This document shows, piece by piece, positions 1 through 64,000 of a stretch of DNA of 64,000 nucleotides (the first letter of the stretch is position 1; each line of letters opens with the position of its first letter). The notes below the pieces were generated by a model. That model did no database searches. It was not told where the DNA came from and saw only the letters and a list, made by a program, of their open reading frames with translations. Source of the DNA: a virus; IMG/VR virus record IMGVR_UViG_3300037725_000018, positions 124,001 through 188,000 of that record, one strand, 5' to 3'. A program made the position numbers and the translations under genes.

Positions 1-252
1 CACGTCATTCTTCCGCATTTCAGCAGATACAAACAGGACATTATATCCCGCTTCATTCATGTTCGATAGCATGTCCATCGTAAACGTAGACTTTCCGATT
101 CCCGGATCACCGAAAATCATCGTAACCGTTCCACGGGAAAGCCCACCATCTGCGGACAGGAAATCATCCAGAACATCATGCCCGGTCGAAAGAGGCTCCC
201 AAAGCTTAGGATCAATCGTTTCATTCGAAATCTTCGTCGTCTCTACAGACAT
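1..252 (-). CDS. RadA/RecA/DnaB-like ATPase, N-terminal part (runs off the window)
   Basis: The first 84 codons of a gene that continues past base 1. After about 40 residues comes a Walker A P-loop, GDPGIGKST (residues 48-56), preceded by a beta-strand and followed by a helix and a strand ending in SAEM. This is the start of the RecA-fold core used by RadA/Sms, KaiC-like proteins and phage DnaB-type helicases. The role is therefore ATP-driven work on DNA, in recombination or fork unwinding. The C-terminal half that would separate helicase from RadA is missing. The ATG at 252 is the first start in an open frame and lacks a clear Shine-Dalgarno sequence. Confidence 0.8.
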   Translation of the reverse strand, partial: MSVETTKISNETIDPKLWEPLSTGHDVLDDFLSADGGLSRGTVTMIFGDPGIGKSTFTMDMLSNMNEAGYNVLFVSAEMRKNDV

Positions 253-371
253 AAAAGGACGTTGGCGTTTGTGATTGGTTGCTTTCTTTTAAATCCAATC
301 TTTCAAACAAGCCTTTTTTAAAACAGTTCCGATTTCAAATGTGAAGCTTCTGTTTAGAAACTTAGGTTCGT

Positions 372-584
372 TTAATCTTCATCATCTTCATTGTCGTCAT
401 TTTGGGAGCGGCTTTTGTCATTTGCCATAGCCCGAAGCTTTTTTGAATCTTGCCTGCTCTTCCAATACTTCTTTTGACTTTCTTCAGAAGCGGTGCCTTT
501 GAGCTTTTGCTTCATTTGATCGGTCTTCCCTTCTTTTTCTGCCTGCTCTTTTTTTTCTTTGAACTTATCAAAAAAATCTGACAT
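372..584 (-). CDS. small charged protein, unknown
   Basis: 70 residues, extremely rich in K, E, D, Q and S, with a lysine/glutamate helix at residues 5-45 and an acidic tail (DDNEDDED). Predicted to be helical or disordered and soluble. I do not recognise it. It lies in the minus-strand run between the RecA-like ATPase and a short M-h-h-h protein. Confidence 0.6.
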   Translation of the reverse strand: MSDFFDKFKEKKEQAEKEGKTDQMKQKLKGTASEESQKKYWKSRQDSKKLRAMANDKSRSQNDDNEDDED

Positions 585-618
585 TATACTACGTTACATG
601 TTTTTAGATGTTATTTTA

Positions 619-813
619 TCAATTTAAAAGTAAATTTTCTCTCTGTATGCGGCTTCTAATAGCATATACTCGTTGAGAATATGTATACTTTACTTTGTCA
701 TTTATATATTTTGAATTAATTGTGAAGAAGAATATACTTCTTTCTCTAAGACTTAATATTTCAAGGTCTGGGAACTCGCTGGATTCATTTTCAGTTAGTA
801 TAACAATAGCCAT
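619..813 (-). CDS. mini-protein of the M-h-h-h-x-E family (isolated member)
   Basis: 64 residues. It begins MAIVILTENE, a hydrophobic strand followed by acidic residues, and ends in a basic helix (YAIRSRIQREN). This is the layout of the arrayed mini-proteins at 36-47 kb. Function unknown. It starts 9 bases after the stop of the upstream phosphatase gene and is probably co-transcribed with it. Confidence 0.6.
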   Translation of the reverse strand: MAIVILTENESSEFPDLEILSLRERSIFFFTINSKYINDKVKYTYSQRVYAIRSRIQRENLLLN

Positions 814-821
814 CGCTGTTA

Positions 822-1280
822 TTAGCCATATCTGTTTTTAATTTTGTCTTTAAGCCCAAGACCACGGTTTACATCCACGATCATGTTTCTGACTCGACCC
901 GAATGGTTTTTCCATCCGGGCTTTTCGGTGTCTTCACCATTGAAGATTTTTTGAATAGCAAACGCGGTTGCCGGGGACCTGCTTTGCCCCGCTTGACAAT
1001 GAACGAAAATATTTTCAGCTTGTGCTTTGTGTTTGTTTACAAAATCAAGAATCTTTCGGGCGTGATACTTTTGAATTGGAAGAAAACGCCCACCAAAGTC
1101 GTCTTCGGAATCGTGAAAGCTTACATAGAGAACGTCCACAAACGCTTCTTCATTAAGGCTGGCGTTTTCAATATCCGGAGAAGATATAGAAATCATAATC
1201 GTATTCAACGGAACGTCTTCTTTTGTTAGACGTTCTGCTTCTCCACGATTAAAAACCCGGATACTTTTAAACTTTTTCAT
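822..1280 (-). CDS. dual-specificity/tyrosine protein phosphatase-like
   Basis: 152 residues with the Cys-dependent phosphatase signature H-C-x-A-G-x-S-R-S at residues 94-102 (catalytic C95, phosphate-binding R101). A plausible general-acid aspartate lies in the segment FHDSEDDF (residues 55-62). The short length and the SRSP ending fit compact dual-specificity phosphatases. Known family activity is hydrolysis of phospho-Tyr/Ser/Thr. The target here is unknown and could be a host signalling protein or an RNA 5' phosphate. It lies directly downstream of the tmRNA. Confidence 0.85.
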   Translation of the reverse strand: MKKFKSIRVFNRGEAERLTKEDVPLNTIMISISSPDIENASLNEEAFVDVLYVSFHDSEDDFGGRFLPIQKYHARKILDFVNKHKAQAENIFVHCQAGQSRSPATAFAIQKIFNGEDTEKPGWKNHSGRVRNMIVDVNRGLGLKDKIKNRYG

Positions 1281-1329
1281 AGAATATAGACATTAATATT
1301 TGAATTGAAAACAGATAAAAATTTTATAG

Positions 1330-1743
1330 TGGACCCGGCGGGATTCGAACCCGCGTCCGCAGCACCTTTGCAACATCGGTTGTCACAGTCTTAGAATGGT
1401 CTTTATTTTTGACCGACAGACTATTGTATTAGACCACACAAAAGTTTGTGGGTTTTATTTCAACCCGCTATCGGACTTGTTTTACGTTCTGCCTACCAAG
1501 CAAAACAAGTTGAAGCCCAGTAGGAATATCCGATGGTGTGTGCCTTACTCTCTATCGGAGTCGAGAAGTAAGGCTGCAGTTACGCCGCAAGAGAAGCGCC
1601 GAAGTGCTCCTCCATGTTGACGCCTGCAGGAACGCGGTTAACGTTGCCAAGTATTGATTCCGTCAGTTATTTTATGCCCACCTAACGGTAAGGGCAGACT
1701 GCCGACCTTGCTCCGCGTGCTACGTCGAAGCCGTGTCAGGCCC
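1330..1743 (-). ncRNA. ssrA: transfer-messenger RNA (tmRNA)
   Basis: A 414-nt one-piece tmRNA. The 5' end GGGCCUG pairs with the 3' CGGGUCC to give a 7-bp acceptor stem with a G3-U70 pair, the alanine identity element, and discriminator A. The T-arm is GCGGG-TTCGAAT-CCCGC. CCA is not encoded. Inside are the typical TTCGAC D-loop segment, a downstream pseudoknot (GCCTTACT/AGTAAGGC with loop TCCGAT pairing to ATCGGA) and another 8-bp hairpin (CTTGTTTT/AAAACAAG). The tag frame starts at a GGC resume codon after ATACTT. A leader-like motif lies upstream at about 1778-1812. It rescues stalled ribosomes and tags the products for proteolysis. Confidence 0.93.
1580..1648 (-). other. tmRNA tag reading frame
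   Basis: An internal frame of the tmRNA with 22 sense codons and TAA. It begins G-N-V-N-R-V and ends G-A-S-L-A-A. The terminal L-A-A is the usual degradation signal. The resume codon GGC is inferred from the preceding AUACUU, which resembles AUAGUC before GCA in E. coli. At 22 residues the tag is longer than the common 8-15. If resumption began elsewhere the tag length would change, but the L-A-A end would not. Confidence 0.7.
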
Positions 1744-1777
1744 ATTATGTGAAAGAACCAAGAGGGATTAGACCTTA

Positions 1778-1812
1778 CCGAAACTGAATCGGGGTTGCCC
1801 CTTTGCCTCTTT
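1778..1812 (-). promoter_or_regulatory. leader/promoter-like motif upstream of tmRNA
   Basis: On the minus strand it reads TTACACGCAAAAAGAGG followed by CAAAGGGGCAACCCC. This resembles the ACACGCAAGAxGGGGAAA elements in front of accessory genes at 48-50 kb. It lies about 35-70 bases before the tmRNA 5' end. Confidence 0.4.
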
Positions 1813-1884
1813 TTGCGTGTAACTAAATGGTGCTGAAAACAAGTTGTTCCCCGCGAAATAAATCTTCATAGAACCTTTAAAGAG

Positions 1885-1956
1885 TGGAGGATAGGGGAAT
1901 CGAACCCCTAACTCTGCCGTGCAAAAGCAGCGTGTTTCCGTTAGCACCAATCCCCC
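1885..1956 (-). tRNA. tRNA-Ala(TGC)
   Basis: 72 nt. The acceptor GGGGGAT pairs with ATCCTCC and contains the G3-U70 pair that identifies alanine tRNAs. The anticodon loop is TTTGCAC (anticodon TGC) on a CTGCT/GGCAG stem, and the T-arm is AGGGG-TTCGATT-CCCCT. CCA is not encoded. The D-arm is short and atypical. It lies upstream of the tmRNA on the same strand; both need alanyl-tRNA synthetase. Confidence 0.85.
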
Positions 1957-1966
1957 ATGTCAAAAC

Positions 1967-2203
1967 TTAATACCAGAAAAAACCGTTACATAGATGATCA
2001 ATAAGTTTGTCAATTTCATTTTCGGTGTACGTATTTGCTCCAAGCGGTTTGTCTACAACAATTTTGCCAAACCGCTCGTCAAAATAGATGTACACGTTTT
2101 CAACCTTCAAGCCTTCAACGCCACGGGAGCACTTTTTAATGTACTCAACTCCCGCGCCGTCAAGCTTGTTTTTAACAGCTTCAAGCATGTCTGCGATAGC
2201 CAT
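1967..2203 (-). CDS. small protein, unknown
   Basis: 78 residues with an amphipathic N-terminal helix, two predicted beta strands (VENVYIYF and GKIVVDKP) and an aromatic C-terminus (GFFWY). No family recognised. It sits immediately upstream of tRNA-Ala on the same strand, so the tRNA may be processed from a common transcript. Confidence 0.6.
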   Translation of the reverse strand: MAIADMLEAVKNKLDGAGVEYIKKCSRGVEGLKVENVYIYFDERFGKIVVDKPLGANTYTENEIDKLIDHLCNGFFWY

Positions 2204-2279
2204 TTGTTCGCCTTGATAACTACACTATCCTGCACGCAAAGGAGAAAGGCTTGTTTCGTGAAGGTTTTTTGAAGACCAC

Positions 2280-2495
2280 CTACCGTTTAACTAACGTCTG
2301 GCAAACAGTGACTTGTCTTTCAATCGCAGCCCCGTTGCTTCGGGTTTCTCCACCCCAAGAAACTTGTGCGGGGCCTTCGGTTTCCCAACCTTCGTTTAAC
2401 GCACTTTCAACTTTGTTCTCAAAGTCTTTTTGATTTTTTGATTTCCCCCGATCTGTTGGGGTCCACCGTCCTGTAATAACTCTGTATCGTTTCAT
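2280..2495 (-). CDS. DUF1737-like small protein
   Basis: 71 residues. It starts MKRYRVITGRW, continues with a helix (DFENKVESALNEGWE), then a G-rich turn and a final strand. That order (Y-R-V-V-T-G, then F-E-x-x-V-x-x-x-L-x-x-G-W) is the pattern of the DUF1737 family of tiny cytoplasmic proteins of unknown function. Confidence 0.65.
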   Translation of the reverse strand: MKRYRVITGRWTPTDRGKSKNQKDFENKVESALNEGWETEGPAQVSWGGETRSNGAAIERQVTVCQTLVKR

Positions 2496-2513
2496 AACTT
2501 TTGTAAGTTTAGT

Positions 2514-2663
2514 TCATTCAGTTTCTTCTTCCGGGTGCGGGTTCTGATCTAAAATTTCATTGCGCTTGCTTTCAGGGAGCATAAGAAACTCGTGAAAGGC
2601 AAGATCGATTCCCCGCTCTTCAAAGTCTTCTTTAATACGATTGATCTTTTCCTGCTTGTCCAT
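2514..2663 (-). CDS. 49-residue acidic protein, unknown
   Basis: Open from ATG 2663 to TGA 2514. It begins MDKQEKINRIKEDFEERGID and ends PHPEEETE; mostly helical and strongly charged. Support is the coding-like composition, the snug fit between its neighbours and a TATATA element about 20 bases upstream. Function unknown. Confidence 0.55.
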   Translation of the reverse strand: MDKQEKINRIKEDFEERGIDLAFHEFLMLPESKRNEILDQNPHPEEETE

Positions 2664-2681
2664 AACTTGTTTTGTGTGTTG

Positions 2682-2690
2682 TTTATATAG
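2682..2690 (-). promoter_or_regulatory. TATATA-type promoter-like element
   Basis: CTATATAAAC on the minus strand, 19-28 bases upstream of the 2663 start. One of a set of similar elements in front of minus-strand operons (also near 6945, 14875, 16695, 22985, 31597 and 59929). Confidence 0.4.
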
Positions 2691-2719
2691 ATAGCTAAAT
2701 TCTCGGTTGCGTAAATGGT

Positions 2720-3325
2720 CTACGCACTTTTTTGTTTCATCCGGGAAGTGATAAGTTCATGAAGCTTGTCTACATTATGGGTATTTACGTATTTGCTGAT
2801 ATACCTTCCTGACTTCGAAAACTGTCCCTTCGATTCCATCAAATACCTTTTTCGTTGATTAATTCGTCTTAGATTTGAAGAAGAAGTGCTGTGTACATTT
2901 TTAAACTCGAAGGAATGAATCGAAAGAAGGTCCGCAAATCCGGTGTTTTCAGCCAATAGGTCAAACTTGTTTTCAGGCCGAAAACATTTCGGTGTGGTGA
3001 CAAACATGTGTTTGTCAAAACCAAAGTTTGAATATTTTGCAAAACTTATAGCCTCCTGCAAGACATTTTCAGATACATGGTCAAAATCGTCCACATAAAT
3101 GAACAAACGCCGCGTTCGACCTCTCAATTTTTGAAAGCCTGAAAGAGAAGACAAAAACTTCGTAGGATTTCGAAAGTTAGACAACTTTCCACGTTTTCGT
3201 TTAAAGGAAGCTGTAGAGGTTGAAAGAAATACATGAATGCAATCTTGGTGATTTTGATCGTTCTCTTTAGCCTTTTGGATCAGTCTTGACGTTTTTCCGG
3301 TTTGTCGTCCACTAATTTCTAACAT
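2720..3325 (-). CDS. P-loop NTPase, unknown role
   Basis: 201 residues. Starting almost at the N-terminus is a Walker A-like GRQTGKTS (residues 6-13) and later a Walker B-like strand FIYVDDFDH. The C-terminal 60 residues are basic. The arrangement resembles small phage ATPases that use the Q-T-G-K-T/S form of the P-loop. Nucleic-acid binding is likely from the charge. Substrate and process cannot be told from sequence. Confidence 0.6.
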   Translation of the reverse strand: MLEISGRQTGKTSRLIQKAKENDQNHQDCIHVFLSTSTASFKRKRGKLSNFRNPTKFLSSLSGFQKLRGRTRRLFIYVDDFDHVSENVLQEAISFAKYSNFGFDKHMFVTTPKCFRPENKFDLLAENTGFADLLSIHSFEFKNVHSTSSSNLRRINQRKRYLMESKGQFSKSGRYISKYVNTHNVDKLHELITSRMKQKSA

Positions 3326-3341
3326 AACCTTGACTTGTAGT

Positions 3342-4436
3342 TTAGTTCAAAAAGTGTGGAGTGCCTTCAATATATCCCGCATTTGTGATACGAACAAGCT
3401 CTGCATTCTCTTTAAACTCTTGCGTGGTTTTTGCCCCAACATACGAATATGCAGAGCGAAGCCCGTCTTGAATGTCAGTTAAAATTCTTTTCACCGGGCC
3501 TTTGTATTGAACTCTACTCACATTTCCTTCAATATTTCGAACCTCTCGACCATTTTCCCGTTTTGCTTTTTCACTTGCAGATCCACGGTACTCTTTGTAT
3601 AGGTCTTGACTCGGCCAACGCCCGTCGCGGTAAATTTGTCCGGGACTTTCTTTTGTTCCGGCAAACAAACTTCCACACATTACCGTATCCGCGCCAGAAG
3701 CTAACGCTTTGGCAATGTCTCCAATTTTTCGAATGCCACCATCTGCAATAACTGGAACTGGTTTATCACAAGACTTTTGATCGTATGCGGGAGCATCATT
3801 TCCCCAACCAGAATATCCGGATACATACTCTTCAGTTGTTAGTTCTTCAACAATTTTTTGGATACAAGTAATCATGGGAACTCCAACCCCGGTTCGGACT
3901 CTCGTCTCGCAAAGCGAACCGCCGCCAACTCCAACCCGAAGTGCATCGGCTCCCCAATTTACAAGGTCAACCGCCGCTTCAGGTGTTGCGATGTTTCCCG
4001 CGATAAGGTCTACATCTTCACCGAACTCACTTCGAAGCGTTTCTAGGGCTTCTTTAACGTACATGTGGTGCCCATGTGCAACGTCAACCAAAATCACATT
4101 TGCGCCAGAACGAACCAAAGACTTTGCTCGTTCAAGATAATCTCCATTTGCCCCAACAGTTCCACCGACAAGACTTTGGTCTTTTGAAATACGCTCAACC
4201 ATTTTTGTTTGCTCTTCTATCGAGCAATCTCGGTGAACGAAACCCATAGCGCCAAAATTTCGAACTTCACGTGCCATTTCAGCCCCGGTAACTGTGTCCA
4301 TTGGGCTAGAAATAACAGGAAGGTCAATTTTGTGATTTCGGGTCAGTTTCGAACGTGTGTTAACGTTTTTTCTTGACTTAACTTCGCTGTAACTTGGTGA
4401 AATATTTACGTCACTATACGTGAGATGTTCTTTCAT
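3342..4436 (-). CDS. IMP dehydrogenase/GMP reductase family enzyme, no CBS domains
   Basis: 364 residues forming only the TIM-barrel catalytic domain. The catalytic loop is GGGSLCETR with C176, followed by TGVGVP; phosphate-binding strands are PVIADGGI and CGSLFAG. The N-terminus ([20 protein letters not shown]) and the C-terminus ([17 protein letters not shown]) fit IMPDH better than GMP reductase, but the two CBS domains common in IMPDH are absent, as in GMP reductases. IMPDH converts IMP to XMP with NAD+, the committed step to GTP. The start overlaps the upstream gene by 4 bases, so coupled translation is likely. Confidence 0.88.
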
Positions 4437-4636
4437 AACTTTTCTTTTTTAATAGATTGATAAAGCTCGTTTAGTTTTTCGGCAAGATAAGAAAGGCTCT
4501 TTACTTCTTTGGTTTGAACGCTCTTTTTAACTTCGTTTAAATCGCTTTTGTGTGGAGTAAAGTATAGGTCGTCTCCACAAAGGTCCTGCATTTTTTCGAT
4601 TTTTTGTTTGAAGTAAACCCGAACGTTATCGTTCAT
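4433..4636 (-). CDS. 67-residue helical protein, unknown
   Basis: Mostly charged helix (KSLSYLAEKLNELYQSIKKE near the end). It overlaps the 5' end of the IMPDH-like gene by 4 bases and the 3' end of its upstream neighbour by 4 bases, so it is part of one translationally coupled operon (deformylase, 123-aa gene, this gene, IMPDH-like). No family recognised. Confidence 0.65.
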   Translation of the reverse strand: MNDNVRVYFKQKIEKMQDLCGDDLYFTPHKSDLNEVKKSVQTKEVKSLSYLAEKLNELYQSIKKEKL

Positions 4637-5004
4637 GTTATCGCATTGATATACTCTTTATAGAGTTCTCGTATGTCTTGAAACGGTCCTGTAGCGTCTC
4701 TGTGGTGATTAAGGATGTTATAGCAGAACGCAAGAATGTATCTGCTAAAATCGTCGTCTCGAAGATACAAAGAAGAAGACGTAAAGCTACCCACCCCGGC
4801 CTCGGTAAGTTCAATTTCAGAAAACCGAAGCGAGTCTTTCTCAAAACGAACTTCAACGGAAAGGTCATTTGTAAATTTGAAAACAACTTTCGGGTCTTCC
4901 GGATCTCCAAACCGAACAGACCGAAGTTCTTTTTGATCTAAACGCTCTTTGATTTCTTCGGTTTTTTCCCTTTCAAGTTTCTTTTTTCTTGCGCTCTTGC
5001 TCAT
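4633..5004 (-). CDS. 123-residue protein, unknown
   Basis: A highly charged N-terminal helix (residues 1-40) followed by a beta-rich body and a C-terminal helix (YILAFCYNILNHH). Its ATG overlaps the peptide deformylase stop by 4 bases (ATGA). Function unknown; cytoplasmic by composition. Confidence 0.65.
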   Translation of the reverse strand: MSKSARKKKLEREKTEEIKERLDQKELRSVRFGDPEDPKVVFKFTNDLSVEVRFEKDSLRFSEIELTEAGVGSFTSSSLYLRDDDFSRYILAFCYNILNHHRDATGPFQDIRELYKEYINAIT

Positions 5005-5678
5005 TCCGCTACATCAATAAGTTGCCAGCCGTTTTCGAGATAACCTTTTGCGTGCTTGTACTTCAACGTAGAAGCTCCAGATTGCTCTGTATCCGCTTCT
5101 TTTGTTGGTACGATAACAACCCTGTCGTTGCGACCGATCTTTTCTTTCAAGGACTTCTCGTAGGTGTTGCCCTTTCTCATTCGCCTGTCGAACATAAGAG
5201 TCCCGTTTAAGTGGTCGATTTCGTGTTGCACAGCAACAGACTCTAGAAGCTGTGGGTTTTCCATGTCCGGAAGCTCGTTGTCCGGGGTAGGTCCGAATCG
5301 AATACGGCTATCGTAGTTGTCAGACTCGACAAGAATGATTTGATTGCGCCGCGTCTCCACTTGCTCGTTCGGGAAGGAAAGACACCCTTCCACGTACCGC
5401 GCTTTTCGTTTTTGATCTACAATACGCGGGTTAACAAGATAAAACGGCTCCTGCACATTTACGACACAAATTCGTTTTTGAATTCCGATTTGAGGTGCAG
5501 AAATGCCAACGCCCCCTTTGTCACTTAACGTACGGAAAAGAGTAGCTGCAATCCGCTCTACATTATCTTCTTCTGTTACCGGATCGCTTTCTTGCTTTAA
5601 CTTTAGTTTGTCTGTAACAACAGGAACCGATTGAGGGTGTTCGTCTCCTGCAAGAATTCGTTCTACAAGGTCTTTCAT
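5001..5678 (-). CDS. def: peptide deformylase
   Basis: 225 residues with all three signature motifs in order: GVGISAPQ (56-63), EGCLS (97-101, metal-ligand Cys) and QHEIDH (151-156, two metal-ligand His and the catalytic Glu). It removes the formyl group from nascent N-terminal methionine on the ribosome. The length is slightly above the roughly 170-190 typical of bacterial enzymes, with an insertion around residues 120-145. Phage deformylases are known from marine viruses. First gene of a coupled four-gene set. Confidence 0.95.
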   Translation of the reverse strand: MKDLVERILAGDEHPQSVPVVTDKLKLKQESDPVTEEDNVERIAATLFRTLSDKGGVGISAPQIGIQKRICVVNVQEPFYLVNPRIVDQKRKARYVEGCLSFPNEQVETRRNQIILVESDNYDSRIRFGPTPDNELPDMENPQLLESVAVQHEIDHLNGTLMFDRRMRKGNTYEKSLKEKIGRNDRVVIVPTKEADTEQSGASTLKYKHAKGYLENGWQLIDVAE

Positions 5679-5727
5679 ATTTGATTTATAACTTCAGTTG
5701 ATGAATGGTGATTCGTCGGAAGAAGAT

Positions 5728-5862
5728 TCACTCGCTATCTTCGCTTTCATCTTCTTCCTTCTTCTTCTTCTTTGCGTACTTGTGAAGGGAGTCGTACTTG
5801 TTTATTTCTTCGACCCACTTCTCATACGCACTCTTTTCGCTGCTGCTTTCTTCTTCAGTCAT
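5728..5862 (-). CDS. 44-residue charged protein, unknown
   Basis: Reads MTEEESSSEKSAYEKWVEE and ends in a K5 run followed by an acidic tail. It fills the gap between the deformylase and kinase-like genes on the same strand. Helical or disordered. Supported only by position and composition. Confidence 0.45.
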   Translation of the reverse strand: MTEEESSSEKSAYEKWVEEINKYDSLHKYAKKKKKEEDESEDSE

Positions 5863-5958
5863 TGTTTTTGAGCTTTTTAATTTCAAAGGCAGAGAAACCC
5901 CCGTCAAGAGGCACTACATAAAACGCCAAAACACAAAGCTTGTTCCAAAAGAATGTGA

Positions 5959-6864
5959 CTATCTTGTTAAGGCGTCGTATGCAGCCGACGTTTTTGGAAT
6001 ATTTTGCTTAATCCAATTTAGAACCTCTGCCTGTACTTCTGTATTTCGTTTGTAAGGTTTTCCAGCTTCTTTCAACGTTATGTATTTGAAGTCTTTAACA
6101 ACTCGCTTTCCAGCAAACGCTTCTTCTCTGTCTTCGGGGTCTTCCGGATAAACGTCTCTGGACGGGGGCTTGGTTTTAAAATCCCCTTCTCCTTCCGGAT
6201 CTTCAAAGAATACCGTGTGCTCCGGATTACCTAAGATAACACGAACACTTCCGTTTACGCCACTTGGAGTTCCGTTCCGGACAATATCGGTCATTGTATT
6301 TGCCGCCCCTTCATGAGTTTTAAGTACAATGTCGTCGGGCACAATTCGGTCGCGGTCTCTATTTCTCTGTACAGCTATGTGGTAATCGGTAAGAACCCAA
6401 GTAATATGAATATTTTGATCTTGGTATCCTACTTCTTTTAGGTCAGGAAGAACCTCTTTGATTTGGCCGATACGTTTTAACGTAACATCAAAAAGAAGGT
6501 TTGGAAGGCGTCTTTCGTCTCGACCTTTAAGAAGGTTTAGAATCCGTTTTTCTTTAAGGCCAAGTTCGTCTGCAAACCTGTGAAGTTTTGAAACGTCTTG
6601 GGGATTTGAAAGGTCAAGACCGTCAAGCTCGGGATATCTACCTTTTGCGTCGTTGATCTTTAGAAGAAGGTCCTTAAATTGATCAACGTCAATGATTCGG
6701 AATTTATTTCCCTCCATAAAGTTTGAAATTGCAAATCCTTTCCCGGACCCTGCGCCCCCGGCTAAGAATACGACTTGCCCGTGTCTTGCACCGTTGTTAT
6801 ACAGGATTTGCTTTTCCAACAAAATTTCTCTTGTCACTTCTCGAAGCAGGTCATTAAACTTCAT
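5959..6864 (-). CDS. P-loop kinase-like protein (zeta-toxin/phage kinase type)
   Basis: 301 residues. After a leader helix (FNDLLREVTREILLE) comes a strand and P-loop, FLAGGAGSGKG (to residue 43), then a D-x-D segment (IIDVDQF), a pattern found in zeta-toxin-like and nucleoside-kinase-like phage proteins. Phosphoryl transfer from ATP is likely; the acceptor is unknown. The first 17 residues resemble the start of the 9582 protein, suggesting a shared localisation or assembly tag. A TATATA promoter-like element lies about 75 bases upstream. Confidence 0.7.
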   Translation of the reverse strand: MKFNDLLREVTREILLEKQILYNNGARHGQVVFLAGGAGSGKGFAISNFMEGNKFRIIDVDQFKDLLLKINDAKGRYPELDGLDLSNPQDVSKLHRFADELGLKEKRILNLLKGRDERRLPNLLFDVTLKRIGQIKEVLPDLKEVGYQDQNIHITWVLTDYHIAVQRNRDRDRIVPDDIVLKTHEGAANTMTDIVRNGTPSGVNGSVRVILGNPEHTVFFEDPEGEGDFKTKPPSRDVYPEDPEDREEAFAGKRVVKDFKYITLKEAGKPYKRNTEVQAEVLNWIKQNIPKTSAAYDALTR

Positions 6865-6935
6865 TTGATTTTTTTGTTTACTAATGTGTTTTCATAAATG
6901 TTGCAAAGTAACTACTAATTTACGTGTATCTTCTG

Positions 6936-6950
6936 CTTTATATATAGCGC
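6936..6950 (-). promoter_or_regulatory. TATATA-type promoter-like element
   Basis: GCGCTATATATAAAGC on the minus strand, about 75 bases upstream of the kinase-like gene; same style as the elements near 14875 and 22985. Confidence 0.4.
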
Positions 6951-6969
6951 CTCAAGACTTCAAGTTTAT

Positions 6970-7752
6970 CTAAAGAGACGTACCGACCGTAATCTTTTTC
7001 GTGTTTCGATACGTTCGGTTTCTTGCGCTAAACACCGTAGGAGCAGGTTCGTTAACCCTGTAGTCCGGATCAACGAAGAACCGAAACCTCTTCTCCGCAA
7101 CGTCTATTACTTTCGTTTGCTTCATGCTGTATGCCCAACGCGGGTGTTTCTTGTGACGTGGCATAGAAACTTCGCTGTAAAAATACAGCGTTCGAATTGG
7201 AAACGGTCTCTGTGAAGAATCTGCAAACACGACTTTGGATGCAACATCAAGTGCCTCCTTCCACCGTTTTGAAGACGTAGAGGAGCTTCCGAATTGGTCA
7301 TACCAAGATTTCGTTGCGTAATACACTCGTCCCCTTCTTCCGGGATTAAACGCAGAAAACTGGTACCTGTCTAAAACAACGTCTCTGTAGGTGTGCTTGC
7401 CGTTAAAACCCATATCCACGCGATTTCGAATCACCCACCCCACATATTTCATTTCATGTAAAGAATCAGTTTCACTATAAATTGCACGCGCAGTCCAAAT
7501 CACATCCGGGTGATACTGCCGTGCATAGTGGCGAAGGCTATCGTGCTTGGCAGACAAGGTAGACAGGTCTTTACTTAAAGAATCGATTTTTAGGTTCCGG
7601 TTTTCAATTCTGTCATTTGCGTTTGAAAGTGCCCGGTTGTTTGAGACTTGAACGTATGCCAAGAACGGAAGGGCAAAAATCAAAACAAAAAGAAAGATTC
7701 CACAGACAGGTGGAGTGATAAGCTCTCGAAATATGCCGTTTCTGCTTTTCAT
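6970..7752 (-). CDS. membrane-anchored SleB-type cell-wall hydrolase
   Basis: 260 residues. Residues 15-37 form a signal-anchor helix, 40-75 a short coiled coil, and 85-200 a Hydrolase_2/SleB-like domain: ARAIYSET with likely catalytic E94, VGWVIRNRV, then DVVLDRYQFSAF. Family members cleave peptidoglycan glycan strands. The N-terminal anchor fits a signal-arrest-release or periplasmic endolysin. A second, shorter SleB-type protein is at 33327. Ends 34 bases upstream of the kinase-like gene; a GC-rich hairpin lies upstream at 7811. Confidence 0.85.
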   Translation of the reverse strand: MKSRNGIFRELITPPVCGIFLFVLIFALPFLAYVQVSNNRALSNANDRIENRNLKIDSLSKDLSTLSAKHDSLRHYARQYHPDVIWTARAIYSETDSLHEMKYVGWVIRNRVDMGFNGKHTYRDVVLDRYQFSAFNPGRRGRVYYATKSWYDQFGSSSTSSKRWKEALDVASKVVFADSSQRPFPIRTLYFYSEVSMPRHKKHPRWAYSMKQTKVIDVAEKRFRFFVDPDYRVNEPAPTVFSARNRTYRNTKKITVGTSL

Positions 7753-7810
7753 AGTTGTTTGTTGACTTAAAATTTTAAAGTGACTTCCCCAACTTCCGTT
7801 TAAACATAAC

Positions 7811-7844
7811 GACCCCCCCTCCAGTTTTATTTTGAAGGGGGGAT
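7811..7844. terminator. GC-rich hairpin
   Basis: GACCCCCCCTCC pairs with GAAGGGGGGATC around an 11-base loop. No clear T-run follows on either strand, so it may be a terminator or an RNA-stabilising stem between the 7874 and 6970 genes. Confidence 0.5.
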
Positions 7845-7873
7845 CAAACCTCTGTTAAGTAAAAACGGCTAAT

Positions 7874-8218
7874 TTACTGCTCGTTCATTTGAGTTTTTAG
7901 GTTCACCGCTTTTTGCGCTAGTTCGTAATTCTCGACAGACTCTTGCGCCGAATAGTCAATGATTTGAGTAAGCATATGTTTTGTGTCTTCTCTATTAAGA
8001 CCATATGCTCGACTACCGTAAACGAAAACGTAAACCTCTTTTTTGCCCGTATCTATCATGTGCTGGATTCTATCATAGAGTTTTTGGTATATCTTTTCGG
8101 AGTTTTCTTTGAAGAAGCGTGCAATATTTTCTTCTTCCGGAACCACAATAAGCTTATCGGTATTGATGGTTCTTGTTTTTTCTGCGCTTTCCGGGTGTAG
8201 TCTTACGGAATTCTCCAT
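7874..8218 (-). CDS. 114-residue protein, unknown
   Basis: A central beta-strand with EVYVFVYGSRAYG resembles the G-S-x-A-x-G start of nucleotidyltransferase folds, but the D-x-D metal site is not evident. The rest is helical and charged. It may be a degenerate or minimal nucleotidyltransferase; function unassigned. Confidence 0.6.
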   Translation of the reverse strand: MENSVRLHPESAEKTRTINTDKLIVVPEEENIARFFKENSEKIYQKLYDRIQHMIDTGKKEVYVFVYGSRAYGLNREDTKHMLTQIIDYSAQESVENYELAQKAVNLKTQMNEQ

Positions 8219-8280
8219 CGTCTTTGTCAGATGCTGTCATAAGTTATGTGAATGTAAAAGTAACCACCGCAGAAGCGGTT

Positions 8281-8595
8281 TTACGATTCATCTTCTAAAA
8301 GTTCCTCCATATACGCAACAAGTTTATTTTTTCGAACAACGCCAACATGCTCTTTTACGAGTTCTCCTTTGTAGTAGACGTGAATAGTTGGAACGCTTCG
8401 AATGCCTTTCTCAGAAACGTGATCTATGTTTTCATCGATGTTAACCTTTACTATTTCGGTTCCGTCAACGTCAACTTTGTCTAATACCTTTGCAAGACGG
8501 TTACACGGCCCGCACCATTCGGCATAGTAATCTATAACCGCAACATCTGTGTTGTTGATAACATCTTCAATTTCTTCTGCCTGTATTTCTTTCAT
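8281..8595 (-). CDS. thioredoxin
   Basis: 104 residues, the full thioredoxin length. Active site WCGPC at residues 27-31 after strand VAVIDYYAE, and the cis-proline loop RSVPTIHV near residue 75. It reduces disulfides and could serve ribonucleotide reductase or act as a polymerase processivity partner, as in other phages; neither partner is in this window. Confidence 0.95.
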   Translation of the reverse strand: MKEIQAEEIEDVINNTDVAVIDYYAEWCGPCNRLAKVLDKVDVDGTEIVKVNIDENIDHVSEKGIRSVPTIHVYYKGELVKEHVGVVRKNKLVAYMEELLEDES

Positions 8596-8653
8596 GTAAT
8601 TTAAAGTAGTTTTTATCAGTTCGTTTATTAGTGTTTCGGGTGTTGTGTGTTTT

Positions 8654-8748
8654 TGGCAGCGTCCGGGAATCGAACCCGGAGAGAAAACAGGAGTGAAAAT
8701 TTACAATCCAGTTCTTATGCTGGTTTGTAAGGCCGCAAATTACCTGCC
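8654..8748 (-). tRNA. tRNA-like sequence, class II size, anticodon unclear
   Basis: The 3' half is tRNA-like: T-arm TCCGGG-TTCGATT-CCCGGA and acceptor strand CGCTGCC with discriminator A. The 5' candidate GGCAGGT pairs at only five of seven positions. The middle folds into one long hairpin (TTACAA/TTGTAA with CCAG/CTGG) whose loop CATAAGAA lacks U33. It is about 95 nt, so a long-variable-arm tRNA is possible, but it may be degenerate or a tRNA mimic. It lies beside the structured RNA at 8817-9289. Confidence 0.45.
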
Positions 8749-8816
8749 TTCTCAACGCCGAAGATCCGACTTTCGACGTGCCCATCGCAACGCTGCTTCA
8801 CTCATATATAAGAGAC

Positions 8817-9289
8817 TTCAAGAAAGCTTCACACTTGAAAACGAAAGCGGTTTGGTTTGTCGTATATCTATTCACACACAAGCAACATTTCGGACACAAT
8901 CTAAAGCGTATGTCGCCTATGCGTTGACCGAACTAATCCGGTTTTTTGACCGGGCACTGATAAACATTTGCCTAGTTCATCGCAGGCTAAAAAAAGTATC
9001 AGCGGGGCCACATACGAAGAGGCGAACGATGCCGAGCACGGCAACCGGGACTGTTTGACAAACAGTTTAAAGAAATCAAACAGGGTTGGTGGGAACGTTC
9101 GCCTCTTACGATCCGACGTAAGATCGTAAATTTTACGTCATACCATATGTCCGAAATAAAACAAGCCCAACTGGAAGCATAAGATCCGGGATCGATTCCG
9201 GTGAGAAGTTCCAGCGGCTAAAACGGCTTGACCGGAGAGTGTTCTAAAATCTCTTCCCGGTTAAGCATGGGGTTTGTATGTCCAAACCC
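8817..9289 (+). ncRNA. large ornate structured RNA (GOLLD/ROOL-like candidate)
   Basis: No convincing ORF, but many near-perfect helices: TTCAAG/CTTGAA (8817/8834), CCGGT/ACCGG (8938/8949), CTGATA/TATCAG (8957/8997), a 12-bp stem AAGAGGCGAACG/CGTTCGCCTCTT (9017/9096) enclosing a TGCCG/CGGCA hairpin and CTGTTTGA/TCAAACAG, an H-type pseudoknot (TTACGATC/GATCGTAA at 9106/9122 with loop GACGTAA pairing to TTACGTC at 9133), CTGGAA/TTCCAG (9171/9209), a 10-bp stem GCTTGACCGG/CCGGTTAAGC (9226/9257) and GGGTTTG/CAAACCC (9270/9283). A G-U pair in the 10-bp stem favours the plus strand. Phage genomes carry giant RNAs (GOLLD, ROOL) near tRNAs; membership is not shown. Confidence 0.6.
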
Positions 9290-9581
9290 GAATACTGGAG
9301 TGTGAAGGGAAGCAAAAAAAACTTTGAAGTGTTATTTGTAATGCTAGTAGTAATATTAATAGTAGTAGTAGTAGTGAAAGGTGTCTTTGAAGTTTTACTT
9401 TTAAACTAAACTAAAACTGAAAAAACTACACTTGATACTACTGAAAATAACACTTTGAAACCTTTTACAGCTTCACTTTTAAGTTACACTTCCTTTCTTA
9501 CTTTCTACCTATAAATAGAAGTAGAGGGTAAAACACTTTAAAATAGGTTTACGCACTTAAAGCCTAAAACTTAACAAAACT
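9290..9581. other. AT-rich intergenic region with TAG repeat
   Basis: 292 bases without an ORF. It contains a (TAG/TAA)n microsatellite at about 9343-9376 and very A/T-rich sequence leading to the plus-strand gene at 9582. It probably holds that gene's promoter, but I cannot point to one convincing site. Confidence 0.4.
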
Positions 9582-9938
9582 ATGAAACTACAAGAAAGAA
9601 AACTTCGCTCGCTTATTAGAGAAATAACAAAAGACGTGTTGTTTGAAGACGAAAAAGACCTAAGTGACGTAGATGTAGAAGAAGGAAAAATGCACCGGGT
9701 TTTAGACATTCCAGAAGACGAAAATATATCTGACAACTACGATTCCGGTGAACAGCTTGCAAGAGACTTAGTAGACGCTGTAGGAGATGAACAAGAAGCT
9801 TCTGGAATGCTTGCATTTGCAGCAAATATTGATCCGGAAGACAACATTTTTGACGACGCTTTAGAAGCAATTGGAGAAATTGACTTTGAAGAGTCTTTGA
9901 AGTTAAAAAACAAGACTAGCTACAAAGACCTCTTTTAG
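9582..9938 (+). CDS. acidic protein with LIRE-type N-terminal motif, unknown
   Basis: 118 residues. A basic N-terminal helix (KLRSLIREITKDVLFE, residues 7-22) precedes a strongly acidic helical body. Similar short L-I/L-R-E-[IV]-[TK] leaders occur in other proteins of this window (5959 and, more weakly, 10005). Such leaders are common in marine-phage proteins, where they may direct assembly; that is inference. First of two plus-strand genes downstream of the structured RNA. Confidence 0.65.
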   Translation: MKLQERKLRSLIREITKDVLFEDEKDLSDVDVEEGKMHRVLDIPEDENISDNYDSGEQLARDLVDAVGDEQEASGMLAFAANIDPEDNIFDDALEAIGEIDFEESLKLKNKTSYKDLF

Positions 9939-10004
9939 TTAGCTAGCTACCATTTTTCTCATTATAACCAACAACAATAACCATCATAGTATTAAAAACA
10001 GGAT

Positions 10005-10301
10005 ATGAAATTTTCAGAACTAGTACAAGAGTTGGTAGTAAAAGAGCAAGAGAAAGGAGAACTAAAGGCCCTAGCAGGTCTTGACCCAAACGAAACGATG
10101 AACGTTGCCGCAGCAAGAGACGTTGGCCGGGAAGTAGCCCAAATGACCGATGAAGAGCGCCGCACTCGCTTTCTAAACATGATTAAAGCTCTTGGCGGGT
10201 ACTACACAGGAAGAAACAGAGAAACGCAGCTAAAGCTTACAGACCTTCGAACCGCCGCTCTTGAAGCGTACAACGAAGAAAGAGGCGAAATTGAAAATTA
10301 A
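10005..10301 (+). CDS. 98-residue helical protein, unknown
   Basis: N-terminal helix MKFSELVQELVVKEQEKGEL, then an all-helical, charged body with RRTRFLNMIKALGGYYTGR. No family recognised. It follows the 9582 gene in the same direction and its end overlaps the convergent 10298 gene by 4 bases. Confidence 0.65.
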   Translation: MKFSELVQELVVKEQEKGELKALAGLDPNETMNVAAARDVGREVAQMTDEERRTRFLNMIKALGGYYTGRNRETQLKLTDLRTAALEAYNEERGEIEN

Positions 10302-10528
10302 CTATAGAAGTCAAGTTTAAACATTTCAGAAGCGCCCGTTTTCACATCAAATTTTCCATCATCTTCACCCTTAACATACTTTTTAAAGAGCGGCAATTCA
10401 TTATCTTCGGCAAATTGTCCATTGTAAATATCAACCAAAACTAAAGAATCACCCACGCGCAAGTTTTCGTAGGTGGAGCTAGAACAGAATTTTCGATAGT
10501 CTTTATGATTCTGAAAAACAATATTCAT
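10298..10528 (-). CDS. mini-protein, M-h-h-h family-like
   Basis: 76 residues beginning MNIVFQNHKDYRKF, a strand then charged helix as in the arrayed mini-proteins, but with a longer beta-rich middle (DSLVLVDIYNG). Function unknown. Four bases separate it from the stop of the 10533 gene. Confidence 0.6.
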   Translation of the reverse strand: MNIVFQNHKDYRKFCSSSTYENLRVGDSLVLVDIYNGQFAEDNELPLFKKYVKGEDDGKFDVKTGASEMFKLDFYS

Positions 10529-10532
10529 TCGC

Positions 10533-10853
10533 TTAGAAACTGTTTGTTAAAAACTTCTTGTAGTGTTTGACTTTTAGCTTCTGTGGAAGCGACGTGTCTA
10601 TTCTTCTTGTCTTTAGGTCAACCGGGTCTTTTGAAATTGAAGATTCTTGGGAAGCAGACAAAACAAAGTCTTTTCTACTTTTGTGACCAAACGCCTTTTG
10701 AGCGCCCACATAAACAATGTAGTCTTTTGGCAATAGCGGAATAGAAGAGTTAGAAATCTTATACCGCTTCCCACCAACCTCAAATATAGAGTTGAATCTA
10801 CTTACGATTTTCTTTCCACACTCTTCAAAGTCTCTGGTAATTAGTATAACCAT
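10533..10853 (-). CDS. 106-residue mini-protein, M-h-h-h family-like
   Basis: Starts MVILITRDFEECGKKI, has a central strand ending in P (SSIPLLPKDYIVYVGA) and a C-terminal KVKHYKKFLTNSF helix. This is an enlarged version of the array family plan (strand, helix, strand-P, basic helix). Function unknown. Confidence 0.6.
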   Translation of the reverse strand: MVILITRDFEECGKKIVSRFNSIFEVGGKRYKISNSSIPLLPKDYIVYVGAQKAFGHKSRKDFVLSASQESSISKDPVDLKTRRIDTSLPQKLKVKHYKKFLTNSF

Positions 10854-10874
10854 TTTTTAAGATTTCACTACCTG

Positions 10875-12068
10875 TTAATTTTCGTTTGACTCTACGCTCA
10901 TTCCACCGTCTTTTCCGACCTTGTACTTTCTTCCTTTCTTTTTGATTTGATCTTTGAGCGTGTCAATGTCTTCTTTGGTGATTTCGTTTCCACTTTCGTC
11001 GGCAACTTCTTCCACCTGCTCTTGAACCTCTTCGGAAAACTCTTCCATTTCCTCTTTAGAGGCTTTGTCTTCGCTTTCCTCCGGATCTTCTTTTGAAGAA
11101 GGGTGTTGGGTAGGGGTTGAACTTTCTTGCCTTTGAAAGCCTTCAAGAGCCTTCAAATGTCCACCGGAAGAATCTTCTGCCTTCGGAGAAGGGGAAATGA
11201 CAACTCTCTCTACGTCTGGCTTTTCTTCCCTTTCAACAGGAGTTGAAGGTTCATGGACGCTTTCCTCTTCATTTTCGCTGTGCCTTCCAGTCATAACGTT
11301 AAACGCAACGACAAGAGCAACGGCCATTGGGTCAAACACAAACATAATCATCCCAATGAAGATAAGAACGGCGTTGTCTCTTTCAATTCCGAAAAGACCT
11401 GCCGTTTGAATAACCGGGCCAAGTTTTGAGCGAACGTCAACGTTTTCTCCGGTTTTCAAGTCAAGCTTTCTTTGGTTGAACGCAGAAACTGAATCTGTAG
11501 CGACGGAAATTTTATTGTTGATTCGGTCGAGTTGATTTTGCGTATTTGCAATTTGATCTTGAAGGCGTTCAACTGCTTCTTTATCGGTCTTCCATCCCCG
11601 TTCGGCATACTTCTGGCTTGCAGTTTGAAGTTGGGTTCTAAGAGAACGCTTGTCCTCAAGAAGAGCCTTTCTTTCTTGGTCGTATCTGTCAAGCCGATTT
11701 TCATATAGAGCCTTCTTTTCTTCCACCGCTTCGATTCTTTGTTCATTTACAGAAAGAGAAGAAGCCACCTGCTTGTACGAGCTGCTTAGGAAACCATAAA
11801 TTCCGATGCTCGTGACAAGCATCATAATAACGGTGAAGAAAGAAAATACCGACGCAAGCACCCGGCGTTTAGACATAAAAAAGCTATACGCCACGCTTGC
11901 ACACACGAGCTTTCCAGCTTCTAAAACCGTTCCCATAATCTTTGTAGCAATCGGAGAACCACCGAAAAGCTTCGAAATCCCTATAACAGAAAAATACGCC
12001 GCAACCGCCGCAATTGCAAGTGCGACGATCCCGACGATAACTTTCCGAACCCAACTTGTGTTTTCCAT
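10875..12068 (-). CDS. multi-pass membrane protein with periplasmic/cytoplasmic coiled coil
   Basis: 397 residues. Predicted membrane helices at about 8-32, 40-62, 70-95 and 228-258; a long coiled coil at 100-200 (heptads in LQTASQKYAERG, DRINNKISVATDS); and an acidic, proline/glutamate-rich tail after 265 that ends in a small basic module (IKKKGRKYKVGKDGGM). No enzymatic motif. Phages carry such proteins of unknown role; membrane remodelling, superinfection exclusion or lysis control are possibilities only. Confidence 0.65.
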   Translation of the reverse strand: MENTSWVRKVIVGIVALAIAAVAAYFSVIGISKLFGGSPIATKIMGTVLEAGKLVCASVAYSFFMSKRRVLASVFSFFTVIMMLVTSIGIYGFLSSSYKQVASSLSVNEQRIEAVEEKKALYENRLDRYDQERKALLEDKRSLRTQLQTASQKYAERGWKTDKEAVERLQDQIANTQNQLDRINNKISVATDSVSAFNQRKLDLKTGENVDVRSKLGPVIQTAGLFGIERDNAVLIFIGMIMFVFDPMAVALVVAFNVMTGRHSENEEESVHEPSTPVEREEKPDVERVVISPSPKAEDSSGGHLKALEGFQRQESSTPTQHPSSKEDPEESEDKASKEEMEEFSEEVQEQVEEVADESGNEITKEDIDTLKDQIKKKGRKYKVGKDGGMSVESNEN

Positions 12069-12077
12069 GTCTTTAAT

Positions 12078-12272
12078 TTACTTTGTTCGTGAAAAGTCTT
12101 CTCGCTCCAAGCTTACTTTCTGATCAATTTGCTTAGATAGATTCAAGATTTGCCTAAAAATCTTTACGCAGTCTGTAGCAGAAAGAGATTGCTTCTTTAG
12201 GTTCTTTGCCGCGTTTCGTGCAAGCTCTTGAATGGAGTCGTTCTTTTGTGTTACGTCTGACTTGTATTTCAT
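12078..12272 (-). CDS. 64-residue helical protein, unknown
   Basis: All-helical and basic (NDSIQELARNAAKNLKK, then KIFRQILNLSKQIDQK). It sits 9 bases upstream of the membrane-protein gene and is probably co-transcribed with it. No family recognised. Confidence 0.55.
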   Translation of the reverse strand: MKYKSDVTQKNDSIQELARNAAKNLKKQSLSATDCVKIFRQILNLSKQIDQKVSLEREDFSRTK

Positions 12273-12305
12273 TGGTATCTTCGTTTGTTTTGTAAATGAG
12301 TTCGT

Positions 12306-12965
12306 TTAAACAGATGTTCCGTCGAATTTATGCACTTTATATGTATCAACGCTTTCTTTATAACTTAGGTCAAGGGACGAAAGTTCTCCAAGGCAGAAAA
12401 ACCGTGTTCCCTTAACGTTTTTTGTTCTGTTGTGGTGCCAATGTCCAAAAATCCACATGTCCGGTTTGTGGGCTTCAAATAAAGCAGAAAGAAGTTGTCC
12501 GGTGCTTGTTTTAAAAATCTGTTTTGAAGGGAAAAGATTTTCTGTGGCCTCTGGTGGACCGTCGTGTGTTAAAACGACACGTGGACGAGCCTTTTTGTAA
12601 GCGACCAAAGCCTTTTTCATTTTCTTGTATCCAAGCTCTTCTTCTCTCCACCAGTCAACCCCTTCGGTCCTGTGTTTTCTGTCAATAGACCTTGCCCCCC
12701 GGACGAAAAAAACACTTTCATCCCAAGGAAGCGTCCCGTAGTCTCCAAGATGAAAGTCTGGAAGATTGTCGTAATCGTCATGGTTTCCCCCAAAAAACAC
12801 GTGACTGTTCGGGTCAAGACCTTCTTTTTTTACGAAGTGTCCCCTTCGGTTGTAATCTTTTGAAAAACCAAAGTCACCTACTTGAACAGACCGTTGAGAA
12901 CCTTGGATTTTTTTTATGTACCCCGGAACTTTGCCGTGGACATCTCCAACAATTCTTGTTTTCAT
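12306..12965 (-). CDS. calcineurin-like metallophosphoesterase
   Basis: 219 residues with the complete di-metal motif set: GDVHG (7-11), GDFGF (30-34), GNHD (60-63), THDG (133-136) and GHWH (174-177). The size and the WxFGHWHHN ending match small phage phosphoesterases related to lambda PP and YfcE-like enzymes. It hydrolyses phosphomono- or diesters with Mn/Fe; the substrate (protein, nucleotide or RNA 2',3'-cyclic phosphate) is not determined. Confidence 0.92.
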   Translation of the reverse strand: MKTRIVGDVHGKVPGYIKKIQGSQRSVQVGDFGFSKDYNRRGHFVKKEGLDPNSHVFFGGNHDDYDNLPDFHLGDYGTLPWDESVFFVRGARSIDRKHRTEGVDWWREEELGYKKMKKALVAYKKARPRVVLTHDGPPEATENLFPSKQIFKTSTGQLLSALFEAHKPDMWIFGHWHHNRTKNVKGTRFFCLGELSSLDLSYKESVDTYKVHKFDGTSV

Positions 12966-12986
12966 ATCAGTTTTACGTTAGAAGAA

Positions 12987-13484
12987 TTAAAAGCCCATAT
13001 CATCACCTTCTTCTTCGTCTTCCATTCCGATCACGTCAATGGGGTCTGACTCCAACTGTTCCCACTTGTGGTCTTGACGAAGAATCATAATGTGTACGTG
13101 CTCGCCTTTTTCCCCGTTTTCGTTTGTAACCTTCAAAGCATTTGGGTCAAAATAGTTTGAAAGGCCCGTCTTATTCATAAGCTTTCGGATATAGGTCAAA
13201 ACGTTTTCGGTTTTTTCAAACGTCTTGTCTGTAATTGTATACCGGATATACACGATGTCTTTTAAAGACGTGTACTTGGCACCGAAATACCGAACCATTA
13301 CATCTTTTACTCCCTTTTCAATTGCCTCTTTATGAAACTCGTCTCGAAAAGACTGAATTTCATCAATATACTCAGCCCGATCAATTTCAGTTTCGGCTTT
13401 TTTCTTTTGCCTGTCGTCTTTTACTTGACGCTGGATACTTTTTCGAATCCGGCGAAACTCTTTCTTTTTTTCTTCTGGTTTCAT
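12987..13484 (-). CDS. 165-residue protein, unknown
   Basis: A basic N-terminal coiled helix (residues 1-45), an alpha/beta body (VMVRYFGAKY, IVYIRYTITD, EHVHIMILRQD) and an acidic tail EEEGDDMGF. The ending and size recall small structural or scaffold proteins but no family is recognised. Its ATG overlaps the stop of the 13481 membrane-protein gene by 4 bases. Confidence 0.6.
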   Translation of the reverse strand: MKPEEKKKEFRRIRKSIQRQVKDDRQKKKAETEIDRAEYIDEIQSFRDEFHKEAIEKGVKDVMVRYFGAKYTSLKDIVYIRYTITDKTFEKTENVLTYIRKLMNKTGLSNYFDPNALKVTNENGEKGEHVHIMILRQDHKWEQLESDPIDVIGMEDEEEGDDMGF

Positions 13485-13747
13485 ACCTCTTTCTCTGTTT
13501 CTTTTTCGATATCGATGAATCGGTTTTGTGGTTTAAACCTTTTTAGATAGTCAATAAATTCTTCGTCTTTTACAACTCTGTCTGTCTTTGGTGGACTTGA
13601 AAACGGTGGTCCGTCTGGCCTGTTGGGGGATACCGGAGAGTTTCCACTTTCATCGCTACCTCCACCCCCATCGTCCCAATTAGATTGTAGGTATAGGTAG
13701 ATTACGAAAGCAAAAATTAGGCCAATGACAAAAGCTGAAAAGAGCAT
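13481..13747 (-). CDS. small N-anchored membrane protein
   Basis: 88 residues: one N-terminal membrane helix (FSAFVIGLIFAFVIYLYL), a G/P/S-rich linker with DDGGGGSDES, then a charged C-terminal domain. This resembles an inner-membrane spanin-like or holin-accessory layout, but there is no second spanin partner nearby, so the function is open. Confidence 0.55.
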   Translation of the reverse strand: MLFSAFVIGLIFAFVIYLYLQSNWDDGGGGSDESGNSPVSPNRPDGPPFSSPPKTDRVVKDEEFIDYLKRFKPQNRFIDIEKETEKEV

Positions 13748-13772
13748 AGGACTTCAAAGTATGAATTAAAAG

Positions 13773-13847
13773 AGCCGTAGGCGGGACTCGAACCCGCGTA
13801 GACGGATTTGCAGTCCGTCACCTAAAACCAAACTCGGACACCACGGC
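13773..13847 (-). tRNA. tRNA-Cys(GCA)
   Basis: 75 nt cloverleaf: acceptor GCCGTGG/CTACGGC with discriminator U73 (cysteine identity), anticodon arm GACGGACTGCAAATCCGTC with anticodon GCA, T-arm GCGGG-TTCGAGT-CCCGC. No encoded CCA. It lies between two minus-strand genes. Confidence 0.95.
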
Positions 13848-13859
13848 CTTGCTACTCTA

Positions 13860-14333
13860 TTAGTTCATAACAGCCGAATATAGGTCGCTGTATTGCTCTG
13901 CCGCTCCAACAAGGGTTGCAAGTTCGGCATAGACGTTAAGAAATTCAACGAGTTGTTCTCGCTCTTCATCGGAAAATTGGTCTCCGTACGGGTCGTTTCC
14001 TTCAAACGGGGACTGGCCCATTGGAGAACCAATTCCTATAGGACCACTACCTCCAAGCATAGAACCAAGGCCAAAGTTGGTTTCACCGTTTTGAATGTTC
14101 TCTCGAATTTTAGCAAAACGGTCACGAACGTCTTCAAGGTTGTCACGAATCACGCGGTAAGAATCCTCTCGCGTCCCGGAGTTTTCCATCATAAGCATTT
14201 GTGCAGAACGGGAAGCCTCTTCATCGTCAAGAGATTTTGAAATTGCTTTTCGGACTTCATATCCCGGACTGGCTTTCAAGTTTACTCCTTCTGTGTTTAG
14301 TGCAATGTGTCGAATCAATCGATCTCTGTCCAT
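13860..14333 (-). CDS. 157-residue protein, unknown
   Basis: N-terminal helical region with RDRLIRHIALNTEGVNLK, a glycine-rich segment (FGLGSMLGGSGPIGIGS, residues 90-106) and a C-terminal helix. The glycine-rich linker between helical halves is the main visible feature. No family recognised. Directly upstream of tRNA-Cys. Confidence 0.6.
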   Translation of the reverse strand: MDRDRLIRHIALNTEGVNLKASPGYEVRKAISKSLDDEEASRSAQMLMMENSGTREDSYRVIRDNLEDVRDRFAKIRENIQNGETNFGLGSMLGGSGPIGIGSPMGQSPFEGNDPYGDQFSDEEREQLVEFLNVYAELATLVGAAEQYSDLYSAVMN

Positions 14334-14404
14334 AATGACTTGTATTTTGTATTTAAGGGTAAAAGTGCAAGATAAAAACGGTCAGCTTTCGGTCTTGTTT
14401 CAAG

Positions 14405-14845
14405 CTACCTGTTTTGTCGTTCATAAATAATTAATGCTTTACAGTCAGATTCGCATTGTACGACGTGTTTTTGTCCCGGATCAATTGAAACTGAACCCAT
14501 AGACCCAACTGTTTTCGATTCGCCTTGTCCGGTAAGTTTCATTGAACCTTCTAAGATCAAGTAAAAAACACTTCGGTCTTCAATGTTTACCGTTTGTGGC
14601 TTCTTTTCTGAAATTTCATGATACCAACACTCGGTGTCTTCGTTTTTAAAAAGAAGCTTTCCGTTCCACGGAATCTTGTCCCCACAGCAAGGCGTCGGGT
14701 TTGAAGAGTTAATCTGTATACCTTTCAAATTTTCAAATATACCTTTTGCGTCACCGGGAACTTCTTTCATGATCTTTTTTTGAAGATCAACAATTTTTCC
14801 ATGTTCTTTGTTTAGATTGTCAATAAGTTCGTTAGAAGACTTCAT
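14405..14845 (-). CDS. cupin-domain protein
   Basis: 146 residues: an N-terminal helix (1-35) and a small cupin barrel at about 55-143. Strands SVFYLILEGSMKLTG and SVSIDPGQKHVVQ match the two cupin motifs, although the metal-ligand set is incomplete (one H in motif 2). Metal-dependent chemistry is therefore uncertain; sugar or small-molecule binding is possible. A TATATA element lies about 25 bases upstream. Confidence 0.7.
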   Translation of the reverse strand: MKSSNELIDNLNKEHGKIVDLQKKIMKEVPGDAKGIFENLKGIQINSSNPTPCCGDKIPWNGKLLFKNEDTECWYHEISEKKPQTVNIEDRSVFYLILEGSMKLTGQGESKTVGSMGSVSIDPGQKHVVQCESDCKALIIYERQNR

Positions 14846-14869
14846 TACATTGATTTGGCGTAGTTTATC

Positions 14870-14883
14870 TGTTTATATATAGA
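14870..14883 (-). promoter_or_regulatory. TATATA-type promoter-like element
   Basis: GTCTATATATAAAC on the minus strand, 25-38 bases before the cupin gene start. Confidence 0.45.
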
Positions 14884-14909
14884 CCCTTGCTGTACATACA
14901 AACGCAGAC

Positions 14910-14942
14910 AAACCCGCCTGTCTTTTGACTACAGACGGGTTT
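14910..14942 (-). terminator. hairpin terminator of the HD-kinase gene
   Basis: AAACCCG-C-CTGT pairs with ACAG-A-CGGGTTT around a 9-base loop (one C-A mismatch). It overlaps the last codons of the 14929 gene; on the minus strand a T-poor run follows. Confidence 0.55.
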
Positions 14943-15900
14943 GAAAGCGATCTTTCATTTTTTCAACGTGCTTGTCCGGAACCCCGTGAGTCGTTTTTCC
15001 ACCGTGACGATTCTCTTTCACAATGCTGTGGACCCGGTACCCGTTTAGAGAAGCAACATGGTAGTAATAAATCATTTCCCATGTCCGGGTAAACGTGTTG
15101 TCCACAACAATCCGCTCTTTTCCGTCACGCATGGCGTTGAAGACTTGCGTTTGGCACCAAGCGTGTGCCTCGGAAAGACGGCTTTTATCGAAGTTGTAGT
15201 TTCCGTCTTCGTCGGTGAAAAAGTCGTCTGCGGAAACGCGAACGTCCGGATCGATAAGAGAAGAAAACGTCGTCTTTCCAGAGCCGGGAACCCCGCGAAC
15301 CAAAATCAAATCTCCGCGTTTCTTTCGGCTTTCAAACGTGTTTTCAATCTTAGAAAGAATCTTCTCTTCAAAATCCCGAAAGTCCTTTTCGGCTCTTTCT
15401 CTCCGGGCTTCGGTGGTCCGGTCCATATAACCAACCATGTCGTCAGCCTTCGTGAAAGCCTCAAGCATTTCCCAAGCGTTCATGTCAAATCCGGAGGCTT
15501 CCCGCTTCATCCGGTCAACCTTCGAATCAGACATGTCTTCGATGAACTTGATCTTCATGTGGTTTTTCACAATCCACCGAACCAAATCCCGGTTGATTCC
15601 TTCCGGAAACATAAACGGCATGTGGGAAACGTAATCTGCCGAAATGCTCGCGTGCCCGTAAGAAGTCCAATGTCCGTGTTTGGGGTGACGTTTGGTGCAA
15701 TCAATCTTTCCAACGTCGTGAAAGAGAATCGCCCAAATCATCACCTGAACTTCTTCGGCTTCAAACCCCCCACTGAAGTCCCGGATAAAACCATCCATCA
15801 CAAAAGCGGTGTGTCTCCACACGTTGCCTTCAGGGTGATAGTCTTCTCTTTGGGGAGTCTCCCGAAGCTGGTTGAAAATATCTTCAATAAAAGCCTTCAT
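14929..15900 (-). CDS. HD-domain/5'-polynucleotide kinase fusion
   Basis: 323 residues. The N-terminal half is an HD phosphohydrolase: H30, H61-D62 in FHDVGK, later H83. The C-terminal half is a P-loop kinase: LVRGVPGSGKTT (200-211) with SADDFF and an R-rich lid. This domain order (HD then kinase) is the one described for phage RM378 polynucleotide kinase, the reverse of T4 Pnkp. It heals broken RNA or DNA ends by 5' phosphorylation and probable removal of 3'/cyclic phosphate, making ends for the RNA ligase at 16722. Together they would repair tRNAs cut by host anticodon nucleases. Confidence 0.9.
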   Translation of the reverse strand: MKAFIEDIFNQLRETPQREDYHPEGNVWRHTAFVMDGFIRDFSGGFEAEEVQVMIWAILFHDVGKIDCTKRHPKHGHWTSYGHASISADYVSHMPFMFPEGINRDLVRWIVKNHMKIKFIEDMSDSKVDRMKREASGFDMNAWEMLEAFTKADDMVGYMDRTTEARRERAEKDFRDFEEKILSKIENTFESRKKRGDLILVRGVPGSGKTTFSSLIDPDVRVSADDFFTDEDGNYNFDKSRLSEAHAWCQTQVFNAMRDGKERIVVDNTFTRTWEMIYYYHVASLNGYRVHSIVKENRHGGKTTHGVPDKHVEKMKDRFQTRL

Positions 15901-15984
15901 TGGCTTTGTTCTCTTGAATTAAAAGTCCCCTGTTTGCTCGCTACTTCAAACCCAAAAACACAAGACGTGTTCCGACCGGGAGTT

Positions 15985-16275
15985 TTAAGATCCGGTAAGC
16001 TCTCTTGCGGCATTTCGAATCTTCGGATCTTGAATTTGAATGGTTGAATAGTCGTCAATCACGTCTTCAAGTTTTCCGCAGAGCTTTCGATAACAAAGAG
16101 CCGCCTGCTGTTCGGAAAGCCCCTGCGTTTCCACTCCGTGACTTAACATAACCCGGTCAATGGCGTCCTCGATTTCTTCTTCTAAATCTTCGACAAGCGC
16201 CTTTCTTGAACTTGAACTAAGTTCCTCTTTTATGAGGGTTTCTTTCATTTTCTTTTTAAGGTCAAATTTTTTCAT
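15985..16275 (-). CDS. 96-residue helical protein, unknown
   Basis: All-helical; basic N-terminus (MKKFDLKKKMKETLIKEEL) then an acidic middle (EDLEEEIEDAIDRV). The leader is a weak match to the LIRE-type N-termini. Its start overlaps the 16272 gene by 4 bases. Confidence 0.6.
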   Translation of the reverse strand: MKKFDLKKKMKETLIKEELSSSSRKALVEDLEEEIEDAIDRVMLSHGVETQGLSEQQAALCYRKLCGKLEDVIDDYSTIQIQDPKIRNAARELTGS

Positions 16276-16628
16276 GTTTGATTTTCGTTTTTTGTTGTTA
16301 AGTCTCTAATAACCTTGTTTCCTTTTATTAAAATGCTATATATTTCTTTAGGTTTAAGCGTTATCGTTTTCCGCTTTCCGCGCTTAATTTTAAGTCCGTC
16401 ATTTAAGGTCCCCTCCATCAGATGTGGATTGTTGTTTTCATTTTTAAAATCCACATATATTTGTCGAAGATCCCTGTATGGAATCGAAAACACTTGGTCA
16501 AGTTGAAGATTTCCGTTTCGATAGACGGAAATTTCAACAATCCCATTTCTTGTTTCTGGATTCATTCTTTGAAAATCTGCAACGACGGTTCTTCCATTGG
16601 CAATGACCTTTTGAGAGTCTTTTAGCAT
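16272..16628 (-). CDS. 118-residue beta-rich protein, unknown
   Basis: Alternating strands (ANGRTVVADF, IVEISVYRNG, QVFSIPYRDL, KIKRGKRKTITLK) suggest a small beta-barrel or sandwich. Coupled to the downstream 15985 gene by a 4-base overlap. No family recognised. A TATATA-type element lies about 65 bases upstream. Confidence 0.6.
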   Translation of the reverse strand: MLKDSQKVIANGRTVVADFQRMNPETRNGIVEISVYRNGNLQLDQVFSIPYRDLRQIYVDFKNENNNPHLMEGTLNDGLKIKRGKRKTITLKPKEIYSILIKGNKVIRDLTTKNENQT

Positions 16629-16690
16629 TTAGTAAGTATGTAAGTTGAGTGTGTTCTCACATAAGAGAAAATAACAGTTTTGATGTGAAT

Positions 16691-16705
16691 TCACTCATAT
16701 ATATC
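16691..16705 (-). promoter_or_regulatory. TATATA-type promoter-like element
   Basis: ACGATATATATGAG on the minus strand, about 65 bases before the 16628 start. Confidence 0.4.
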
Positions 16706-16721
16706 GTTCAACTGCTTGTAC

Positions 16722-17879
16722 CTACTCGATGTTTATGCTTTTTAAGACCCGACCTAACTTTCTGTAGTTCATGTCCATCAAGCCTTCTGTAAAGCTTTCA
16801 ACGTTCCCGTCAAGGCGTTGAAAGAAAAGGCCGATGCACTCCTTTCGCTTGTAGTTTTGAACGCTTAAAGCAAACTCTTTGCGCTTCTCCGGGTCGCTAG
16901 GGTCAATGGAAGGGCCACCTGCCTTTTTGTAAGCCTCTTCCATTTCTTTTGCCAGAACCCGGATCTTCTTTTTAATTCGGTCAAATGTGTCTTTGTATTC
17001 TGGAAAGAAATCGATAAGATCATCCTCGTTTCCCAAAACGACCTGTTCGACAAACCCAAACTTCCGGTCCACAATGTTTGAACGGCTTCGGTGTGCAAAC
17101 ACGTAACGTTCAGACTTCACCTTAATTCGCTTGAAGTCTTTGTCAACGATTACAAATCCTTCGTCAAGACCGGAAATGCGCTCTTCCATTAACTGTTGAA
17201 CGTCTTCGGGACCCAAACTTTTGAATTCAGAGTTTGGAATCACGTTTGGAACGTCAAACGTGTCGCTGTAGTTTTCAACCCACTCTTCTTCTAAGGTTTT
17301 GCGGCTTCGAACGCCAATGAGAGTCACCCGGCTTTTGTCGTAAGACTTGACCACACGGTTAAAGGGCGTGCAAAGTTCAAAAACGTAGTTCTTGGACGTG
17401 TCAAGCGTTTCAAGAATTTCGGTTCCATAGACGTTTTCAAACGTTTTCCAAAAGAGGTCTGCAAACGTTTCAAACTCCATGTTTCCCGTGTACTCGTTTT
17501 CCCCCCCAACCGGACCTTCCCCAAACACAGTTCCAAGAGTGTGAGCTTTCCACTCCCCGTCGAAAAAGTAAATCGGGACGCACGTTCCATCCATCTTTTC
17601 GTAAAGCTTTGCAGAGTCCCAATCAATGTTTGCGGCCCGGTCCTTCTCCCCCAAATTGAAAAACTTGCGAAAAGGAAAAGACACAACCGACCAATCCCGA
17701 CGATCTAAGATAAGCCCCCGCGCCTCTTGGCAAATATTAAGAGACATATCCGAATCGATTTGACTGTACTTAAAGCCCACAAGCGGACCCTCGGTTTCAG
17801 ACACGGAAATGTTGTACGGGTCTTCCCGAAGGTCTTCAAGGGCTTTACCGGAACGTAAAAACTTTTGGATTTCAAGCAT
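16722..17879 (-). CDS. RNA ligase 1 family (T4 RnlA-like)
   Basis: 385 residues. The nucleotidyltransferase motif I is YEKMDGT with the adenylated lysine at 95; motif Ia-like RGLILDR (54-60), IIIa FELCTPFNRVV, IV DEGFVIVD and V RIKVKSERYV follow in order, then a helical C-terminal domain of about 130 residues. This is the T4 Rnl1 plan, also described for RM378. It seals 3'-OH/5'-phosphate RNA ends using ATP. Partner of the HD-kinase at 14929. Confidence 0.92.
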   Translation of the reverse strand: MLEIQKFLRSGKALEDLREDPYNISVSETEGPLVGFKYSQIDSDMSLNICQEARGLILDRRDWSVVSFPFRKFFNLGEKDRAANIDWDSAKLYEKMDGTCVPIYFFDGEWKAHTLGTVFGEGPVGGENEYTGNMEFETFADLFWKTFENVYGTEILETLDTSKNYVFELCTPFNRVVKSYDKSRVTLIGVRSRKTLEEEWVENYSDTFDVPNVIPNSEFKSLGPEDVQQLMEERISGLDEGFVIVDKDFKRIKVKSERYVFAHRSRSNIVDRKFGFVEQVVLGNEDDLIDFFPEYKDTFDRIKKKIRVLAKEMEEAYKKAGGPSIDPSDPEKRKEFALSVQNYKRKECIGLFFQRLDGNVESFTEGLMDMNYRKLGRVLKSINIE

Positions 17880-17926
17880 TGGAAAAATGGTTGGTCTTGA
17901 TTTCTTCTCTTTTTGGTAGCAAAATA

Positions 17927-17967
17927 GAAAACGGGCAAAAGAAACGCTTGTTCCCTTGCCCGTTTTC
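17927..17967 (-). terminator. intrinsic terminator-like hairpin after dps-like gene
   Basis: A perfect 12-bp stem GAAAACGGGCAA/TTGCCCGTTTTC with a 17-base loop. On the minus strand it follows the Dps-like gene and ends in TTTTC. Confidence 0.75.
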
Positions 17968-17995
17968 GGTCAACCAATATGTTTTCAAAAAAGAA

Positions 17996-18034
17996 AGTTA
18001 CCGCCCTTCCAAGAAGTTACCGCCCTTCCAAGTG
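17996..18034. repeat. 19-bp tandem duplication at the end of the dps-like gene
   Basis: AGTTACCGCCCTTCCAAG occurs twice with a 19-base period. One copy covers the last codons and stop of the Dps-like gene, the other lies just downstream, so the 3' end of the gene has been duplicated. Confidence 0.8.
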
Positions 18035-18493
18035 AGATTGAAGCATGTACTCGTGAAAATCGTGTTCTCTTTTTCTTTCGATAAGAAAGTCTTCCAACGC
18101 GGAGGCGTCCGGGGCGTCTTCGATTGCATTTTCGATGATGTGGCTAAGAGCCTTATTTAGCCTATACAAATGGTTAATCATCGAAAGGTCTTGTCGGTCA
18201 GGCTCAAAACCTTCTTCGAACATATCATATTCTTGACGACGCGCAACGCTGTTTAACGTCTCCAAAGCTTCTGTAACTCGGGAACTTTCAAACTCAACTG
18301 TTCGGTCTAAGATCCGAATCTGTTCTCCGATTTCATCAAACCCGTCGTCAAGTTCTTCGTAAAGGTCTTGAAAAAGCTCGTGATATGACCGAAAGTTTTC
18401 GCCTCGAACGTTCCAGTGGCACCGTTGCGCCTTTAAACGAAGCGCAAGAGTGCCGTGTAGAATAACATGTAGATTTTCTATGTTCTTTTCCAT
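18017..18493 (-). CDS. dps: Dps-like ferritin
   Basis: 158 residues, the usual Dps length. Signature HWNVRGENFRSYHELF (26-41) followed by DDGFDEIGEQIR (49-60). H26, H38, D53 and E57 have the spacing of the intersubunit ferroxidase site of E. coli Dps. Family members form 12-mers that oxidise Fe(II) with peroxide and protect DNA. No lysine-rich DNA-binding tail is present. In a phage it might protect replicating DNA, strip iron or coat host DNA. Terminated by the hairpin at 17927. Confidence 0.9.
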   Translation of the reverse strand: MEKNIENLHVILHGTLALRLKAQRCHWNVRGENFRSYHELFQDLYEELDDGFDEIGEQIRILDRTVEFESSRVTEALETLNSVARRQEYDMFEEGFEPDRQDLSMINHLYRLNKALSHIIENAIEDAPDASALEDFLIERKREHDFHEYMLQSHLEGR

Positions 18494-18547
18494 ATCTCTC
18501 TATTGCTTTTAAATGTTCATCGTTTGTGACCTTCGCTTCCCCTTTTT

Positions 18548-18874
18548 TTAGGAAGTTGGGGTTGCGGTGTTTTTTGCCTTCTTAAACTTGTTTTGGTGGT
18601 CGCGGCGATTTGTAATCCGCTTCTCCCAAATTTCGTTAATGAGGTTCAAGACGTTCGAAGGGTTTTCCATCTGGTGAATCTTTTCTTCGTCTCCCTCGTC
18701 GGCTTCGGCAAGTTCATCGGCATACATGTGGTGAACAACAATGTCCGGTGCCTCTTCGATATCCGAATACTTTTCGGCTTCGGATTCGAAGTCCCGGTCG
18801 TATACTTCATTCATCGCGTCACGAAGATCCGAAGACTTCTCCTTTGCGTAATTTAGAAACTTGAGCTTGTCCAT
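18548..18874 (-). CDS. 108-residue acidic protein, unknown
   Basis: Helical, strongly acidic centre (SDIEEAPDIVVHH, DEGDEEK) with a basic C-terminus (RRDHQNKFKKAK). No family recognised. It lies between the ClpC-like and Dps-like genes on the same strand. Confidence 0.6.
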   Translation of the reverse strand: MDKLKFLNYAKEKSSDLRDAMNEVYDRDFESEAEKYSDIEEAPDIVVHHMYADELAEADEGDEEKIHQMENPSNVLNLINEIWEKRITNRRDHQNKFKKAKNTATPTS

Positions 18875-18991
18875 GATAGCTTGTGTAACCTATGTTTAAG
18901 TTTTGTTGATAATGTAACGGGTTTGTGTTTCTGTAGTGGTTAAAACCACAAGAGAGCGCCATTGTTTCGTGACGCCCCCTTGAAGTTTTTG

Positions 18992-20959
18992 TTAATTGTT
19001 AATCTCAAACTCGATGTTTTCTCCCCTCTTTCGGCCAATGAGGTTTACATCTTTTTCTTCACCAATCTCGATTAGCTTCTCTGAAACTGGTTCTTCGATC
19101 ATCCGGCGAATGGCACGTTTTAGAGGACGTGCCCCGTATTCGCGGCTGTATCCTTCTTCTGCAAGAAGCTCTTTGGCCGGATCGGTGATTTCAAGATGAA
19201 TGTTCATTGAATCAAGCCGATCAAGAAGGTCTTCAAGTTCAAGATCAATGATTTCAAACACGTCGTCTTTTGAAAGCCCGTGAAAGATCACGTTGTCGTC
19301 AAGCCGATTTAGAAACTCCGGTGCGAAGTTACTTTTTAGCTTGTCGGTAACAACGCTTTTTACTTTTTCGTGGTCAAGGCTTTCCGAATCATCAGACTGG
19401 CTAAATCCAAGCCCATTTCCGGTTTGAATGATTTCAGACGATCCGATGTTTGAAGTCATGATGATAACCGTGTTTCGGAAGCTAACGGTACGCCCAAGTC
19501 CATCGGTAAGCTGCCCGTCGTCAAACACTTGAAGAAGCGTGTTGTAAATTTCCGGGTGAGCCTTTTCGATTTCATCCAAAAGAATTACGCTGTATGGTTT
19601 CCGACGAACCTTTTCTGTAAGCTGTCCACCTTGTTCATGTCCAACATATCCCGGAGGCGAACCAACCATGCGGCTTACGTTAAACTTCTCCGAATACTCG
19701 GACATGTCAAGCCGGATTAGGTTATCTTCGCTTCCAAACACCTCGTCTGCAAGCGTTTTTGCAAGGTGCGTCTTTCCAACGCCCGTTGGGCCAAGGAACA
19801 TAAACACACCGGACGGGCGATTTGGATCTTTCACTCCCGTTCGGCTACGGCGAACCGTCTTTGCAATTCTTTCAATTGCCTTTTCTTGTCCAACGACACG
19901 CTTGGAAAGAATGTCTTCAAGATTTAGAAGCTTCTCCCGTTCATCTTCATTGATGTTTGAAACAGGGACACCGGAAATCATCGAGATCACTTCGTGGATT
20001 TCTTCGTCTCTAACGTCAACAAACTGTTCGTCAAGACTTTTTCTCCACTCTCTACGCCTTTCGTCAAGACGGTTTTGAATTTCTTCTTGAAGATCCCTTG
20101 TTTGTGCGGCACGTTCGAAGTCTTGGGCTTGAACCGCGTCGGACTTCTTCTTTTTAATTTCATCAACTTTCTGTTCAAGCTCTTCAATTTCTTCTGGAAC
20201 TTGAACGTTTTGAAGATGAACGCGGCTTCCTACCTCGTCAATCACGTCAAGAGCCTTATCCGGAAAGTATCTTTCGGTAACGTAGCGCCCGGTTAAGTTA
20301 ATAATTTCTCTGATCTGACTGTCTTTAAACCGGACGTGGTGAAACTGCTCGTATGAGTCCCGAAGGCGGGAAAGAATCTCATACGTTTCTTGCGGAGAAG
20401 GTGGGTCAATGGCAATCTTTTGAAAACGCCGTTCAAGCGCCCCGTCTCCTTCAACAGACTCTCTATACTCGTCAAGCGTGGTCGCGCCGATGCATTGAAT
20501 ATCACCGCGAGCTAGAGCAGGCTTTAGAATGTTTGCGGCGTCTAGACCCCCACGGGTAGATCCTGCACCTACAAGAGTGTGAAGTTCATCAAGAAACAAA
20601 ATTACGTCTTCCCGGTCTTCAAGTTCGGAAATGATACCCCGCATTCGTTCTTCAAACTGTCCACGGTACTTTGTTCCTGCAACAATAGTGGACATTTCAA
20701 TAGAAACGATCTTTTTCCCGTCAAGGGCGTGGCTTACGTCATGGTTTTCAATTCGTTTGGCAAGCCCTTCAACGATAGCGGTCTTTCCCACTCCGGGTTC
20801 TCCGATAATGACAGGATTGTTTTTCTTTCGTCGGCTCAAAATTTGAGCCACACGCTGAATTTCTTTGTCTCTCCCGATAACCGGGTCAAGTTCGTTTTCA
20901 CGTGCAAGCTCGTTTAAGTTTGTGCCGAAGTTCTTTAGAGCACTTGACTTTTTTGACAT
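18992..20959 (-). CDS. ClpC/ClpA-like AAA+ unfoldase without N-domain
   Basis: 655 residues with two AAA+ modules: D1 Walker A GEPGVGKT (53-60) and Walker B LFLDELH; a middle region with a UVR-like coiled segment ([18 protein letters not shown]); D2 Walker A GPTGVGKT and Walker B ILLDEIEK. The Clp N-domain is missing. The D2 region keeps a hydrophobic L-G-F tripeptide (GNGLGFSQ) at the place of the ClpP-binding loop of ClpC, so it may dock on the host ClpP. It unfolds proteins using ATP and could redirect host proteolysis, including of tmRNA-tagged products. Confidence 0.93.
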
Positions 20960-21016
20960 ATTGGTTGATGTTTGTTAACTTGTTAATTGATCCAGTAACC
21001 TTTTGATAAAACTTCA

Positions 21017-21241
21017 CTAAATAGACAGGTTATCAAGCTTAGACTCGATAGAAGATTCTTTTTCTATCCGCTCGTTAATCTGTTCTCTAAAACTTTTAAT
21101 AACATTTGTATTAAACCACTTGTCTGTAACGACCTCTCCGGTTCTGTGTTTCACGATTTCAGACACCTTTACAGACTCTTCATCAAAGTCGTCAATGAAA
21201 ATAACATACGTGTCTCCTTCATGAATGACTTTGAGTTTCAT
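21017..21241 (-). CDS. 74-residue protein, unknown
   Basis: Start chosen at ATG 21241 (MKLKVIHEGDTYVIF), which has an A-rich upstream region; a start at 21262 would add seven residues. Strands TYVIFIDDFD and VSEIVKHRTGEVV, then a C-terminal helix FREQINERIEKE. Function unknown. Confidence 0.55.
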   Translation of the reverse strand: MKLKVIHEGDTYVIFIDDFDEESVKVSEIVKHRTGEVVTDKWFNTNVIKSFREQINERIEKESSIESKLDNLSI

Positions 21242-21303
21242 TTTCAAAAAGAGTATCTTCAATATCCTTTCGAGTAACTATCGTGTCCGGAAACGGTGAA
21301 GAA

Positions 21304-21567
21304 TCAAGAACTTTGATTTTTCCCACCGTCTTTGAGAGGATACAACGGACTAGATTCTTGGGTTTTGTCATTGGTATGTTCATTTGAGTTTTCGTTTTGT
21401 TTCGAGCGTTTGGCCTTCATAACCGCTTTATAGCTGGAGATAAGGCCATTCATCATACCTAGAAAATCTTCATACTGCTCTTTCTCTAGATCGGTGACGT
21501 TGACTTCTTCTCCGTCTTCGAAACGCAAGATGAAGGCTTCCGCTTCTTTAGGGTTTCTGTTAGCCAT
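21304..21567 (-). CDS. 87-residue protein, unknown
   Basis: Start at ATG 21567 is supported by overlap with the preceding stop (ATGGCTAA), typical of coupled genes here. EAFILRFEDGEEVNVTDLEK is a small beta unit, followed by a helix and a disordered N/T/S-rich tail. No family recognised. Confidence 0.6.
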   Translation of the reverse strand: MANRNPKEAEAFILRFEDGEEVNVTDLEKEQYEDFLGMMNGLISSYKAVMKAKRSKQNENSNEHTNDKTQESSPLYPLKDGGKNQSS

Positions 21568-21721
21568 AAATTTCTTCTTTGAGTTCTTCAATTCGTTCTT
21601 CGGCCTTGTCTCGCTCTACCAACTCTTCTGCAAACCCACCTTTTTTATCCGGCTTCGGGTAGACGATTTTAGCCATTCGCTTCCAATTCTTGTGACGCTT
21701 CTTTTTCTTTCGGTGTGCCAT
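21560..21721 (-). CDS. 53-residue basic protein, unknown
   Basis: Begins MAHRKKKKRHKNWKRMAKIV and ends in an acidic helix (DKAEERIEELKEEIYG). The very basic N-terminus suggests nucleic-acid or ribosome contact. Its stop overlaps the next gene's start. Confidence 0.55.
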   Translation of the reverse strand: MAHRKKKKRHKNWKRMAKIVYPKPDKKGGFAEELVERDKAEERIEELKEEIYG

Positions 21722-21728
21722 AACTTAT

Positions 21729-21863
21729 TTATTTGTTTTCTGAATTAATATAGATTTCGATTGGTTTAAATACGCTCAATGCCACGGCAACGCAAAACAA
21801 AATCACCACCGCAGACACAAGAGCATATGGATCAGTCAAAACGAGTCTTAAAACTTCACTCAT
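21729..21863 (-). CDS. 44-residue single-span membrane protein
   Basis: MSEVLRLVLTDPYALVS followed by a hydrophobic helix (VVILFCVAVALSVF) and a short tail. The ATG overlaps the stop of the upstream nucleotidase gene (ATGA), supporting it as real. Function unknown. Confidence 0.55.
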   Translation of the reverse strand: MSEVLRLVLTDPYALVSAVVILFCVAVALSVFKPIEIYINSENK

Positions 21864-22474
21864 ATTTGAAATTCGGTGTGTTCATTGATAATGATTTTCA
21901 CGTAATCGTTTATGCTTCGTGCCGTGTATTTAACGTTTGACGTTTTTGTCTTGTTCCAAGGTTGAAGCATCAAAACGCCACTTCCCCCCGATGAAGAAAC
22001 GTCTAAAATGTTCTGCGGTTTATCGTCTAAAAGAAAGTCAAGCCCGAAAATAGACTTGTCTCCGTTCCGTGTAACAATTACGTTATCATACGGTATCGAG
22101 TGAAACCGGAGCCACTTAACGGTTGCTTCGGCCCTCGAATACACAGGCTGGTGTGTGCAAATAGACACTTCACACTCCGCAGCGTTTAAGATGTTATAAT
22201 ACTTAGAAAAATGGTTTCTTGCTTCGCTATACGCCTCGGCTTCCCGATACACTTTTCGAACAACCGTCTTTGAAGGGTTGTTGAACATTTTTTCATCAAA
22301 GTGCTCGTACACCGACCCGTTAAAGGGTTTCATTGACCTTTTAAAACTCCAGCTATTTGAAATACCCTTTTTGAAAAACTGTCCGTACTCCGGGTATTCT
22401 TCTTTATAAACGTCAATGACGCGATCTCTTAGCTTCCGAAGAACTCCGTCTACGTCAAATCCTACATGTAACAT
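21860..22474 (-). CDS. HAD-family 5'(3')-deoxyribonucleotidase-like
   Basis: 204 residues. Motif I GFDVDGVL with D7 and D9 near the N-terminus, a middle T-H-Q region (SICTHQP) and motif IV GLDFLLDDKP. This matches the NT5C-type 5'-nucleotidases of the HAD superfamily. It removes phosphate from (deoxy)nucleoside monophosphates, fitting host DNA salvage and dNTP balance with the dCMP deaminase downstream in the map. Confidence 0.8.
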   Translation of the reverse strand: MLHVGFDVDGVLRKLRDRVIDVYKEEYPEYGQFFKKGISNSWSFKRSMKPFNGSVYEHFDEKMFNNPSKTVVRKVYREAEAYSEARNHFSKYYNILNAAECEVSICTHQPVYSRAEATVKWLRFHSIPYDNVIVTRNGDKSIFGLDFLLDDKPQNILDVSSSGGSGVLMLQPWNKTKTSNVKYTARSINDYVKIIINEHTEFQI

Positions 22475-22488
22475 ATGTTTTTCCGTAC

Positions 22489-22947
22489 TTATGCTGAAAT
22501 TTTTTGGGCTTTCTGTGGATCTAAGTCGTAGTATGAACTAACAATCGTCTTTAGATCGTTAAACCAATCTACGCCGTGTTTTTCAATAATGTTTTTGAAG
22601 TCCTCAACGTCGTGTTTTTTCGTCTTGAAGTTGTATTCACCCCTCTTTTCAGAGTATTCGGGATGAATGTGTTCAAGCTCATGCCACGTTAAAATGTAGC
22701 GCCGATCTTTATCAAGCTCATCCCAAATCTCTCCGGACATTTCAATGATGTAGTCCGCATTTGAAAAGAAGTGCTCTCGGTTGTTTGCAACTCGGCACTT
22801 TCCGACCGTCGTTTTCGATATGTATGGATACACTTTTACATATCGAACTTTACACATCGAAAGGTCGATTCCTTCTTGCTTAATAACTTCTTGCGCTACT
22901 TGTTCAACGTCGGGTGCTTCTGTATACTCTTTTGTAGACCTATACAT
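22489..22947 (-). CDS. putative phage metallopeptidase (HExxH)
   Basis: 152 residues. Zinc motif HELEH at 89-93 followed by HDVEDFKNIIEKHG, the arrangement of the putative phage metallopeptidase family. Substrate unknown; may process a phage or host protein. A TATATA element lies about 35 bases upstream. Confidence 0.8.
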   Translation of the reverse strand: MYRSTKEYTEAPDVEQVAQEVIKQEGIDLSMCKVRYVKVYPYISKTTVGKCRVANNREHFFSNADYIIEMSGEIWDELDKDRRYILTWHELEHIHPEYSEKRGEYNFKTKKHDVEDFKNIIEKHGVDWFNDLKTIVSSYYDLDPQKAQKISA

Positions 22948-22979
22948 GATATTTCGATTGTGGTTTTAGGTTTATTTGC

Positions 22980-22993
22980 ATCCATATATAGCC
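22980..22993 (-). promoter_or_regulatory. TATATA-type promoter-like element
   Basis: GGCTATATATGGATG on the minus strand, about 35 bases before the metallopeptidase start. Confidence 0.4.
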
Positions 22994-23041
22994 ACAACCG
23001 AAATACCCCTTGGAAAGCCCGTTTTGTCCCACTTATTGCGT

Positions 23042-23323
23042 TTACTCTCCGTCTTCAAGTCGGTTTCGCTTTCTTTGAAGCTTGTGATAAATCTGGTTGA
23101 TTTCCCGCATACGCTCTTGACTAAGCTCAGAATCCCTCTTGTACTGTTCAAGAGACTCGATAAGCTCAATGACTTCTTCCGGAATCAAAACGTCCGGGAA
23201 TTCTTCACCGGACTGGTCCGATTCCATCATGTCAGTTTCCATCGCAAAGTCAACGACCTTTTGAAGCTTTTCAAGAATCTTGTCTTGACTGTTCTTTGTG
23301 CTTGTGCTGGTATTGGTAGCCAT
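23042..23323 (-). CDS. 93-residue coiled-coil protein, unknown
   Basis: S/T-rich start, then two helical segments including EEVIELIESLEQYKRD and IYHKLQRKRNRLED. Predicted cytoplasmic coiled coil. No family recognised. Confidence 0.6.
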   Translation of the reverse strand: MATNTSTSTKNSQDKILEKLQKVVDFAMETDMMESDQSGEEFPDVLIPEEVIELIESLEQYKRDSELSQERMREINQIYHKLQRKRNRLEDGE

Positions 23324-23370
23324 AATGTAGCTTCTGTGTTTGAGTTGTTGAAAATAGATTCGGTCCTGTT

Positions 23371-23796
23371 TTATTCACTCATTTGAACAACCTCTATCCC
23401 GGCTTGTTCCAAAAATCGAAGAGATTCATCTTTTCTATACTTTTCTTCGTAGACAACGCGAACAATTCCGGCTTGGTGAACAAGCTTCGAGCAAGAAAGG
23501 CACGGCTGCATTGTGCAATAGATGGTGCCGCCCTCTGCGGAATTTGTGGATTTTGCAAGCTTTGTAATTGCATTTGATTCGGCGTGAAGCACAACGTCTT
23601 TTGTGCTTCCACTTTCATCTTCGCAGCAGTTTGTATGCCACCCGGCAGGAGTCCCGTTATAGCCTTCAGAAAGTATTTGTTTGTCTTTTACTACAATGGC
23701 CCCCACCTTCTTTCTTTCACACGTTGAGCGCCTGCTAACAACCTTAGCAATCTCCATATACATCCGGTCTAAGCTTATTCGGTTTACTGCTTCCAT
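23371..23796 (-). CDS. dCMP deaminase
   Basis: 141 residues. Zinc site HAE (71-73) and PCLSC (98-102) with VGAIVV and GYNGTPAGW, the ComE/dCMP deaminase form. It makes dUMP from dCMP for thymidylate synthesis. A conventional phage nucleotide-metabolism enzyme. The upstream small gene overlaps its start by 13 bases. Confidence 0.93.
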   Translation of the reverse strand: MEAVNRISLDRMYMEIAKVVSRRSTCERKKVGAIVVKDKQILSEGYNGTPAGWHTNCCEDESGSTKDVVLHAESNAITKLAKSTNSAEGGTIYCTMQPCLSCSKLVHQAGIVRVVYEEKYRKDESLRFLEQAGIEVVQMSE

Positions 23797-23969
23797 TTTT
23801 CGTATTCTGTAAACTGTCCTTTAATCGTGCATTTATGGTCTTGAATGCCGTGGTCTTTGTGAGAACTCATTGTATCTGTAATTGCAATGTGGTCTACAAT
23901 GTTTTCTCTAATGAAATTCCAGTTATCAACTAAGCTAAGTTCTTCAAAAATAATATGCATATCACTCAA
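23784..23969 (-). CDS. mini-protein, M-h-h-h-E family-like
   Basis: 61 residues, or 58 from the internal ATG that gives MHIIFEELSLVDNW, matching the array N-terminus. The rest (TIKGQFTEYEKWKQ) lacks the basic terminal helix. It overlaps both neighbours by a few bases. Confidence 0.5.
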   Translation of the reverse strand: MSDMHIIFEELSLVDNWNFIRENIVDHIAITDTMSSHKDHGIQDHKCTIKGQFTEYEKWKQ

Positions 23970-24213
23970 ATATCCAAACGTTTTTTACGTGCCCAACTTC
24001 AAAAGCGTCTTTGATTCTCCATTTGATCCGATCTTTTGAAGACTGGTTGTAGTCGCTTGTAAGTCGCACGTCCCTTGGGTCGTCTCCGTAGCTAATTTGG
24101 TAGGTCTTGTATTTTCCAATGTCAATTCGAACCCACCTTGGGCGATCTGTTTCAAAGATAATTGAACGACCGGGATACTTCGCTAACAGTTTCGTAAACT
24201 CATTTTCTTTCAT
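23962..24213 (-). CDS. 83-residue protein, unknown
   Basis: Strands RSIIFETDRP, RWVRIDIG and YKTYQISYGD, then a helix DRIKWRIKDAFEVG. A compact alpha/beta unit; no family recognised. It sits among short M-h-h-h genes. Confidence 0.55.
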   Translation of the reverse strand: MKENEFTKLLAKYPGRSIIFETDRPRWVRIDIGKYKTYQISYGDDPRDVRLTSDYNQSSKDRIKWRIKDAFEVGHVKNVWIFE

Positions 24214-24214
24214 T

Positions 24215-24472
24215 TCAAATACAGTATTTCACATGTTCTTCGATGCTTTCTTCAACGCCTCCGGTGACAAGTTTCTTGTTCGCTTTGTCATACTGGATAA
24301 TCTTTGCTAGGTATGACACGTCTTTGAAAGATTTATTCTTGCTTTTTTTAAGCTCTCGGTCTTTTCTGTAGATACGGTCTGAAGCTCTAAAGAAGTTAGA
24401 AAGCCATCCGTCTTTTCCAATTTGACGTTCCATTTGATTGATTCCGGAACGATGCTCGATAACTAAAATCAT
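24215..24472 (-). CDS. mini-protein, M-h-h-h-E family-like
   Basis: 85 residues starting MILVIEHRSG, then helices rich in K/R (RIYRKDRELKKSKNKS). It shares the initial strand with the arrayed family, but the rest is larger. Function unknown. Confidence 0.5.
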   Translation of the reverse strand: MILVIEHRSGINQMERQIGKDGWLSNFFRASDRIYRKDRELKKSKNKSFKDVSYLAKIIQYDKANKKLVTGGVEESIEEHVKYCI

Positions 24473-24477
24473 GTCTG

Positions 24478-24855
24478 TTACTTTACCTTGCTTTCAATTT
24501 TTAGCTCACCGCCACCCCACTCTTGACCGTCGCTTTTTCGAAACTTCGTGCCCGAACTTGTTTGAATCTGTCTGCTTGTTACGGACGTAACTTCTTCCAT
24601 GTCGCCGTTTACGATAACATGATCCCCTGCAGAAAGAGAGGAAAAATCTTCAATCGGATTTAGATGCTTTTCCTTTTCAGAATCGGAAACGTCGTCTGGA
24701 TCAAACACCTTAACAACTTCGTGCCCGTCCGGTTTTAAATTTTCAGAAGGTTGAATTGCTAGTACCCCTTCTTTGGACCGAAGGACCCGAATCGGCTTTT
24801 GTTCTCGGATACACTTTTTCTTTGCAAACTCCAAAACACTTTGTTTGTGGCTCAT
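24478..24855 (-). CDS. 125-residue protein, unknown
   Basis: N-terminal helix, a strand pair PIRVLRSKEGVLAIQ, an acidic loop and a C-terminal beta unit (SAGDHVIVNGDMEEVTSV) resembling a small barrel. No family recognised. Confidence 0.6.
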   Translation of the reverse strand: MSHKQSVLEFAKKKCIREQKPIRVLRSKEGVLAIQPSENLKPDGHEVVKVFDPDDVSDSEKEKHLNPIEDFSSLSAGDHVIVNGDMEEVTSVTSRQIQTSSGTKFRKSDGQEWGGGELKIESKVK

Positions 24856-24860
24856 GTTTA

Positions 24861-25568
24861 TTAATTGTTTTCTAAAAACTTATTAACAAGCTGTGCGTTT
24901 TTCGTGAGAAGAGGAAACGAAATTTCAAATCCCCTCTTCCAATATTTTAGCACACGTTCAACTGAAAACACGTAGCGATCCTCTCCGTGTCCGGGAAAGT
25001 TCACGTCTCTCATTACCCGGTCTTTCATTGTCTGTTTCCACTCTCGGGTATATAGCATGTGAAGGTCTCCAAACCGCAAGTTTGTGTGGTCTTCCGACGC
25101 TTTCTTTACAACGCCAACGCAGACCGGAGAAAGATCAAAGTTTGAAAGCGTGTTTGAAAAACTCTTTGAAATAAGTTTTGTAACGTCTAAGGTGTATGTT
25201 TCCCCACCTTCAAGAACCTTATACCCCGTCGAGTGATCCGAAGACCATTCAACATAAGCGTTGTAGTTTGAATTTAGCTGTTCAACAAACTTTTTTCGGT
25301 CTTCTTGGGACAAGAAATAATAGTCAACGTCTTTTGTGTTCCATTCCGGATCTTCATGCTTGTCGCTTGCTTTGAGAACAGACTTTAAGACCCGCCCCCC
25401 CGAAACCATGCAATCGATTCCGGGGGGAATAAATTTCAAATGCGTCCACAGGTCTTTAAAAACAGACTTGACCTTTTTTCGCTTTTGCCCTTCTAGATCT
25501 GAAAGTCGAATACGTTTCATATAATCTATTTCCATAGTTGACATTTGATTGGTCCTGTTATTTTTCAA
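24861..25568 (-). CDS. nucleotidyltransferase-fold protein
   Basis: 235 residues. G-G near residue 57 (CMVSGGRVLKSV) followed by TKDVDYYF around residue 80, the G-G/S...D-x-D pattern of the Pol-beta-like nucleotidyltransferase fold, and LDVTK as the possible third carboxylate. Such phage proteins may modify RNA or proteins; the substrate is unknown. The gene overlaps the VWA gene end by 11 bases. Confidence 0.65.
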   Translation of the reverse strand: MKNNRTNQMSTMEIDYMKRIRLSDLEGQKRKKVKSVFKDLWTHLKFIPPGIDCMVSGGRVLKSVLKASDKHEDPEWNTKDVDYYFLSQEDRKKFVEQLNSNYNAYVEWSSDHSTGYKVLEGGETYTLDVTKLISKSFSNTLSNFDLSPVCVGVVKKASEDHTNLRFGDLHMLYTREWKQTMKDRVMRDVNFPGHGEDRYVFSVERVLKYWKRGFEISFPLLTKNAQLVNKFLENN

Positions 25569-27459
25569 GGAACTTGTCGTTTAGCGTCTTTGAAACAGAG
25601 TGGACTTCGGTGACAGGAATGAACTTCGAGTCCTTTCCGTACATGCGCTCAAATGCGTCGTTGCCACCGCTTTGAAATCCTCCGTCGTCCCCGATGAAGT
25701 ATCCAAGAATATCCACGTCTTCATCCCGCATTTCTCCAACCATTCGGGCAGTGTGCTTGATTGCGGATTCTCCACCGTACCGACCGGAGTTTGTGGACAT
25801 TCCCGGATATCCGTCGCTGTAGTTTAGGAAGTAGGTGCTTTCGGCCTTGTTTGCGTTTTGCTTGATTTCCTCAAGCGTAGCTTCGTAGCAAAGACCCTCC
25901 GGCGTCTGTCCAGCGGAATGTAGGTGAGGCCAAAACTTGCGGATATGGGCAAACTTGTTCTTTGAAGAGTCGTAGCCGACAAGAACAAGAGGACGCCCGT
26001 TGTGGGTACTGCGGAAAGAAACAGTAACTTCGATGTTGTGAACCTCATCTGCGGCCTTGCAGATTGCCACAACGCTCTTTACCGTTTTCTTCCACTTCTC
26101 TCCGCTCATGCTACCGCTTGCATCTACAGAAATGTGAAGATATGCATCTCCATACTCTTCAACGTTTGTTTGCTTAAAGAGTCGGTTATTGTAACCGATT
26201 TCCGCAAGCATATTTCCGTCAAGCTTTCCACGGCGGCGGCGGGTATTAGTCCACCGCTTCACGTCGTCACGGACTTGAATCTTCTTTCCAAGGCGCTTTC
26301 CAAGGATCATTCCTTCTCGAACCGCTTCGTATGTCCGGTCGTTAGTGTTTTTGCTAATCATCCCGAACATTTCTTGATCAACCATCTTCTGGCTGATGTT
26401 CCGGACAACGTAACAGCTTGTGCGGGGAACCGAACCGGAGTTGTTGTAATGTCCACCACCACCTTCCCGGCTCTTGTCGTCGGAACTTGACTCTTCCCCA
26501 CCGACCTCCATTTGGTTCGTTTGGGTTTCGGAGAAAATGTCAATTTCGATTGCGGTTTCTCCGTCGATTTCTTCCTTGTCAATGTCACCCTCGGCAAAGT
26601 CAATTTGGTCAAGGAAGTCCTCCCCCATTTCTTCAAGCATTTCTTTCAATGCCTCTTCTGCTTCCTTTTTCATCTGTTCCGGGTCCTTTTTCATGTGGTC
26701 CGGAATTTCTTCATCGATGTTATCAACCATGATTTCAAACACGTCCAACGCAACCTTAAATGCATGTTCGGTTGTGTCAATGCGCCGGATGTTCTTTAGG
26801 TCAATGGTCTTGATAATGTCTTCAAGACCGTCAAGGCGACCGGAATTGCGGTAAACCTCGTTGTTTGAAATATTGGTTGTGTGAAAAAGGTAGTTGTTCC
26901 AATTCTCTTCGCTAAGGTCTACCTTTTCACCGTTATCCTTTTCGCGGTACCCGCGCTTTAGGTCTTCGTTGATTTCTTCGGAGTTCCAATACCGCTCGTA
27001 CATGTCGTCATAATACTTGCGGTATCCGGGGCTATTGTCATACACCCATTGGTCAATTCGGCGGTCTTCAACCACGTTCCAAATGTGCTTGACAATCTTT
27101 TTGATTGCTTCGTGGTTGAAGTTTAGCTTCTCTGCCTTTTTGTAAAGCTCGTCGGAAACGTAGCTTTCCGGGTTTTCAAGAAAGTCGTAAAAGAAATCAA
27201 AGTCTGTAAGGCAGATGTGAGAACCTTCGTGAAGAGCAGTCCCCACGACAGAGTTCCACGTTTCATCGGTGATTTCTCCACCGATCACAACCTTTTCTCC
27301 ATCGGTGTACGAACGCTCGTTCTCGTCTTTTGTGTTGTACTTAACCGGAATGTTTTCTCCGGTAAGCACACGAACGTACTGAGAGATTGAGCTTTTTAGA
27401 CGCGCCATTTTAAGCGTGTCTTTGCCAAGCTTTGAATTTGATCCTGTTCCGTAAAACAT
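25558..27459 (-). CDS. VWA-domain protein with HExxH (CobT/VMAP-like)
   Basis: 633 residues. HEGSH at 77-81 is a zinc-peptidase-like motif; a long charged middle (about 240-330) is followed by a von Willebrand A domain with MIDAS motif D-x-S-x-S (VDASGSMSG) and a second metal loop TPEG. The plan matches CobT-like/VWA partners of MoxR AAA+ ATPases that remodel proteins or insert metals. The ATPase partner is encoded immediately upstream (27596). Confidence 0.85.
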   Translation of the reverse strand: MFYGTGSNSKLGKDTLKMARLKSSISQYVRVLTGENIPVKYNTKDENERSYTDGEKVVIGGEITDETWNSVVGTALHEGSHICLTDFDFFYDFLENPESYVSDELYKKAEKLNFNHEAIKKIVKHIWNVVEDRRIDQWVYDNSPGYRKYYDDMYERYWNSEEINEDLKRGYREKDNGEKVDLSEENWNNYLFHTTNISNNEVYRNSGRLDGLEDIIKTIDLKNIRRIDTTEHAFKVALDVFEIMVDNIDEEIPDHMKKDPEQMKKEAEEALKEMLEEMGEDFLDQIDFAEGDIDKEEIDGETAIEIDIFSETQTNQMEVGGEESSSDDKSREGGGGHYNNSGSVPRTSCYVVRNISQKMVDQEMFGMISKNTNDRTYEAVREGMILGKRLGKKIQVRDDVKRWTNTRRRRGKLDGNMLAEIGYNNRLFKQTNVEEYGDAYLHISVDASGSMSGEKWKKTVKSVVAICKAADEVHNIEVTVSFRSTHNGRPLVLVGYDSSKNKFAHIRKFWPHLHSAGQTPEGLCYEATLEEIKQNANKAESTYFLNYSDGYPGMSTNSGRYGGESAIKHTARMVGEMRDEDVDILGYFIGDDGGFQSGGNDAFERMYGKDSKFIPVTEVHSVSKTLNDKFLEK

Positions 27460-27502
27460 ATTTTTGAAGCCTCTTGTTTTTGAAAAATGTTTTCCCGTTT
27501 CA

Positions 27503-27593
27503 AAAGCCAGCTCTTTGATAAAAAAGCTGACCGGACAAGTGTTTGTTGTTTACACAAACACCTGCCAAGTCAGCTTGTTCCACCACTGGCTTT
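27503..27593 (-). promoter_or_regulatory. triple nested hairpin between the MoxR-like and VWA genes
   Basis: Three coaxial perfect stems separated by internal loops: AAAGCCAG/CTGGCTTT (27503/27586), AGCTGAC/GTCAGCT (27525/27569) and GTGTTTGT/ACAAACAC (27539/27554). It fills the gap between the two cistrons and could terminate part of the transcription or protect the upstream mRNA, setting the ATPase:VWA ratio. Confidence 0.65.
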
Positions 27594-27595
27594 CT

Positions 27596-28546
27596 TTAGA
27601 TAGACGGAGCGTTCTGGATTTCTTCGTCGGTGAAGATATCCTCGAAGTCTTCGTCTACCCGAACATCTTCGTAGCGTTCAACGATCTTTTCGACCTTGCT
27701 ACGCTCGGAATCTTCTCCCATGTCATCATCGTAGAGAGGATAGATAAGAAGCTCTGCGGCTTCATGGAAGCTAAATCCATCCCGAACAAGCTCTGCCATT
27801 TCAATCGTTTGGCGCGTCGAAATAATCCGGTCAAGGATAGAGGATTCGTTGTCTGCCTCGCGCCGCGTGTCGTTTGCGACCTTAGCGATATACATCAAGG
27901 CATTTTCATCCACGTCCGGGAACTTCGTCTTCAAAAGGTCAAACTCTTCTTCGTCGTCAAGAAGATCCGTTTCGATGTAAGTGAAACGATCTTCAACGGC
28001 CCGGTCGAGCGCCCGTGTTGCCGTGTACGCGCTTCCGATGTTTGCCGTTGCGATGAAGGAAACGGACGGATGAACCCGAACGATGTTCTCTTCTCCCTCC
28101 GAATCGTCTTCGTCAAGGCGAAGGTAACGCTGCTTTTCGTCAAGCACCGTCATGAGGATGTTCCACGCTTCGTGCCCTCCACGGGTAAGCTCGTCCAAAA
28201 GAATCACCGGACCATCTTCCCGCTGAATCGCCCGGACAAACTCCGATTCGTGAAAGTACGTCGAACCGTCGTCTGCCTCCCGCGTCCCGATAAGAGCCGA
28301 ACGCGGGTCCTGCATCGATCCAATGTTGAACCGAACAAGTTCCCGATCAAGATACTGTGCGGCTTGGTACGCGCCTTCGGTCTTACCGCAACCGGAGTGA
28401 CCGATGAACATGACGTTCTTGCCCCGAAGGATAGAGCGAAGAAGATGCTTCCACTTCAGGTCTTTAATCTTGTAGTTCTCCGGTGGAGTCGCGTTGTGAA
28501 TAATGTTTCGAATCTCCTTCGGAGAAGTGACTTCAGTAGAATCCAT
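27596..28546 (-). CDS. MoxR/CobS-like AAA+ ATPase
   Basis: 316 residues. Walker A GHSGCGKT (49-56), Walker B VILLDEL, sensor-1-like ATANIGSAY and an arginine-finger region ALDRAVEDRF. It belongs with the MoxR/CobS AAA+ proteins that act with VWA partners; the partner is the next gene. These pairs are frequent in large phages, with role unproved. Confidence 0.9.
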   Translation of the reverse strand: MDSTEVTSPKEIRNIIHNATPPENYKIKDLKWKHLLRSILRGKNVMFIGHSGCGKTEGAYQAAQYLDRELVRFNIGSMQDPRSALIGTREADDGSTYFHESEFVRAIQREDGPVILLDELTRGGHEAWNILMTVLDEKQRYLRLDEDDSEGEENIVRVHPSVSFIATANIGSAYTATRALDRAVEDRFTYIETDLLDDEEEFDLLKTKFPDVDENALMYIAKVANDTRREADNESSILDRIISTRQTIEMAELVRDGFSFHEAAELLIYPLYDDDMGEDSERSKVEKIVERYEDVRVDEDFEDIFTDEEIQNAPSI

Positions 28547-28655
28547 AATTGTAGTGCTTTGTTAGTCTTGTTAAGTAGCCAGTGATTTTCTGTCAATTCG
28601 CTTGCTTAAATGGTAGCAAGGGTTCTTTGTTTCCATATGTTCTGTGAAGCCTGTG

Positions 28656-28865
28656 TTAACGACCACTTGTTTTCACATCGTTTGGATTTGTTGAAATGTT
28701 GTGGTCGTCAACAAGCTCGTGATCTTTCCGGAGGCTTGGAATTTCAACCGCATGAAACTTTTCGGTCCTCTTCCGTTCTACGCCTCTGTACCTTGCCTCT
28801 TTTACAAGCCCTTTGAAGTTGACATATACTTTCTGTCCGTGCCTATAGTTTTTATTAACTGCCAT
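28656..28865 (-). CDS. 69-residue protein, possible small beta-barrel
   Basis: GQKVYVNFKGLVKEARY and EKFHAVEIPSLRKDHELV look like strands of an SH3/KOW-type barrel. Unknown function. It overlaps the 28855 gene by 11 bases. Confidence 0.5.
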   Translation of the reverse strand: MAVNKNYRHGQKVYVNFKGLVKEARYRGVERKRTEKFHAVEIPSLRKDHELVDDHNISTNPNDVKTSGR

Positions 28866-29076
28866 ATCGTGTTTGATTTTTTATATGAGTACAAACTTTT
28901 GAAAGCTCCCAAAAGTATTCTGAAACTTGTATGTAATTTTTTCCAATGTTAAAAAATAAATCCCAACGTTTTTGAAATGCTTTAACATACAAAGCATCTA
29001 CATTTCTTTCGCCATGTTTTTTAAATAGCTCTCGAACGTCTTTTCTATTTAAAGGGTCAAGTTCAATAACAATCAT
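28855..29076 (-). CDS. mini-protein, M-h-h-h-E family-like
   Basis: 73 residues starting MIVIELDPLNRKDVRELFKK, with a helix-rich remainder (AFQKRWDLFFNIG). Shares the initial strand-E with the arrayed family. Unknown function. Confidence 0.55.
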   Translation of the reverse strand: MIVIELDPLNRKDVRELFKKHGERNVDALYVKAFQKRWDLFFNIGKNYIQVSEYFWELSKVCTHIKNQTRYGS

Positions 29077-29091
29077 GTGCGTATGTGCGTT

Positions 29092-29409
29092 TTATGTGCC
29101 CCAAACCCATTTTGATACTTTTTCAATCGTTTTTTGAAAAAGAGAACCGGAATTTTCTTTGGGCCTTTGCCAGTGGTTTCGTCTTCTAATCGAACAAAGA
29201 ATATCCACCTTCGAATTTAAGGGTTGAGTCGTTTGTTGTACTTTACTCGGACCCCTTCCGGATTCTTTAATGTACCACCCGTTACAATCACTTGGATTGT
29301 CTCCGTACGAATAAACTCGATCAACCCAAGGTTTCATGTTATCGGATAAGATAAAAGCTAGGGGTTTCCCGAAACCTTCAGAAGATCCATGTTTTGAAAT
29401 TACTATCAA
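29092..29409 (-). CDS. 105-residue protein, M-h-h-h start
   Basis: Begins MIVISKHGSSEGFGKPLAFI and later KVDILCSIRRRNHW. Similar start to neighbours, and its internal element KVDILCSIRR parallels KVEFLNSVRG at the end of the 29406 protein, suggesting these two are related. Starts overlap by 4 bases. Confidence 0.55.
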   Translation of the reverse strand: MIVISKHGSSEGFGKPLAFILSDNMKPWVDRVYSYGDNPSDCNGWYIKESGRGPSKVQQTTQPLNSKVDILCSIRRRNHWQRPKENSGSLFQKTIEKVSKWVWGT

Positions 29410-29630
29410 TTGATATCACCCCTGACTGAATTCAAAAATTCTACTTTACCTTCAAGAGAACCCGTATCAAAATGGTCGTCAATTTTGACGTGGTTGTAAC
29501 CTTCCCGCACCCATCTGCGCGTTTTTCTTTCAAAAGGGAAAGAATTGTACATAAAGTCGGAGTTGTTGCAAAGCTTCATGTACACTTCTTTCGCTGCCAT
29601 GCTGACAGTTTCACCTTCAAGTATAACCAT
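29406..29630 (-). CDS. mini-protein, M-h-h-h-E family-like
   Basis: 74 residues starting MVILEGETVSMAAKEVYMKL, ending KVEFLNSVRGDIN. Coupled to the 29092 gene by a 4-base overlap. Unknown function. Confidence 0.55.
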   Translation of the reverse strand: MVILEGETVSMAAKEVYMKLCNNSDFMYNSFPFERKTRRWVREGYNHVKIDDHFDTGSLEGKVEFLNSVRGDIN

Positions 29631-29636
29631 TATTTG

Positions 29637-29864
29637 TTACGGGGACGTGTGTTTTCCAGATGGAGTCATTTGAAGATATACGTAAGCGTTTCGAAGACAA
29701 CCTTTTGCAATTTCGTCGTCTTCAAAGCCTTCAATCCCCCGGTCGTTAATCCCGAACACTTGACAGGCAAGTTTTCCAAAGACCCCGGATTTTCCGGAGC
29801 CTTTGTACTCCCTCCAAAACCTGTTGAATTCAAGCTGTTCGATTTTGTTTGTCTTGTGGCTCAT
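29637..29864 (-). CDS. 75-residue protein, unknown
   Basis: A helical, basic protein with FNRFWREYKGSGKSG and a helix ending YVYLQMTP. Not a convincing P-loop, because no strand precedes the glycine run. Its start overlaps the upstream stop by 4 bases. Confidence 0.5.
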   Translation of the reverse strand: MSHKTNKIEQLEFNRFWREYKGSGKSGVFGKLACQVFGINDRGIEGFEDDEIAKGCLRNAYVYLQMTPSGKHTSP

Positions 29865-30109
29865 GAATTTTTCTTTCGGCTTTCGATTTCTTCAAAGATT
29901 TCGTCCACAATGTGAACGTCAAGAATCTCGTTTAGCGTAGACTCCCCAATCTTTGTATAAGGAGGGTCCATTTCAATCTGCCAAAAATCTGTGTCCGAAT
30001 CTTCCTTCTTCAAAAAGCCACTTCCTCCAAGCTCTTTGCATTTGTCGAATACCTTTTGAAGACGGTCGGTTTCGTTTTCGAGTTCTTGCTTGTTGACTAG
30101 TACCTTCAT
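29861..30109 (-). CDS. 82-residue protein, unknown
   Basis: Start placed at ATG 30109 (MKVLVNKQELENETDRLQKV); a longer frame to 30175 has no better start. A strand then a helix, then DFWQIEMDPPY and an acidic helix. Unknown function. Confidence 0.55.
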   Translation of the reverse strand: MKVLVNKQELENETDRLQKVFDKCKELGGSGFLKKEDSDTDFWQIEMDPPYTKIGESTLNEILDVHIVDEIFEEIESRKKNS

Positions 30110-30181
30110 AACTTGTTTTAGTTGCTTTGGTTTTTGATTGTATTGTAGGTTAACGTCTCTTCTATTGGGATGCAACGGGCT

Positions 30182-31000
30182 TTAGACTTCCGTGTTCCAA
30201 CCTTTCTCCTTTAAGAAAGATTGAAGATCATCTATTTGCTCGTCACTTAGATTAGACTCTCCGATTTCTATGGTCACAAACAAATCTCCATTCTCCTTGT
30301 TCCAGCTTTGCACTCCGTGTCCGGAAATCTTAAACGTTTCTCCATTTTTGGTTCCCCTTGGAACCTTCACGTTTATCTTTTTACCGTGTGGGTTTTCAAC
30401 TGTTACCTCCCCACCTATTACTGAGCGAAGTGGAGAGACCTTGACAGTTTTCCAAATGTCGGTTCCGTCTCTTCGGTCAAATTCTTTTGGTTCATTGACG
30501 TGAGCCCGTACAAAAATGTTATAGGCAGGATCTACATTTTTTTCATATCCGCTTTCGGCCCCGGACGGAATTTCGACGGTATACGAGTTTTTACCGTATT
30601 TATACCCGTTTGAAACTTCATACTTTTGGGTTTCTAAAATATCTTCAAAATCCAAGTACAGGTAAAGAACCTTCTTTTTTCTCTTCTTTCTTCGTCTGGA
30701 CCTCTGCTTAAAATCTTGAACGAAGTCTGTAAAAAACTCTTCCGGGTCAACGTGATGTTTGGGGCCAGCCGAATAACCTTGAAACCAATCCCCCGAACTT
30801 TTCTCTCTATCGTATTCTTCCCGCTTTTCGGGATCACTTAAAACTTGGTACGCTTCATTGATTTTTTGAAACGTTTGAACGTCCCCGCCTTTTGTGTCCG
30901 GATGATGTTTTTTTGAAAGTTTTCGAAAAGCGGTTTTGATTTCTTCTTGGGTTGCGTCTTTGTCAACCCCAAGAATGTCGTAGTAACTTTTTTCGCTCAT
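30182..31000 (-). CDS. J-domain co-chaperone (CbpA-like)
   Basis: 272 residues. J-domain with HPD at 33-35 and the conserved SYYDILGV start; no zinc-finger; two C-terminal substrate-binding beta domains (VSPLRSVIGGEVTV, PRGTKNGETFKISGHGVQ). This is the DnaJ type II/CbpA layout. It stimulates Hsp70 ATPase and hands over clients; the Hsp70 would be the host DnaK. Confidence 0.92.
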   Translation of the reverse strand: MSEKSYYDILGVDKDATQEEIKTAFRKLSKKHHPDTKGGDVQTFQKINEAYQVLSDPEKREEYDREKSSGDWFQGYSAGPKHHVDPEEFFTDFVQDFKQRSRRRKKRKKKVLYLYLDFEDILETQKYEVSNGYKYGKNSYTVEIPSGAESGYEKNVDPAYNIFVRAHVNEPKEFDRRDGTDIWKTVKVSPLRSVIGGEVTVENPHGKKINVKVPRGTKNGETFKISGHGVQSWNKENGDLFVTIEIGESNLSDEQIDDLQSFLKEKGWNTEV

Positions 31001-31027
31001 CTGTGATATACTTGTTGTGTAAATTTT

Positions 31028-31267
31028 TTACTCGGAACTTCCCCCTCCTGTGTTATACCGATAAGTGATTCGCCCCTTTTCCAAATCATAAGGGCTAAGT
31101 TCAACCTTCACGCGGTCCCCCGGAAGAATGTTGATTTTGTTATTTCGAATGTCCCCGCTACAGTAGCAGTGCGCTTGCTTTCCGTTGTCAAACTCAACGG
31201 TAAAATTGTAATTTGGGTGCTCGTTAACAACGGTTCCATCCTTTTCAATTGGTTCTTGTTTTGCCAT
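31028..31267 (-). CDS. infA: translation initiation factor IF-1
   Basis: 79 residues. S1/OB fold with [38 protein letters not shown] and the final TYRY strand, all IF-1 signatures. IF-1 occupies the ribosomal A-site during initiation. A phage copy may favour phage mRNAs or replace host IF-1. It lies just upstream of the J-protein gene. Confidence 0.9.
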
Positions 31268-31364
31268 AAAACAGTATATACTTTTTATTAGTTAGTGAAT
31301 GTTTTCGGTTTATTCTTTGGAAATCCTAAACAAACGGTATCGGGTCTTGTTTCTTGAAGTTTAT

Positions 31365-31565
31365 TTAAAGATACCCGCGCCTGTATATGTATCTCGTGAT
31401 TCCGTTTGCAGAGAGATTTGAAAACTGCATTTGTCTTCTAGAAAGGCTGTACGCGGTGAATCTAGGGTTCCGGGTTCCTTGAACGTACGAAGAAACAAGG
31501 CACCCCGAAGAAATCAAAGACATTACCGCTTCAAATTCCCTCTGTTTGTTGGTTAAAATTACCAT
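31365..31565 (-). CDS. mini-protein, M-h-h-h family-like
   Basis: 66 residues starting MVILTNKQREFEAVMSL, ending in a basic, aromatic tail (RYIYRRGYL). Fits the array family in its N-terminus. Unknown function. TATATA-type promoter-like element about 25-40 bases upstream. Confidence 0.55.
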   Translation of the reverse strand: MVILTNKQREFEAVMSLISSGCLVSSYVQGTRNPRFTAYSLSRRQMQFSNLSANGITRYIYRRGYL

Positions 31566-31589
31566 TGACCTGCTTGCTTAACATTCATG

Positions 31590-31606
31590 CGTATATGTAT
31601 ATAGCT
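31590..31606 (-). promoter_or_regulatory. TATATA-type promoter-like element
   Basis: AGCTATATACATATACG on the minus strand, 25-40 bases before the 31565 start. Confidence 0.35.
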
Positions 31607-31632
31607 TAAAAAGCGAGTCACTTGCAAGCACG

Positions 31633-31773
31633 TCAAATTCGGAGACTTCCGTGATCCGCGATTTCTTCAATCCACTGAATGTGGTGGGTGATCCATTCTT
31701 CCTCATAGTCAGCTACTTTTCTTGTTCCGTTTCTTGGATCTGACACACAGGAAAGAATAGGTTTCACGCCCAT
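31633..31773 (-). CDS. 46-residue protein, unknown
   Basis: Starts MGVKPILSCVSDPRNGTRKV and ends HGSLRI. Its ATG overlaps the preceding gene's stop (ATGGGCGTGA), which supports coupled translation. Contains H-H and acidic helix EEEWITHHIQWIEEI. Unknown function. Confidence 0.45.
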   Translation of the reverse strand: MGVKPILSCVSDPRNGTRKVADYEEEWITHHIQWIEEIADHGSLRI

Positions 31774-31991
31774 CTTTTAATGTAAACACGTTTCATTATG
31801 TCGGTTCGAATGCGACCGTCTCTCATTTCCATTCTCCGAAACGTCATTCCGGACGTTTTATGTGTATCCCCCCGTTCGCTTTCTGAATGTCTGTTTACAA
31901 TCTTTTTTACAAGCCCAATGACTTTATCTAAATTTGTTCGGCTTGGGTCCGGGTGGTTTTTAAAAGAAAGGTAAGCTGTATTGTTTGTCAT
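31764..31991 (-). CDS. 75-residue basic protein, unknown
   Basis: NLDKVIGLVKKIVNRH is a helix, followed by a basic stretch with FRRMEMRDGR and a C-terminal strand KRVYIKRW. Leftmost gene of the minus-strand block; divergent from the SprT-like gene, so the 31992-32178 gap holds promoters both ways. Confidence 0.55.
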   Translation of the reverse strand: MTNNTAYLSFKNHPDPSRTNLDKVIGLVKKIVNRHSESERGDTHKTSGMTFRRMEMRDGRIRTDIMKRVYIKRWA

Positions 31992-32140
31992 GCTGGTTTT
32001 TTGGTTTTGAATGTGTATTCTACCTCTGTAAAACCAACTTAGAGCTTTTTTGTTTCATGAAGCTTTTGAAAACAAGTTCATAGGATCTTCATATTTTAGA
32101 TTGAAACCTGTTTCGGGTTTCTGCGTGTAACGTAGTGAAG

Positions 32141-32157
32141 TTAAGAGAGGGAACCCC
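32141..32157 (+). promoter_or_regulatory. GAGGGAACC leader motif
   Basis: TTAAGAGAGGGAACCCC, 22-38 bases upstream of the SprT-like ATG. It is one of about ten similar elements preceding accessory genes at 32-50 kb. Confidence 0.5.
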
Positions 32158-32178
32158 TTACCAAACGGCTTAAAAAAG

Positions 32179-32751
32179 ATGGATTTCTCGGAAGTCACAC
32201 AAATTCCCCCGAAGCCGCAAAACGAAACGGACTTTGATTTCAAAGAGTCCAAAGTGGAAATGCGGGAATTCGCAGAAAGCAAGCTTGAAGAGTTTGGCCT
32301 CGTCGAAAAAGGCTGGACGTTCAAGTTTAATGGTCGCATTAAAAAGGCTGTTGGGAAATGCCGCCCAAGAAAGCGGACCATTGAAGTTTCTTCGACGTGG
32401 TTCGTCAAGTATGGGCCGAAAAAGCTTGCCGAAGAAGGTGCCCGTGAAGACCTGTTTGAAGATGTGGTCCTTCACGAAATTGCCCATGCCGTTGACTTTG
32501 AGCGGCGGGGAACGTCCGACCATTCCCGGTTTTGGAAAGAGGTTGCGCGGGAAGTGGGTGCGGACCCGACCCGGACGTGCAAGATTCCGAAAACGCTCCG
32601 GGCGCTTGTTGCAAAATGGGCTTTGGAATGCCCCGAATGCGGGAACCGGAGCTACTATCACCGGAAGCCAAAGCCGAACAAGTCCTGTGGTCGGTGCTCT
32701 AACAGCTACGATTCGCGGTATCACCTTGAACTGGTAAAGCTTGACAATTAA
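32179..32751 (+). CDS. SprT-like zinc metalloprotease
   Basis: 190 residues. HEIAH at 99-103 with third ligand H115 (DHSRFW), then a C-terminal zinc ribbon CPECG...CGRC. This is the SprT/Spartan plan, linked to cleavage of DNA-protein crosslinks. In a phage it may clear proteins from DNA. First gene of the plus-strand single-gene units; followed by a terminator. Confidence 0.9.
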   Translation: MDFSEVTQIPPKPQNETDFDFKESKVEMREFAESKLEEFGLVEKGWTFKFNGRIKKAVGKCRPRKRTIEVSSTWFVKYGPKKLAEEGAREDLFEDVVLHEIAHAVDFERRGTSDHSRFWKEVAREVGADPTRTCKIPKTLRALVAKWALECPECGNRSYYHRKPKPNKSCGRCSNSYDSRYHLELVKLDN

Positions 32752-32760
32752 CAATTCCTT

Positions 32761-32795
32761 CAAAGACCCTTGGGAACCACCCCCAAGGGTCTTTG
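32761..32795 (+). terminator. intrinsic terminator of SprT-like gene
   Basis: Perfect 14-bp stem CAAAGACCCTTGGG/CCCAAGGGTCTTTG with a 7-base loop, followed by TTTAC. Confidence 0.85.
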
Positions 32796-32800
32796 TTTAC

Positions 32801-32823
32801 TTAAATGCACAAGAGAGGGAACC
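32801..32823 (+). promoter_or_regulatory. GAGGGAACC leader motif
   Basis: TTAAATGCACAAGAGAGGGA followed by ACC, ending 17 bases before the 32840 ATG. Confidence 0.5.
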
Positions 32824-32839
32824 AAACCCAACAAAGAAG

Positions 32840-33172
32840 ATGAAAAACGAAAAGGTTGAATACATCGTCACCTTCGAAGCTTCCATCGGAAACAAGATTT
32901 CCCTTATCAAGCACTTTCGTTCTCTAACAAAGTCCTACATCAAGCCTGCTAAGGATGCAATCACGTCGGCAGTGAGCCGGGAGAAGTGGGAGGGGGTTGC
33001 CGATGGGGAAATCGATTCGTATTCCTTCAACATCATCATGGGTGAAGAGGCGTTCAAAGAGCTTTCAAAAAACGTCATGATGCGGGAAGTCAATGCGGGT
33101 GGGGGCGAGCTTTCCGTCACGGGAGTTAAAGAAATTTTTCTTCCCGAAAATTACGGGCGCTTGGATGATTAG
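32840..33172 (+). CDS. 110-residue protein, unknown
   Basis: Start at ATG 32840, just after the leader motif; the longer frame from 32741 would run through the SprT terminator. Strand YIVTFEASIG, a helix, then VADGEIDSYSFNIIMGEEA and a final beta unit. No family recognised. Confidence 0.65.
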   Translation: MKNEKVEYIVTFEASIGNKISLIKHFRSLTKSYIKPAKDAITSAVSREKWEGVADGEIDSYSFNIIMGEEAFKELSKNVMMREVNAGGGELSVTGVKEIFLPENYGRLDD

Positions 33173-33214
33173 ATGATTAGCTAACTGCCTCCTTACTTAT
33201 GAATAATGTAATGT

Positions 33215-33249
33215 GGGGAAGGCGCGTTCACTTGCGCCTTCCCTGCTTT
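33215..33249 (+). terminator. intrinsic terminator
   Basis: GGGAAGGCGC pairs with GCGCCTTCCC; followed by TGCTTTTTAT. Confidence 0.8.
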
Positions 33250-33326
33250 TTATTTGTGGGAACAACGGGCCAAAGGTTTGGTTTGTCCTGTGGCTTGACA
33301 AAAACAAAAGAAGAAAGGAAAAGATC

Positions 33327-33890
33327 ATGAAAGCATTAAAAACGATTTTTATTTTAACCATCGGGATCATGATTGGGATCTGGTTTGGGGCTCCGGAACC
33401 CGAAGTCAAAACCAAAACGATTGTGAAAACGAAAACTGTAGAGAGGTCTTCGCCAAAAGACCTTCACATGAACGCGGAATATTTGGCTTCGGCTCTGTAT
33501 TCGGAAACGAAAGATATGTCCAACTTTGAATACATCGCTTGGACAATTCGAAACCGTGTTGAAAGCGAAGACTACCCGGATACGGTTATGGACGTAATCC
33601 TGCAAGAGCACCAATTTTCCGCATTCAACACAAGAGAAGGGCGCGAAAAGTACCTTTCCCTAACGCTTCAAACCACGTCAAGCACGCACTACAGACGTGC
33701 TTACCGGGTTGCAAGGTACGTGCTAAACGCTCCAATGGAAGTTAATCCGATGGAGGGGGTAACACACTTCTTCATGGAAGACACCTTAAAACAGACGCAG
33801 GGGATCTCTCAGCCTTTTTGGGCCGAAGGCAAGACGCCGTATTTTGTGAACGGACAGACGAAGTATTACCGTGGCATCCGGGCACCGTAA
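33327..33890 (+). CDS. SleB-type cell-wall hydrolase, anchored
   Basis: 187 residues from ATG 33327 (preceded by AAGAAAGGAAAAG, one of the few Shine-Dalgarno-like sites). Signal-anchor helix 4-21, a K/T-rich linker, then SALYSET with E60, IAWTIRNRV and DVILQEHQFSAF. Same family as the 6970 protein but with different anchor and tail. Predicted peptidoglycan hydrolase; whether it is endolysin or virion lysin is unknown. Confidence 0.85.
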   Translation: MKALKTIFILTIGIMIGIWFGAPEPEVKTKTIVKTKTVERSSPKDLHMNAEYLASALYSETKDMSNFEYIAWTIRNRVESEDYPDTVMDVILQEHQFSAFNTREGREKYLSLTLQTTSSTHYRRAYRVARYVLNAPMEVNPMEGVTHFFMEDTLKQTQGISQPFWAEGKTPYFVNGQTKYYRGIRAP

Positions 33891-33967
33891 CGGCGGTCTT
33901 CGGAACAAGATTTAACTTTCGTCATTTATAAGATACGCAGTAACAGAAACCAACCACATAAAATAAA

Positions 33968-34390
33968 ATGAGCGATACAGACACCCGCGAAGTTTTGGTT
34001 CGCCGCACGCTTCTTTACGTGATTGACGTGCCAAAGAGCCAAAACAGAGAAGAGGCAATTGTCGAAGCAAAAATGATTTCCACGTCGAAAGCGCAAGAAG
34101 AGCGGTTTGAGCTTGGTGGAATTGAATCTCAAAGAGACATTGAAGATGAAACAGCCGCCAACTCAAGCGTAGAGAGAATTGAAGATGCGTCGGTTCTTCA
34201 AAAGTGTGACGACGTTGTTTTCGTAGATTCAAACCACGACGGTCGCGTGATGGAAGTCACAAGCCGAAGCGTCAAGGTTCTTGACCTTGAAACAATGGAG
34301 CCAATTTCGTTTGTCCGTCGAACCGGAAAGGTTTGGGGAGAAGACGACGGAGATCACATTTCCGACGTGCTTATGCGCGTAGCTTCTTAA
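33968..34390 (+). CDS. 140-residue protein, unknown
   Basis: N-terminal alpha/beta half with LVRRTLLYVIDVPKSQN and a C-terminal beta unit VVFVDSNHDGRVMEVTSRSVKV. Acidic overall. No family recognised. Terminated by a hairpin at 34414. Confidence 0.6.
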   Translation: MSDTDTREVLVRRTLLYVIDVPKSQNREEAIVEAKMISTSKAQEERFELGGIESQRDIEDETAANSSVERIEDASVLQKCDDVVFVDSNHDGRVMEVTSRSVKVLDLETMEPISFVRRTGKVWGEDDGDHISDVLMRVAS

Positions 34391-34413
34391 AGCGCGTTTA
34401 ACAAATCTTCACA

Positions 34414-34448
34414 AGCCCCGTGGGAACCCTCGCGTTCCTGCGGGGTTT
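34414..34448 (+). terminator. intrinsic terminator
   Basis: AGCCCCG-GGAAC / GTTCC-CGGGG hairpin followed by TTTTAAG. Confidence 0.8.
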
Positions 34449-34450
34449 TA

Positions 34451-34475
34451 AGTATTGCAATTAGGAAGGGAAACC
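34451..34475 (+). promoter_or_regulatory. GGAAACC leader motif
   Basis: AGTATTGCAATTAGGAAGGG followed by AAACC, 24 bases before the 34499 ATG; near-identical core to the 50368 element. Confidence 0.5.
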
Positions 34476-34498
34476 GCTCATCAAACCTTTTGCCCAAG

Positions 34499-34873
34499 AT
34501 GAAGTATTCTGTTTTCCAGTACAAAAAGAACGCTCACGAAATTGATCTTGAGCGTTACCGCAACTACGCTCACGGCAAGATCGTTGAAACCGAAGACGGG
34601 GAAACCAAAAACGTTCCGTCTACCGCTTCTCTTTGGGATCGGCGGGATCTTATGAACCACGTCGCAGACGTTGAGGTTGACGCCGGGACGGATCTTGAAC
34701 AGATGTTTCGAATGATGCAACACGGGGAAGAGGCGTGGACGGATCGGGAGTTTGTGACAGCCGTTGAAAACCCGGCCACAAGCCTCTCGGTTGGGGACAT
34801 TCTTTGGAATCGGGACACCGGAGAAGCCGTTGTTGTCCGGAGGTTCGGGTTCGACCGAATTGACGTTCTCTAA
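34499..34873 (+). CDS. 124-residue protein, unknown
   Basis: Start at ATG 34499, in line with the leader spacing of its neighbours; a TTG nine bases earlier is less likely. Helical and acidic N-terminal half, then SLSVGDILWNRDTGEAVVVRRFGFDRI, which looks like a small beta-barrel. No family recognised. Confidence 0.6.
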   Translation: MKYSVFQYKKNAHEIDLERYRNYAHGKIVETEDGETKNVPSTASLWDRRDLMNHVADVEVDAGTDLEQMFRMMQHGEEAWTDREFVTAVENPATSLSVGDILWNRDTGEAVVVRRFGFDRIDVL

Positions 34874-34886
34874 AAGGCGCTTGTTT

Positions 34887-34923
34887 GAAGGGAAGGGAAG
34901 GGCAAAGGCTCTTCCCTTCTTTC
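34887..34923 (+). terminator. intrinsic terminator
   Basis: GAAGGGAAGGG pairs with CTTCCCTTC, followed by TTTCG. Confidence 0.75.
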
Positions 34924-35080
34924 GTTTGTGCGTTCGTTCTGAACGTTTTGAAACCCTACATTCACCCGTTGCTATGAACCCTGCTGCTTTAAGCACACAG
35001 TCTGCACACGTCACCGAAGTAAACCTCAAAAAGTCTTTACATTCCGCGTCGGAACCAGCTTATAGCTAACGCATGTAATT

Positions 35081-35102
35081 AAGCGCAGAAAGGGGAGGGA
35101 GC
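35081..35102 (+). promoter_or_regulatory. G/A-rich leader motif
   Basis: AAGCGCAGAAAGGGGAGGGA then GC, about 40 bases before the 35143 ATG; resembles the 48057 element. Confidence 0.4.
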
Positions 35103-35142
35103 TTTTCCTAAGACAGTTTCCCAAACAAAACCATTTGAGAAG

Positions 35143-35529
35143 ATGGACACGATTGAGATTCAGGGAGAACAGGTTGACGTTTCCGACATGGCAGAGCGGC
35201 TTGCCCCGTATGGGAACGTTGAAAACGGCCTTCGCAAGTCTCGCCCAAAAAACGAAAGCGGTTTGGCGCAGTACGTTTGGCGCATGGCCCGGTTTCACTC
35301 CGGGAAAGACACTCACATGCCCGTGACGTGCGAGTTTTGGCTTACCTCTTGGATGGAAGAGAGGGGAATGATTCCCACGATCCAAGAATCCACGTCTTCG
35401 CGGGATCGGCGTTCGAAGATCACGGAAGCCACCAAAGAAATTGAGCCGCTTGTGACTTCGGTTCTTGAAGAGTTTGGCCTTGACGACACGAAGGCAGCAA
35501 GCCGCTGGAGCAAGGCAGGGCTTTTCTAA
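35143..35529 (+). CDS. 128-residue protein, unknown
   Basis: Mixed helix protein with VSDMAERLAPYGNVENGLRK, GLAQYVWRMARFHSG and a final helix ending SRWSKAGLF. No family recognised. A single-gene unit with its own terminator. Confidence 0.6.
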   Translation: MDTIEIQGEQVDVSDMAERLAPYGNVENGLRKSRPKNESGLAQYVWRMARFHSGKDTHMPVTCEFWLTSWMEERGMIPTIQESTSSRDRRSKITEATKEIEPLVTSVLEEFGLDDTKAASRWSKAGLF

Positions 35530-35547
35530 AAGGCGTTCGCTTCAAAC

Positions 35548-35580
35548 AAAGGGAAGGGCAAAGGCCCCTTCCCTTTTTTT
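35548..35580 (+). terminator. intrinsic terminator
   Basis: AAAGGGAAGGG pairs with CCCTTCCCTTT, followed by a T-run. Confidence 0.85.
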
Positions 35581-35608
35581 ATTTGAAAGCGATATAGGTG
35601 GTACTGAC

Positions 35609-35788
35609 ATGATTGTGCTTTACGAGTCTAGAAAAGAGTGGGGGGAAATCCGCGAATTTTCTGTTGGTCCCAACCCCACGATAGAGCTTCGGGGAGAAAC
35701 GTGCTCGATTGAAAACTTAGGTGATAACATTACAACCGTCAAATTCAAAAAAATTAAAATCAAGCGGGCCTTAAAAGAAATTTCATAA
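35609..35788 (+). CDS. mini-protein, M-h-h-h-E family (isolated member)
   Basis: 59 residues starting MIVLYESRKEWGEIREF, with a G-E turn (IELRGETCSIENLG) and terminal basic helix FKKIKIKRALKEIS. This is the full array plan (strand, charged segment, strand pair, basic helix) in a single gene 500 bases ahead of the array. Unknown function. Confidence 0.7.
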   Translation: MIVLYESRKEWGEIREFSVGPNPTIELRGETCSIENLGDNITTVKFKKIKIKRALKEIS

Positions 35789-35831
35789 AAAAGTAGGAAC
35801 CGGGCTTTATTCTCCCTGTTAAAGCAAACGG

Positions 35832-35847
35832 AAAAAGAGGGAACCCT
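35832..35847 (+). promoter_or_regulatory. GAGGGAACC leader motif
   Basis: AAAAAGAGGGAACCCT, about 25-40 bases before the 35872 ATG. Confidence 0.5.
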
Positions 35848-35871
35848 TTTCACCAACGAACCCTGTTTGCT

Positions 35872-36153
35872 ATGAACGCCACGAAAGAAGAGATCCGCGA
35901 AAAGTTTTCTCTTCCGTCTGACAGTCGGGCAAGGAAGCTTCGGGACATGTTTTCGAAGCACGTCACGTATCTGGACAAGAGCCTAAACCGGGCTTGGAAG
36001 GGTCCGGTCGAAGCGGTTGTGCCGAAAGAGAAGGCTAAAGACATGCGGGAAGCAATGAGCTTCATCGGTGCTCATGTGGATAAGACCGAAAGCCTTCCGG
36101 GTGGCCGCGTTCGGCTTTACAGCCGGGGCTACTACGTTCACGTTGGGGCTTAA
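35872..36153 (+). CDS. 93-residue protein, unknown
   Basis: Helical N-terminal two thirds (DMFSKHVTYLDKSLNRAWKG) and a C-terminal beta pair (GRVRLYSRGYYVHVGA). No family recognised. Followed by a strong terminator that separates it from the mini-gene array. Confidence 0.6.
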   Translation: MNATKEEIREKFSLPSDSRARKLRDMFSKHVTYLDKSLNRAWKGPVEAVVPKEKAKDMREAMSFIGAHVDKTESLPGGRVRLYSRGYYVHVGA

Positions 36154-36186
36154 ATGAAGCGACAGCTTCCCATTCAAACCCGCAGG

Positions 36187-36223
36187 AAGGCCCACAGGGG
36201 GAAACCTCTTGTGGGCCTTTGCC
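36187..36223 (+). terminator. intrinsic terminator
   Basis: AAGGCCCACA pairs with TGTGGGCCTT, with an inner AGG/CCT pair and T-run. Confidence 0.85.
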
Positions 36224-36310
36224 ATACCCTTTTCGGTTCCGAAAACTTCTTAGAAACAATTGTGTGGACAGGCAATATCTACCAGTAGACAAAGAAAAAT
36301 AACAAAGAAA

Positions 36311-36532
36311 ATGATTGCAGTTATAGTCTCGACGCCAAAAGACTACGGAGAAGCTTCAAAGCTTCGGATCTATCTTTCCGTTAATGACGTTTTTAAAGAA
36401 GGAAAAAAAGACTCCAAAGAAATTCAGGTTATTTCAACCCCAAATTTCACCCGAAAGCAAAACAACCAGATTGAAGAAAAGAGTTGGTTTAAAAATATAA
36501 GGTCTAAAAAAGAACAAGTAAAAAACCTTTAA
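36311..36532 (+). CDS. array mini-protein 1 (M-h-h-h family)
   Basis: 73 residues, first gene of the plus-strand array. MIAVIVSTPKDYGEA opens; IQVISTPNF is the central strand ending near P; C-terminal basic helix WFKNIRSKKEQVKNL. The start at 36311 gives the family N-terminus; a longer frame begins at 36260. Confidence 0.65.
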   Translation: MIAVIVSTPKDYGEASKLRIYLSVNDVFKEGKKDSKEIQVISTPNFTRKQNNQIEEKSWFKNIRSKKEQVKNL

Positions 36533-36536
36533 CGGC

Positions 36537-36689
36537 ATGATCATCATACTTAGCGAAACAGAAGAAGAAGATTATAAAGTGGAAGAAGTATTTGAATATG
36601 GCCCCGCTTCTATGTCTTGGTATCTTACAGATGATGAAGTTTCGAGAGAAGAGATTAGACACATAAAAAAAGACCTAAAAACATGGTAG
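36537..36689 (+). CDS. array mini-protein 2
   Basis: 50 residues: MIIILSETEEEDYKVEEV, then WYLTDDEVS and terminal helix REEIRHIKKDLKTW. Its last codons overlap the ATG of the next gene (ATGGTAG), as in an operon. Confidence 0.7.
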   Translation: MIIILSETEEEDYKVEEVFEYGPASMSWYLTDDEVSREEIRHIKKDLKTW

Positions 36690-37015
36690 TTTTCTTTGAA
36701 TCAAAAACGGAATTTTCAAATGCGCTTTCGAACTCTACGTCCAAAAACACACTTCTTGATCTTTCGGTTCGCGTAAACGGTGTTAAGCTTTCGTACGCGG
36801 AACACGAAAAGACATACAAAAAACATGTAAGTCCCAAATCTTTAAAGTTAGCGCAGAAGCAGGGGACGGTATTTGGGCTTTCCGACGAAAAAAAGCGGCT
36901 TACTCTGTCCGGTGGAAAGCTTGTATACAATTCGGGTTCATTTGCACTTTCTTCTGCTTTGTTTTCAACGTTTAAGTCAATATCCGGCTCGCACAAAACT
37001 GGCAATATAATATAA
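36683..37015 (+). CDS. array mini-protein 3 (extended)
   Basis: 110 residues, one of the longest members. MVVFFESKTEFSNAL, then VRVNGVKLSYAEHEKTYKK, the V-N-G beta-turn shared with members 6, 46375, 46584 and the remnant at 40298. A Ser/Leu-rich tail follows. Confidence 0.7.
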   Translation: MVVFFESKTEFSNALSNSTSKNTLLDLSVRVNGVKLSYAEHEKTYKKHVSPKSLKLAQKQGTVFGLSDEKKRLTLSGGKLVYNSGSFALSSALFSTFKSISGSHKTGNII

Positions 37016-37031
37016 CACAAGTTGAAAACCC

Positions 37032-37202
37032 ATGATTATCGTTGTGTCTGAAAATGAAAGAGATCGAAGAAGTCTTGTTGGCTTTCCTCTTCACAACAAG
37101 GGAGGATGCAAGCACGTACTAAACACAAAGCAATCTAAAGCCGCAAACTTGAAAAAGTCTATCGTGGCTAGAATTGAAATTGTGAACTTGCACGGTTGGT
37201 AA
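37032..37202 (+). CDS. array mini-protein 4
   Basis: 56 residues: MIIVVSENERDRRSLVGF, a G-C-K-H turn, then a basic helix KAANLKKSIVARIEI. Unknown function. Confidence 0.65.
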   Translation: MIIVVSENERDRRSLVGFPLHNKGGCKHVLNTKQSKAANLKKSIVARIEIVNLHGW

Positions 37203-37208
37203 AAGAAG

Positions 37209-37388
37209 ATGATTTTCATAATGTACGAAACAAAAAAAGAGCAGAGGCGTTCTTACATTAACGCAAATGGAGAAGGTTTTTGTTTTTTTGGTTGGGAGGG
37301 AATGAAACTTTTGCCGGAAACAAAACTTAAAAGAATTGTAATCGAAAGGTTCAGAGAAGCTAGAGTGAAAAATGGTCGTCATTTTTGA
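37209..37388 (+). CDS. array mini-protein 5
   Basis: 59 residues: MIFIMYETKKEQRRSYI, FCFFGWEGMKLLP as central strand ending in P, and helix ETKLKRIVIERFREARVK. It overlaps the next ATG by 17 bases. Confidence 0.7.
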   Translation: MIFIMYETKKEQRRSYINANGEGFCFFGWEGMKLLPETKLKRIVIERFREARVKNGRHF

Positions 37389-37617
37389 AACAGAAAAAGA
37401 AGTCGTTGACGCAATTTCATATAAAAACGTTCCCGCAAAGTGGGAAGTCAACGGAAAACCAGTAGAGGCAAAAGAGGTTATCGTAATGCCAAATAACCTA
37501 ACAAAAAATCACTTTCCCGCCCACAAACAAATTGTGAAACGAAATCTTCACGAAAAGCAAGAAGACCTCTCGATTCTAAAAAAAGTTTGGTCGTTTGCAG
37601 CGTCAATCTTCAACTAA
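37372..37617 (+). CDS. array mini-protein 6
   Basis: 81 residues: MVVIFETEKEVVDAI, WEVNGKPVEAKEVIVMP (V-N-G turn then strand ending in P), helix HKQIVKRNLHEKQ and an extra hydrophobic tail. A clear relative of member 3. Confidence 0.7.
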   Translation: MVVIFETEKEVVDAISYKNVPAKWEVNGKPVEAKEVIVMPNNLTKNHFPAHKQIVKRNLHEKQEDLSILKKVWSFAASIFN

Positions 37618-37619
37618 AA

Positions 37620-37799
37620 ATGCCCATGCCCATAATCGTCGGAAAAAGAAAGGAGCTTAAAGAGGCTTACGTTATCCCAATGACACAAAGACAGTCCCGG
37701 ACCTACAAATGGTTTAAGCATTCTGAAGTAAGAAATATGGGAACTAAGATGGTCAAGGAGTTAATCAGAGAAATATCATCTGAACTTAAAAGAAATTGA
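37620..37799 (+). CDS. array mini-protein 7
   Basis: 59 residues: MPMPIIVGKRKELKEAYVIP, then terminal helix MVKELIREISSELKRN. The start strand is shortened relative to other members. Confidence 0.6.
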   Translation: MPMPIIVGKRKELKEAYVIPMTQRQSRTYKWFKHSEVRNMGTKMVKELIREISSELKRN

Positions 37800-37809
37800 A
37801 ACCCAAGTT

Positions 37810-37995
37810 ATGTTCATTGTATTTGAAAGCGAAAAAGAGCGAAAAGAAGCTGTAAACACCGACAAATCATCGGTTCGTTCATTTTGGATTGAGGAAGAAA
37901 TGATTTCAATTAAAAACGTCATGCGGGTTTACAGTTGGGACAACATGCGGCTCGGAAAGTCTCAGGCACGCAAAAAAGTAGCACATAGGCTTTAA
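37810..37995 (+). CDS. array mini-protein 8
   Basis: 61 residues: MFIVFESEKERKEAVN, a middle strand pair (FWIEEEMISIKNVMRV) and a basic end GKSQARKKVAHRL. Confidence 0.7.
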   Translation: MFIVFESEKERKEAVNTDKSSVRSFWIEEEMISIKNVMRVYSWDNMRLGKSQARKKVAHRL

Positions 37996-38002
37996 TAAGG
38001 AT

Positions 38003-38188
38003 ATGCAAATTATATTCGAGACGTACCTAAAATTTCAAGCTCACTCCACGCCGGAGCTTAGTTTTTCCGGCTTCAAGGTCGGGGAAGCAAGAGACGTGCC
38101 TTCCCGTTGCATCCATGTTAAAAACACAGACACGATCCGGTCTATAAAAAAGCGGCTTCGAAAAGGGCTCGCGCAAGGCAAAAATTGA
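38003..38188 (+). CDS. array mini-protein 9
   Basis: 61 residues: MQIIFETYLKFQAHST, middle VPSRCIHVKNTD and the archetypal terminal helix DTIRSIKKRLRKGLAQ. Followed by the C-rich intergenic element. Confidence 0.7.
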   Translation: MQIIFETYLKFQAHSTPELSFSGFKVGEARDVPSRCIHVKNTDTIRSIKKRLRKGLAQGKN

Positions 38189-38192
38189 CTTC

Positions 38193-38275
38193 CATATCGA
38201 GACCGGGTAGAGAAACGATTTCAAAAGACCTACCCCCCTTCAAATAACAAGTTCAATTGACCCCCCCCCCTTAAG
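38193..38275 (+). repeat. C-rich intergenic element, copy 1
   Basis: TATCGAGACCGGG, then GAAACGATTTCA, a stretch with CAAGTT, and two C-runs ending in C10 at 38261-38270. The same order of motifs occurs at 40475-40556. The C10 lies 6 bases before the next ATG. Confidence 0.6.
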
Positions 38276-38276
38276 G

Positions 38277-38438
38277 ATGGTTTTGATTGCACATTCGCAT
38301 AAAGAACTTCAAATTGCAGTTAGAATGTCACACGACCTTCTTCTTGTTCACGATTCGGTTTTCTTTCCCCGCTCTTCATACTGGATTCGAAACAAAGAAA
38401 ATATGCATCGGTTCATAAAAAGTGATTTGAAAGTGTAA
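38277..38438 (+). CDS. array mini-protein 10
   Basis: 53 residues: MVLIAHSHKELQIAVRM, LLLVHDSVFFPRSSYW (strand ending near P) and helix NMHRFIKSDLKV. Its start lies directly behind a C10 homopolymer, a possible slippage site affecting the leader. Confidence 0.65.
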   Translation: MVLIAHSHKELQIAVRMSHDLLLVHDSVFFPRSSYWIRNKENMHRFIKSDLKV

Positions 38439-38455
38439 AGATTAGTAGTAACATC

Positions 38456-38665
38456 ATGGTTGTTGTATATACAAAGAAAACATTAAGGAAGATAGAATCA
38501 AAGGTCGTGGAAAAGTTTTTAGAAGAAGATGAGGACGCTTTTATTATGCCAGTGGAGCTTCCGGTGTTGAACTACAAGACGCAGCGGAGCATTGTCCAAA
38601 ACGCGATTCAGTCTACGTCGTGGGAAGAATACACAAACCCTGAAATGCGACCTCAAAACATATGA
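38456..38665 (+). CDS. array mini-protein 11
   Basis: 69 residues: MVVVYTKKTLRKIESKVVEK, DAFIMPVELPVLN and helix KTQRSIVQNAIQS. Stop overlaps the next ATG by 4 bases (ATGA). Confidence 0.7.
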   Translation: MVVVYTKKTLRKIESKVVEKFLEEDEDAFIMPVELPVLNYKTQRSIVQNAIQSTSWEEYTNPEMRPQNI

Positions 38666-38844
38666 TCATTATCCTTCCAGAAAACGAAAAAGAACACGGG
38701 GCAGCTCTTTGGCGTCGGTGGGACAAAAATCCCAAGATACTTGTCCTTCCATACCGAATGTCAAGTTTTCAAGGAGAAGGTGGGGCAGCCGTTTTCGGGA
38801 GGGTAAGGTTTCACGTAAAAGACAAACTAAGTAAAAAAGCATGA
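38662..38844 (+). CDS. array mini-protein 12
   Basis: 60 residues: MIIILPENEKEHGAALW, PKILVLPYRM (central strand with P) and basic end HVKDKLSKKA. The stop overlaps the broken next copy. Confidence 0.7.
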   Translation: MIIILPENEKEHGAALWRRWDKNPKILVLPYRMSSFQGEGGAAVFGRVRFHVKDKLSKKA

Positions 38845-39035
38845 TGGTTTTGATCTTTCAAGATGAAGAGTAAAGAAGTAAGGTTCTTGAGCAGCCCGGA
38901 GCAACCTTTTTTTCAAAAGTCAAATGCCACGACAAGAACATTAGAATTAAAGAAACGTGTGAATTTCTTCAAGGCAGGCTAAGAAACTCTAAAAAGCTGT
39001 CTAAACTTTTGAGGCTAAAAATTAAAACGGCTTAA
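38841..39035 (+). pseudogene. array mini-gene with in-frame stop
   Basis: The frame opens M-M-V-L-I-F-Q-D-E-E, hits TAA at codon 11 (38871-38873), then stays open in the same frame to 39035 with the expected body (ATFFSKVKCHDKNIRIKE) and basic end (KLSKLLRLKIKTA). The simplest reading is a nonsense mutation in a former member. TAA is a normal stop elsewhere in the window, so recoding is unlikely. Confidence 0.7.
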
Positions 39036-39043
39036 TAGAAGAA

Positions 39044-39238
39044 ATGCAAATCATCTTCAACGACATAGACGAAATCAAATCGTGCATCGAAGAGTCAATA
39101 TATGCCAACTCGAAAACGCGCACCCTTAGAGGAACAAATGTTTCCATAAACGTTTGGGACATGTGGCACACCGATTATGTGCGAGCTAATGGAGCAGAGG
39201 TTATAAAAAAAGTTAGATCCAAATTGAAAGAAGAATGA
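39044..39238 (+). CDS. array mini-protein 14
   Basis: 64 residues: MQIIFNDIDEIKSCIEE, TNVSINVWDMWH and terminal helix GAEVIKKVRSKLKEE. The stop overlaps the next ATG (ATGA). Confidence 0.7.
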   Translation: MQIIFNDIDEIKSCIEESIYANSKTRTLRGTNVSINVWDMWHTDYVRANGAEVIKKVRSKLKEE

Positions 39239-39450
39239 TTATATACTTCGAACGTGGCGAAAAACAAAAAAGCCACCTGCGCGGCCTTTTTGGAAGGCAA
39301 AAGAAAACAGACCTTTCCTTCCACTTCGGAAAGATTGAAGACACAGACTGCTATTGGTATAACATTTCCGGAAACACAAAACGAAAAAGACCGGGTGAAG
39401 GTCTTAGAAGCAGAGAGCACTTAAAATTCATAACCGAAATTGCAATTTGA
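39235..39450 (+). CDS. array mini-protein 15
   Basis: 71 residues: MIIYFERGEKQKSHLRG, LSFHFGKIEDTDCYWYNIS and a basic stretch KRKRPGEGLRSREH. Coupled to the previous gene by a 4-base overlap. Confidence 0.65.
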   Translation: MIIYFERGEKQKSHLRGLFGRQKKTDLSFHFGKIEDTDCYWYNISGNTKRKRPGEGLRSREHLKFITEIAI

Positions 39451-39457
39451 AAACCCC

Positions 39458-39643
39458 ATGCATATACTTTTTGAGGACACACGCGAATTTAAAAAATACG
39501 ACGGGACGTTTTATTACTTCAACGGTGGGCCGGAAATTTACGCGCATGAAGCAAGTGTTTTGACATACAGACGCAAAAAACTTACATTAGACAAACAAAA
39601 AAGAAAGCGCGTAAAAAAGAGGCTCAAAAAAAACATCGCATAA
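39458..39643 (+). CDS. array mini-protein 16
   Basis: 61 residues from ATG 39458: MHILFEDTREFKKYDGTF, EIYAHEASVLTY and a very basic terminal helix KQKRKRVKKRLKKNIA. Confidence 0.7.
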   Translation: MHILFEDTREFKKYDGTFYYFNGGPEIYAHEASVLTYRRKKLTLDKQKRKRVKKRLKKNIA

Positions 39644-39662
39644 CGGCGGCAGCAGGCAAAAA

Positions 39663-39848
39663 ATGGTTATTATAGTATCGGAAGAAAACACAAAACAAAA
39701 AACGTGGACGTTTTACGATAAAAATTTTTTTTCAGATCACAAGACGTGGTTTATCCCCACGGAGTCTTATGAAATAGAGCAAGGAGAAAGGTTCCCAAGC
39801 GTCCGGAGAAAAGCGAATACATCCCATATCATCAAGTCTCTTTCTTAA
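39663..39848 (+). CDS. array mini-protein 17
   Basis: 61 residues: MVIIVSEENTKQKTW, TWFIPTESYEIEQGER (strand with P) and C-terminal RKANTSHIIKSLS. Confidence 0.65.
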   Translation: MVIIVSEENTKQKTWTFYDKNFFSDHKTWFIPTESYEIEQGERFPSVRRKANTSHIIKSLS

Positions 39849-39852
39849 ACCA

Positions 39853-40020
39853 GTGATTATAGCAATTCCAGAATCCAAATTTGAGTGGCAAGTTTTCTAT
39901 CAAGACTTACCTTTTAAAGATTTAAAAGTTGTCCCGGAACCCCGAATTTACGATAACTACATAGAAATGTCAAGAAAAAGAACGGTTCTTTCGATAATAA
40001 AGGAACAAACAACTTCTTGA
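39853..40020 (+). CDS. array mini-protein 18 (GTG start)
   Basis: 55 residues from GTG 39853: V-I-I-A-I-P-E-S-K-F-E-W, LKVVPEPRIYDN and helix RKRTVLSIIKEQTTS. GTG starts recur in the array (44916, 45358, 46170). Confidence 0.6.
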   Translation: MIIAIPESKFEWQVFYQDLPFKDLKVVPEPRIYDNYIEMSRKRTVLSIIKEQTTS

Positions 40021-40022
40021 AA

Positions 40023-40082
40023 ATGATCATCACGATTCCAGCGGAGAATAATAAAGAAAGAGAAAAATGGGAATGCTTGTAA
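40023..40082 (+). pseudogene. truncated array mini-gene
   Basis: MIITIPAENNKEREKWECL then stop: 19 residues covering only the family's first strand and charged helix. The next gene starts inside it at 40067. Probably the 5' remnant of a deleted copy, though a tiny leader peptide cannot be excluded. Confidence 0.5.
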
Positions 40083-40249
40083 TCTTTGAAAATTTTGAAG
40101 AAATGGACAAAGTTTCAAAACCGAAGGGAAAGTACGAGCTTGTCGGGGAAGCAAAAGTCCCCGCGTTCAACGTCCACGTCAAAAGAAACTTCAAACGCCC
40201 AAGCGTGTTTAGAAGAGAAATGAAAATAGCTGTGTTCTCTAAGTTGTAA
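40067..40249 (+). CDS. array mini-protein 20
   Basis: 60 residues: MGMLVIFENFEEMDKVS (an ATG two codons later would give MLVIFE), YELVGEAKVPAFNVHV and terminal FRREMKIAVFSKL. Confidence 0.65.
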   Translation: MGMLVIFENFEEMDKVSKPKGKYELVGEAKVPAFNVHVKRNFKRPSVFRREMKIAVFSKL

Positions 40250-40297
40250 GAGCAAAAGCAATAAGACAGCCATCCCGACCACTTTTCCTTGGACATG

Positions 40298-40413
40298 ATA
40301 CAGACAAAGAGTATTACAACATCCGGTCACACAAACCCGAAAGCGGTTTATTAGTAGGTGGTTTGCATATAAACGGGGAAAAGCTTTCTAGCCATTGGAT
40401 ATATGTCAGGTGA
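40298..40413 (+). pseudogene. decayed array mini-gene remnant
   Basis: An open stretch without a usable start encodes FLGHDTDKEYYNIRSHKPES and then LHINGEKLSSHWIYV. The I-N-G-E-K-L turn matches the V-N-G strand pair of members 3, 6 and 46584. The N-terminal strand and terminal helix are missing. Confidence 0.4.
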
Positions 40414-40428
40414 GTGAATGGAAGAAAG

Positions 40429-40441
40429 CCCCACACAAGGC
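40429..40441 (+). repeat. CCCCACACAAGGC repeat, copy 1
   Basis: A 13-base word found also at 41217 and 46867, each time at the edge of an array segment. Here it is followed by the palindrome CCTCACGTGAGG (40451-40462) rather than by a complementary GTGGGG, so the hairpin is not complete. Confidence 0.6.
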
Positions 40442-40474
40442 AAATAAAACCTCACGTGAGGTAAAATATGGTTT

Positions 40475-40556
40475 TTATATTGAGACCGGGGCGAAAACCA
40501 TTTCATTTTTACCGGGGGTACCGATTATAGCAAGTTATTTTTACCCCCACCCCCCT
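40475..40556 (+). repeat. C-rich intergenic element, copy 2
   Basis: TATTGAGACCGGG, GAAAACCATTTCA, CAAGTT and a final ACCCCCACCCCCC, in the same order as 38193-38275. The rest of 40250-40788 has no credible gene; GTAGAATGTACA also occurs twice (about 40556 and 40587). Confidence 0.55.
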
Positions 40557-40788
40557 GTAGAATGTACACAGCCTTGTAGTAGATGGTAGAATGTACATGT
40601 GAATTCAAAAAGCCGTTTCAAAACGAAATGCAAAAGCTTCAATTCAAGACAAAGCACATGTAGTTTTTACCGTTTGCAGTTTTGGCATGGAATTTGCCTT
40701 CTGCGTCAAAACAAGACGTGTAGCTTTTACAAGGGAGGTGGGCGTTGGCATACAGTTTGCTTTAAAAAACCATAAACAGATAATTGGC

Positions 40789-40950
40789 ATGATTGTTGTT
40801 ATCGAAAGAAGAGAAGACATAAACGGCTCCAGCCTTAAATTTTTTGATTCTGAAATAAGGCTAAAAGTAGGCAGGGCAGTTGTTCGTAGGTGGTGCCCGT
40901 CTGGGTGGCCTTTACGATACAAAAGAGAGTACATCCGAAAGCATATTTGA
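40789..40950 (+). CDS. array mini-protein 21
   Basis: 53 residues from ATG 40789: MIVVIERREDINGSSLKF, RLKVGRAVVRRWCP and basic end RYKREYIRKHI. A longer frame from 40687 lacks family character at its start. Confidence 0.65.
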   Translation: MIVVIERREDINGSSLKFFDSEIRLKVGRAVVRRWCPSGWPLRYKREYIRKHI

Positions 40951-40969
40951 AAACCAGTTGAAAAAAGAT

Positions 40970-41143
40970 ATGATCGTTATCCTTGTTGAAGAGAAGGCCA
41001 ATTCTTTTAGCGTCGAAGACTTTGAAAAAGAAGTTGCAGTTATCCCAAGTGCAAAGGCGTACGTCTCTCTTTCGGTTCTTTCAAATGTTCAAGGGCTAAA
41101 GATGCGGAGGCGACATGTGGATAATGCCATTCGAAAGCTTTAA
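40970..41143 (+). CDS. array mini-protein 22
   Basis: 57 residues from ATG 40970: MIVILVEEKANSFSVEDF, EVAVIPSAKAYV (central strand with P) and helix MRRRHVDNAIRKL. Last gene of the first array block. Confidence 0.7.
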   Translation: MIVILVEEKANSFSVEDFEKEVAVIPSAKAYVSLSVLSNVQGLKMRRRHVDNAIRKL

Positions 41144-41216
41144 TAGAAGCCTCTGTCTTTTCTTCTAAGAAGTTTTTCATGTGTGCCCTTGCGGTGGGAT
41201 AGGCAAATAAAAAAAA

Positions 41217-41251
41217 CCCCACACAAGGCAAATTGGCGCCTCGCGTGGGGA
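41217..41251. terminator. hairpin with CCCCACACAAGGC repeat
   Basis: CCCCAC pairs with GTGGGG, and inner AGGC with GCCT. It lies between the array and the convergent 41278 gene and can serve both directions. Confidence 0.75.
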
Positions 41252-41277
41252 ATTGGGTGCCCGAATGTGGCCGACGT

Positions 41278-41553
41278 TTACAGATTCATCGCCATAGCCG
41301 AAGCCAAGTGCTTCAAGAAGTGATGGATATCTCCGTTTTTGAAATCAATCTTTCGAATGATCCTTTCAATCCGTTTCCTCTCTTGTCCCCGCGTCTGTTT
41401 GATCTGTTCAATCACATTTGAAGCTTGGATGTAGTTGACGGTTCCGTTTTCAGACTCGACGGTGTAAGTGCGGGTAGTGTCAACGTCTGCTTCCTTGAAG
41501 TACGTCGTGATGAAGTCGTTCATCGGCTTTTTGTTTTGTGAAAGAGTCTCCAT
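41278..41553 (-). CDS. 91-residue protein, unknown
   Basis: Start at ATG 41553; the longer frame would include the upstream hairpin. METLSQNKKPMNDFITTY, strand pair TYTVESENGTVNYIQASN, helix QIKQTRGQERKRIERIIRK. First of the minus-strand single-gene units. Function unknown. Confidence 0.6.
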   Translation of the reverse strand: METLSQNKKPMNDFITTYFKEADVDTTRTYTVESENGTVNYIQASNVIEQIKQTRGQERKRIERIIRKIDFKNGDIHHFLKHLASAMAMNL

Positions 41554-41580
41554 TGTCACGTCTAACAACACAATTAAAAA

Positions 41581-41620
41581 ACGAGCGCCCCCCAAGGATG
41601 TTCCCAAGGGAGGCGCTCGT
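41581..41620 (-). terminator. terminator hairpin
   Basis: ACGAGCGCCTCCC / GGG-GGCGCTCGT type stem after the 41628 gene. Close relative of the hairpin at 41949. Confidence 0.75.
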
Positions 41621-41627
41621 CTTGGTT

Positions 41628-41897
41628 TTACCAATCCCAACTGTCCCAATTGTTTTCGGTTTCAAAAACCACTTCTCCGTCTTCGACTCGCTGAATAATG
41701 TTTTTGTTATACAACGTGTACGTTCTCATTCGCCCGTCAGAATACTTCATGACAAGCGAGTGGTCGGAAGGAAGAGTCTTCGTCTCCCGGCCTTCATTTT
41801 TGGAAAAACGAAAGTAATGCTTTGCTTCTTCTTTCCGGTAAAACACATTCAAGTGTTCATCGGAGAGAACAAAAAACGGGGCTTCGTAATCAAACAT
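41628..41897 (-). CDS. 89-residue protein, unknown
   Basis: Start ATG 41897. MFDYEAPFFVLSDEHLNVFY, YFRFSKNEGRETK, SLVMKYSDGRMRTYTLYNKN and an acidic tryptophan end NNWDSWDW. Beta-rich. No family recognised. Confidence 0.6.
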   Translation of the reverse strand: MFDYEAPFFVLSDEHLNVFYRKEEAKHYFRFSKNEGRETKTLPSDHSLVMKYSDGRMRTYTLYNKNIIQRVEDGEVVFETENNWDSWDW

Positions 41898-41917
41898 GTT
41901 TCTGTTTGCTTTTATGA

Positions 41918-41944
41918 AGTTTCCTCTCTTTAAGCCAGTGCAAT
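41918..41944 (-). promoter_or_regulatory. GAGGAAAC leader motif
   Basis: TTGCACTGGCTTAAAGAGAG then GAAAC on the minus strand, about 21-47 bases before the 41897 start. Confidence 0.45.
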
Positions 41945-41948
41945 AAAC

Positions 41949-41984
41949 AAGCGCCCCCCAAGGGTGTTCCCAAGGAAGACGCTC
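41949..41984 (-). terminator. terminator-like hairpin (weaker)
   Basis: AAGCGCCCCCCAAGGGTG partly pairs with TTCCCAAGGAAGACGCT. Shares the word CGCCCCCCAAGG with 41581, so one is probably derived from the other. Confidence 0.55.
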
Positions 41985-42013
41985 GTTTTGGTTTTTCAAT
42001 TGCAACTTCCTTT

Positions 42014-42184
42014 TTACGAAGGAAGTGGAACTTCCGTCACGTTGGGTTCGCCATAGTTTTCTTCTAGCTCTTCAATCGAATCGTACCCGGCGTCGTCTAC
42101 GTAATACGCCAAAGCATCTTCTTTGCTTTCGGCGGCGTAGAGGCCCAACATGGTTCCGTTTGCGGAAATCTCAAATGCTTTCAT
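42014..42184 (-). CDS. 56-residue protein, unknown
   Basis: Start ATG 42184: MKAFEISANGTMLGLYAAES then a helix EDALAYYVDDAGYDSIEEL. The strand pair followed by an 'x-A-x-x-Y' helix resembles small phage proteins of the 42238 type. Unknown function. Confidence 0.55.
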   Translation of the reverse strand: MKAFEISANGTMLGLYAAESKEDALAYYVDDAGYDSIEELEENYGEPNVTEVPLPS

Positions 42185-42211
42185 GAGCTTCGGTGGTTTT
42201 TGTTTTCTTTC

Positions 42212-42232
42212 CCTGTGCAACCTTGTAAACCC
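42212..42232 (-). promoter_or_regulatory. TTGCACAGGGAAAG leader motif
   Basis: AAGGTTGCACAGGGAAAGAAA on the minus strand, about 28-48 bases before the 42184 start. Confidence 0.4.
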
Positions 42233-42237
42233 ACAGC

Positions 42238-42510
42238 CTACGAGTATGTTTCACGAACGCACGTGAACGTTTCTTCCGGCCACGGGGGACCGGAGATTTC
42301 CCGAAGCTGCCTTCCGTCTTCATCAATCTCAAAGACTTCCACATCTTCGAGCTTCGCCTCTTCCCACGGGAACAGGTTTAGCTCCATGTGGGCTTGATTT
42401 CGAGCGTTGTCTACCGCCTTTTGTGGACTTGCACTTGACCGGGCATAGACAAACCCGTATCGGCCCGAGTCCTTGCCAGTTGCAACTGCCGATGCTTCGT
42501 AGGTAGCCAT
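42238..42510 (-). CDS. 90-residue protein, unknown
   Basis: MATYEASAVATGKDSGRYGF, helix SPQKAVDNARNQAHME, strand EDVEVFEIDEDGRQLREISG. An alpha/beta unit reminiscent of DRBM or small ferredoxin-like folds, but not assignable. Confidence 0.6.
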   Translation of the reverse strand: MATYEASAVATGKDSGRYGFVYARSSASPQKAVDNARNQAHMELNLFPWEEAKLEDVEVFEIDEDGRQLREISGPPWPEETFTCVRETYS

Positions 42511-42530
42511 TTGTTTCTTTTGTCTTTGTG

Positions 42531-42556
42531 AACAGGTTCTCTTTTCTAAGCCACTA
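42531..42556 (-). promoter_or_regulatory. GAGAACC leader motif
   Basis: GTAGTGGCTTAGAAAAGAGA then ACCTGT on the minus strand, about 21-46 bases before the 42510 start. A (CAA)n run follows at 42556-42580. Confidence 0.4.
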
Positions 42557-42581
42557 CAACAACAACAACAACAACAAACAA

Positions 42582-42609
42582 AAGGGAAGGGGAACTGCTC
42601 CCCTTCCCG
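42582..42609 (-). terminator. terminator hairpin
   Basis: GGGAAGGGG pairs with CCCCTTCCC around a 7-base loop. Confidence 0.75.
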
Positions 42610-42646
42610 TGTGAAGATTTGTTTAACTAGTGAAACTTAGCTTCAG

Positions 42647-42841
42647 TTAAGAAGAAGACTTAGGGTAGATGATTTCCGAACCAACAGTTCGGGCGTCTTC
42701 GTCTTCGTAGCGGTAGAGAACTTCCGCGTCTTCCCCAAGACGCTTTGCGTGGTTTATAGCCTCTACCTCCGAAAGATAAAACGCGGTGTCCGGGCCGTAG
42801 TTTCCATCGGGGGAAACAAGGTATTCTTCTGAAATCGTCAT
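42647..42841 (-). CDS. 64-residue protein, unknown
   Basis: Start ATG 42841: MTISEEYLVSPDGNYGPDTA, helix SEVEAINHAKRLGED, then VLYRYEDEDARTVGSEIIYP. Function unknown. Confidence 0.55.
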   Translation of the reverse strand: MTISEEYLVSPDGNYGPDTAFYLSEVEAINHAKRLGEDAEVLYRYEDEDARTVGSEIIYPKSSS

Positions 42842-42894
42842 ATCGGTTTTTGTTGTTAACTGTCTGTCTTGAAGCTTTGAGTTTCCTGTTAACC

Positions 42895-43176
42895 TCACAC
42901 ACTTGCCCAATCGGGATCTTCCCCTTCACGGGTAATGTCTTCGGCAGAAAAGCTTCGGACCCGGTGAGGAAAGAAATACACCTTCATATTTTCCCCATCG
43001 ATAGAAGCGACGTATCCACCACTTCCTTCGGTGGCCTTGTCAAGTTGACGCCGCACCTCGTAGGATTGGGGAGTGTCGTCAAACTCGACGGTAATGGTTC
43101 CTTCTTCCTCAAGCTGGTGCCAGAACTCTTCAGTTGCCGGGTGCGGGTCTTCAACGTGAACGTGAATGTTATCCAT
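42895..43176 (-). CDS. 93-residue acidic protein, unknown
   Basis: MDNIHVHVEDPHPATEEFWH then ITVEFDDTPQSYEVRRQLD and GGYVASIDGENMKVYFFPHR. Beta-rich, no family recognised. The last minus-strand gene before an 820-base non-coding stretch. Confidence 0.6.
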   Translation of the reverse strand: MDNIHVHVEDPHPATEEFWHQLEEEGTITVEFDDTPQSYEVRRQLDKATEGSGGYVASIDGENMKVYFFPHRVRSFSAEDITREGEDPDWASV

Positions 43177-43995
43177 AGGGTTAAGTGTTTGGGATGTTGC
43201 GGATTGTCTGCCGAAAAATGCGTGTGCTTAAAAAGGTGTTGGAAGATGAAGTTCCGTGAAGCTTGTGTGAAGTGTGAATACTCTGTGAAGAGGGAACACT
43301 TTGTTGGTTTGAAGGTTTAAGTTAGTGCAGGGGGAGGAATATCTTTTTTTGCGTAAGTAGATTCTGTGAAGTGGAATGAATATTGCTTCGGTAGCAAATT
43401 CCATTCCAACCCTTCCGGCAGGTGTTCATTCAATATTGATTTATGTTTCCTGTAGAGACTCAAGTAAACTTATTTTAGCCCCCAACCCTCTTAGACGCCG
43501 TTGAACGGGCTTTGGGCTTTTATTTGAATATTGAATATTGAATATTGAACGCCAAGTGCCAACCAACCTGCCTTCAGCGGCTACAGACGTAGATTCTATG
43601 TTTCTCGCTCGGGGTTTGGTAAACTTATTTATTGTTGGAACGGGTTTTGCTACCGTAGACATACAATAACACATCAAATACTATGCCACACCCCAAGGCA
43701 CATAGATCGCCTCTAAGCGGTTTAAGTGTTTGTAGGTATGTGGGGCAAGGCCATGTGGCGAAATCCACGCACACACGCGCACGTGCGCCCGTGAGGCTTG
43801 TCTTGATGTTAGCGGTGCAACGCTGTCCCCGCGTCTTTTGACACACGCTCCCTTGTGAGCTTAGGGACCTAAGTATGAGAAAAGATGCGGGGACGCTTTT
43901 CACGTGTCCCCGTTGACAGACGCCGAAGTTTTTTGATACACATTTGCCGGGTGGGAACAAACTTATAGTTTCCCCCGTTTTAGCGCCAAAAAAAG
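43177..43995. other. 820-base non-coding region with iterons and switch-like inverted repeats
   Basis: No credible gene. Visible structure: three GAATATT iterons (about 43526-43548) plus related CAATATTGAT and GAATGAATATTGC; palindrome GCGCACGTGCGC near 43777; CTTAGG-GA-CCTAAG at about 43860; and three mutually complementary segments GTCCCCGC (about 43825), GCGGGGAC (about 43887) and GTCCCCGT (about 43905). A regulatory leader or replication/partition site is possible. Confidence 0.45.
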
Positions 43996-44169
43996 ATGAT
44001 CGTCGTTATAGACAAAAAAGAAAGAGAAGACTTCGCTGCAACCAAGTTTCACAAGTTCGTAAACGTCCCTCCGGGTATGAGAAAAGACGTGGGGTGTCTT
44101 CATAACTTAGAAGACGGGTCCGGGCACCTTCTTCGGTTTGCAAAAGTTTTAGTCAAGTCTTACTTGTGA
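43996..44169 (+). CDS. array mini-protein 23 (second block)
   Basis: 57 residues: MIVVIDKKEREDFAATKF, FVNVPPGMRKDV (strand with P) and end LLRFAKVLVKSYL. First gene after the 820-base non-coding region. Confidence 0.65.
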   Translation: MIVVIDKKEREDFAATKFHKFVNVPPGMRKDVGCLHNLEDGSGHLLRFAKVLVKSYL

Positions 44170-44243
44170 AAGAAAAAGCTGACGTGCGTGGTCCCCGTAT
44201 ACAATTTTTATTAGCCAATGCCAATGTCAATTTTTATCCGTTT

Positions 44244-44456
44244 ATGGTTGTTCTTATTGAAACAAAAACAGAAGACGAAGAGTTTTACAATTACGTGTCC
44301 GGGATGCGGGTTTTGGTTTTGGGGACTTTTGAAACGGTCCCTTTATATCGAATACCGGATTTTGAAATTTTTAAGGTAGCCAAAACTGAAGGCTTCTGTG
44401 TAAAGGAGAATGGTCGGCTCACAATTCTTCATCACGGAATAGCAAAAGTGAGGTAA
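44244..44456 (+). CDS. array mini-protein 24
   Basis: 70 residues from ATG 44244: MVVLIETKTEDEEFYNYV, LGTFETVPLYRIPDFEIFKV, AKTEGFCVKENGRLTIL. A clear paralogue of the next gene: both contain F-E-T-x-x-L-Y, A-K-x-E-G and E-x-G-R-L in order. Confidence 0.7.
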   Translation: MVVLIETKTEDEEFYNYVSGMRVLVLGTFETVPLYRIPDFEIFKVAKTEGFCVKENGRLTILHHGIAKVR

Positions 44457-44461
44457 AAAAG

Positions 44462-44665
44462 ATGGTTCTTGTTTTCGAAGACGAAACAGAAAAAGAAAGG
44501 TTTGACAAACAGGTGTCCGAAACGGGCGTGGGAGTGTTTGGCCTTTTTGAAACCCTTTCTTTGTATAAAGAAAAAGCATTTAAGGTTCTTCGGTTTGCCA
44601 AAAGAGAAGGGCTAATTACAAGAGAAGACGGGCGTCTCATTTTAGTTTACTATGGAGTAGAGTAA
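44462..44665 (+). CDS. array mini-protein 25
   Basis: 67 residues: MVLVFEDETEKERFDKQV, FGLFETLSLYKEKAFKVLRF, AKREGLITREDGRLILVYY. Direct tandem paralogue of 44244, evidence that the array grows by duplication. Confidence 0.75.
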   Translation: MVLVFEDETEKERFDKQVSETGVGVFGLFETLSLYKEKAFKVLRFAKREGLITREDGRLILVYYGVE

Positions 44666-44681
44666 AACGTAGGGAAAAAAG

Positions 44682-44906
44682 ATGGTTATTCTTGTTGAAA
44701 ACAAAAGAGAAAAAACCCCTTTGAAAAAAGCGTGTGGGGGAAGAGTTGAAGACGAATTTGAACTTTTAAAAGAGCGGATTCTGTTGCACGCGGGGCACTC
44801 GTCTCCGATGGATTTTCTAGTGTACATCAAAAAAAGGCTCCACTCTTGCCCAAGCACCGGAAGACTTACCTGCGACATAACGCCAATACGTAACAACAAA
44901 AAATAA
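44682..44906 (+). CDS. array mini-protein 26
   Basis: 74 residues: MVILVENKREKTPLKKA, ELLKERILLHAGHSSP and helix DFLVYIKKRLHSC. Unknown function. Confidence 0.65.
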   Translation: MVILVENKREKTPLKKACGGRVEDEFELLKERILLHAGHSSPMDFLVYIKKRLHSCPSTGRLTCDITPIRNNKK

Positions 44907-44915
44907 CAGACAGTT

Positions 44916-45113
44916 GTGGTTGTTATCATTGAAGACTCGAAACTTGTTTCAGAAATTCAAGACTACTTCTCCGTCTGTTTAGAGGAAAATCTTGATGTGT
45001 ATGAGCAGGTTTGGCTTTGCCGTGTGGATAGCAGCAAGCCGGAATATTTGCGTTTTATGAAAAAACGCGGATTTGACAGGATAGAAGAGAACAAAAGAAT
45101 GATTTTTAAGTAA
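44916..45113 (+). CDS. array mini-protein 27 (GTG start)
   Basis: 65 residues from GTG: V-V-V-I-I-E-D-S-K-L-V-S-E-I, YEQVWLCRVDSSKP and FMKKRGFDRIEENKRMIFK. It resembles 45358 near its end (G-F-x-x-x-E/R). Confidence 0.65.
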   Translation: MVVIIEDSKLVSEIQDYFSVCLEENLDVYEQVWLCRVDSSKPEYLRFMKKRGFDRIEENKRMIFK

Positions 45114-45165
45114 GCATACGCAAGGGAAAAATTAGCTCCTTCATCAAAACTGCGTAAAGTGTGCA

Positions 45166-45351
45166 ATGATTGTTTTCGTTGTTGAAAGCACAGAAGGCAA
45201 GTCCGCGTTTTTTGATTTGACAAACAAAAACCGGAAAAACTTTGGAAGCGGCGTAAGCGTGGTTTTCTCTCATAAGTACGTCGGCTCCGGAACGGCCCGA
45301 GAATGCGCTTTGAAAGTCAAACAAAAGATCAAAAAATCCAAGCAAAAGTAA
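45166..45351 (+). CDS. array mini-protein 28
   Basis: 61 residues: MIVFVVESTEGKSAFFDL, GVSVVFSHKYVGSG and terminal helix RECALKVKQKIKKSKQK. Confidence 0.7.
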   Translation: MIVFVVESTEGKSAFFDLTNKNRKNFGSGVSVVFSHKYVGSGTARECALKVKQKIKKSKQK

Positions 45352-45357
45352 TGAGCC

Positions 45358-45543
45358 GTGGTTATCCTAATAGAAAGCAAAAAAGAGGAAAAAGAGCTTA
45401 ATAACTTAGTGAGGAGTTCTGGTTTTGAACTTGACTTTCTTGAAAGACTTCCTGCCTTTTGGCACGTGCCGGAACTTTTGCTGCGTGACCTGAAAACGGT
45501 AGGTTTTAAAACAGAACAAAGGCGATTAAAATTTAATCGGTAG
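45358..45543 (+). CDS. array mini-protein 29 (GTG start)
   Basis: 61 residues from GTG: V-V-I-L-I-E-S-K-K-E-E-K-E-L, FLERLPAFWHVPELLLRDLK and end RRLKFNR. Confidence 0.65.
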   Translation: MVILIESKKEEKELNNLVRSSGFELDFLERLPAFWHVPELLLRDLKTVGFKTEQRRLKFNR

Positions 45544-45558
45544 TAACCGAATCAGCTA

Positions 45559-45753
45559 ATGATTGTCATTTTGAAAAACATACAGGAGGGCAGGCATTTA
45601 GAAAATGTTAAGGGGGTGGGTCCCAAAAGAGAAGAGGTCGTATACGAATATAGATATGGGCCACGCCTGCGGGTTCAAATCCTAAGAGATTGCAGAAAAG
45701 GGGCAAAAGAAGGTGGGGAGCGGCTGAAAATTCCGGGCCGAATACGTCAGTAA
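45559..45753 (+). CDS. array mini-protein 30
   Basis: 64 residues: MIVILKNIQEGRHLENV, EEVVYEYRYGPRLRV, helix ILRDCRKGAKEGGERLKIP. A clear paralogue of 45770 (both have K-R/K-E-x-x-x-Y, L-x-D-x-R-x-G, R-L-K-x-P). Confidence 0.7.
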   Translation: MIVILKNIQEGRHLENVKGVGPKREEVVYEYRYGPRLRVQILRDCRKGAKEGGERLKIPGRIRQ

Positions 45754-45769
45754 AAACAGATATGTAAAT

Positions 45770-45970
45770 ATGATCGTCATTGCAAATAACTTAAATGAAG
45801 ACCGTTGGATAGTGGGACACCCGAATATCGAAAGAAAAGAAATTGCCTACGTTTACGTGTGGACACGGGAAGAGAGGACCCGTCTTTTAAAAGACTTCAG
45901 GCGGGGGATAAAAAAGAGTGGCAAAAGGCTAAAAATGCCCGATCACATGGAAACAAGTAAAAAATGGTAA
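45770..45970 (+). CDS. array mini-protein 31
   Basis: 66 residues: MIVIANNLNEDRWIVG, RKEIAYVYVWTREERTRLLK, DFRRGIKKSGKRLKMP. Tandem paralogue of 45559. Confidence 0.7.
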   Translation: MIVIANNLNEDRWIVGHPNIERKEIAYVYVWTREERTRLLKDFRRGIKKSGKRLKMPDHMETSKKW

Positions 45971-45981
45971 AAACGCTTCCC

Positions 45982-46173
45982 ATGATATTCATCTTCAAAG
46001 AGTTTGAGTACTCAAACAACATTGACTTCTTTAAAGAGACGATTATTTCAAGCGACGGGTTGGTAAAGTCCGGTTCTGTCGTTGCCGATTCTCCCGGAAC
46101 AATCCCTCTAACAAAGAGTTCATACAAAAAAATCAAAGAATACGTCAAAACCCGGTTGTCAAACAAACAGTGA
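45982..46173 (+). CDS. array mini-protein 32
   Basis: 63 residues from ATG 45982 (MIFIFKEFEYSNNIDFF); an upstream ATG at 45964 would overlap the previous gene. VVADSPGTIPLTKSSY then terminal helix KKIKEYVKTRLSNKQ. The stop overlaps the next GTG. Confidence 0.65.
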   Translation: MIFIFKEFEYSNNIDFFKETIISSDGLVKSGSVVADSPGTIPLTKSSYKKIKEYVKTRLSNKQ

Positions 46174-46355
46174 TCATCATCGAAGAAAACATGTTTGAAC
46201 AGAAGCTAACGTTTCCCATTCGGCTTGCCCCCGAAGAACGAGTAAGCCGAAAAGACGCTTTCTTAAACGGGTGTATCTCTGCGCTTACTTTGCATAACCC
46301 AAGTGAAGGCTGGACGAAAAGGCGGCTTTGTTTAATCACCGAACGTTACCAATAA
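46170..46355 (+). CDS. array mini-protein 33 (GTG start)
   Basis: 61 residues from GTG: V-I-I-I-E-E-N-M-F-E-Q-K, FPIRLAPEERVSRKDAF and end KRRLCLITERYQ. Overlaps the previous stop by 4 bases. Confidence 0.65.
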   Translation: MIIIEENMFEQKLTFPIRLAPEERVSRKDAFLNGCISALTLHNPSEGWTKRRLCLITERYQ

Positions 46356-46374
46356 CGAAACCCTTTGAAAAGAT

Positions 46375-46572
46375 ATGGTCGTTTGCTTTGAAAACGAAAA
46401 TGAACTTGTTTCCAATACAACGATTCTTTTCGGGCGCAAGTCCGTAAACGGAATCATTCTTGACCCTGAAGAAATTTGTATAGTCAAAAGACCGGATAAT
46501 ATCCATGCCCAAGTTGAAAAAAGCTTTTCGACCTGTCGCCTCACCTGTTTTGTAAAAAGTTCACGCACATAA
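46375..46572 (+). CDS. array mini-protein 34
   Basis: 65 residues: MVVCFENENELVSNTTI, SVNGIILDPEEICIVKRP (V-N-G turn then strand with P) and helix HAQVEKSFSTC. Confidence 0.65.
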   Translation: MVVCFENENELVSNTTILFGRKSVNGIILDPEEICIVKRPDNIHAQVEKSFSTCRLTCFVKSSRT

Positions 46573-46583
46573 AAACCGGACTC

Positions 46584-46784
46584 ATGGTTGTCTATTTTGA
46601 AAAAAGAACGGAGTTTCTAAACCATTCACAATTCACAAATCGATTTCGAACAACAATAACCGTTAACGGGCAGGTTCTTGTCAATTGCGAATATATCGTC
46701 TCGCCCAATAAAAAAGCGCCCCTTCAAATAAAAGAAAAGGACGTTCCTTTGTATCCGGGAACGCGCCTTGTTTTCGTTTTTTAA
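46584..46784 (+). CDS. array mini-protein 35
   Basis: 66 residues: MVVYFEKRTEFLNHSQF, TITVNGQVLVNCEYIVSP. Shares the V-N-G-x-x-L strand pair with members 3 and 6. Last gene of the second block. Confidence 0.7.
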   Translation: MVVYFEKRTEFLNHSQFTNRFRTTITVNGQVLVNCEYIVSPNKKAPLQIKEKDVPLYPGTRLVFVF

Positions 46785-46866
46785 ACGCTTGCCCAAAGCT
46801 TTGCAGAAGGCGCAAGACGGGTTTTCGGCTTTCGGTCTTTAAGGTACCCTTTACATACAGAGAAAA

Positions 46867-46904
46867 CCCCACACAAGGCGTCCATTTGCCTCATGTGGGG
46901 CCTC
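46867..46904. terminator. hairpin with CCCCACACAAGGC repeat
   Basis: CCCCAC pairs with GTGGGG; AGGC and GCC T inner pairs; followed by CCTCTTTTG. Lies between the array end and the convergent 46929 gene. Confidence 0.75.
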
Positions 46905-46928
46905 TTTTGTTTATGTGTTGGGGGGGGA

Positions 46929-47408
46929 TTACAAAAGCCTTCTTAGGGCTCGAAGAAGCGCCCCGCGAAAGTAGTTTCCGCTTTGCCGGGGGTCTCCGTC
47001 TCCGTAGGATCGGTACTTAACAAGCCCCCTACGCCGAAGTGCCCTCTTTGTTGCCGTTGGGTTTGCTGAAGTGACAAGCGGTTTGGTCGGGTCGTCTGCG
47101 TGAATGACGGTTGCGCGAATCACCTCCTTCATGGTTTCGGAAAGCTCTTCGGTGGACTGAAGGCGTGCAAGCTCGACCATTGACTTGCAATCCTCCGGGT
47201 CCCACATCCGATACCAACCGTCCGCTAAGTTGCGTGCAGGGTTAATGTCAAGAAACTCCGCAAGCCGATCAAGAGCCTCCTTGACCTCCTTTTCGCTTAT
47301 GTTAACACCATCGGCATTTAAAGCCATGTAAACGTCATGGGCGGTGAAGGCTTGCCCGTCCTCGTATTCGTTTTTCACCGTACTTGCAGTTTTCAAAATT
47401 ACGTCCAT
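46929..47408 (-). CDS. 159-residue protein, winged-helix-like
   Basis: FTAHDVYMALNADGVNISEKEVKEALDRLAEF has the helix-turn-helix rhythm of a winged-helix DNA-binding domain (residues 20-52). The C-terminus is basic (TKRALRRRGLVKYRSY, RGALLRALRRLL). Possibly a transcriptional regulator of the accessory block; that role is inference. Confidence 0.6.
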   Translation of the reverse strand: MDVILKTASTVKNEYEDGQAFTAHDVYMALNADGVNISEKEVKEALDRLAEFLDINPARNLADGWYRMWDPEDCKSMVELARLQSTEELSETMKEVIRATVIHADDPTKPLVTSANPTATKRALRRRGLVKYRSYGDGDPRQSGNYFRGALLRALRRLL

Positions 47409-47438
47409 CGTCTCTTTTGTTTGTTTGTTGGAAAGGAC

Positions 47439-47462
47439 TTCCCTCTCTGTTTCGTGTGCTTA
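47439..47462 (-). promoter_or_regulatory. GAGAGGGAAG leader motif
   Basis: TAAGCACACGAAACAGAGAG then GGAAG on the minus strand, about 30-55 bases before the 47408 start. Confidence 0.45.
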
Positions 47463-47471
47463 AAATAGAAA

Positions 47472-47495
47472 AGCCCGTGGACAGTTCCACGGGCC
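47472..47495 (-). terminator. terminator hairpin
   Basis: GCCCGTGG pairs with CCACGGGC around ACAGTT. Confidence 0.8.
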
Positions 47496-47524
47496 GTGTG
47501 AAGCGTTTGTTAACAAGTGATTTT

Positions 47525-47785
47525 TTAAGAAAGGTCCCACGTGATCGATTCAACCGCATCAGCCTTATTTCGGACACTTTCCAAATCCGAATGCACTTGA
47601 ATCATCTTTTTGCGCTGGAAGGCAAGACCGGCCTTCCCATCAATTTGAATGTACGCCATTGCGACGTTTGCGGTTTTTTCCGGGTCGTAGTATTCGGGGT
47701 CCCCGTAAGAGTGTCTTCCTCGCTCTCGAAGCCGGGACTCGATCTCTTCTTGAATTTTCGAAAGCGCGTCTTCTACGATGCTCAT
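47525..47785 (-). CDS. 86-residue protein, unknown
   Basis: N-terminal helix IVEDALSKIQEEIESRLRER, a GDPEYYDPEKTAN linker, strand AYIQIDGKAGLAFQRK and a final helix. No family recognised. Confidence 0.6.
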   Translation of the reverse strand: MSIVEDALSKIQEEIESRLRERGRHSYGDPEYYDPEKTANVAMAYIQIDGKAGLAFQRKKMIQVHSDLESVRNKADAVESITWDLS

Positions 47786-47818
47786 GGGCTTTTGGTTTTG
47801 GTTTGTGAAAATTCGGCT

Positions 47819-48028
47819 TTAAGAGAAAGGATCTCGAAGATAGTCGTACCGGATATCGAAGTATGCCATTTTCTTCGTGTCAGTTACCCCGACGATGTTT
47901 CCGGTATCTTCGTCCTTTACGTGCCACTCGCTTAGGCTTTTTCGGACTTCAAAAGACCGACCGTCTTCTCGTTTTGCGCGGTAGCGGCCCCGCTCGATCT
48001 TGCTTGTTTCAATTTCAAACGTGTCCAT
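47819..48028 (-). CDS. 69-residue protein, unknown
   Basis: MDTFEIETSKIERGRYRAKR, then EVRKSLSEWHVKDEDTGNIV. A small beta-hairpin-rich protein; function unknown. The G/A-rich leader is at 48057. Confidence 0.55.
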   Translation of the reverse strand: MDTFEIETSKIERGRYRAKREDGRSFEVRKSLSEWHVKDEDTGNIVGVTDTKKMAYFDIRYDYLRDPFS

Positions 48029-48056
48029 TTTTCAAGCCTTGTTTTATCGTTTGAAA

Positions 48057-48085
48057 ACGACCTCCCCTTTCTTGCGTGTATATAA
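48057..48085 (-). promoter_or_regulatory. ACACGCAAGAAAGGGGAGG leader motif
   Basis: TATATACACGCAAGAAAGGG then GAGGTCG on the minus strand, about 29-57 bases before the 48028 start. Confidence 0.45.
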
Positions 48086-48090
48086 ACTGG

Positions 48091-48118
48091 TGGCCCACTG
48101 GACGGTTCCAGTGGGCCA
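48091..48118 (-). terminator. terminator hairpin
   Basis: Perfect 11-bp stem TGGCCCACTGG/CCAGTGGGCCA around ACGGTT. Confidence 0.8.
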
Positions 48119-48152
48119 CATGAAGATTCGGTAAAATAAAGCCCGTAGCCTG

Positions 48153-48359
48153 TCACATCTTTCGGGAAGGGTTTCGGCTCTTTTCAAGGGTGTGCCGGGT
48201 AAACCCGTTTAGCCACCACTTTCGAAACGTTGAGCCTATCGCATACGGGCAATCGCTTACCCACCCGCCTTCCTTTTTCGCAGCATATCCTTCCTTGCGA
48301 ATTTCTTCTTTTAGGTCCGAATGAGGGAGAGGCTCCATGTTTCCAACAAGGTCTTTCAT
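48153..48359 (-). CDS. ribosome modulation factor-like protein
   Basis: 68 residues. The segment KEGYAAKKEGGWVSDCPY followed by FRKWWLNGF matches the RMF/CrpP pattern (G-Y-x-A...C-P-Y...R-x-x-W-x-x-G-[WF]). RMF dimerises 70S ribosomes into inactive 100S particles. With IF-1, deformylase and tmRNA this would add another ribosome-directed factor, but the match is from pattern memory only. Confidence 0.55.
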   Translation of the reverse strand: MKDLVGNMEPLPHSDLKEEIRKEGYAAKKEGGWVSDCPYAIGSTFRKWWLNGFTRHTLEKSRNPSRKM

Positions 48360-48400
48360 CGTCTTTTTGGGTTGGTTGGTAAAGGTCTTGTGGATTTGAT

Positions 48401-48634
48401 TTAGCTGAAGTTTCGGGCAAGAACCATCATGGCAGCTTTCATAAGCTGCTTTTCGGTCACGTCCGCTTTAGTATGCACAGACAGGTACTTGTACGACGAG
48501 CCGGGGCGAACCCCAAGGGTCACGTCAAAATCCATGTAGTGACCGGAGGACTCCAAGAGGTCTTTAACTTTTTCCCCCTGACCCGGAAGAATGTACCCAA
48601 GGTTTGCAGTCGTGCGGCTACCAGAAGTTTCCAT
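48401..48634 (-). CDS. 77-residue protein, unknown
   Basis: METSGSRTTANLGYILPGQG, then MDFDVTLGVRPGSSYKYLSV and a helix EKQLMKAAMMVLARN. Alpha/beta; no family recognised. Confidence 0.55.
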   Translation of the reverse strand: METSGSRTTANLGYILPGQGEKVKDLLESSGHYMDFDVTLGVRPGSSYKYLSVHTKADVTEKQLMKAAMMVLARNFS

Positions 48635-48678
48635 TGCGTTGGGAAGCTTTTAAGTTCAACAGGCGGCTTTGAAAAAAA

Positions 48679-48707
48679 CGCCGGAAGGCGGGTTTCACCC
48701 CCCGGCG
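48679..48707 (-). terminator. terminator hairpin
   Basis: CGCCGG...GGGT-TTC-ACCC...CCGGCG stem. Confidence 0.75.
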
Positions 48708-48734
48708 CGTTTGGCTACTTTTGATTTTGGATTA

Positions 48735-48959
48735 TTAGAAGAACTGTTCGTCAAGCCACTCCTCAACGATGTGGAATTCTTCGTCGGTGATCTTCTCACC
48801 GTCCTTTTCCCCATCGGAGGGGTAGTGCTCGATCCAAACGGCCCGTTCGACCTCGACGGACGTTTCCGCAGGGGAACGCCGCGTTGCCTTCATGTGGCTA
48901 ACGCTCATGTCAACTTCGATCACGCCGTCTTCGTGATGAACCGATTCGGTAACTGTCAT
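48735..48959 (-). CDS. 74-residue acidic protein, unknown
   Basis: VIEVDMSVSHMKATRRSPAE and EVERAVWIEHYPSDGEKDGE are strands; C-terminal helix EEFHIVEEWLDEQFF. Function unknown. Confidence 0.55.
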   Translation of the reverse strand: MTVTESVHHEDGVIEVDMSVSHMKATRRSPAETSVEVERAVWIEHYPSDGEKDGEKITDEEFHIVEEWLDEQFF

Positions 48960-48994
48960 GGCTGTAAGCTGCTTTTGTTTGAAAGATCAAACCC

Positions 48995-49024
48995 GAAGGG
49001 GCTTTCCCCCTTCTTGCGCTACTT
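48995..49024 (-). promoter_or_regulatory. GCGCAAGAAGGGGGAAA leader motif
   Basis: GTAAAGTAGCGCAAGAAGGG then GGAAAGCCCC on the minus strand, about 36-65 bases before the 48959 start. Confidence 0.45.
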
Positions 49025-49093
49025 TACACACGCGAAAAACGGATTGGTTCCCGGCCAAAGTGTGAAGCCTTTGTGAAGCCAAGCCCCGGCCCG

Positions 49094-49375
49094 TTAAAGA
49101 AGCTCACCGAGCCGGATCGGTTCCGGGGAAGAGCGGAGGGCTTCCCGCTCGCGCTTGCGGGACCGAAGCGCGGACATGCGCTTTTTGATGTTGCGCCTCT
49201 GCTCTTTGGCTTGCCGCTCTTTTTCGCGGCGAATGGCTTCTTTATACTCCGCTTTGGAGTCGTAAGAAGTCCAGTAGCGGCCCAAAGGCCCGTCCCACTC
49301 GATCCGCAGGCCATCAAAGTCGCTAAAGCGGGTGGAAGCGCGAACGGCTTTTTGGGTAGGCTCGCAAATATTCAT
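49094..49375 (-). CDS. 93-residue basic protein, unknown
   Basis: RIEWDGPLGRYWTSYDSKAE is a beta unit that contains a G-Y/W rich patch; the rest is an arginine-rich helix (IRREKERQAKEQRRNIKKRM). Nucleic-acid or ribosome binding is plausible. No family recognised. Confidence 0.55.
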   Translation of the reverse strand: MNICEPTQKAVRASTRFSDFDGLRIEWDGPLGRYWTSYDSKAEYKEAIRREKERQAKEQRRNIKKRMSALRSRKREREALRSSPEPIRLGELL

Positions 49376-49386
49376 TGTCTTTGGGG

Positions 49387-49418
49387 GATTGGTTCCCTCT
49401 CTTTCGCAATACCTTACA
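49387..49418 (-). promoter_or_regulatory. GAGGGAACC leader motif
   Basis: GTAAGGTATTGCGAAAGAGA then GGGAACC on the minus strand, 12-43 bases before the 49375 start. Best minus-strand match to the 32801 element. Confidence 0.5.
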
Positions 49419-49589
49419 CGCGGGGAAAGCGGGTCTGTTCCGGTTTAGGATGTGAAGAAGCTGTAAGCTCCTTCGGGCCTTTTGTTTTGCTTTTAAGCGT
49501 GTTTTGAACCTGCCTTTCCCCTACCCATTTCCACGGAGAGAAAAGTCCTTGTGGGCTTTCACAAAAACCTCAAAAGCCGCTGCGTAAAG

Positions 49590-49620
49590 GCGTGCCCCGC
49601 CGAAAATGGGCAGGGCACGC
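49590..49620 (-). terminator. terminator hairpin
   Basis: GCGTGCCC pairs with GGGCACGC. Confidence 0.8.
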
Positions 49621-49647
49621 AGGCGCTACTTGCTTTTTTGGTTTCTT

Positions 49648-49860
49648 TTAAGCTTCCGGCGTGTAGGAAACAAACGCCGGGTCGCTTTCGCTTTCGAGCT
49701 TTTCGTCAATCCCGGAAAGCTCTTCCCGTTCGATCTTGTTGCGAACGTCGTAGTGAACCACGTCCCAACCACCACGGGCGTCAAGAAAGTAAATCACCTT
49801 CTCCCCCGGCTCGATGTGGTTTTCGGCGTAGTCACGCGCTTGGGCAAGAGTCATAACCAT
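49648..49860 (-). CDS. 70-residue protein, unknown
   Basis: Helix MTLAQARDYAENHIEPGEK then strand VIYFLDARGGWDVVHYDV. Acidic end. No family recognised. Confidence 0.55.
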   Translation of the reverse strand: MVMTLAQARDYAENHIEPGEKVIYFLDARGGWDVVHYDVRNKIEREELSGIDEKLESESDPAFVSYTPEA

Positions 49861-49886
49861 AGCAGCTTTAACTTTTTTGTTTGCTT

Positions 49887-49919
49887 GAAGGGGCCTTTCC
49901 CCGTCTTGCGTGTGTGTAA
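49887..49919 (-). promoter_or_regulatory. ACACGCAAGACGGGGAAA leader motif
   Basis: TTTACACACACGCAAGACGG then GGAAAGGCC on the minus strand, about 27-59 bases before the 49860 start. Confidence 0.45.
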
Positions 49920-49991
49920 ACCCACCGAAACCGGGGTTGTTTCGGTTTTGAATGTGAAGCGTCTGTGAAGGAAGGTTTCTTGGCAGACATA

Positions 49992-50028
49992 AAAAAGCGG
50001 GTCACGGAAAGCCCGTGACCCGCTTTTT
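49992..50028 (-). terminator. intrinsic terminator
   Basis: AAAAAGCGGGTCACGG pairs perfectly with CCGTGACCCGCTTTTT; A/T runs on both sides make it functional in both directions. Confidence 0.88.
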
Positions 50029-50047
50029 GGTTCTGTGTGGCTGACTT

Positions 50048-50350
50048 TTAGCTAAGAGAATCAAGGTAGCCGGAAAGAGCGCCAACCGAAAGCCGCTTGG
50101 ACTCTCCGGTTTTCATGTCGCTAACCTTCACGCGACCGTCTTCTTTAACGGAAAGCACGTAGCGGTCAAACTCTGCAATCGACCACCCGTGACGCTCTTC
50201 CCGAACGGTCGGGCCGAAAGAGATTCCCGTGACTTTAAGCTCGTCACGGCCAATCTTCTCCCCGGTGCTAATGTCCGGGTTGGTGTATCCGGCGCTGAAA
50301 AGCTTCTGGTTGGCTTTCCGGTAGATTTCGTTTTTGGCCTTGTCAGTCAT
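50048..50350 (-). CDS. 100-residue protein, unknown
   Basis: Start ATG 50350. MTDKAKNEIYRKANQKLFSA, DELKVTGISFGPTVREE, EFDRYVLSVKEDGRVKVSDM. Beta-rich centre; no family recognised. Confidence 0.6.
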   Translation of the reverse strand: MTDKAKNEIYRKANQKLFSAGYTNPDISTGEKIGRDELKVTGISFGPTVREERHGWSIAEFDRYVLSVKEDGRVKVSDMKTGESKRLSVGALSGYLDSLS

Positions 50351-50367
50351 GGGCTTTCTCTTTTGAT

Positions 50368-50394
50368 GAGGGGTTTCCCTTCCTAAGTGCAATA
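50368..50394 (-). promoter_or_regulatory. GGAAACC leader motif
   Basis: TATTGCACTTAGGAAGGGAA then ACCCC on the minus strand, about 18-44 bases before the 50350 start; nearly the same core as 34451. Confidence 0.5.
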
Positions 50395-50442
50395 TGTAAA
50401 TGCGCTTTTATAGGAGCAGTTCCAAGCTCTCTTGTGAAGACT

Positions 50443-50754
50443 TTATGAAGACAGAGAGCTTTCAAGGTCTTCAATCACCATTTCAACGCGGCTTAAAACC
50501 GGGCTTTCCTTCTCTTCGGATACAGACGTTCGGTACATTTGTCCGGTCATTTCCATAAGCCTCTCGTACGCAAATCTAGACGGGCTTCCGTATGGAAACG
50601 TTTCCACGTCTTTCATGTCTTCTGCGTGAGCCGCCAAAACCTTGTACGTGGCCTTTAAGTCCGAATAGGTGCCACGGGTTATGATCGCCTCTTTTATCTT
50701 TCGAAAATGGCTTAGAAGGCGTTGTGCAACCTCTCGCTTGCGTTTGTCTTTCAT
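50443..50754 (-). CDS. 103-residue helical protein, unknown
   Basis: Start ATG 50754. All-helical: KDKRKREVAQRLLSHFRKIK, DLKATYKVLAAHAEDMKDVE, FAYERLMEMTGQMY. Unknown function. Confidence 0.6.
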   Translation of the reverse strand: MKDKRKREVAQRLLSHFRKIKEAIITRGTYSDLKATYKVLAAHAEDMKDVETFPYGSPSRFAYERLMEMTGQMYRTSVSEEKESPVLSRVEMVIEDLESSLSS

Positions 50755-50904
50755 GTCGGCTTGGTTTTGTTTTTCTAAAAGTAGAGTGAATGCGCGTACG
50801 TATACAAAAAGAAAAGGTCGGTGTTCCCGCCTTTTTTGGAACACACAAGGCCACCTGTTAGTTTGGGCCTCTTGTAGAAAGCCAACAAACAAAAAGCGAA
50901 ACCG

Positions 50905-51105
50905 ATGATACAAGTTGTTGTGGATACAAGTGAAGAATCCGCTTGGATGCAGACGTTTTCAAAAGAGTTTCCAACTGAAGAAGTGGACTATTTTCATTCT
51001 GGTAAGGCAATGGAAGAGCTTGGGCTAGCCCCAATAGAAACCGGATATCGAATCTACATTTCAAATAAGCTTGAACACAGGTTTAAAGCGACAAAAAAGA
51101 CATGA
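50905..51105 (+). CDS. array mini-protein 36 (third block)
   Basis: 66 residues: MIQVVVDTSEESAWMQTF, TGYRIYISNKLEH and basic end RFKATKKT. Start of the third array segment. The stop overlaps the next ATG by 4 bases. Confidence 0.65.
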   Translation: MIQVVVDTSEESAWMQTFSKEFPTEEVDYFHSGKAMEELGLAPIETGYRIYISNKLEHRFKATKKT

Positions 51106-51257
51106 CGATATTGATTGAAAAACCCAATGAGGCAAACCGTTTTTTAAACTTTAAGATACGGTCGGGTGAACGCATGATTGCAAAACCTAGTTCCCTCAAA
51201 AACAAAATTATTGCATTGCGCCAAATCAAAGAATCTGTAAGGGCCGAAAAGAAATGA
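51102..51257 (+). CDS. array mini-protein 37
   Basis: 51 residues: MTILIEKPNEANRFLNF, ERMIAKPSSLKN (strand with P) and helix KIIALRQIKESVRAEKK. Overlaps both neighbours by 4 bases (ATGA). Confidence 0.7.
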   Translation: MTILIEKPNEANRFLNFKIRSGERMIAKPSSLKNKIIALRQIKESVRAEKK

Positions 51258-51478
51258 TCATCATTGAAAGACAAAGTCAAAAACGGTGGGAAGTTACGGT
51301 TCGCTCTGCAAAAAGGGAAGTTTTTACCAAAGAAACACATTCGGAAATGGGGGGTAGAATCGAAAAAAAGTATTCCGTCAAACATCAAGACTCCAATGTA
51401 AAAAGAGTCTTGCGCCACATGCTAAATAATTACGACCACGAATACTCTTTAGTTACCGCTAGCAGCTTCTTGAATTAG
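51254..51478 (+). CDS. array mini-protein 38
   Basis: 74 residues: MIIIERQSQKRWEVTV, strand pair ending KKYSVKHQD, helix SNVKRVLRHMLNNYD. Its 3' end overlaps the convergent metalloprotease gene by 30 bases. Confidence 0.65.
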   Translation: MIIIERQSQKRWEVTVRSAKREVFTKETHSEMGGRIEKKYSVKHQDSNVKRVLRHMLNNYDHEYSLVTASSFLN

Positions 51479-52027
51479 TTCCTTGACAAATTCAACCCGA
51501 ACGCTGTCAACGCCTGTTGGAACGCCAGCTTGAGACTTGTCAACTGCAGGAACCTCTTCGGTTCCCAAAGCTGCCGGGACGTAAGCTTGAAGAATAAAGG
51601 CGATTTGCTCGTGTGGACGCCTCATGTACCGGGAATTAAAATTAATATTGTCAACGGGAACGCCAAACATCTTGAACATAATCGGGGTTCTGTTTGCGAT
51701 TTCAACAGAATCGGCTAAAAGTTTTGTGTCCATTTCCCCCGTGTTGTGGTGAAGAAGGTGAATGATCTCGTGGTTTAAAGTTTGGCTGTCCCGCCACTTT
51801 GCAAGAACGATTTCCCCCTCTTTGCGATACATACCCGCAATTGTGTTCTTTTCGTTGATTTTGTCCAAAACTTCAACGGGAATGTCTTGCCCGATTTGGT
51901 TTTCCAAGGCCGAAAGAACCTCTTTTTCACCACGAGTGAGCCCGTGCCCGTTTTTTTTCTTATCTACGAACGTGAAGAGAAAGAAAAGGGTCAAAAACGA
52001 AATCAAAAAAGTGCGTGAAATTTTCAT
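51449..52027 (-). CDS. exported HExxH metalloprotease-like protein
   Basis: 192 residues from ATG 52027. Signal peptide or anchor at 4-20 (SRTFLISFLTLFFLFTF), zinc motif NHEIIHLLHH with HEIIH at 86-90, downstream E-rich segment. Starts at 52036 or 52093 are possible, but 52027 gives a clean signal peptide. A periplasmic or envelope protease; role unknown, perhaps host-envelope modification. Confidence 0.7.
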   Translation of the reverse strand: MKISRTFLISFLTLFFLFTFVDKKKNGHGLTRGEKEVLSALENQIGQDIPVEVLDKINEKNTIAGMYRKEGEIVLAKWRDSQTLNHEIIHLLHHNTGEMDTKLLADSVEIANRTPIMFKMFGVPVDNINFNSRYMRRPHEQIAFILQAYVPAALGTEEVPAVDKSQAGVPTGVDSVRVEFVKELIQEAASGN

Positions 52028-52121
52028 TGGCTTCATTTTTGCTGTTTGTGGAAAGAAACTTTCTTTTGTCGTCTTTGTTACGTGAATAGACAAACGACGA
52101 AAAGGTTTCTTTTTTGCTTAT

Positions 52122-52298
52122 ATGATTTTTATTATCACCGAAGACCGAAACGAGTTTTTCGAAGCTTGTGGCATGTACCAACACAGGCACGCGCCAAGTG
52201 CTCTTGCCCAAGTGCTTCCGGACCACGTTGAAATCGCTTCCCTGCCATACAGAAACAAGTTTGCAATCAAAAAACACCTTTCAAAAACCCCAAAGTAA
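52122..52298 (+). CDS. array mini-protein 39
   Basis: 58 residues: MIFIITEDRNEFFEACG, VEIASLPYRNK (strand with P) and end FAIKKHLSKTPK. It is divergent from the metalloprotease gene. Confidence 0.65.
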   Translation: MIFIITEDRNEFFEACGMYQHRHAPSALAQVLPDHVEIASLPYRNKFAIKKHLSKTPK

Positions 52299-52300
52299 AC

Positions 52301-52585
52301 ATGTACGTAATAATTAGCGCCGAAGAAAAACGTAAGCTTTCAAAACAAAACTTCCTATCCGGCCTAGAGTGGAGGCTGGACGTGCCTTCCTCAATTCGCG
52401 TAGTAAGAAATTTAAAGATAAACAGACAAAGAATCAAAGAAACCAAATCTGACATAGCAAGGCATTACCTCCGAAAAATGAAAACAGATAGAACTTGGAT
52501 CACCGGAAGTTTAAAGGACAAAGAGGCGCTAGAGATCATTCAAGGCAAAAAGTTAAAAGACTGTCATGATCATTATTTTGTATAG
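52301..52585 (+). CDS. array mini-protein 40 (extended)
   Basis: 94 residues: MYVIISAEEKRKLSKQNF, SSIRVVRNLKINRQRIKET (middle strand and helix), and an extra C-terminal 40 residues. The last codons overlap the next ATG. Confidence 0.65.
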   Translation: MYVIISAEEKRKLSKQNFLSGLEWRLDVPSSIRVVRNLKINRQRIKETKSDIARHYLRKMKTDRTWITGSLKDKEALEIIQGKKLKDCHDHYFV

Positions 52586-52724
52586 AACAAATAAAGAGTG
52601 GGACGGAGTTCACGACGCTTTTAACACAGAAGCCTCTGACCCTTCCGAAGACTTGTTTATCATTCCGGATGAAAAAAGCCACTACTTTACCGCGAAACTA
52701 ATTTTTGGCACAAAAAACGCTTGA
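52566..52724 (+). CDS. array mini-protein 41
   Basis: 52 residues: MIIILYRTNKEWDGVHD, DLFIIPDEKSHY (strand with P) and short end FTAKLIFGTKNA. Last recognisable member. It resembles 35609 in the Y-x-x-x-K-E-W stretch. Confidence 0.65.
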   Translation: MIIILYRTNKEWDGVHDAFNTEASDPSEDLFIIPDEKSHYFTAKLIFGTKNA

Positions 52725-52743
52725 AGACAGCTTTGGCCGTTAG

Positions 52744-53226
52744 TTAATAGTCGTACATCCCCTTTCGAAGCGGAACTTCTCCGAAGTGAAGAAACGCGCA
52801 ATTTGGGCACACGATTTTTAAGTTTTCCCAACGGTGGTCTCTTTTGTCCCCGTTTTCGTGCATCAAAACAAGCGGGACTTTCTTATCTGTTACTCTCCGC
52901 TCGTCAAATCCACAGATTTCACATTCTTCTTTTTTATACCCGGAGCGAAGAAGCCTCTTTTTTAGTTTTACAGAATCGTATCCGGGCTTTTTCCCGTCAA
53001 TAATGTCGTCAAGCGCGTCTTTTCCTTCATGAAGATTATGTGGGTTTGGAATCCCTTTCCCCGCTTGGTTTTTCTGCTCCTCGAAAAGCCCGTACATCTT
53101 GGCGTACTTTTTGTAGGTGTTATACGAACAGCCTAAGTATTCAGCCGCCTGCCTGCAAGACTTTGTTAGGTCATTTGCATTTTCAATCTCCGCTTTCGAG
53201 AAGTTGTATGAACTTGTATCGGGCAT
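52744..53226 (-). CDS. HNH endonuclease with HTH N-terminus
   Basis: 160 residues. N-terminal helix-turn-helix (SCRQAAEYLGCSYNTYKKY, residues 23-41), then a zinc-bound HNH unit: CEIC (102-105), HENGDKRDHRWENL (123-136) and CPNC (140-143). This is a common phage homing or free-standing nuclease. It lies between the array and the fibre module and may mobilise either. Confidence 0.85.
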   Translation of the reverse strand: MPDTSSYNFSKAEIENANDLTKSCRQAAEYLGCSYNTYKKYAKMYGLFEEQKNQAGKGIPNPHNLHEGKDALDDIIDGKKPGYDSVKLKKRLLRSGYKKEECEICGFDERRVTDKKVPLVLMHENGDKRDHRWENLKIVCPNCAFLHFGEVPLRKGMYDY

Positions 53227-53266
53227 AACAGTTTAAAAAAGGATTACTACTGTTAATTGATAATGA

Positions 53267-53557
53267 TTAATAAAAAGCGTCTAAGCCGCCTAGAACGTTT
53301 AGGTCAACAACGTTTTCGATTGCCCCTGTAATGTTGTCCCAATTGAGCATAGCACCCGGATACGCCAAAATATAGACGTTTTCAGGCACTCGAATCGATT
53401 GGTTTGTGTAGTCTTCGGGGCGAATTTTAATCAAAACCCGCTCGTCTGCCGTGGAGTTTTGGGCCGCGTCAAATACTGCTTTTGAAAGCTCTGATGGGCT
53501 GTAATATTCGCGGTGCGCGTCGTTGTTTTTTGAAACTGTAATTAAACTTGTGTTCAT
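53267..53557 (-). CDS. 96-residue protein, probable structural/fibre-associated
   Basis: Beta-rich: ERVLIKIRPEDYTNQSIRVP and ENVYILAYPGAMLNWDNIT resemble one coil of a right-handed beta-helix, as found at the start of pectate-lyase-like tailspikes. In the fibre cluster. Function inferred from context only. Confidence 0.5.
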   Translation of the reverse strand: MNTSLITVSKNNDAHREYYSPSELSKAVFDAAQNSTADERVLIKIRPEDYTNQSIRVPENVYILAYPGAMLNWDNITGAIENVVDLNVLGGLDAFY

Positions 53558-53580
53558 TTTCTTGTAAGGCGTTTTCTTCG

Positions 53581-53961
53581 TTACAAGTCTTCAAATTGAT
53601 TTTCTGCGTCTGCGAAGAACGAAAGGTTGCCTCGGGCGTCTGTCCACCACACCGGGTTGGGCTCCACGCTGTCCGGAGCGCCTTTCTCCGTGCCTTTTAC
53701 GTAATTGTATGCGACCACGTAAATGTTTTCGCCACCTACAATAGCACGCTGATAAATGATTTCGAGATCGGGCTCGGAAACCGTGTAGCTTTTGCGAGCA
53801 GCGATTCCTCGCCTTGGGTATTGAAGCCTTCGTGCTTGGTTTTCGTACCCGGCGAGTTGGATTTGCCCGGTCTTGTTGATCTTGTCAATGGTTACTGAAC
53901 TGATAATCCAATATGATGCCGTGACGCCTCTCGGCGTTTCCATGTCTTTAATTAGTGCCAT
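53581..53961 (-). CDS. 126-residue probable tail-associated protein
   Basis: Starts MALIKDMETPRGVTASYWII, a pattern (M-A-x-x-K-D-x-x-T-x-x-G-x-x-A-x-Y) I associate with small phage tail/baseplate proteins next to fibre genes. Beta-rich with AIVGGENIYVVAYNYVKGTE. Structural role inferred. Confidence 0.6.
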   Translation of the reverse strand: MALIKDMETPRGVTASYWIISSVTIDKINKTGQIQLAGYENQARRLQYPRRGIAARKSYTVSEPDLEIIYQRAIVGGENIYVVAYNYVKGTEKGAPDSVEPNPVWWTDARGNLSFFADAENQFEDL

Positions 53962-53982
53962 AAGAATGTTGAGTGGTTTAGG

Positions 53983-56900
53983 TTAATAGATTTCCCAATC
54001 GTCGTTCGTTGAGTTGTAAACAAGCGTAACGGAGTTGTTGTCTGTCGGAATAGTTGCGTTTGTGGAATCGTCAATGGTCGAAGATCCGGCAGTTTCAATC
54101 GTTACTGTTCCAGAGCCGTTGTTTTTAACGTTGATTTCTTTTCCGTCAATGTTTTCAGAAGATTGAATTGTTAAGGTAACGTTCCCGCTGGACGTGTCCA
54201 CAGAGTAGTATCCGCTTCCGTCTGTGTTTTGTGTTGAAGAAACGTCTAAGCGGTCGTTGATGAGCGTTCCACCTATAAATTGAAGGTCGGTGTTTGTTAC
54301 GACCCGATCTCCACCAAGACCAACGTAGTTTGAAGTTGAAATGGTGATGTTTCCGATTGCAACTGCATTGTCTGCGCCAACTGTGGACCCGGAACCGACC
54401 GCAAAACTACCATTTACAGTAATAGCGCCGTTATCTAAACTTCCATTAGCTAAAAGAACGGTATTTTCAACATCTTGTGAAAGACCGTTTCCTGACCAAT
54501 AAGCTGTGATTGCGCCCTGCCCAACTCTAAATATGTTTCCCGGAAGAATAGGACCGGAAAAGTCAAAATCACTTAAATCAGAAACCCCAAGAAGGAATAG
54601 ATTTTGAAGAATATTTCCGGAAGGAAATGCGTTTGTGTTGTTTCCGGATTTCCAAAGAAAGAGATCATTTGCGCTATCGGTGTTTAAGTTAAGATCGCTT
54701 CCTAAAAGAACTGACGTTGTGAGAATTTGATCTCCGGAAAATACGCTGTCTCCAATCAAAATTCCGTTTGCGTTTGAACTGGACGTTCTTCCAGATACGT
54801 CGTTTGTAGTTCCGAAGAATATCGATCCGGCTGGAGAAAATGAAAGCGCGTCTTGTGAAGCGGAAGGATTAACAGTTGCCACATAATTGGAGGTATAAAC
54901 TGTAGCTTCGGTTTCGTCACTTCCACGCCGAACTACAAATGAATCTCTGCGGGAGAATGATGTGCCCGATCCCACAACAAAGTCTTCTTCTTGATTATTC
55001 CATTCACCAACAGCCACTCCAGCTTCTTCAGTCATTTGAAGACCACGTCCAATTGTAATTGCTGAATTATTTTCTGCGGTATTTGCTGCATTTTCTTCAC
55101 CACCAAGAACAATAGAAGAAGGAAACTTTGAAGAACCTACTTCTCTAAATCCAATTGTAAATGCAAAGTTTTCATCATATGATGCTCCAAATCCCTCCGC
55201 ACCAAAGTCTGTGGATTCAAGGGTTCGAAGTTCTCCCGTGGAAGTGTCTCGTATGACAAACTCACCACCAACATCTTCAGCATTTCTAACATGATGGGTA
55301 ACTACCCCGGTATCGGAAACGCTAAACGCTTTGTCAATTGAGTCTCCAACAGAAGTGTTGTATAGGTTAATGCTAAACACGTCAGATATGCTTCCACTCG
55401 ACTGTTTAACAACAACACCCTCTGTATCTCCAAGAACAACACGGTTCTCGGTATCCGCAACTGCGGTTCCACCAATTGCAATAGAGTTGGTTCGGGCTTC
55501 ACCTTTAATGGCAATAGCGTCAGAACCGCGAACATCACCTTTAATCGAAACGGAACGCCGCGCTTCATTCAAGTATGTCCCTGTGTCCGGATCTCTTTCG
55601 ATACTTCCGTCTGCAAAAACTGCCGAATTTTCTGCCAAGTTGTCAAAATCCGATGAAGAAAAGAACGCTCTAAACGCTCCACCAACTTTGAAAAGGTTTT
55701 CAATTGAAGATGAATAAAGAGAGGTTTCTCCAACCACCGATAAGTCGTCAACTCCAAATAAGATTGCTGACTCGATTCTTGTAGAAGGTGTAGATGAATT
55801 TCCGTTGCCACTTTCCCAAAGAAGCGATTGCACTATGTTGTCATTCGGTACAATATCGCTAGAAACAAGAATTGAGTCAAGTATATCAGACCCACTACCT
55901 ATTGTAGTTTTTAGGATAATGGAATCACCTACCGAATTCGTACCCATTCCGGTAAAGTCGGAAAAATCTCCTACAACAACAGACCCTTGAACATCTACGT
56001 CTTGTTCAACGGGGTCGGAGGCAGAACTTGGAGAAAATCCTGAACTCAAAAAGGCATTTGCATAAACTACGCTTCCATCCGAACCTTCTCGCACGTAAAA
56101 AAGATCGGATCTGTCACCATCCGATACCCCATTACCTACAGTAAATTCATAATCATTTGCGTTGTACTGCCCAAGAACAACTCTATTTGCATTTGATATA
56201 TCAATTCCTCTACCAATTGCATATGAAGAACCAGTAAATGCAGGTGGATTTACGTTAATATCTGCGCCAATTCCTATACTTAATGCCTCCGATACGCTAA
56301 CTCCAAAATTATTTGAAGAATCCCCACCACCTATGGCTATTGTGCTTTGGTCATTTGCGGACACGTTCCTACCGATTGCAATGCTATCTTGTCCGCTAGC
56401 CCCTGTTTTATCTGTAGAAGTTCCACCAAAAACAATGGAATTATTACCCGTTGTTCCGGTTCTATAGCCAAATGTGAATGAATTATTGTTTCCACCGTAC
56501 TTTGCTTCAAGATTATCCGAATCAGAAAGTGTAATCAACTCTCCGGTGGAAGAGTCTTGAAGGATGAAATTTGACTCAGTATCGGCTTCGGTGATACCAA
56601 GTCCAACGGAACCACCAACATCACCTTGAACGATTGTTCCGGTTTCATCTATCTCGAAAACTGTCTCGTACTGGCCCAAGCTGGCGTTATAAGCGTCAAC
56701 AGAAAGGCCGTGACGAACATGGGTTCCATCCCGATACGTTACGTACAGCCCATCCACTTCCCCGCGACCATCATAATATATGTTATCTCCGGGGCTTGCG
56801 GCAGGCGCTCCGTCCCCAACCCCAACTGCAAATATCCGGCTAGAATCTGTTAGGTTGGCGATTTGATTAATTTTGCTTGCCAGATAGTCTTCGTTGTATG

Positions 56901-59853
56901 TCCCCACCGTAAAGTTTGCCACGTTTTTGGAAACGGTGGCTCGCCCAATTGCCGCTGAATCGTTTGCGGTTGCCGTGGCGTTTCGCCCCACGGTAACAGA
57001 GAAGTTTCCGGAAGACTCTAGCCCCCGGCCAATGGCAATCGCGGCAAAGCCGCTTGCCTCCGAATCCCCAATCACGATGCTGTCGGAGCTTTCGTTTCCA
57101 GACCTTTTTCCGAACGTGAACGCCCCGTTCCCACCGTACCTAGCCGATAGGTTCGAGCCGGATAGGGTAATGAGTTCTCCGGTGGAAGCATCTTGAAGGA
57201 CAAATTCGCTTGCGGCGTTTTGCCCGGTAACGTCAACGCTAACCGTAGTGGCTCCTGTGGACGGATTGAACGCGGAGGTAAGACCAATTCCAGTTTGAAT
57301 GTTTGACGTGCCGCCACCGCCTCCAAGCAACGAACCGTCTACGTACTCAAGCTCTTTTGTGCTTGGGTTTCGAACAAGAACCTGTGAAGTGTTCGACCCG
57401 GAAGTGATCTCCCTTCCGATAGACAGAACGGACTCATACGTTCCGAGACTTTCGTTATAAGCGTCAACAGAAAGGCCGTGGCGAACATGTGTCCCGTCAC
57501 GATATGTGACATACAGCGAATCCACGCGGCCTCGACCGTCGAAGTAATCGTTGGCACCAGAATTTGCTGAAGGGTTGTCTCCAGCACCAACTTGAAGCAC
57601 GCGGTCGGAGGCGGCGATTCCTGAAATAGATCCGGGCTCCGTTCCCACGTCCTCGTTGTAGTTACCTATAGCTGCGCCTCCGTGGAATCCGGCTCGCGTG
57701 AACGATCCCGTGGCCAGAGCGCCAAGTCCGCTAGCCACGGTTTCGGAACCTGCGGCTAGGCTGGCGAATCCAGAGGCAACGGTGAATCCACCGAATGCGG
57801 CTGCGACGTTGTTGGTGGCTTCGGTGAACCGACCGAAAGCAACGGCATTGGGCGCTGTAGCTTTCACATTAGTTCCTTGCGTGAACGCGGACTCGCCCGT
57901 GCTGTCGTTGAATATGCCGAAGGCAACCGAACCGACGCCACTGGCCTCGTTGAAACTGCCCACCGTGAAACTGTTGCTTCCAACACTGCCCGAGCGCCCA
58001 CCGAACGTGACTGCGCCGTTGCCTTCATACGTTATTTCGGAGTTTTCGACAAGCTCGCCTGAAGACTTGATGAACCCAAAGCCTGCAGCCACGTCTTCGC
58101 TACCGGGGTTCAGGTTCACCGTAAACTCGTCCGTGCTGGCGTTATAAAACGTGCTGATGCTTGTGCCACCTGTAACGTTCACAGCTCCCGACATCAAACT
58201 GCTCCCGGCAACGTATTCAAGCTCGTTGGTGGAGGGATTGCGAACAAGAACCTGTGAAGTGTTCGTTCCAACAGAAAGGTCATTGAGCTTTAGAGTGGTT
58301 AAGATGTTCACGGAACCCCCCGATATTACTTCTAAGGCGTTCGAACGGTCAGAGTCTCCGGTTCCGTTTCCGATTATGAAAAGACGATCTTCATCGCTTG
58401 AAGTATCGCTTGGAATAGTATTGTACTCTCCAATTACAGTTGTGTGTATTTCATCTTTATAATTTAAAGAAAGTCCACGACCACTTCCAAATGTCAAGCC
58501 AAAATTATTGTTTGTATATCCACTGGTATTAAGTTCATTTTCTTTCCCAAATACAGTCAAGTTTGAAACAACTGGTCCATCATAAGTTGTAATTTCATTT
58601 AGTGATCCTGAGACAAAACCTCTCGTTAATTGTTTTGTGGAAAAACTAAAAGAAGGAACAAATTGGAGGTCTTTTCTATCAAAAGAAGAAATATCGGTAT
58701 CATTTAAAGGATTCGATGATGGAAAGGTGAGAACGTATTCGTCTGTACTCGAATTATACTCAACGGTGTCAGGTGTAGTCCAGTTTCCGGAACCCAACTT
58801 TCCAATTGAGTTATACTTCCATCGACCATCCAAAATGGGATTGTTTTCTAGGTTCGCACCTATAAGACGAAGTTCATTTGTTGTAGAATTATATGAAAAT
58901 CCAGCGTCTCCTCGAAATACTATGTTTATCGAATTTTCAGCTCCCTGAACAAAAACCGTATTAGCAAACGCTATAGAACTTTCTCTACTAAAATTAGCTA
59001 AATTAATAACTTCTTCTGCAGAAACGCTGTCTCCCGCAGCAAAAAAACTTTGGATATTATTCCAATGCTGACTTTCGACACCGATTGAAGCTGATTGTAC
59101 AAATTCATTTAGAACACCGGGCATTTCGCCAATGATTAAAGAACCTTCCACCGAAAAAGATTCTACCTCTTCATCTACCCTGTCAGACACAATAACAGAG
59201 TGGTTCGCCCCGTCAAATGATCCGTTCTCTTCGCTATCCCCCTGCAAAAGTATAACAGAATTGCGACTTTGTGAATTTAGCTTGGTATTATTTAATGAAA
59301 TAAAAGATCGTTCTAAGTTACCATCAACTTCTCCGGAATTAGACGTAAAGAAACTTCCTTCTATATTACCACCCGAGCTTGGAATAGTGCCTGTTGCTGA
59401 TACGAAACTAGTTGTTGTGCCAAGATTACCAAATGAAGCAGTGTCTCCGGACAAATATGATGCTTGATGTCCTCCGCTACCAACGTCAAAAGCAAATCCT
59501 ATAAATGAAGAGTATAAAGACACAAACGTTTGTGAGGAGAAGTCTACATCACTCCCCACAACTAAATTTTGTATTCCCGATTCAACATTAGTTATCGTAT
59601 CTCCAAGGGCTAACCCGGAACCGGAACCTTCAATTTTTAACAGGTCGTTACTTTTATCATAAACAAAGGTAGAGTCAGATCCAAAACTTCCAGCGTCATT
59701 GAAGATGATCTCCCCGTCAGAGCCGGGTGCGATAACGTCGCTGCTATCTACACCAACACTAATATCCGGAAGTCCTGTGGATTGGTTGATAAAAGCGGTA
59801 ATATTGGAAGATCGGTCCAAGTCTTCGACCGTTACGTGCGTCTTTTTTGCCAT
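53983..59853 (-). CDS. very large tail fibre with YadA-like head repeats
   Basis: 1956 residues. Numerous Hep/Hag-type motifs (for example S-V-A-F-G, A-I-A-I-G-R, D-S-I-V-I-G) of the trimeric-autotransporter head beta-roll, interrupted by modules NTSQVLVRNPSTKELEYV and DGRGRVDSLYVTYRDGTHVR. The N-terminus (KKTHVTVEDLDRSSNITAFI) would be the virion-attachment end; the C-terminus (ENIDGKEINVKNNGSGTVTI) is a typical fibre cap. Expected homotrimer that recognises the host surface. TATATA element about 75 bases upstream. Confidence 0.9.
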   Translation of the reverse strand: MAKKTHVTVEDLDRSSNITAFINQSTGLPDISVGVDSSDVIAPGSDGEIIFNDAGSFGSDSTFVYDKSNDLLKIEGSGSGLALGDTITNVESGIQNLVVGSDVDFSSQTFVSLYSSFIGFAFDVGSGGHQASYLSGDTASFGNLGTTTSFVSATGTIPSSGGNIEGSFFTSNSGEVDGNLERSFISLNNTKLNSQSRNSVILLQGDSEENGSFDGANHSVIVSDRVDEEVESFSVEGSLIIGEMPGVLNEFVQSASIGVESQHWNNIQSFFAAGDSVSAEEVINLANFSRESSIAFANTVFVQGAENSINIVFRGDAGFSYNSTTNELRLIGANLENNPILDGRWKYNSIGKLGSGNWTTPDTVEYNSSTDEYVLTFPSSNPLNDTDISSFDRKDLQFVPSFSFSTKQLTRGFVSGSLNEITTYDGPVVSNLTVFGKENELNTSGYTNNNFGLTFGSGRGLSLNYKDEIHTTVIGEYNTIPSDTSSDEDRLFIIGNGTGDSDRSNALEVISGGSVNILTTLKLNDLSVGTNTSQVLVRNPSTNELEYVAGSSLMSGAVNVTGGTSISTFYNASTDEFTVNLNPGSEDVAAGFGFIKSSGELVENSEITYEGNGAVTFGGRSGSVGSNSFTVGSFNEASGVGSVAFGIFNDSTGESAFTQGTNVKATAPNAVAFGRFTEATNNVAAAFGGFTVASGFASLAAGSETVASGLGALATGSFTRAGFHGGAAIGNYNEDVGTEPGSISGIAASDRVLQVGAGDNPSANSGANDYFDGRGRVDSLYVTYRDGTHVRHGLSVDAYNESLGTYESVLSIGREITSGSNTSQVLVRNPSTKELEYVDGSLLGGGGGTSNIQTGIGLTSAFNPSTGATTVSVDVTGQNAASEFVLQDASTGELITLSGSNLSARYGGNGAFTFGKRSGNESSDSIVIGDSEASGFAAIAIGRGLESSGNFSVTVGRNATATANDSAAIGRATVSKNVANFTVGTYNEDYLASKINQIANLTDSSRIFAVGVGDGAPAASPGDNIYYDGRGEVDGLYVTYRDGTHVRHGLSVDAYNASLGQYETVFEIDETGTIVQGDVGGSVGLGITEADTESNFILQDSSTGELITLSDSDNLEAKYGGNNNSFTFGYRTGTTGNNSIVFGGTSTDKTGASGQDSIAIGRNVSANDQSTIAIGGGDSSNNFGVSVSEALSIGIGADINVNPPAFTGSSYAIGRGIDISNANRVVLGQYNANDYEFTVGNGVSDGDRSDLFYVREGSDGSVVYANAFLSSGFSPSSASDPVEQDVDVQGSVVVGDFSDFTGMGTNSVGDSIILKTTIGSGSDILDSILVSSDIVPNDNIVQSLLWESGNGNSSTPSTRIESAILFGVDDLSVVGETSLYSSSIENLFKVGGAFRAFFSSSDFDNLAENSAVFADGSIERDPDTGTYLNEARRSVSIKGDVRGSDAIAIKGEARTNSIAIGGTAVADTENRVVLGDTEGVVVKQSSGSISDVFSINLYNTSVGDSIDKAFSVSDTGVVTHHVRNAEDVGGEFVIRDTSTGELRTLESTDFGAEGFGASYDENFAFTIGFREVGSSKFPSSIVLGGEENAANTAENNSAITIGRGLQMTEEAGVAVGEWNNQEEDFVVGSGTSFSRRDSFVVRRGSDETEATVYTSNYVATVNPSASQDALSFSPAGSIFFGTTNDVSGRTSSSNANGILIGDSVFSGDQILTTSVLLGSDLNLNTDSANDLFLWKSGNNTNAFPSGNILQNLFLLGVSDLSDFDFSGPILPGNIFRVGQGAITAYWSGNGLSQDVENTVLLANGSLDNGAITVNGSFAVGSGSTVGADNAVAIGNITISTSNYVGLGGDRVVTNTDLQFIGGTLINDRLDVSSTQNTDGSGYYSVDTSSGNVTLTIQSSENIDGKEINVKNNGSGTVTIETAGSSTIDDSTNATIPTDNNSVTLVYNSTNDDWEIY

Positions 59854-59925
59854 TTAACTATTTAGCTAGTTTAAAATTCGCCTGTGTTTCAAAAAGATGT
59901 GAAAACCTTTTAAAGTCTTTGTTAA

Positions 59926-59937
59926 TATATAGGTAGT
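59926..59937 (-). promoter_or_regulatory. TATATA-type promoter-like element
   Basis: CTACCTATATATTAAC on the minus strand, about 75 bases before the 59853 fibre start. Confidence 0.35.
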
Positions 59938-62900
59938 TTAAATCTCTTCAGATGTTACGTTTCCGTTGTTGTCTACTGCAATTCGGTATTGGGTAGTTCC
60001 ATCCGGTGTCGTGACAACCACTCCGTTTCCGGGGGTTTGAATGTCGATTTCATCATCAACAATGGTTACGTTTCCACCATAAAAGTCTGTGCCTCCTGTG
60101 TCCCCGATTGCAACTGTGTTTGACGTGGAAACTGACGCAATTCCACCGATTGCTACAGAGTTGTTTGCACCATCTGAAACATTTCCACCGGAAATGGAAG
60201 TTGCATTTGAAGCATTGCCGATGAATCCACCATTTTTCCCGGCTATGATAACAGACCCATCCCGTTGAAGACCACCCGCATAGGCTAAAATTTGCTTTTC
60301 GTTATATGCAAAAACCGTTACATTTGAAGTTGAATTGTTTTGTTGTCTAAACTCATCTATATTTGAAGAATCTATATCTGTTTTTATAAGGAACGTACCA
60401 AAGTCTATAGTAGCGTCAACTCCGTCAACGCTACTTGTAAACATGGCATTATCGAAGAAAGTAAGATTACTAACGTTAGTTAAAGAACTATTATAAAAGA
60501 AACTGTCGGCAACTCCCGCATCCCCCACGTCAGAATTTAGCAAAAAACTTTGACTTGGAGACCCATCTCCAGTAGAGTTAATTATTATAGAATTTGTAGG
60601 TGAACCGAATCCCGTATCGTTTAGGGTTGAATCTGTAGATGAAGGGAGATGAACAGATGTTGTAGTAAAAATGGGAGTACCAGTTTTTACCTCTATAAAC
60701 GCTCCAGTAATTCGTGTGCTGTCATTTTCACCCACCCCGACTTCAAATGAAGCATCTGACACGCCTTCATTATATGTTCCTATCAAAGTTTTACCGCTGC
60801 CAAATCCCCCCGAATTTAAGTTTAAGTTATTCCCTAAAACAACCGTTTCAGTTGGAGAATTTGTAACATTGTTTTGAAAACCAATGATTAAAGTTTCATC
60901 TGAAGAGTTTGTGTTTCCTATTCCAAAGGCAAAAGAGTTGTTTGCTTCAATGTTTTGCCGGGTTCCAGAAAAAGAACCTGCACCTCCTATGGCAACGGAT
61001 CTTTCACCTCTAATATAATTTCCATAGCCCAAAGCCGCAGAAAAACGTGCTTGGTCGAAGCTACCGCTATTAATCTCGTTATAATGACCCACTATAACAT
61101 TTCCTTCACCATTAGCAAAGTTTTCGGTATCTGAAGCAAGGCTTGGGTCTGCACCACCAAAAACGGAACTATACTGTCCTGTATCGGTGCCTCTTCTATA
61201 TCCTACCGTAAATGATCCGTTTCCTTCATGTTTTGCCGTGAGATCCGCACCACTAGAAAGAGAAATCAACTCTCCGGTGGAAGAATCTTGAAGAATCATA
61301 TCCGATTCTGTATCGGCTTCAACCGGGTCAACATCAAGCGTTGTATTTCCTGTAGAGGCGTTGAATGTAGATGTAAGCCCAAGTCCTGCAAGAATTGCTC
61401 CACCGTTTCCACCACCACCGTTAAGTGCATTTAAGTCAAACGTCTCAATCTCTCCGGTGTTTGGGTTTCGAACAAGGGCTTCAGATATGTTAGAGCCAGA
61501 ATCCGGCTTTCCGATTTTGATTGTTCCATCATCTTCAACTGTGAAAACTTGATTTACAGCGTCTCCAACAGAAGTGTTGTATAGATTCACAGAGAAAAGG
61601 TCTGCTGTAGAACCTTGAACCTGCTTGACAACAGTTCCGTTGTCGTTTCCAAGAACAATTCTATCCGAAGTGTTCACTTCAACATTTGGCCCGATACCCA
61701 CAGAACGTGGAGCCCTCATTGTTGCCCCGCGAATGGAAAGAGAGTTTTGAACGTCTTTGATCGGGCTATCAACAGATCCGGTTCCAACCAAAACAAGCGA
61801 TCCTTCTCTTTCGTTGTTTGGACCAACGGCTTGATAAGCCAAAATGGTATCGTCGTTGAACGCAAATACACTAATCGGTCCTGCTCCAGTTTCCGTTACG
61901 GCAAACTTTCTGCTGTTATCGTTATTCCCCTGACCGTCTTGACCAATTCTAGTTGAGTGAATAAAGGCATTTTCGTAAATTTCCGAAACACTATTTTGTG
62001 GAGTTAATTCGGCATTGATAAACATAGAGCCATCTCCACCTTGAGTTACGCCTTCGGATACAATACTGCTGTTTAAAACGAAAGAACCACCTAGTTCACC
62101 CTCTCCAATTATAGAGTCAACAATAATGCTGTTAGATACGAAAGCACTACCTTCATTTACTCCGGATTCTACAGAGCTGGAAATAACGATATTTCTCCCA
62201 CCGCGAAGCCCCCTCCAAGATGCTGTCGGGTCAATGTTGAGATATAGGTTATCTAGGTGAGTAACAGTTTCCTCATCTGCATTTCCTAAACGTTTAACAG
62301 CCAGTGCATTTCTTCGGGCCGAATCAGTTCCGCTTCCAACAAGAAAAGCCAAGTCCGTGCTTGAAGCAATGTCTAAGTTTCCAGACCCAATAATTACAGT
62401 TGGAAGAAAGGACGTATCTCCACTTCCCCAAGAAATATCATTACCGATAGCAAAGGTATTATCTGATGCATCTTGAAAAATCGTGTTATTTTCACCTATT
62501 GCATAAAACGATTCAGAACCAAATGAGCTTTCAAGAGTATTATTACGCCCAAAAGCGTATCCATTTTCTGGATAAATTGTATTTCCTATTCCTATTCCAA
62601 CGGTTCCGGTATTTTCTAACGTGTTGTTCGAGCCAAAGGCAAAAGACAGGTTAGTTTCGGTATTGAACGTAGAGTTAAATCCTACTGAATTTCCCGGCCC
62701 AATTGCAACGTTGTTTGTTCCGGGAGCCGAAGACGGATTGGATTCGGTAGCGCCGATAACAACGCTGCTTTCGCCAATTCCATTTGAAACGCTTCTGTAT
62801 CCAAGTGTAAGCGCCCCATTCCCTTCGTATCGTGCCCCAAGTGCAGGTGAACCACCATCATCGAGCGTGATCAACTCCCCTGTTAGAGAGTCTCGAACAA

Positions 62901-63138
62901 GCAAATCGCCAGCCGAATCCCCGCCGTTAGGGTTGGCAAGCGTGACTTCGCCAAACTCGTTGACTTCAAACACAGATTCTTCTGTTCCCGTGCTTGGGTT
63001 AAACGATTTCACGGAAAGGGAAGACTGTTCGGTTCGAGTCAAAATTTCATCTTCTTCAAACCGAATCGCAGCGCCGGAATAATCGTAGTCTACAGAAACC
63101 GTAGGTTGATTTTTAAGTTGTGTTTCTATAAGTGCCAT
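59938..63138 (-). CDS. large tail fibre with YadA-like head repeats
   Basis: 1066 residues. N-terminal domain (MALIETQLKNQPTVSVDYDY), then alternating head repeats (N-N-V-A-I-G-P-G, R-S-V-A-I-G-G) and the STGELITL module, and a short C-terminal unit TTPDGTTQYRIAVDNNGN shared with the next fibre. Likely a trimer. The module order partly matches the 53983 protein, suggesting recombination between them. Confidence 0.88.
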   Translation of the reverse strand: MALIETQLKNQPTVSVDYDYSGAAIRFEEDEILTRTEQSSLSVKSFNPSTGTEESVFEVNEFGEVTLANPNGGDSAGDLLVRDSLTGELITLDDGGSPALGARYEGNGALTLGYRSVSNGIGESSVVIGATESNPSSAPGTNNVAIGPGNSVGFNSTFNTETNLSFAFGSNNTLENTGTVGIGIGNTIYPENGYAFGRNNTLESSFGSESFYAIGENNTIFQDASDNTFAIGNDISWGSGDTSFLPTVIIGSGNLDIASSTDLAFLVGSGTDSARRNALAVKRLGNADEETVTHLDNLYLNIDPTASWRGLRGGRNIVISSSVESGVNEGSAFVSNSIIVDSIIGEGELGGSFVLNSSIVSEGVTQGGDGSMFINAELTPQNSVSEIYENAFIHSTRIGQDGQGNNDNSRKFAVTETGAGPISVFAFNDDTILAYQAVGPNNEREGSLVLVGTGSVDSPIKDVQNSLSIRGATMRAPRSVGIGPNVEVNTSDRIVLGNDNGTVVKQVQGSTADLFSVNLYNTSVGDAVNQVFTVEDDGTIKIGKPDSGSNISEALVRNPNTGEIETFDLNALNGGGGNGGAILAGLGLTSTFNASTGNTTLDVDPVEADTESDMILQDSSTGELISLSSGADLTAKHEGNGSFTVGYRRGTDTGQYSSVFGGADPSLASDTENFANGEGNVIVGHYNEINSGSFDQARFSAALGYGNYIRGERSVAIGGAGSFSGTRQNIEANNSFAFGIGNTNSSDETLIIGFQNNVTNSPTETVVLGNNLNLNSGGFGSGKTLIGTYNEGVSDASFEVGVGENDSTRITGAFIEVKTGTPIFTTTSVHLPSSTDSTLNDTGFGSPTNSIIINSTGDGSPSQSFLLNSDVGDAGVADSFFYNSSLTNVSNLTFFDNAMFTSSVDGVDATIDFGTFLIKTDIDSSNIDEFRQQNNSTSNVTVFAYNEKQILAYAGGLQRDGSVIIAGKNGGFIGNASNATSISGGNVSDGANNSVAIGGIASVSTSNTVAIGDTGGTDFYGGNVTIVDDEIDIQTPGNGVVVTTPDGTTQYRIAVDNNGNVTSEEI

Positions 63139-63153
63139 AAAATTTTTATGAAT

Positions 63154-64000
63154 TTAAAGTTCTTCTGATACAATCGTACCGTCGTTCTTGACTTTCACGC
63201 GAAATCTAGTTCCATCGGGGCTTTTCAAAATTTGCCCAAGCCCCGGCGTCGTAACCTCCATTTCTCCAGACGTGACCCGAACAGAACCGCCGAAGTCAAC
63301 TGCTTTCGCCACAACGTCCGAAAGCTCTACGGTGAAAGCGTCCGTGCTAGCGTTGTAGCTGGAGTCAATTCCTATGCCGCCAACAACGTTTGTCGAGCCG
63401 CCACCACCGGAAAAGTTGCTTGCATCTATGTATTCTAGCTCTTTCGTACTTGGGTTTCGAACAAGCACTTGTGAGGCGTTGGTGCCCTCTGCGATTTCAC
63501 GTCCAATTGACAGAACGGTTTCAACTTGTGTTACGCCATCTACGTTCTTAATGTATTCGCCTGTGGAGTCGTTTACCTGAAATCGTTCAACCGTTAAGCC
63601 TTCACGAACATATGTTCCGTCCCTGTAGGTGACGTACAATCCGTCTGCTCTTCCAAGTCCGTCATTAAATTCACTACCAAATCCTTGTTGACTTGGATTA
63701 TCACCAACTCCAACAGCAAGTAAGCGGTCCTGCGGCGTGATATCTTCAATACCGTCGGGCTCGTTGCCTGTGCCAAGGTAATCTTCATTATAAACACCTT
63801 GAGCGATTCCAGCATACGTGCGAGAGATTGTATAGTTTCCCATTGCTGTGGAACTATAGCCTTTTGCTTCTGTGTAAATTCCCATCGCGGTAGATCCAAT
63901 GCCGCTTGTTTCTGTGTTGGACCCCATTGCAACGGATTGGTTGGCGTTTGCTATTGTGCTAATTCCCATTGCAATGGAGTAAAAACCGTTTGCTTCTGTG
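63154..64000 (-). CDS. tail fibre with YadA-like head repeats, C-terminal part
   Basis: Open to the window edge, so the N-terminus is missing; the visible 281 residues begin T-E-A-N-G-F-Y-S-I-A-M-G. They contain Hep/Hag repeats (NQSVAMGSNTETSGIGSTAM), the LGRADGLYVTYRDGTYVREG and NASQVLVRNPSTKELEYI modules, and the C-terminal SPDGTRFRVKVKNDGTIVSE. Same family as the two fibres downstream. Confidence 0.85.
   Translation of the reverse strand, partial: TEANGFYSIAMGISTIANANQSVAMGSNTETSGIGSTAMGIYTEAKGYSSTAMGNYTISRTYAGIAQGVYNEDYLGTGNEPDGIEDITPQDRLLAVGVGDNPSQQGFGSEFNDGLGRADGLYVTYRDGTYVREGLTVERFQVNDSTGEYIKNVDGVTQVETVLSIGREIAEGTNASQVLVRNPSTKELEYIDASNFSGGGGSTNVVGGIGIDSSYNASTDAFTVELSDVVAKAVDFGGSVRVTSGEMEVTTPGLGQILKSPDGTRFRVKVKNDGTIVSEEL

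Follow-up and report, generated by a model that had tools for sequence, protein, structure and literature searches.

What is carried by a stretch of about 1 kb that holds no credible gene and separates a thioredoxin-like gene (8281-8595, minus strand) from a gene of the opposite strand (9582-9938, plus strand) in a large phage genome? The window, i.e., the whole 64,000-nucleotide stretch of DNA that was analyzed, comprises bases 124001-188000 of a 223,357-base IMG/VR phage record. Unless another record is named, positions are those of the window.

Genomic Setting of the Locus

The large terminase of the phage is T4-like. The nearest matches in the annotated phage collection were found in LR756508, a 484-kb uncultured phage, with identities of 49% for the terminase, 56% for the ClpA-like protein, and 51% for the protein encoded at 5959-6864. 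In the case of the gene 9582-9938, which adjoins the putative RNA described below, the closest matches also include Rhodothermus phage RM378. Since RM378 serves as the cultured reference for the 'Far-T4' group (PMC4360716), the 223-kb phage is, judging by these protein similarities, probably a T4-like jumbo phage of the Far-T4 group.

The phage encodes approximately 42 tRNAs, a near-complete set, and a tmRNA (1329-1743, minus strand) with the tag GNVNRVPAGVNMEEHFGASLAA. The main array of about 40 tRNAs is located at least 13 kb from the putative large RNA in the record, single tRNAs lie about 5-7 kb away, and an atypical tRNA-like RNA is adjacent to it. Within the tRNA array, two adjacent hairpin elements with near-identical tops were observed (L159:15298-15443 and 15470-15564, approximately 95.3-95.6 kb of the phage record). 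The differences between their stems look compensatory, with GGCGGCTCAAC/GTTGAGCCGCC in one and GGTGGCTCAAC/GTTGAGCCACC in the other. A tRNA with a CTA anticodon, assigned by ARAGORN as Pyl, was found in LR756508.1 (L186:14334-14405) and is a possible amber suppressor.

Extent, Folding Potential, and Lack of Coding

The region 8815-9330 of the plus strand is a non-coding stretch of about 515 nt with about 15 predicted helices. The minimum free energy (MFE) of 8808-9330 was -174.8 kcal/mol, compared to -133.2 +/- 5.8 kcal/mol for dinucleotide shuffles, which corresponds to a z of -7.2, and none of the 100 shuffles was as good. For 60 random 523-nt windows taken from the same phage, the mean z was -1.09 (sd 1.55, minimum -5.76), and the RNA region, with a z of -6.8 in the same run, was below all 60 of them. 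As random windows of this genome reach values down to -5.8, a low z is not confined to RNA genes. Perfect inverted repeats of at least 8 bp were counted six times against 2.0 expected, and one repeat of at least 12 bp was found where 0.02 was expected. When 250-nt windows were used, most of the region was unremarkable among the non-coding gaps of these phages because its helices are long-range. The tetranucleotide CCGG was counted seven times, while 2.7 would be expected in an RNA of this length; this excess may reflect alternative pairings or contacts between molecules.

The region had been described as free of any protein-coding frame in a sequence-only reading of the window, and this was borne out. 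The sole sizeable ORF, which is also the longest one starting with ATG on the plus strand across the region (8717-9058, 113 aa), gave a codon log-likelihood of -17 nats, whereas the flanking genes scored +38 and +23. The same reading had placed the structured unit at 8817-9289. The presence of a structured region in this place was upheld, but its limits had to be moved to about 8815-9330. The unit is longer because two closing helices, 8827-8836/9298-9307 and 8815-8822/9323-9330, lie further out.

Predicted Fold of the Putative Large RNA

The predicted fold of the plus strand is composed of the following elements:

8815-9330 (+): whole putative structured non-coding RNA unit, with ends that we infer from the closing helices
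8815-8822/9323-9330 (+): outer closing helix, 8 bp with one G-U; mean pair probability 0.90
8827-8836/9298-9307 (+): closing helix with the 5' arm CTTCACACTT, 10 bp with a terminal G-U, of which 9 bp are perfect Watson-Crick; mean pair probability about 0.9
8887-9157 (+): central domain, covered by the model R1; its closing helix 8887-8896/9148-9157 is perfect over 10 bp
8907-9016 (+): multibranch arm with helices 8907-8913/9010-9016, 8915-8918/9005-9008, 8937-8943/8948-8954, 8957-8962/8997-9002, and 8970-8973/8984-8987
9017-9107 (+): 12-bp perfect helix 9017-9028/9096-9107 with branches 9030-9034/9039-9043, 9044-9048/9086-9090, and 9051-9058/9076-9083
9106-9139 (+): overlapping alternative hairpins 9106-9113/9122-9129 and 9115-9124/9130-9139, earlier taken for a pseudoknot
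9164-9219 (+): 3' domain arm 1, with 9164-9167/9216-9219, 9171-9176/9209-9214, and the T-arm-like hairpin 9186-9191/9196-9201; shares a segment with the tRNA-like RNA
9226-9266 (+): 3' domain arm 2, 10-bp helix 9226-9235/9257-9266 with an internal G-U (A-C mismatch on the minus strand), plus 9236-9239/9251-9254
9270-9289 (+): 3' domain arm 3, 7-bp hairpin GGGTTTG/CAAACCC

The long-range helices of 12, 10, 10, and 9-10 bp have pair probabilities mostly above 0.9. The helix 8827-8836/9298-9307 encloses both the central domain and the 3' domain with its three arms, so that a long-range stem would close the RNA. Within the central domain lie the multibranch arm, the 12-bp helix, the top of which is branched, and the palindrome-like 9106-9139 region. 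Two stems named in the sequence-only reading, a 12-bp long-range stem (9017/9096) and a 10-bp stem with a G-U pair (9226/9257), were recovered exactly at the positions given above, the latter with one internal G-U.

In the case of 9106-9139, an H-type pseudoknot had been proposed. The two complementary arm pairs do exist, but the pseudoknot as drawn was not supported. Its stem 1 takes 9106-9107 from the 12-bp helix, and its connecting loops would be 1, 0, and 3 nt long. In H-type pseudoknots, 3 nt do not suffice to span the shallow-groove side of an 8-bp stem. The calculated energies of the two hairpins are near-equal, -9.2 kcal/mol for 9115-9124/9130-9139 and -8.5 kcal/mol for 9106-9113/9122-9129. 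In terms of the folding model, the region is better read as two mutually exclusive, near-isoenergetic hairpins than as a pseudoknot.

The Neighbouring tRNA-like RNA

A tRNA-like sequence had also been noticed next to the large RNA. The analysis confirmed it and located it on the minus strand:

8655-8796 (-): 142-nt tRNA-like RNA with a 7-bp acceptor, a perfect T arm, and a long extra arm; separate from the 515-nt unit

This RNA lacks normal D and anticodon arms and has a short hairpin in the place of the D arm, as well as a further hairpin. In ARAGORN, it passes as a tRNA only if a 61-nt intron is assumed, and the tRNA-Sec model gave 16.8 bits, which is under the cut-off of 47. The tRNA-like RNA and the large RNA have in common a 15-base T-arm segment (14 of the 15 bases identical) and AGCATAAGA. 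With its near-palindromic sequence, the T-arm match gives the same score on both strands of the large RNA and is thus uninformative on the strand. The common segments may be due to chance.

Comparison with Known RNA Families

The comparison with 4227 Rfam families was performed with cmscan, on the whole window at the gathering thresholds and on 8560-9600 with permissive filters and E values up to 10. At the gathering thresholds, one tmRNA and two tRNAs were the only matches in the whole window. For the large RNA, there was no match at the gathering threshold and nothing relevant in 8560-9600 at E up to 10. The sequence-only reading had suggested such a comparison with GOLLD, ROOL, group I intron, tmRNA, and RNase P in particular; none of them matched at the RNA, and for RNase P this holds both at the gathering threshold and at E up to 10. 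With strong folding, no coding, and no Rfam match, the view that this is a large structured phage non-coding RNA outside the ordinary known classes is supported. Membership in GOLLD or ROOL, which had been considered, is unsupported because neither model matches at the gathering threshold or at E up to 10.

The large RNA resembles ROOL in being large (about 500-600 nt), multi-domain, phage-borne, and non-coding. Phage ROOL genes are often located near tRNA islands (PMC12286853), whereas the nearest ordinary tRNAs are about 5-7 kb off in the present case, and the large RNA gives no match to the covariance model. GOLLD is also a large, elaborate, phage-borne RNA, often found near tRNAs, of unknown function, and raised during lysis (PMC12286853). 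The large RNA differs from it by the lack of a model match and by its shorter length (about 515 nt versus often more than 800 nt). The likeness to tmRNA consists of a similar length, ends that are closed together, and one T-arm-like segment (9185-9199). Unlike tmRNA, however, the large RNA has no acceptor/T-arm ends and no tmRNA match, and the phage has its own separate tmRNA. Derivation from the latter was rejected, as the alignment was no better than that of shuffles. Group I introns, which are likewise structured RNAs of a few hundred nt, are common in T4-like phages. A group I intron was rejected on the grounds that no model match was obtained at E up to 10 in the whole phage record and that the large RNA interrupts no gene.

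A strongly folded non-coding stretch was observed in the related phage at LR756508.1 380001-380640 (L154:1-640). Its z is -9.7, and a long terminal hairpin accompanies its many short ones. Rfam (E up to 1) yielded no match worth noting for it, and blastn detected nothing similar in other phage records. This stretch is possibly a second, unrelated large RNA.

Search for Relatives

A direct DNA search of phage and plasmid collections (INPHARED and PLSDB) revealed no homologue of the large RNA. No syntenic IMG/VR contigs were reached via the protein 9582-9938, the GMP reductase/IMPDH-like protein, or the thioredoxin, and the protein 9582-9938 was not found in GTDB contigs. Relatives of the terminase were found, four of them near (93-100%, in IMG/VR) and the rest at 43-49%, and relatives of the protein 5959-6864 were found too. 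The four near relatives are short contigs, in none of which the RNA was found by DNA search or by model.

The covariance model R1 was built from the single sequence of the central domain and matches itself with 343 bits. A selection of about 60 phage records reached via the terminase or neighbour proteins was searched by DNA comparison, nhmmer, and the covariance model, and only chance fragments were obtained. R1 found nothing that exceeded chance in about 56 other phage records, and no match to it was found in 395 genomes of one bacterial phylum. An exact-pattern search for the 12-bp helix returned chance matches only, and a search for the T-arm-like segment returned none. A single-sequence model is weak on distant relatives; hence, these null results do not show that relatives are absent. 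The homologue searches may also miss records that are nearly the same as that of the window.

Strand, Promoter Motifs, and Alternative Explanations

The late-type promoter motif of the phage, CTATATATA with its variants, is clear across the whole phage record and is mostly located 30-110 nt ahead of genes. Two sites of this type are relevant here:

8803-8810 (-): weak late-type promoter match TATATATG, 6 nt ahead of the tRNA-like RNA; score 6.2, with 0.07% of all positions as high
9510-9517 (+): late-type promoter-like site TATAAATA, between the RNA and the gene 9582-9938

Near the RNA, the motif scan scores only the weak minus-strand site at 8810. The matrix of the phage's own motif detected no late-type promoter for an RNA of the plus strand, and TATATAAG at 8805 (+), considered as a late promoter, failed against the same matrix.

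The minus strand of the region also folds well (z of -6.05), and thus the folding energy says little on the strand. The functional transcript could run on the minus strand from about 9330 down to 8655, with the structured part followed by the tRNA-like domain. This would agree with the orientation of the tRNA-like RNA and of most neighbouring genes, and TACAAATA at 9340 (-) is one base off the late-type TATAAATA. The matrix, however, finds no minus-strand promoter near 9340, and the tRNA-like RNA is preceded by a weak site of its own at 8810. Moreover, the internal G-U of the helix 9226/9257 becomes an A-C mismatch on the minus strand, which breaks the helix, and the energy of the plus strand is lower by 5 kcal/mol. 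The helix-internal G-U and the lower energy weakly favour the plus strand; in our judgement, it would be about three times as probable as the minus strand, and we regard the minus-strand transcript as unlikely. On the plus strand, the RNA might instead act in cis on the gene 9582-9938, as its leader or as a regulatory element. This gene has the same orientation and begins 250 nt downstream, and a distant relative of it is located directly behind the terminase in LR756508. Those 250 nt, however, are an A+T-rich gap (28% GC), and the RNA is predicted to be closed on itself by the helix 8815-8822/9323-9330. A leader is also less likely because the gene is preceded by a late-type promoter-like site of its own at 9510, and we consider this explanation very improbable.

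There may also be no RNA gene at all, and the signal would then come from inverted repeats acting at the DNA level, e.g., in a replication or recombination site, or from decayed sequence that folds by chance. Repeats are present in the spacer 9330-9580, whose A+T content is among the highest in the genome, the 9106-9139 region is palindrome-like, and no homologues were found in the collections searched. On the other hand, the helices are long-range and nested, with a z under all the sampled windows, and a G-U within a long helix is expected of RNA, not of DNA. The cumulative GC skew has no extreme at the RNA, and on this ground a replication origin was rejected. We give the absence of an RNA gene a small chance.

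Proposed Nature and Role of the Large RNA

The computations show a strong long-range folding potential, no coding, and no known family. We propose a free-standing structured non-coding RNA of about 500 nt from the plus strand of this T4-like jumbo phage, which probably is of the Far-T4 group, and we hold the chances for and against this proposal to be about equal. The RNA would be transcribed from the plus strand as a free molecule, its transcription, strand, and ends being what we infer from the features described above. Less certainly, and by analogy alone, its shape may give it a trans-acting role in infection, that of a scaffold or multimer, rather than that of a message, intron, or leader; for GOLLD and ROOL, work as a scaffold or oligomer has been found or proposed (PMC12286853).

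The best reading of the locus appears to be an orphan, lineage-specific large structured non-coding RNA, similar in kind to GOLLD and ROOL and a member of neither. It is conceivable, though we lean against it, that with this RNA, which shares short segments with the adjacent tRNA-like RNA of the opposite strand, a new family of ornate large RNAs from a jumbo T4-like phage lineage has its first member. In that case, the two RNAs would perhaps cooperate on translation in infection. To our knowledge, few classes of very large structured bacterial or phage RNAs have been described. Some very large structured RNAs were recently shown to form RNA-only cages. If the proposed RNA is real, it would be a new object for structure work, and a further unrelated large RNA would suggest that phages have invented such RNAs repeatedly.

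Follow-up and report, generated by a model that had tools for sequence, protein, structure and literature searches.

Setting and layout of the mini-gene arrays

Three blocks on the plus strand of a large phage genome consist of closely packed genes for very small proteins that begin alike, which raises the question of whether these genes form one family, share an N-terminal segment and nothing else, or resemble each other in composition only. The window, the whole stretch of DNA that was analysed, comprises 64,000 nucleotides (positions 124001–188000 of the 223,357-bp IMG/VR virus record IMGVR_UViG_3300037725_000018), and all coordinates below are those of the window. The record codes for T4-like major head, portal, and terminase proteins and, as read from its sequence, covers 223 kb of the genome of a T4-like myovirus. 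In a second assembly of the same phage the sequence continues for 21.8 kb to the left of where the record begins, which puts the genome size at 245 kb or more. Judged by the major head protein, the nearest named relatives are the uncultured 484-kb phage LR756508 (66%), Microcystis phage Mel-JY01 (52%), and Flavobacterium phage immuto (48%). The closest sister phage is about 80–85% identical over the aligned parts, and its contigs lie outside the mini-gene arrays. The structural genes are on the minus strand, with the arrays on the plus strand, away from the head genes. Some 13 late proteins start with MKLSRRKLKRIIREE...LNE and vary in body after it; they resemble capsid-targeting segments and are also present in LR756508.

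Shine-Dalgarno motifs are nearly missing (4% of the large genes and 2.5% of the mini-genes), and the leaders are A-rich. Both features have been reported for Bacteroidota (PMC6847099), so the host is likely a member of the Bacteroidota, in which case a scan with a sigma-70-type consensus is uninformative.

The arrays hold 40 intact plus-strand mini-genes in three blocks (35609–41143, 43996–46784, and 50905–52724), and essentially every gene of these blocks carries the common N-terminal segment, referred to here as the head. Start codons were set by the head, and those at 36311, 37626, 39458, 40073, 40789, 40970, 44244, and 45982 are likely starts inside longer, mechanically called ORFs. The members, together with one broken copy and one scattered gene, are as follows.

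35609–35788, +, mini-gene, 59 aa, first member, just outside the reported span, begins MIVLYESRKEWGE...
36311–36532, +, mini-gene, 73 aa, weak head score
36537–36689, +, mini-gene, 50 aa, best head score
36683–37015, +, mini-gene, 110 aa, longest, V-N-G turn
37032–37202, +, mini-gene, 56 aa
37209–37388, +, mini-gene, 59 aa
37372–37617, +, mini-gene, 81 aa, V-N-G turn
37626–37799, +, mini-gene, 57 aa
37810–37995, +, mini-gene, 61 aa
38003–38188, +, mini-gene, 61 aa, modelled as beta-alpha-beta-beta-beta-alpha, pLDDT 65
38277–38438, +, mini-gene, 53 aa
38456–38665, +, mini-gene, 69 aa
38662–38844, +, mini-gene, 60 aa
38844–38982, +, broken member, head MVLIFQDEE followed by a stop; ORF 38863–38982 comes next in another frame
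39044–39238, +, mini-gene, 64 aa
39235–39450, +, mini-gene, 71 aa, overlaps the preceding gene by 4 bases
39458–39643, +, mini-gene, 61 aa
39663–39848, +, mini-gene, 61 aa
39853–40020, +, mini-gene, 55 aa, GTG start
40073–40249, +, mini-gene, 58 aa
40789–40950, +, mini-gene, 53 aa
40970–41143, +, mini-gene, 57 aa
43996–44169, +, mini-gene, 57 aa, opens block 2
44244–44456, +, mini-gene, 70 aa, tandem paralogue of 44462, dN/dS 0.41
44462–44665, +, mini-gene, 67 aa, tandem paralogue of 44244, modelled, pLDDT 51
44682–44906, +, mini-gene, 74 aa
44916–45113, +, mini-gene, 65 aa, GTG start
45166–45351, +, mini-gene, 61 aa
45358–45543, +, mini-gene, 61 aa, GTG start
45559–45753, +, mini-gene, 64 aa, tandem paralogue of 45770
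45770–45970, +, mini-gene, 66 aa, tandem paralogue of 45559
45982–46173, +, mini-gene, 63 aa
46170–46355, +, mini-gene, 61 aa, GTG start, 4-base overlap
46375–46572, +, mini-gene, 65 aa, V-N-G turn
46584–46784, +, mini-gene, 66 aa, V-N-G turn
50905–51105, +, mini-gene, 66 aa, opens block 3
51102–51257, +, mini-gene, 51 aa, 4-base overlap
51254–51478, +, mini-gene, 74 aa, 4-base overlap
52122–52298, +, mini-gene, 58 aa, weak head score
52301–52585, +, mini-gene, 94 aa
52566–52724, +, mini-gene, 52 aa
23784–23960, −, scattered head-bearing gene outside the arrays, 58 aa, begins MHIIFEELSLVDN..., 7.9 bits

Gaps between neighbouring mini-genes are mostly −4 to +19 bases, with several 4-base overlaps, and the tiling described in the initial annotation was thereby confirmed; its left edge was misplaced, as the array begins one gene earlier, at 35609. 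The narrow length range (50–110 codons; mean 64 aa, median 61, n = 40) and the one broken copy, in which a stop follows nine codons from 38844, are consistent with the members being a family.

The N-terminal head

The head spans the first ~11 residues, in which Met is followed by four residues that are mostly hydrophobic, by one that is acidic or polar, and lastly by a helix N-cap box of the form [STDN]xxE. Residues 2–5 are hydrophobic in 88–100% of the members, and Glu is the commonest residue at positions 6, 7, and 10. The capping box was found in 26 of the 40 members, compared with 10.0 expected and a maximum of 19 in 2000 shuffles, and further hydrophobic positions follow it at residues 14, 15, and 18. 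Together, the hydrophobic four, the acidic or polar residue, and the capping box would form a buried strand leading into a helix, we infer. A position-specific scoring matrix (PSSM) over residues 2–12, used with a cut-off of 8 bits, identified 45 ORFs in the genome (most of them the members used to build it). The same matrix picked out nothing in the reversed genome and, across 835 kb from three relatives, two small ORFs. Held-out heads scored 10.5 bits versus 2.4 for controls, and leave-one-out scoring placed 8 of the 40 members below 4 bits, a loose fit. The common N-terminal pattern that had been proposed from inspection is thus borne out.

Outside the arrays, 6 ORFs scored at least 8 bits and 2 more scored above 7 bits; these lie on both strands, so the family appears to be dispersed as well as arrayed, with about 50 genes in one phage. 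The count of about 40 tiled, related mini-genes given in the initial annotation therefore holds for the arrays, with about 8 more elsewhere in the genome. If these were ordinary phage ORFans, alike in N-terminal composition without a common origin or function, mostly unalignable bodies would be expected, and this is what the sequences have. The head pattern, however, is far beyond chance, and it is absent from the relatives, apart from the two small ORFs above, and concentrated in co-oriented arrays, which makes this explanation improbable.

The similarity could also reside in the nucleic acid, with the head being a DNA or mRNA signal at the starts, either for initiation in a host that ignores Shine-Dalgarno motifs or for internal promoters. 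Such a signal would fit the scarcity of Shine-Dalgarno motifs in both gene classes and the weakly structured start regions. Folding energies at starts versus internal positions were −4.09 versus −6.96 kcal/mol for the mini-genes and −4.03 versus −6.43 kcal/mol for the large genes; the mRNA is thus no more open at mini-gene starts than at those of other genes, and the large genes, equally low in structure, have ordinary N-termini. In addition, different synonymous codons encode the Ile and Val of the head, and a capping box is a protein-level feature. Since the codons vary and equally open large genes have ordinary N-termini, the head is conserved as protein and not as DNA, and a nucleic-acid signal is the least probable of all the readings considered. 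A translation-initiation or mRNA-structure cause of the head was rejected on these two observations.

In T4, internal proteins carry capsid-targeting peptides, and the heads might likewise be such peptides with prohead-protease sites (Phi-x-E, where Phi is hydrophobic), the mini-proteins then being packaged and ejected with the DNA. A Phi-x-E site does occur within residues 3–8 in 26 of the 40 members. About one third of the members are without it, the arrays lie on the strand opposite to the minus-strand head genes and away from them, and the MKLSRRKLKRIIREE...LNE family is a much better candidate for targeting, leaving this reading highly improbable. A prohead-protease tag was largely rejected, as the N-terminal [IL]-x-E-type site is not uniform among the members.

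Relatedness beyond the head

Having defined the head, we set out to identify what else the members share. The two tandem paralogue pairs recognised earlier, 44244/44462 and 45559/45770, are homologous throughout, with BLOSUM62 scores of 104 and 84 for the C-part (residue 12 to the end); the next best pair scored 44, which is near noise. The first pair is under purifying selection (dN/dS 0.41), and the second is saturated at synonymous sites. In half-and-half cross-validation, the C-part scored 0.86 bits versus 0.20 for control small genes, an excess found in 19–20 of 20 splits, which are not independent of one another. The last 20 residues gave a slight cross-validated signal, and the middles alone gave none; many-gapped alignments of the middles are unreliable. 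A profile built from ten members failed to recognise the other thirty beyond the head. Given the silent middles and this failure, common descent of the whole proteins is unproven. The earlier description of the members as diverged almost beyond pairwise recognition is therefore apt, with a strong head signal, a weak C-part signal, and clear homology in the tandem pairs only.

Two further motifs from the initial annotation fared less well. A central hydrophobic strand ending in Pro was found in 8 of 38 members (3.7 expected), a number matched by some shuffles and weaker than claimed, and the basic C-terminal helix, although less common than claimed, stands above chance in that its 15 occurrences among 38 (6.7 expected) exceed those in all 1000 shuffles. 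The V-N-G turn is present in four mini-genes (36683, 37372, 46375, and 46584). AlphaFold prediction from six paralogues gave a model with a pLDDT of 51 and helices at residues 8–21 and 39–48, and that from ten other members gave a pLDDT of 65, a pTM of 0.42, and the order E3-5, H8-13, E24-26, E29-31, E36-38, H42-58. In both models, which are of low confidence, a helix starts at residue 8. A Foldseek search with the pLDDT 65 model matched no known fold. One fold shared by all members was thus not substantiated, as neither model reaches high confidence and the middles carry no transferable profile signal.

These data bear on whether the head serves otherwise unrelated small proteins as a shared tag for docking or sorting, with its 11 residues binding one partner by strand addition or directing the proteins to one place. 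Capsid-targeting peptides on phage internal proteins embody this principle, being tags with unrelated cargo bodies, and it probably exists in this virus, as the MKLSRRKLKRIIREE...LNE proteins, whose head is a different one, also form a tag-like family. The head is also the only strongly shared part, with silent middles. Weighing against a tag are the absence of the head at 6 bits or more from any protein longer than 130 aa, the narrow lengths of the mini-genes, the conservation of the tandem pair over its whole length, the existence of a weak C-part signal, and the all-hydrophobic strand and capping box, which read as a folded core and not as an exposed peptide. A tag is the main rival of the family reading; we consider it rather unlikely, and it is distinctly unlikely that a common strand-helix head brings some fifty mini-proteins, unrelated in all else, to a single partner of phage or host origin as a modular effector library.

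Search for relatives

The 40 members were scanned against Pfam, PHROGs, and PADLOC, which resulted in chance-level matches of single members (best E-values 0.0046–0.0055) and no family matched by more than one member. Profiles of two sub-groups searched against the PDB gave a best E-value of 0.77. No match was found by tblastn of two members in 50,697 phage records or by megablast of the region against phages. A viral-contig collection, searched with the concatenated mini-proteins, the flanking genes, and an exact 34-mer, and a genome-contig collection yielded no mini-gene relatives, these scans being able to detect close relatives only, so that distant ones may exist. Searched with an all-40 profile, LR756508 gave two weak matches (best E-value 0.04), and immuto, Mel-JY01, and three related contigs gave none. 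A literature search found no described family with this layout, and the initial annotation's statement to that effect agrees with the lack of matches in the databases and sequence collections scanned.

A proposed lineage-specific family of host-directed proteins

We give about an even chance to the reading that one large T4-like phage carries a family that is specific to its lineage, diverges fast, and comprises about 50 small strand-helix proteins, which would most likely be accessory proteins directed at the host. The family would have grown by tandem duplication, with copies dispersing and decaying, and tightly packed transcripts, separate from those of the minus-strand structural genes, would make the mini-proteins. 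From the pattern and the low-confidence models, the head may be a core beta-strand that leads on to an amphipathic helix with a cap. On the same grounds, most members may be one small strand-helix domain, often with a basic helix at the end. The layout and divergence suggest that the shared strand-helix could serve as a scaffold and the variable remainder as a binding surface, with the mini-proteins acting as small inhibitors or decoys; a role as small effectors of host takeover or anti-defence is plausible on the same grounds.

What is unusual is the scale, about 50 genes of one phage. Small ORFans are a very large unexplained share of phage genomes. About fifty of those in this genome carry one N-terminal signature that can be tested, and one solved structure or one identified binding partner could therefore account for many mini-proteins together. 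A large, diversified set of paralogues in one phage would also be a natural library for the evolution of small inhibitors.

Comparison with known systems

The T4-type internal proteins (IPI-III and Alt) combine variable bodies with an N-terminal capsid-targeting sequence that all of them share, and the mini-proteins are similar in being several small phage proteins alike in a short N-terminal segment. They differ in that the head is a hydrophobic strand with a helix cap, without a uniform protease site, and is encoded in plus-strand arrays, and in that another family of this phage is a candidate for the internal-protein role. Other large viruses have lineage-specific multigene families that arose by tandem expansion and divergence. 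Here, too, copies have expanded in tandem and diverged, some are dispersed, and one is broken; the difference is that the members are about 60 aa long and have no relative in the collections searched. The host-takeover modules of large phages, such as the SPO1 small-gene cluster and the early small ORFs of T4, are similar in layout, as the blocks are likewise dense runs of tiny, co-oriented genes in an accessory position without known homologues. To our knowledge, the SPO1 and T4 clusters consist mostly of unrelated genes, whereas the approximately 50 genes described here share one N-terminal pattern.

Features in and around the mini-gene blocks

The third block of tiny plus-strand genes encloses a minus-strand gene whose product is possibly a membrane-anchored metallopeptidase, as judged from its hydrophobic N-terminus and the motif HEIIHLLHH. 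There are also two repeats: a hairpin with copies on either side of a small minus-strand gene, and CCCCACACAAGGC, located at three places between or beside the blocks and forming, at the first two, a piece of a terminator-like hairpin. Elsewhere, a tRNA-Ala adjoins the phage-encoded tmRNA, and one protein strongly matched PHROG 850, annotated as RNA-binding protein.

Window 51449-52093, minus: putative metallopeptidase
Window 41576-41629 and 41942-41995: 54-bp hairpin copies, 89% identical
Window 40422-40445, 41210-41233 and 46860-46883: CCCCACACAAGGC repeat
Window 1329-1743, minus: tmRNA, tag GNVNRVPAGVNMEEHFGASLAA
L007:2837-4312, minus: PHROG 850 protein (E 1.4e-128)

A second shared N-terminus

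About 13 minus-strand proteins with varied bodies share the N-terminus MKLSRRKLKRIIREE...(L/M)(N/S/Q)E.

L016:13008-20000 and L017 (same phage, past the left end of the record), minus: MKLSRRKLKRIIREE-headed proteins
Genome 4304-5053, 28028-28588, 30575-30904 and 33038-33337 (outside the window), minus: MKLSRRKLKRIIREE-headed proteins

Four of these proteins had no PHROG match, and six proteins of LR756508, an uncultured 484-kb phage, carry a similar N-terminus. The MKLSRRKLKRIIREE head resembles a capsid-targeting segment that includes a site for the prohead protease.
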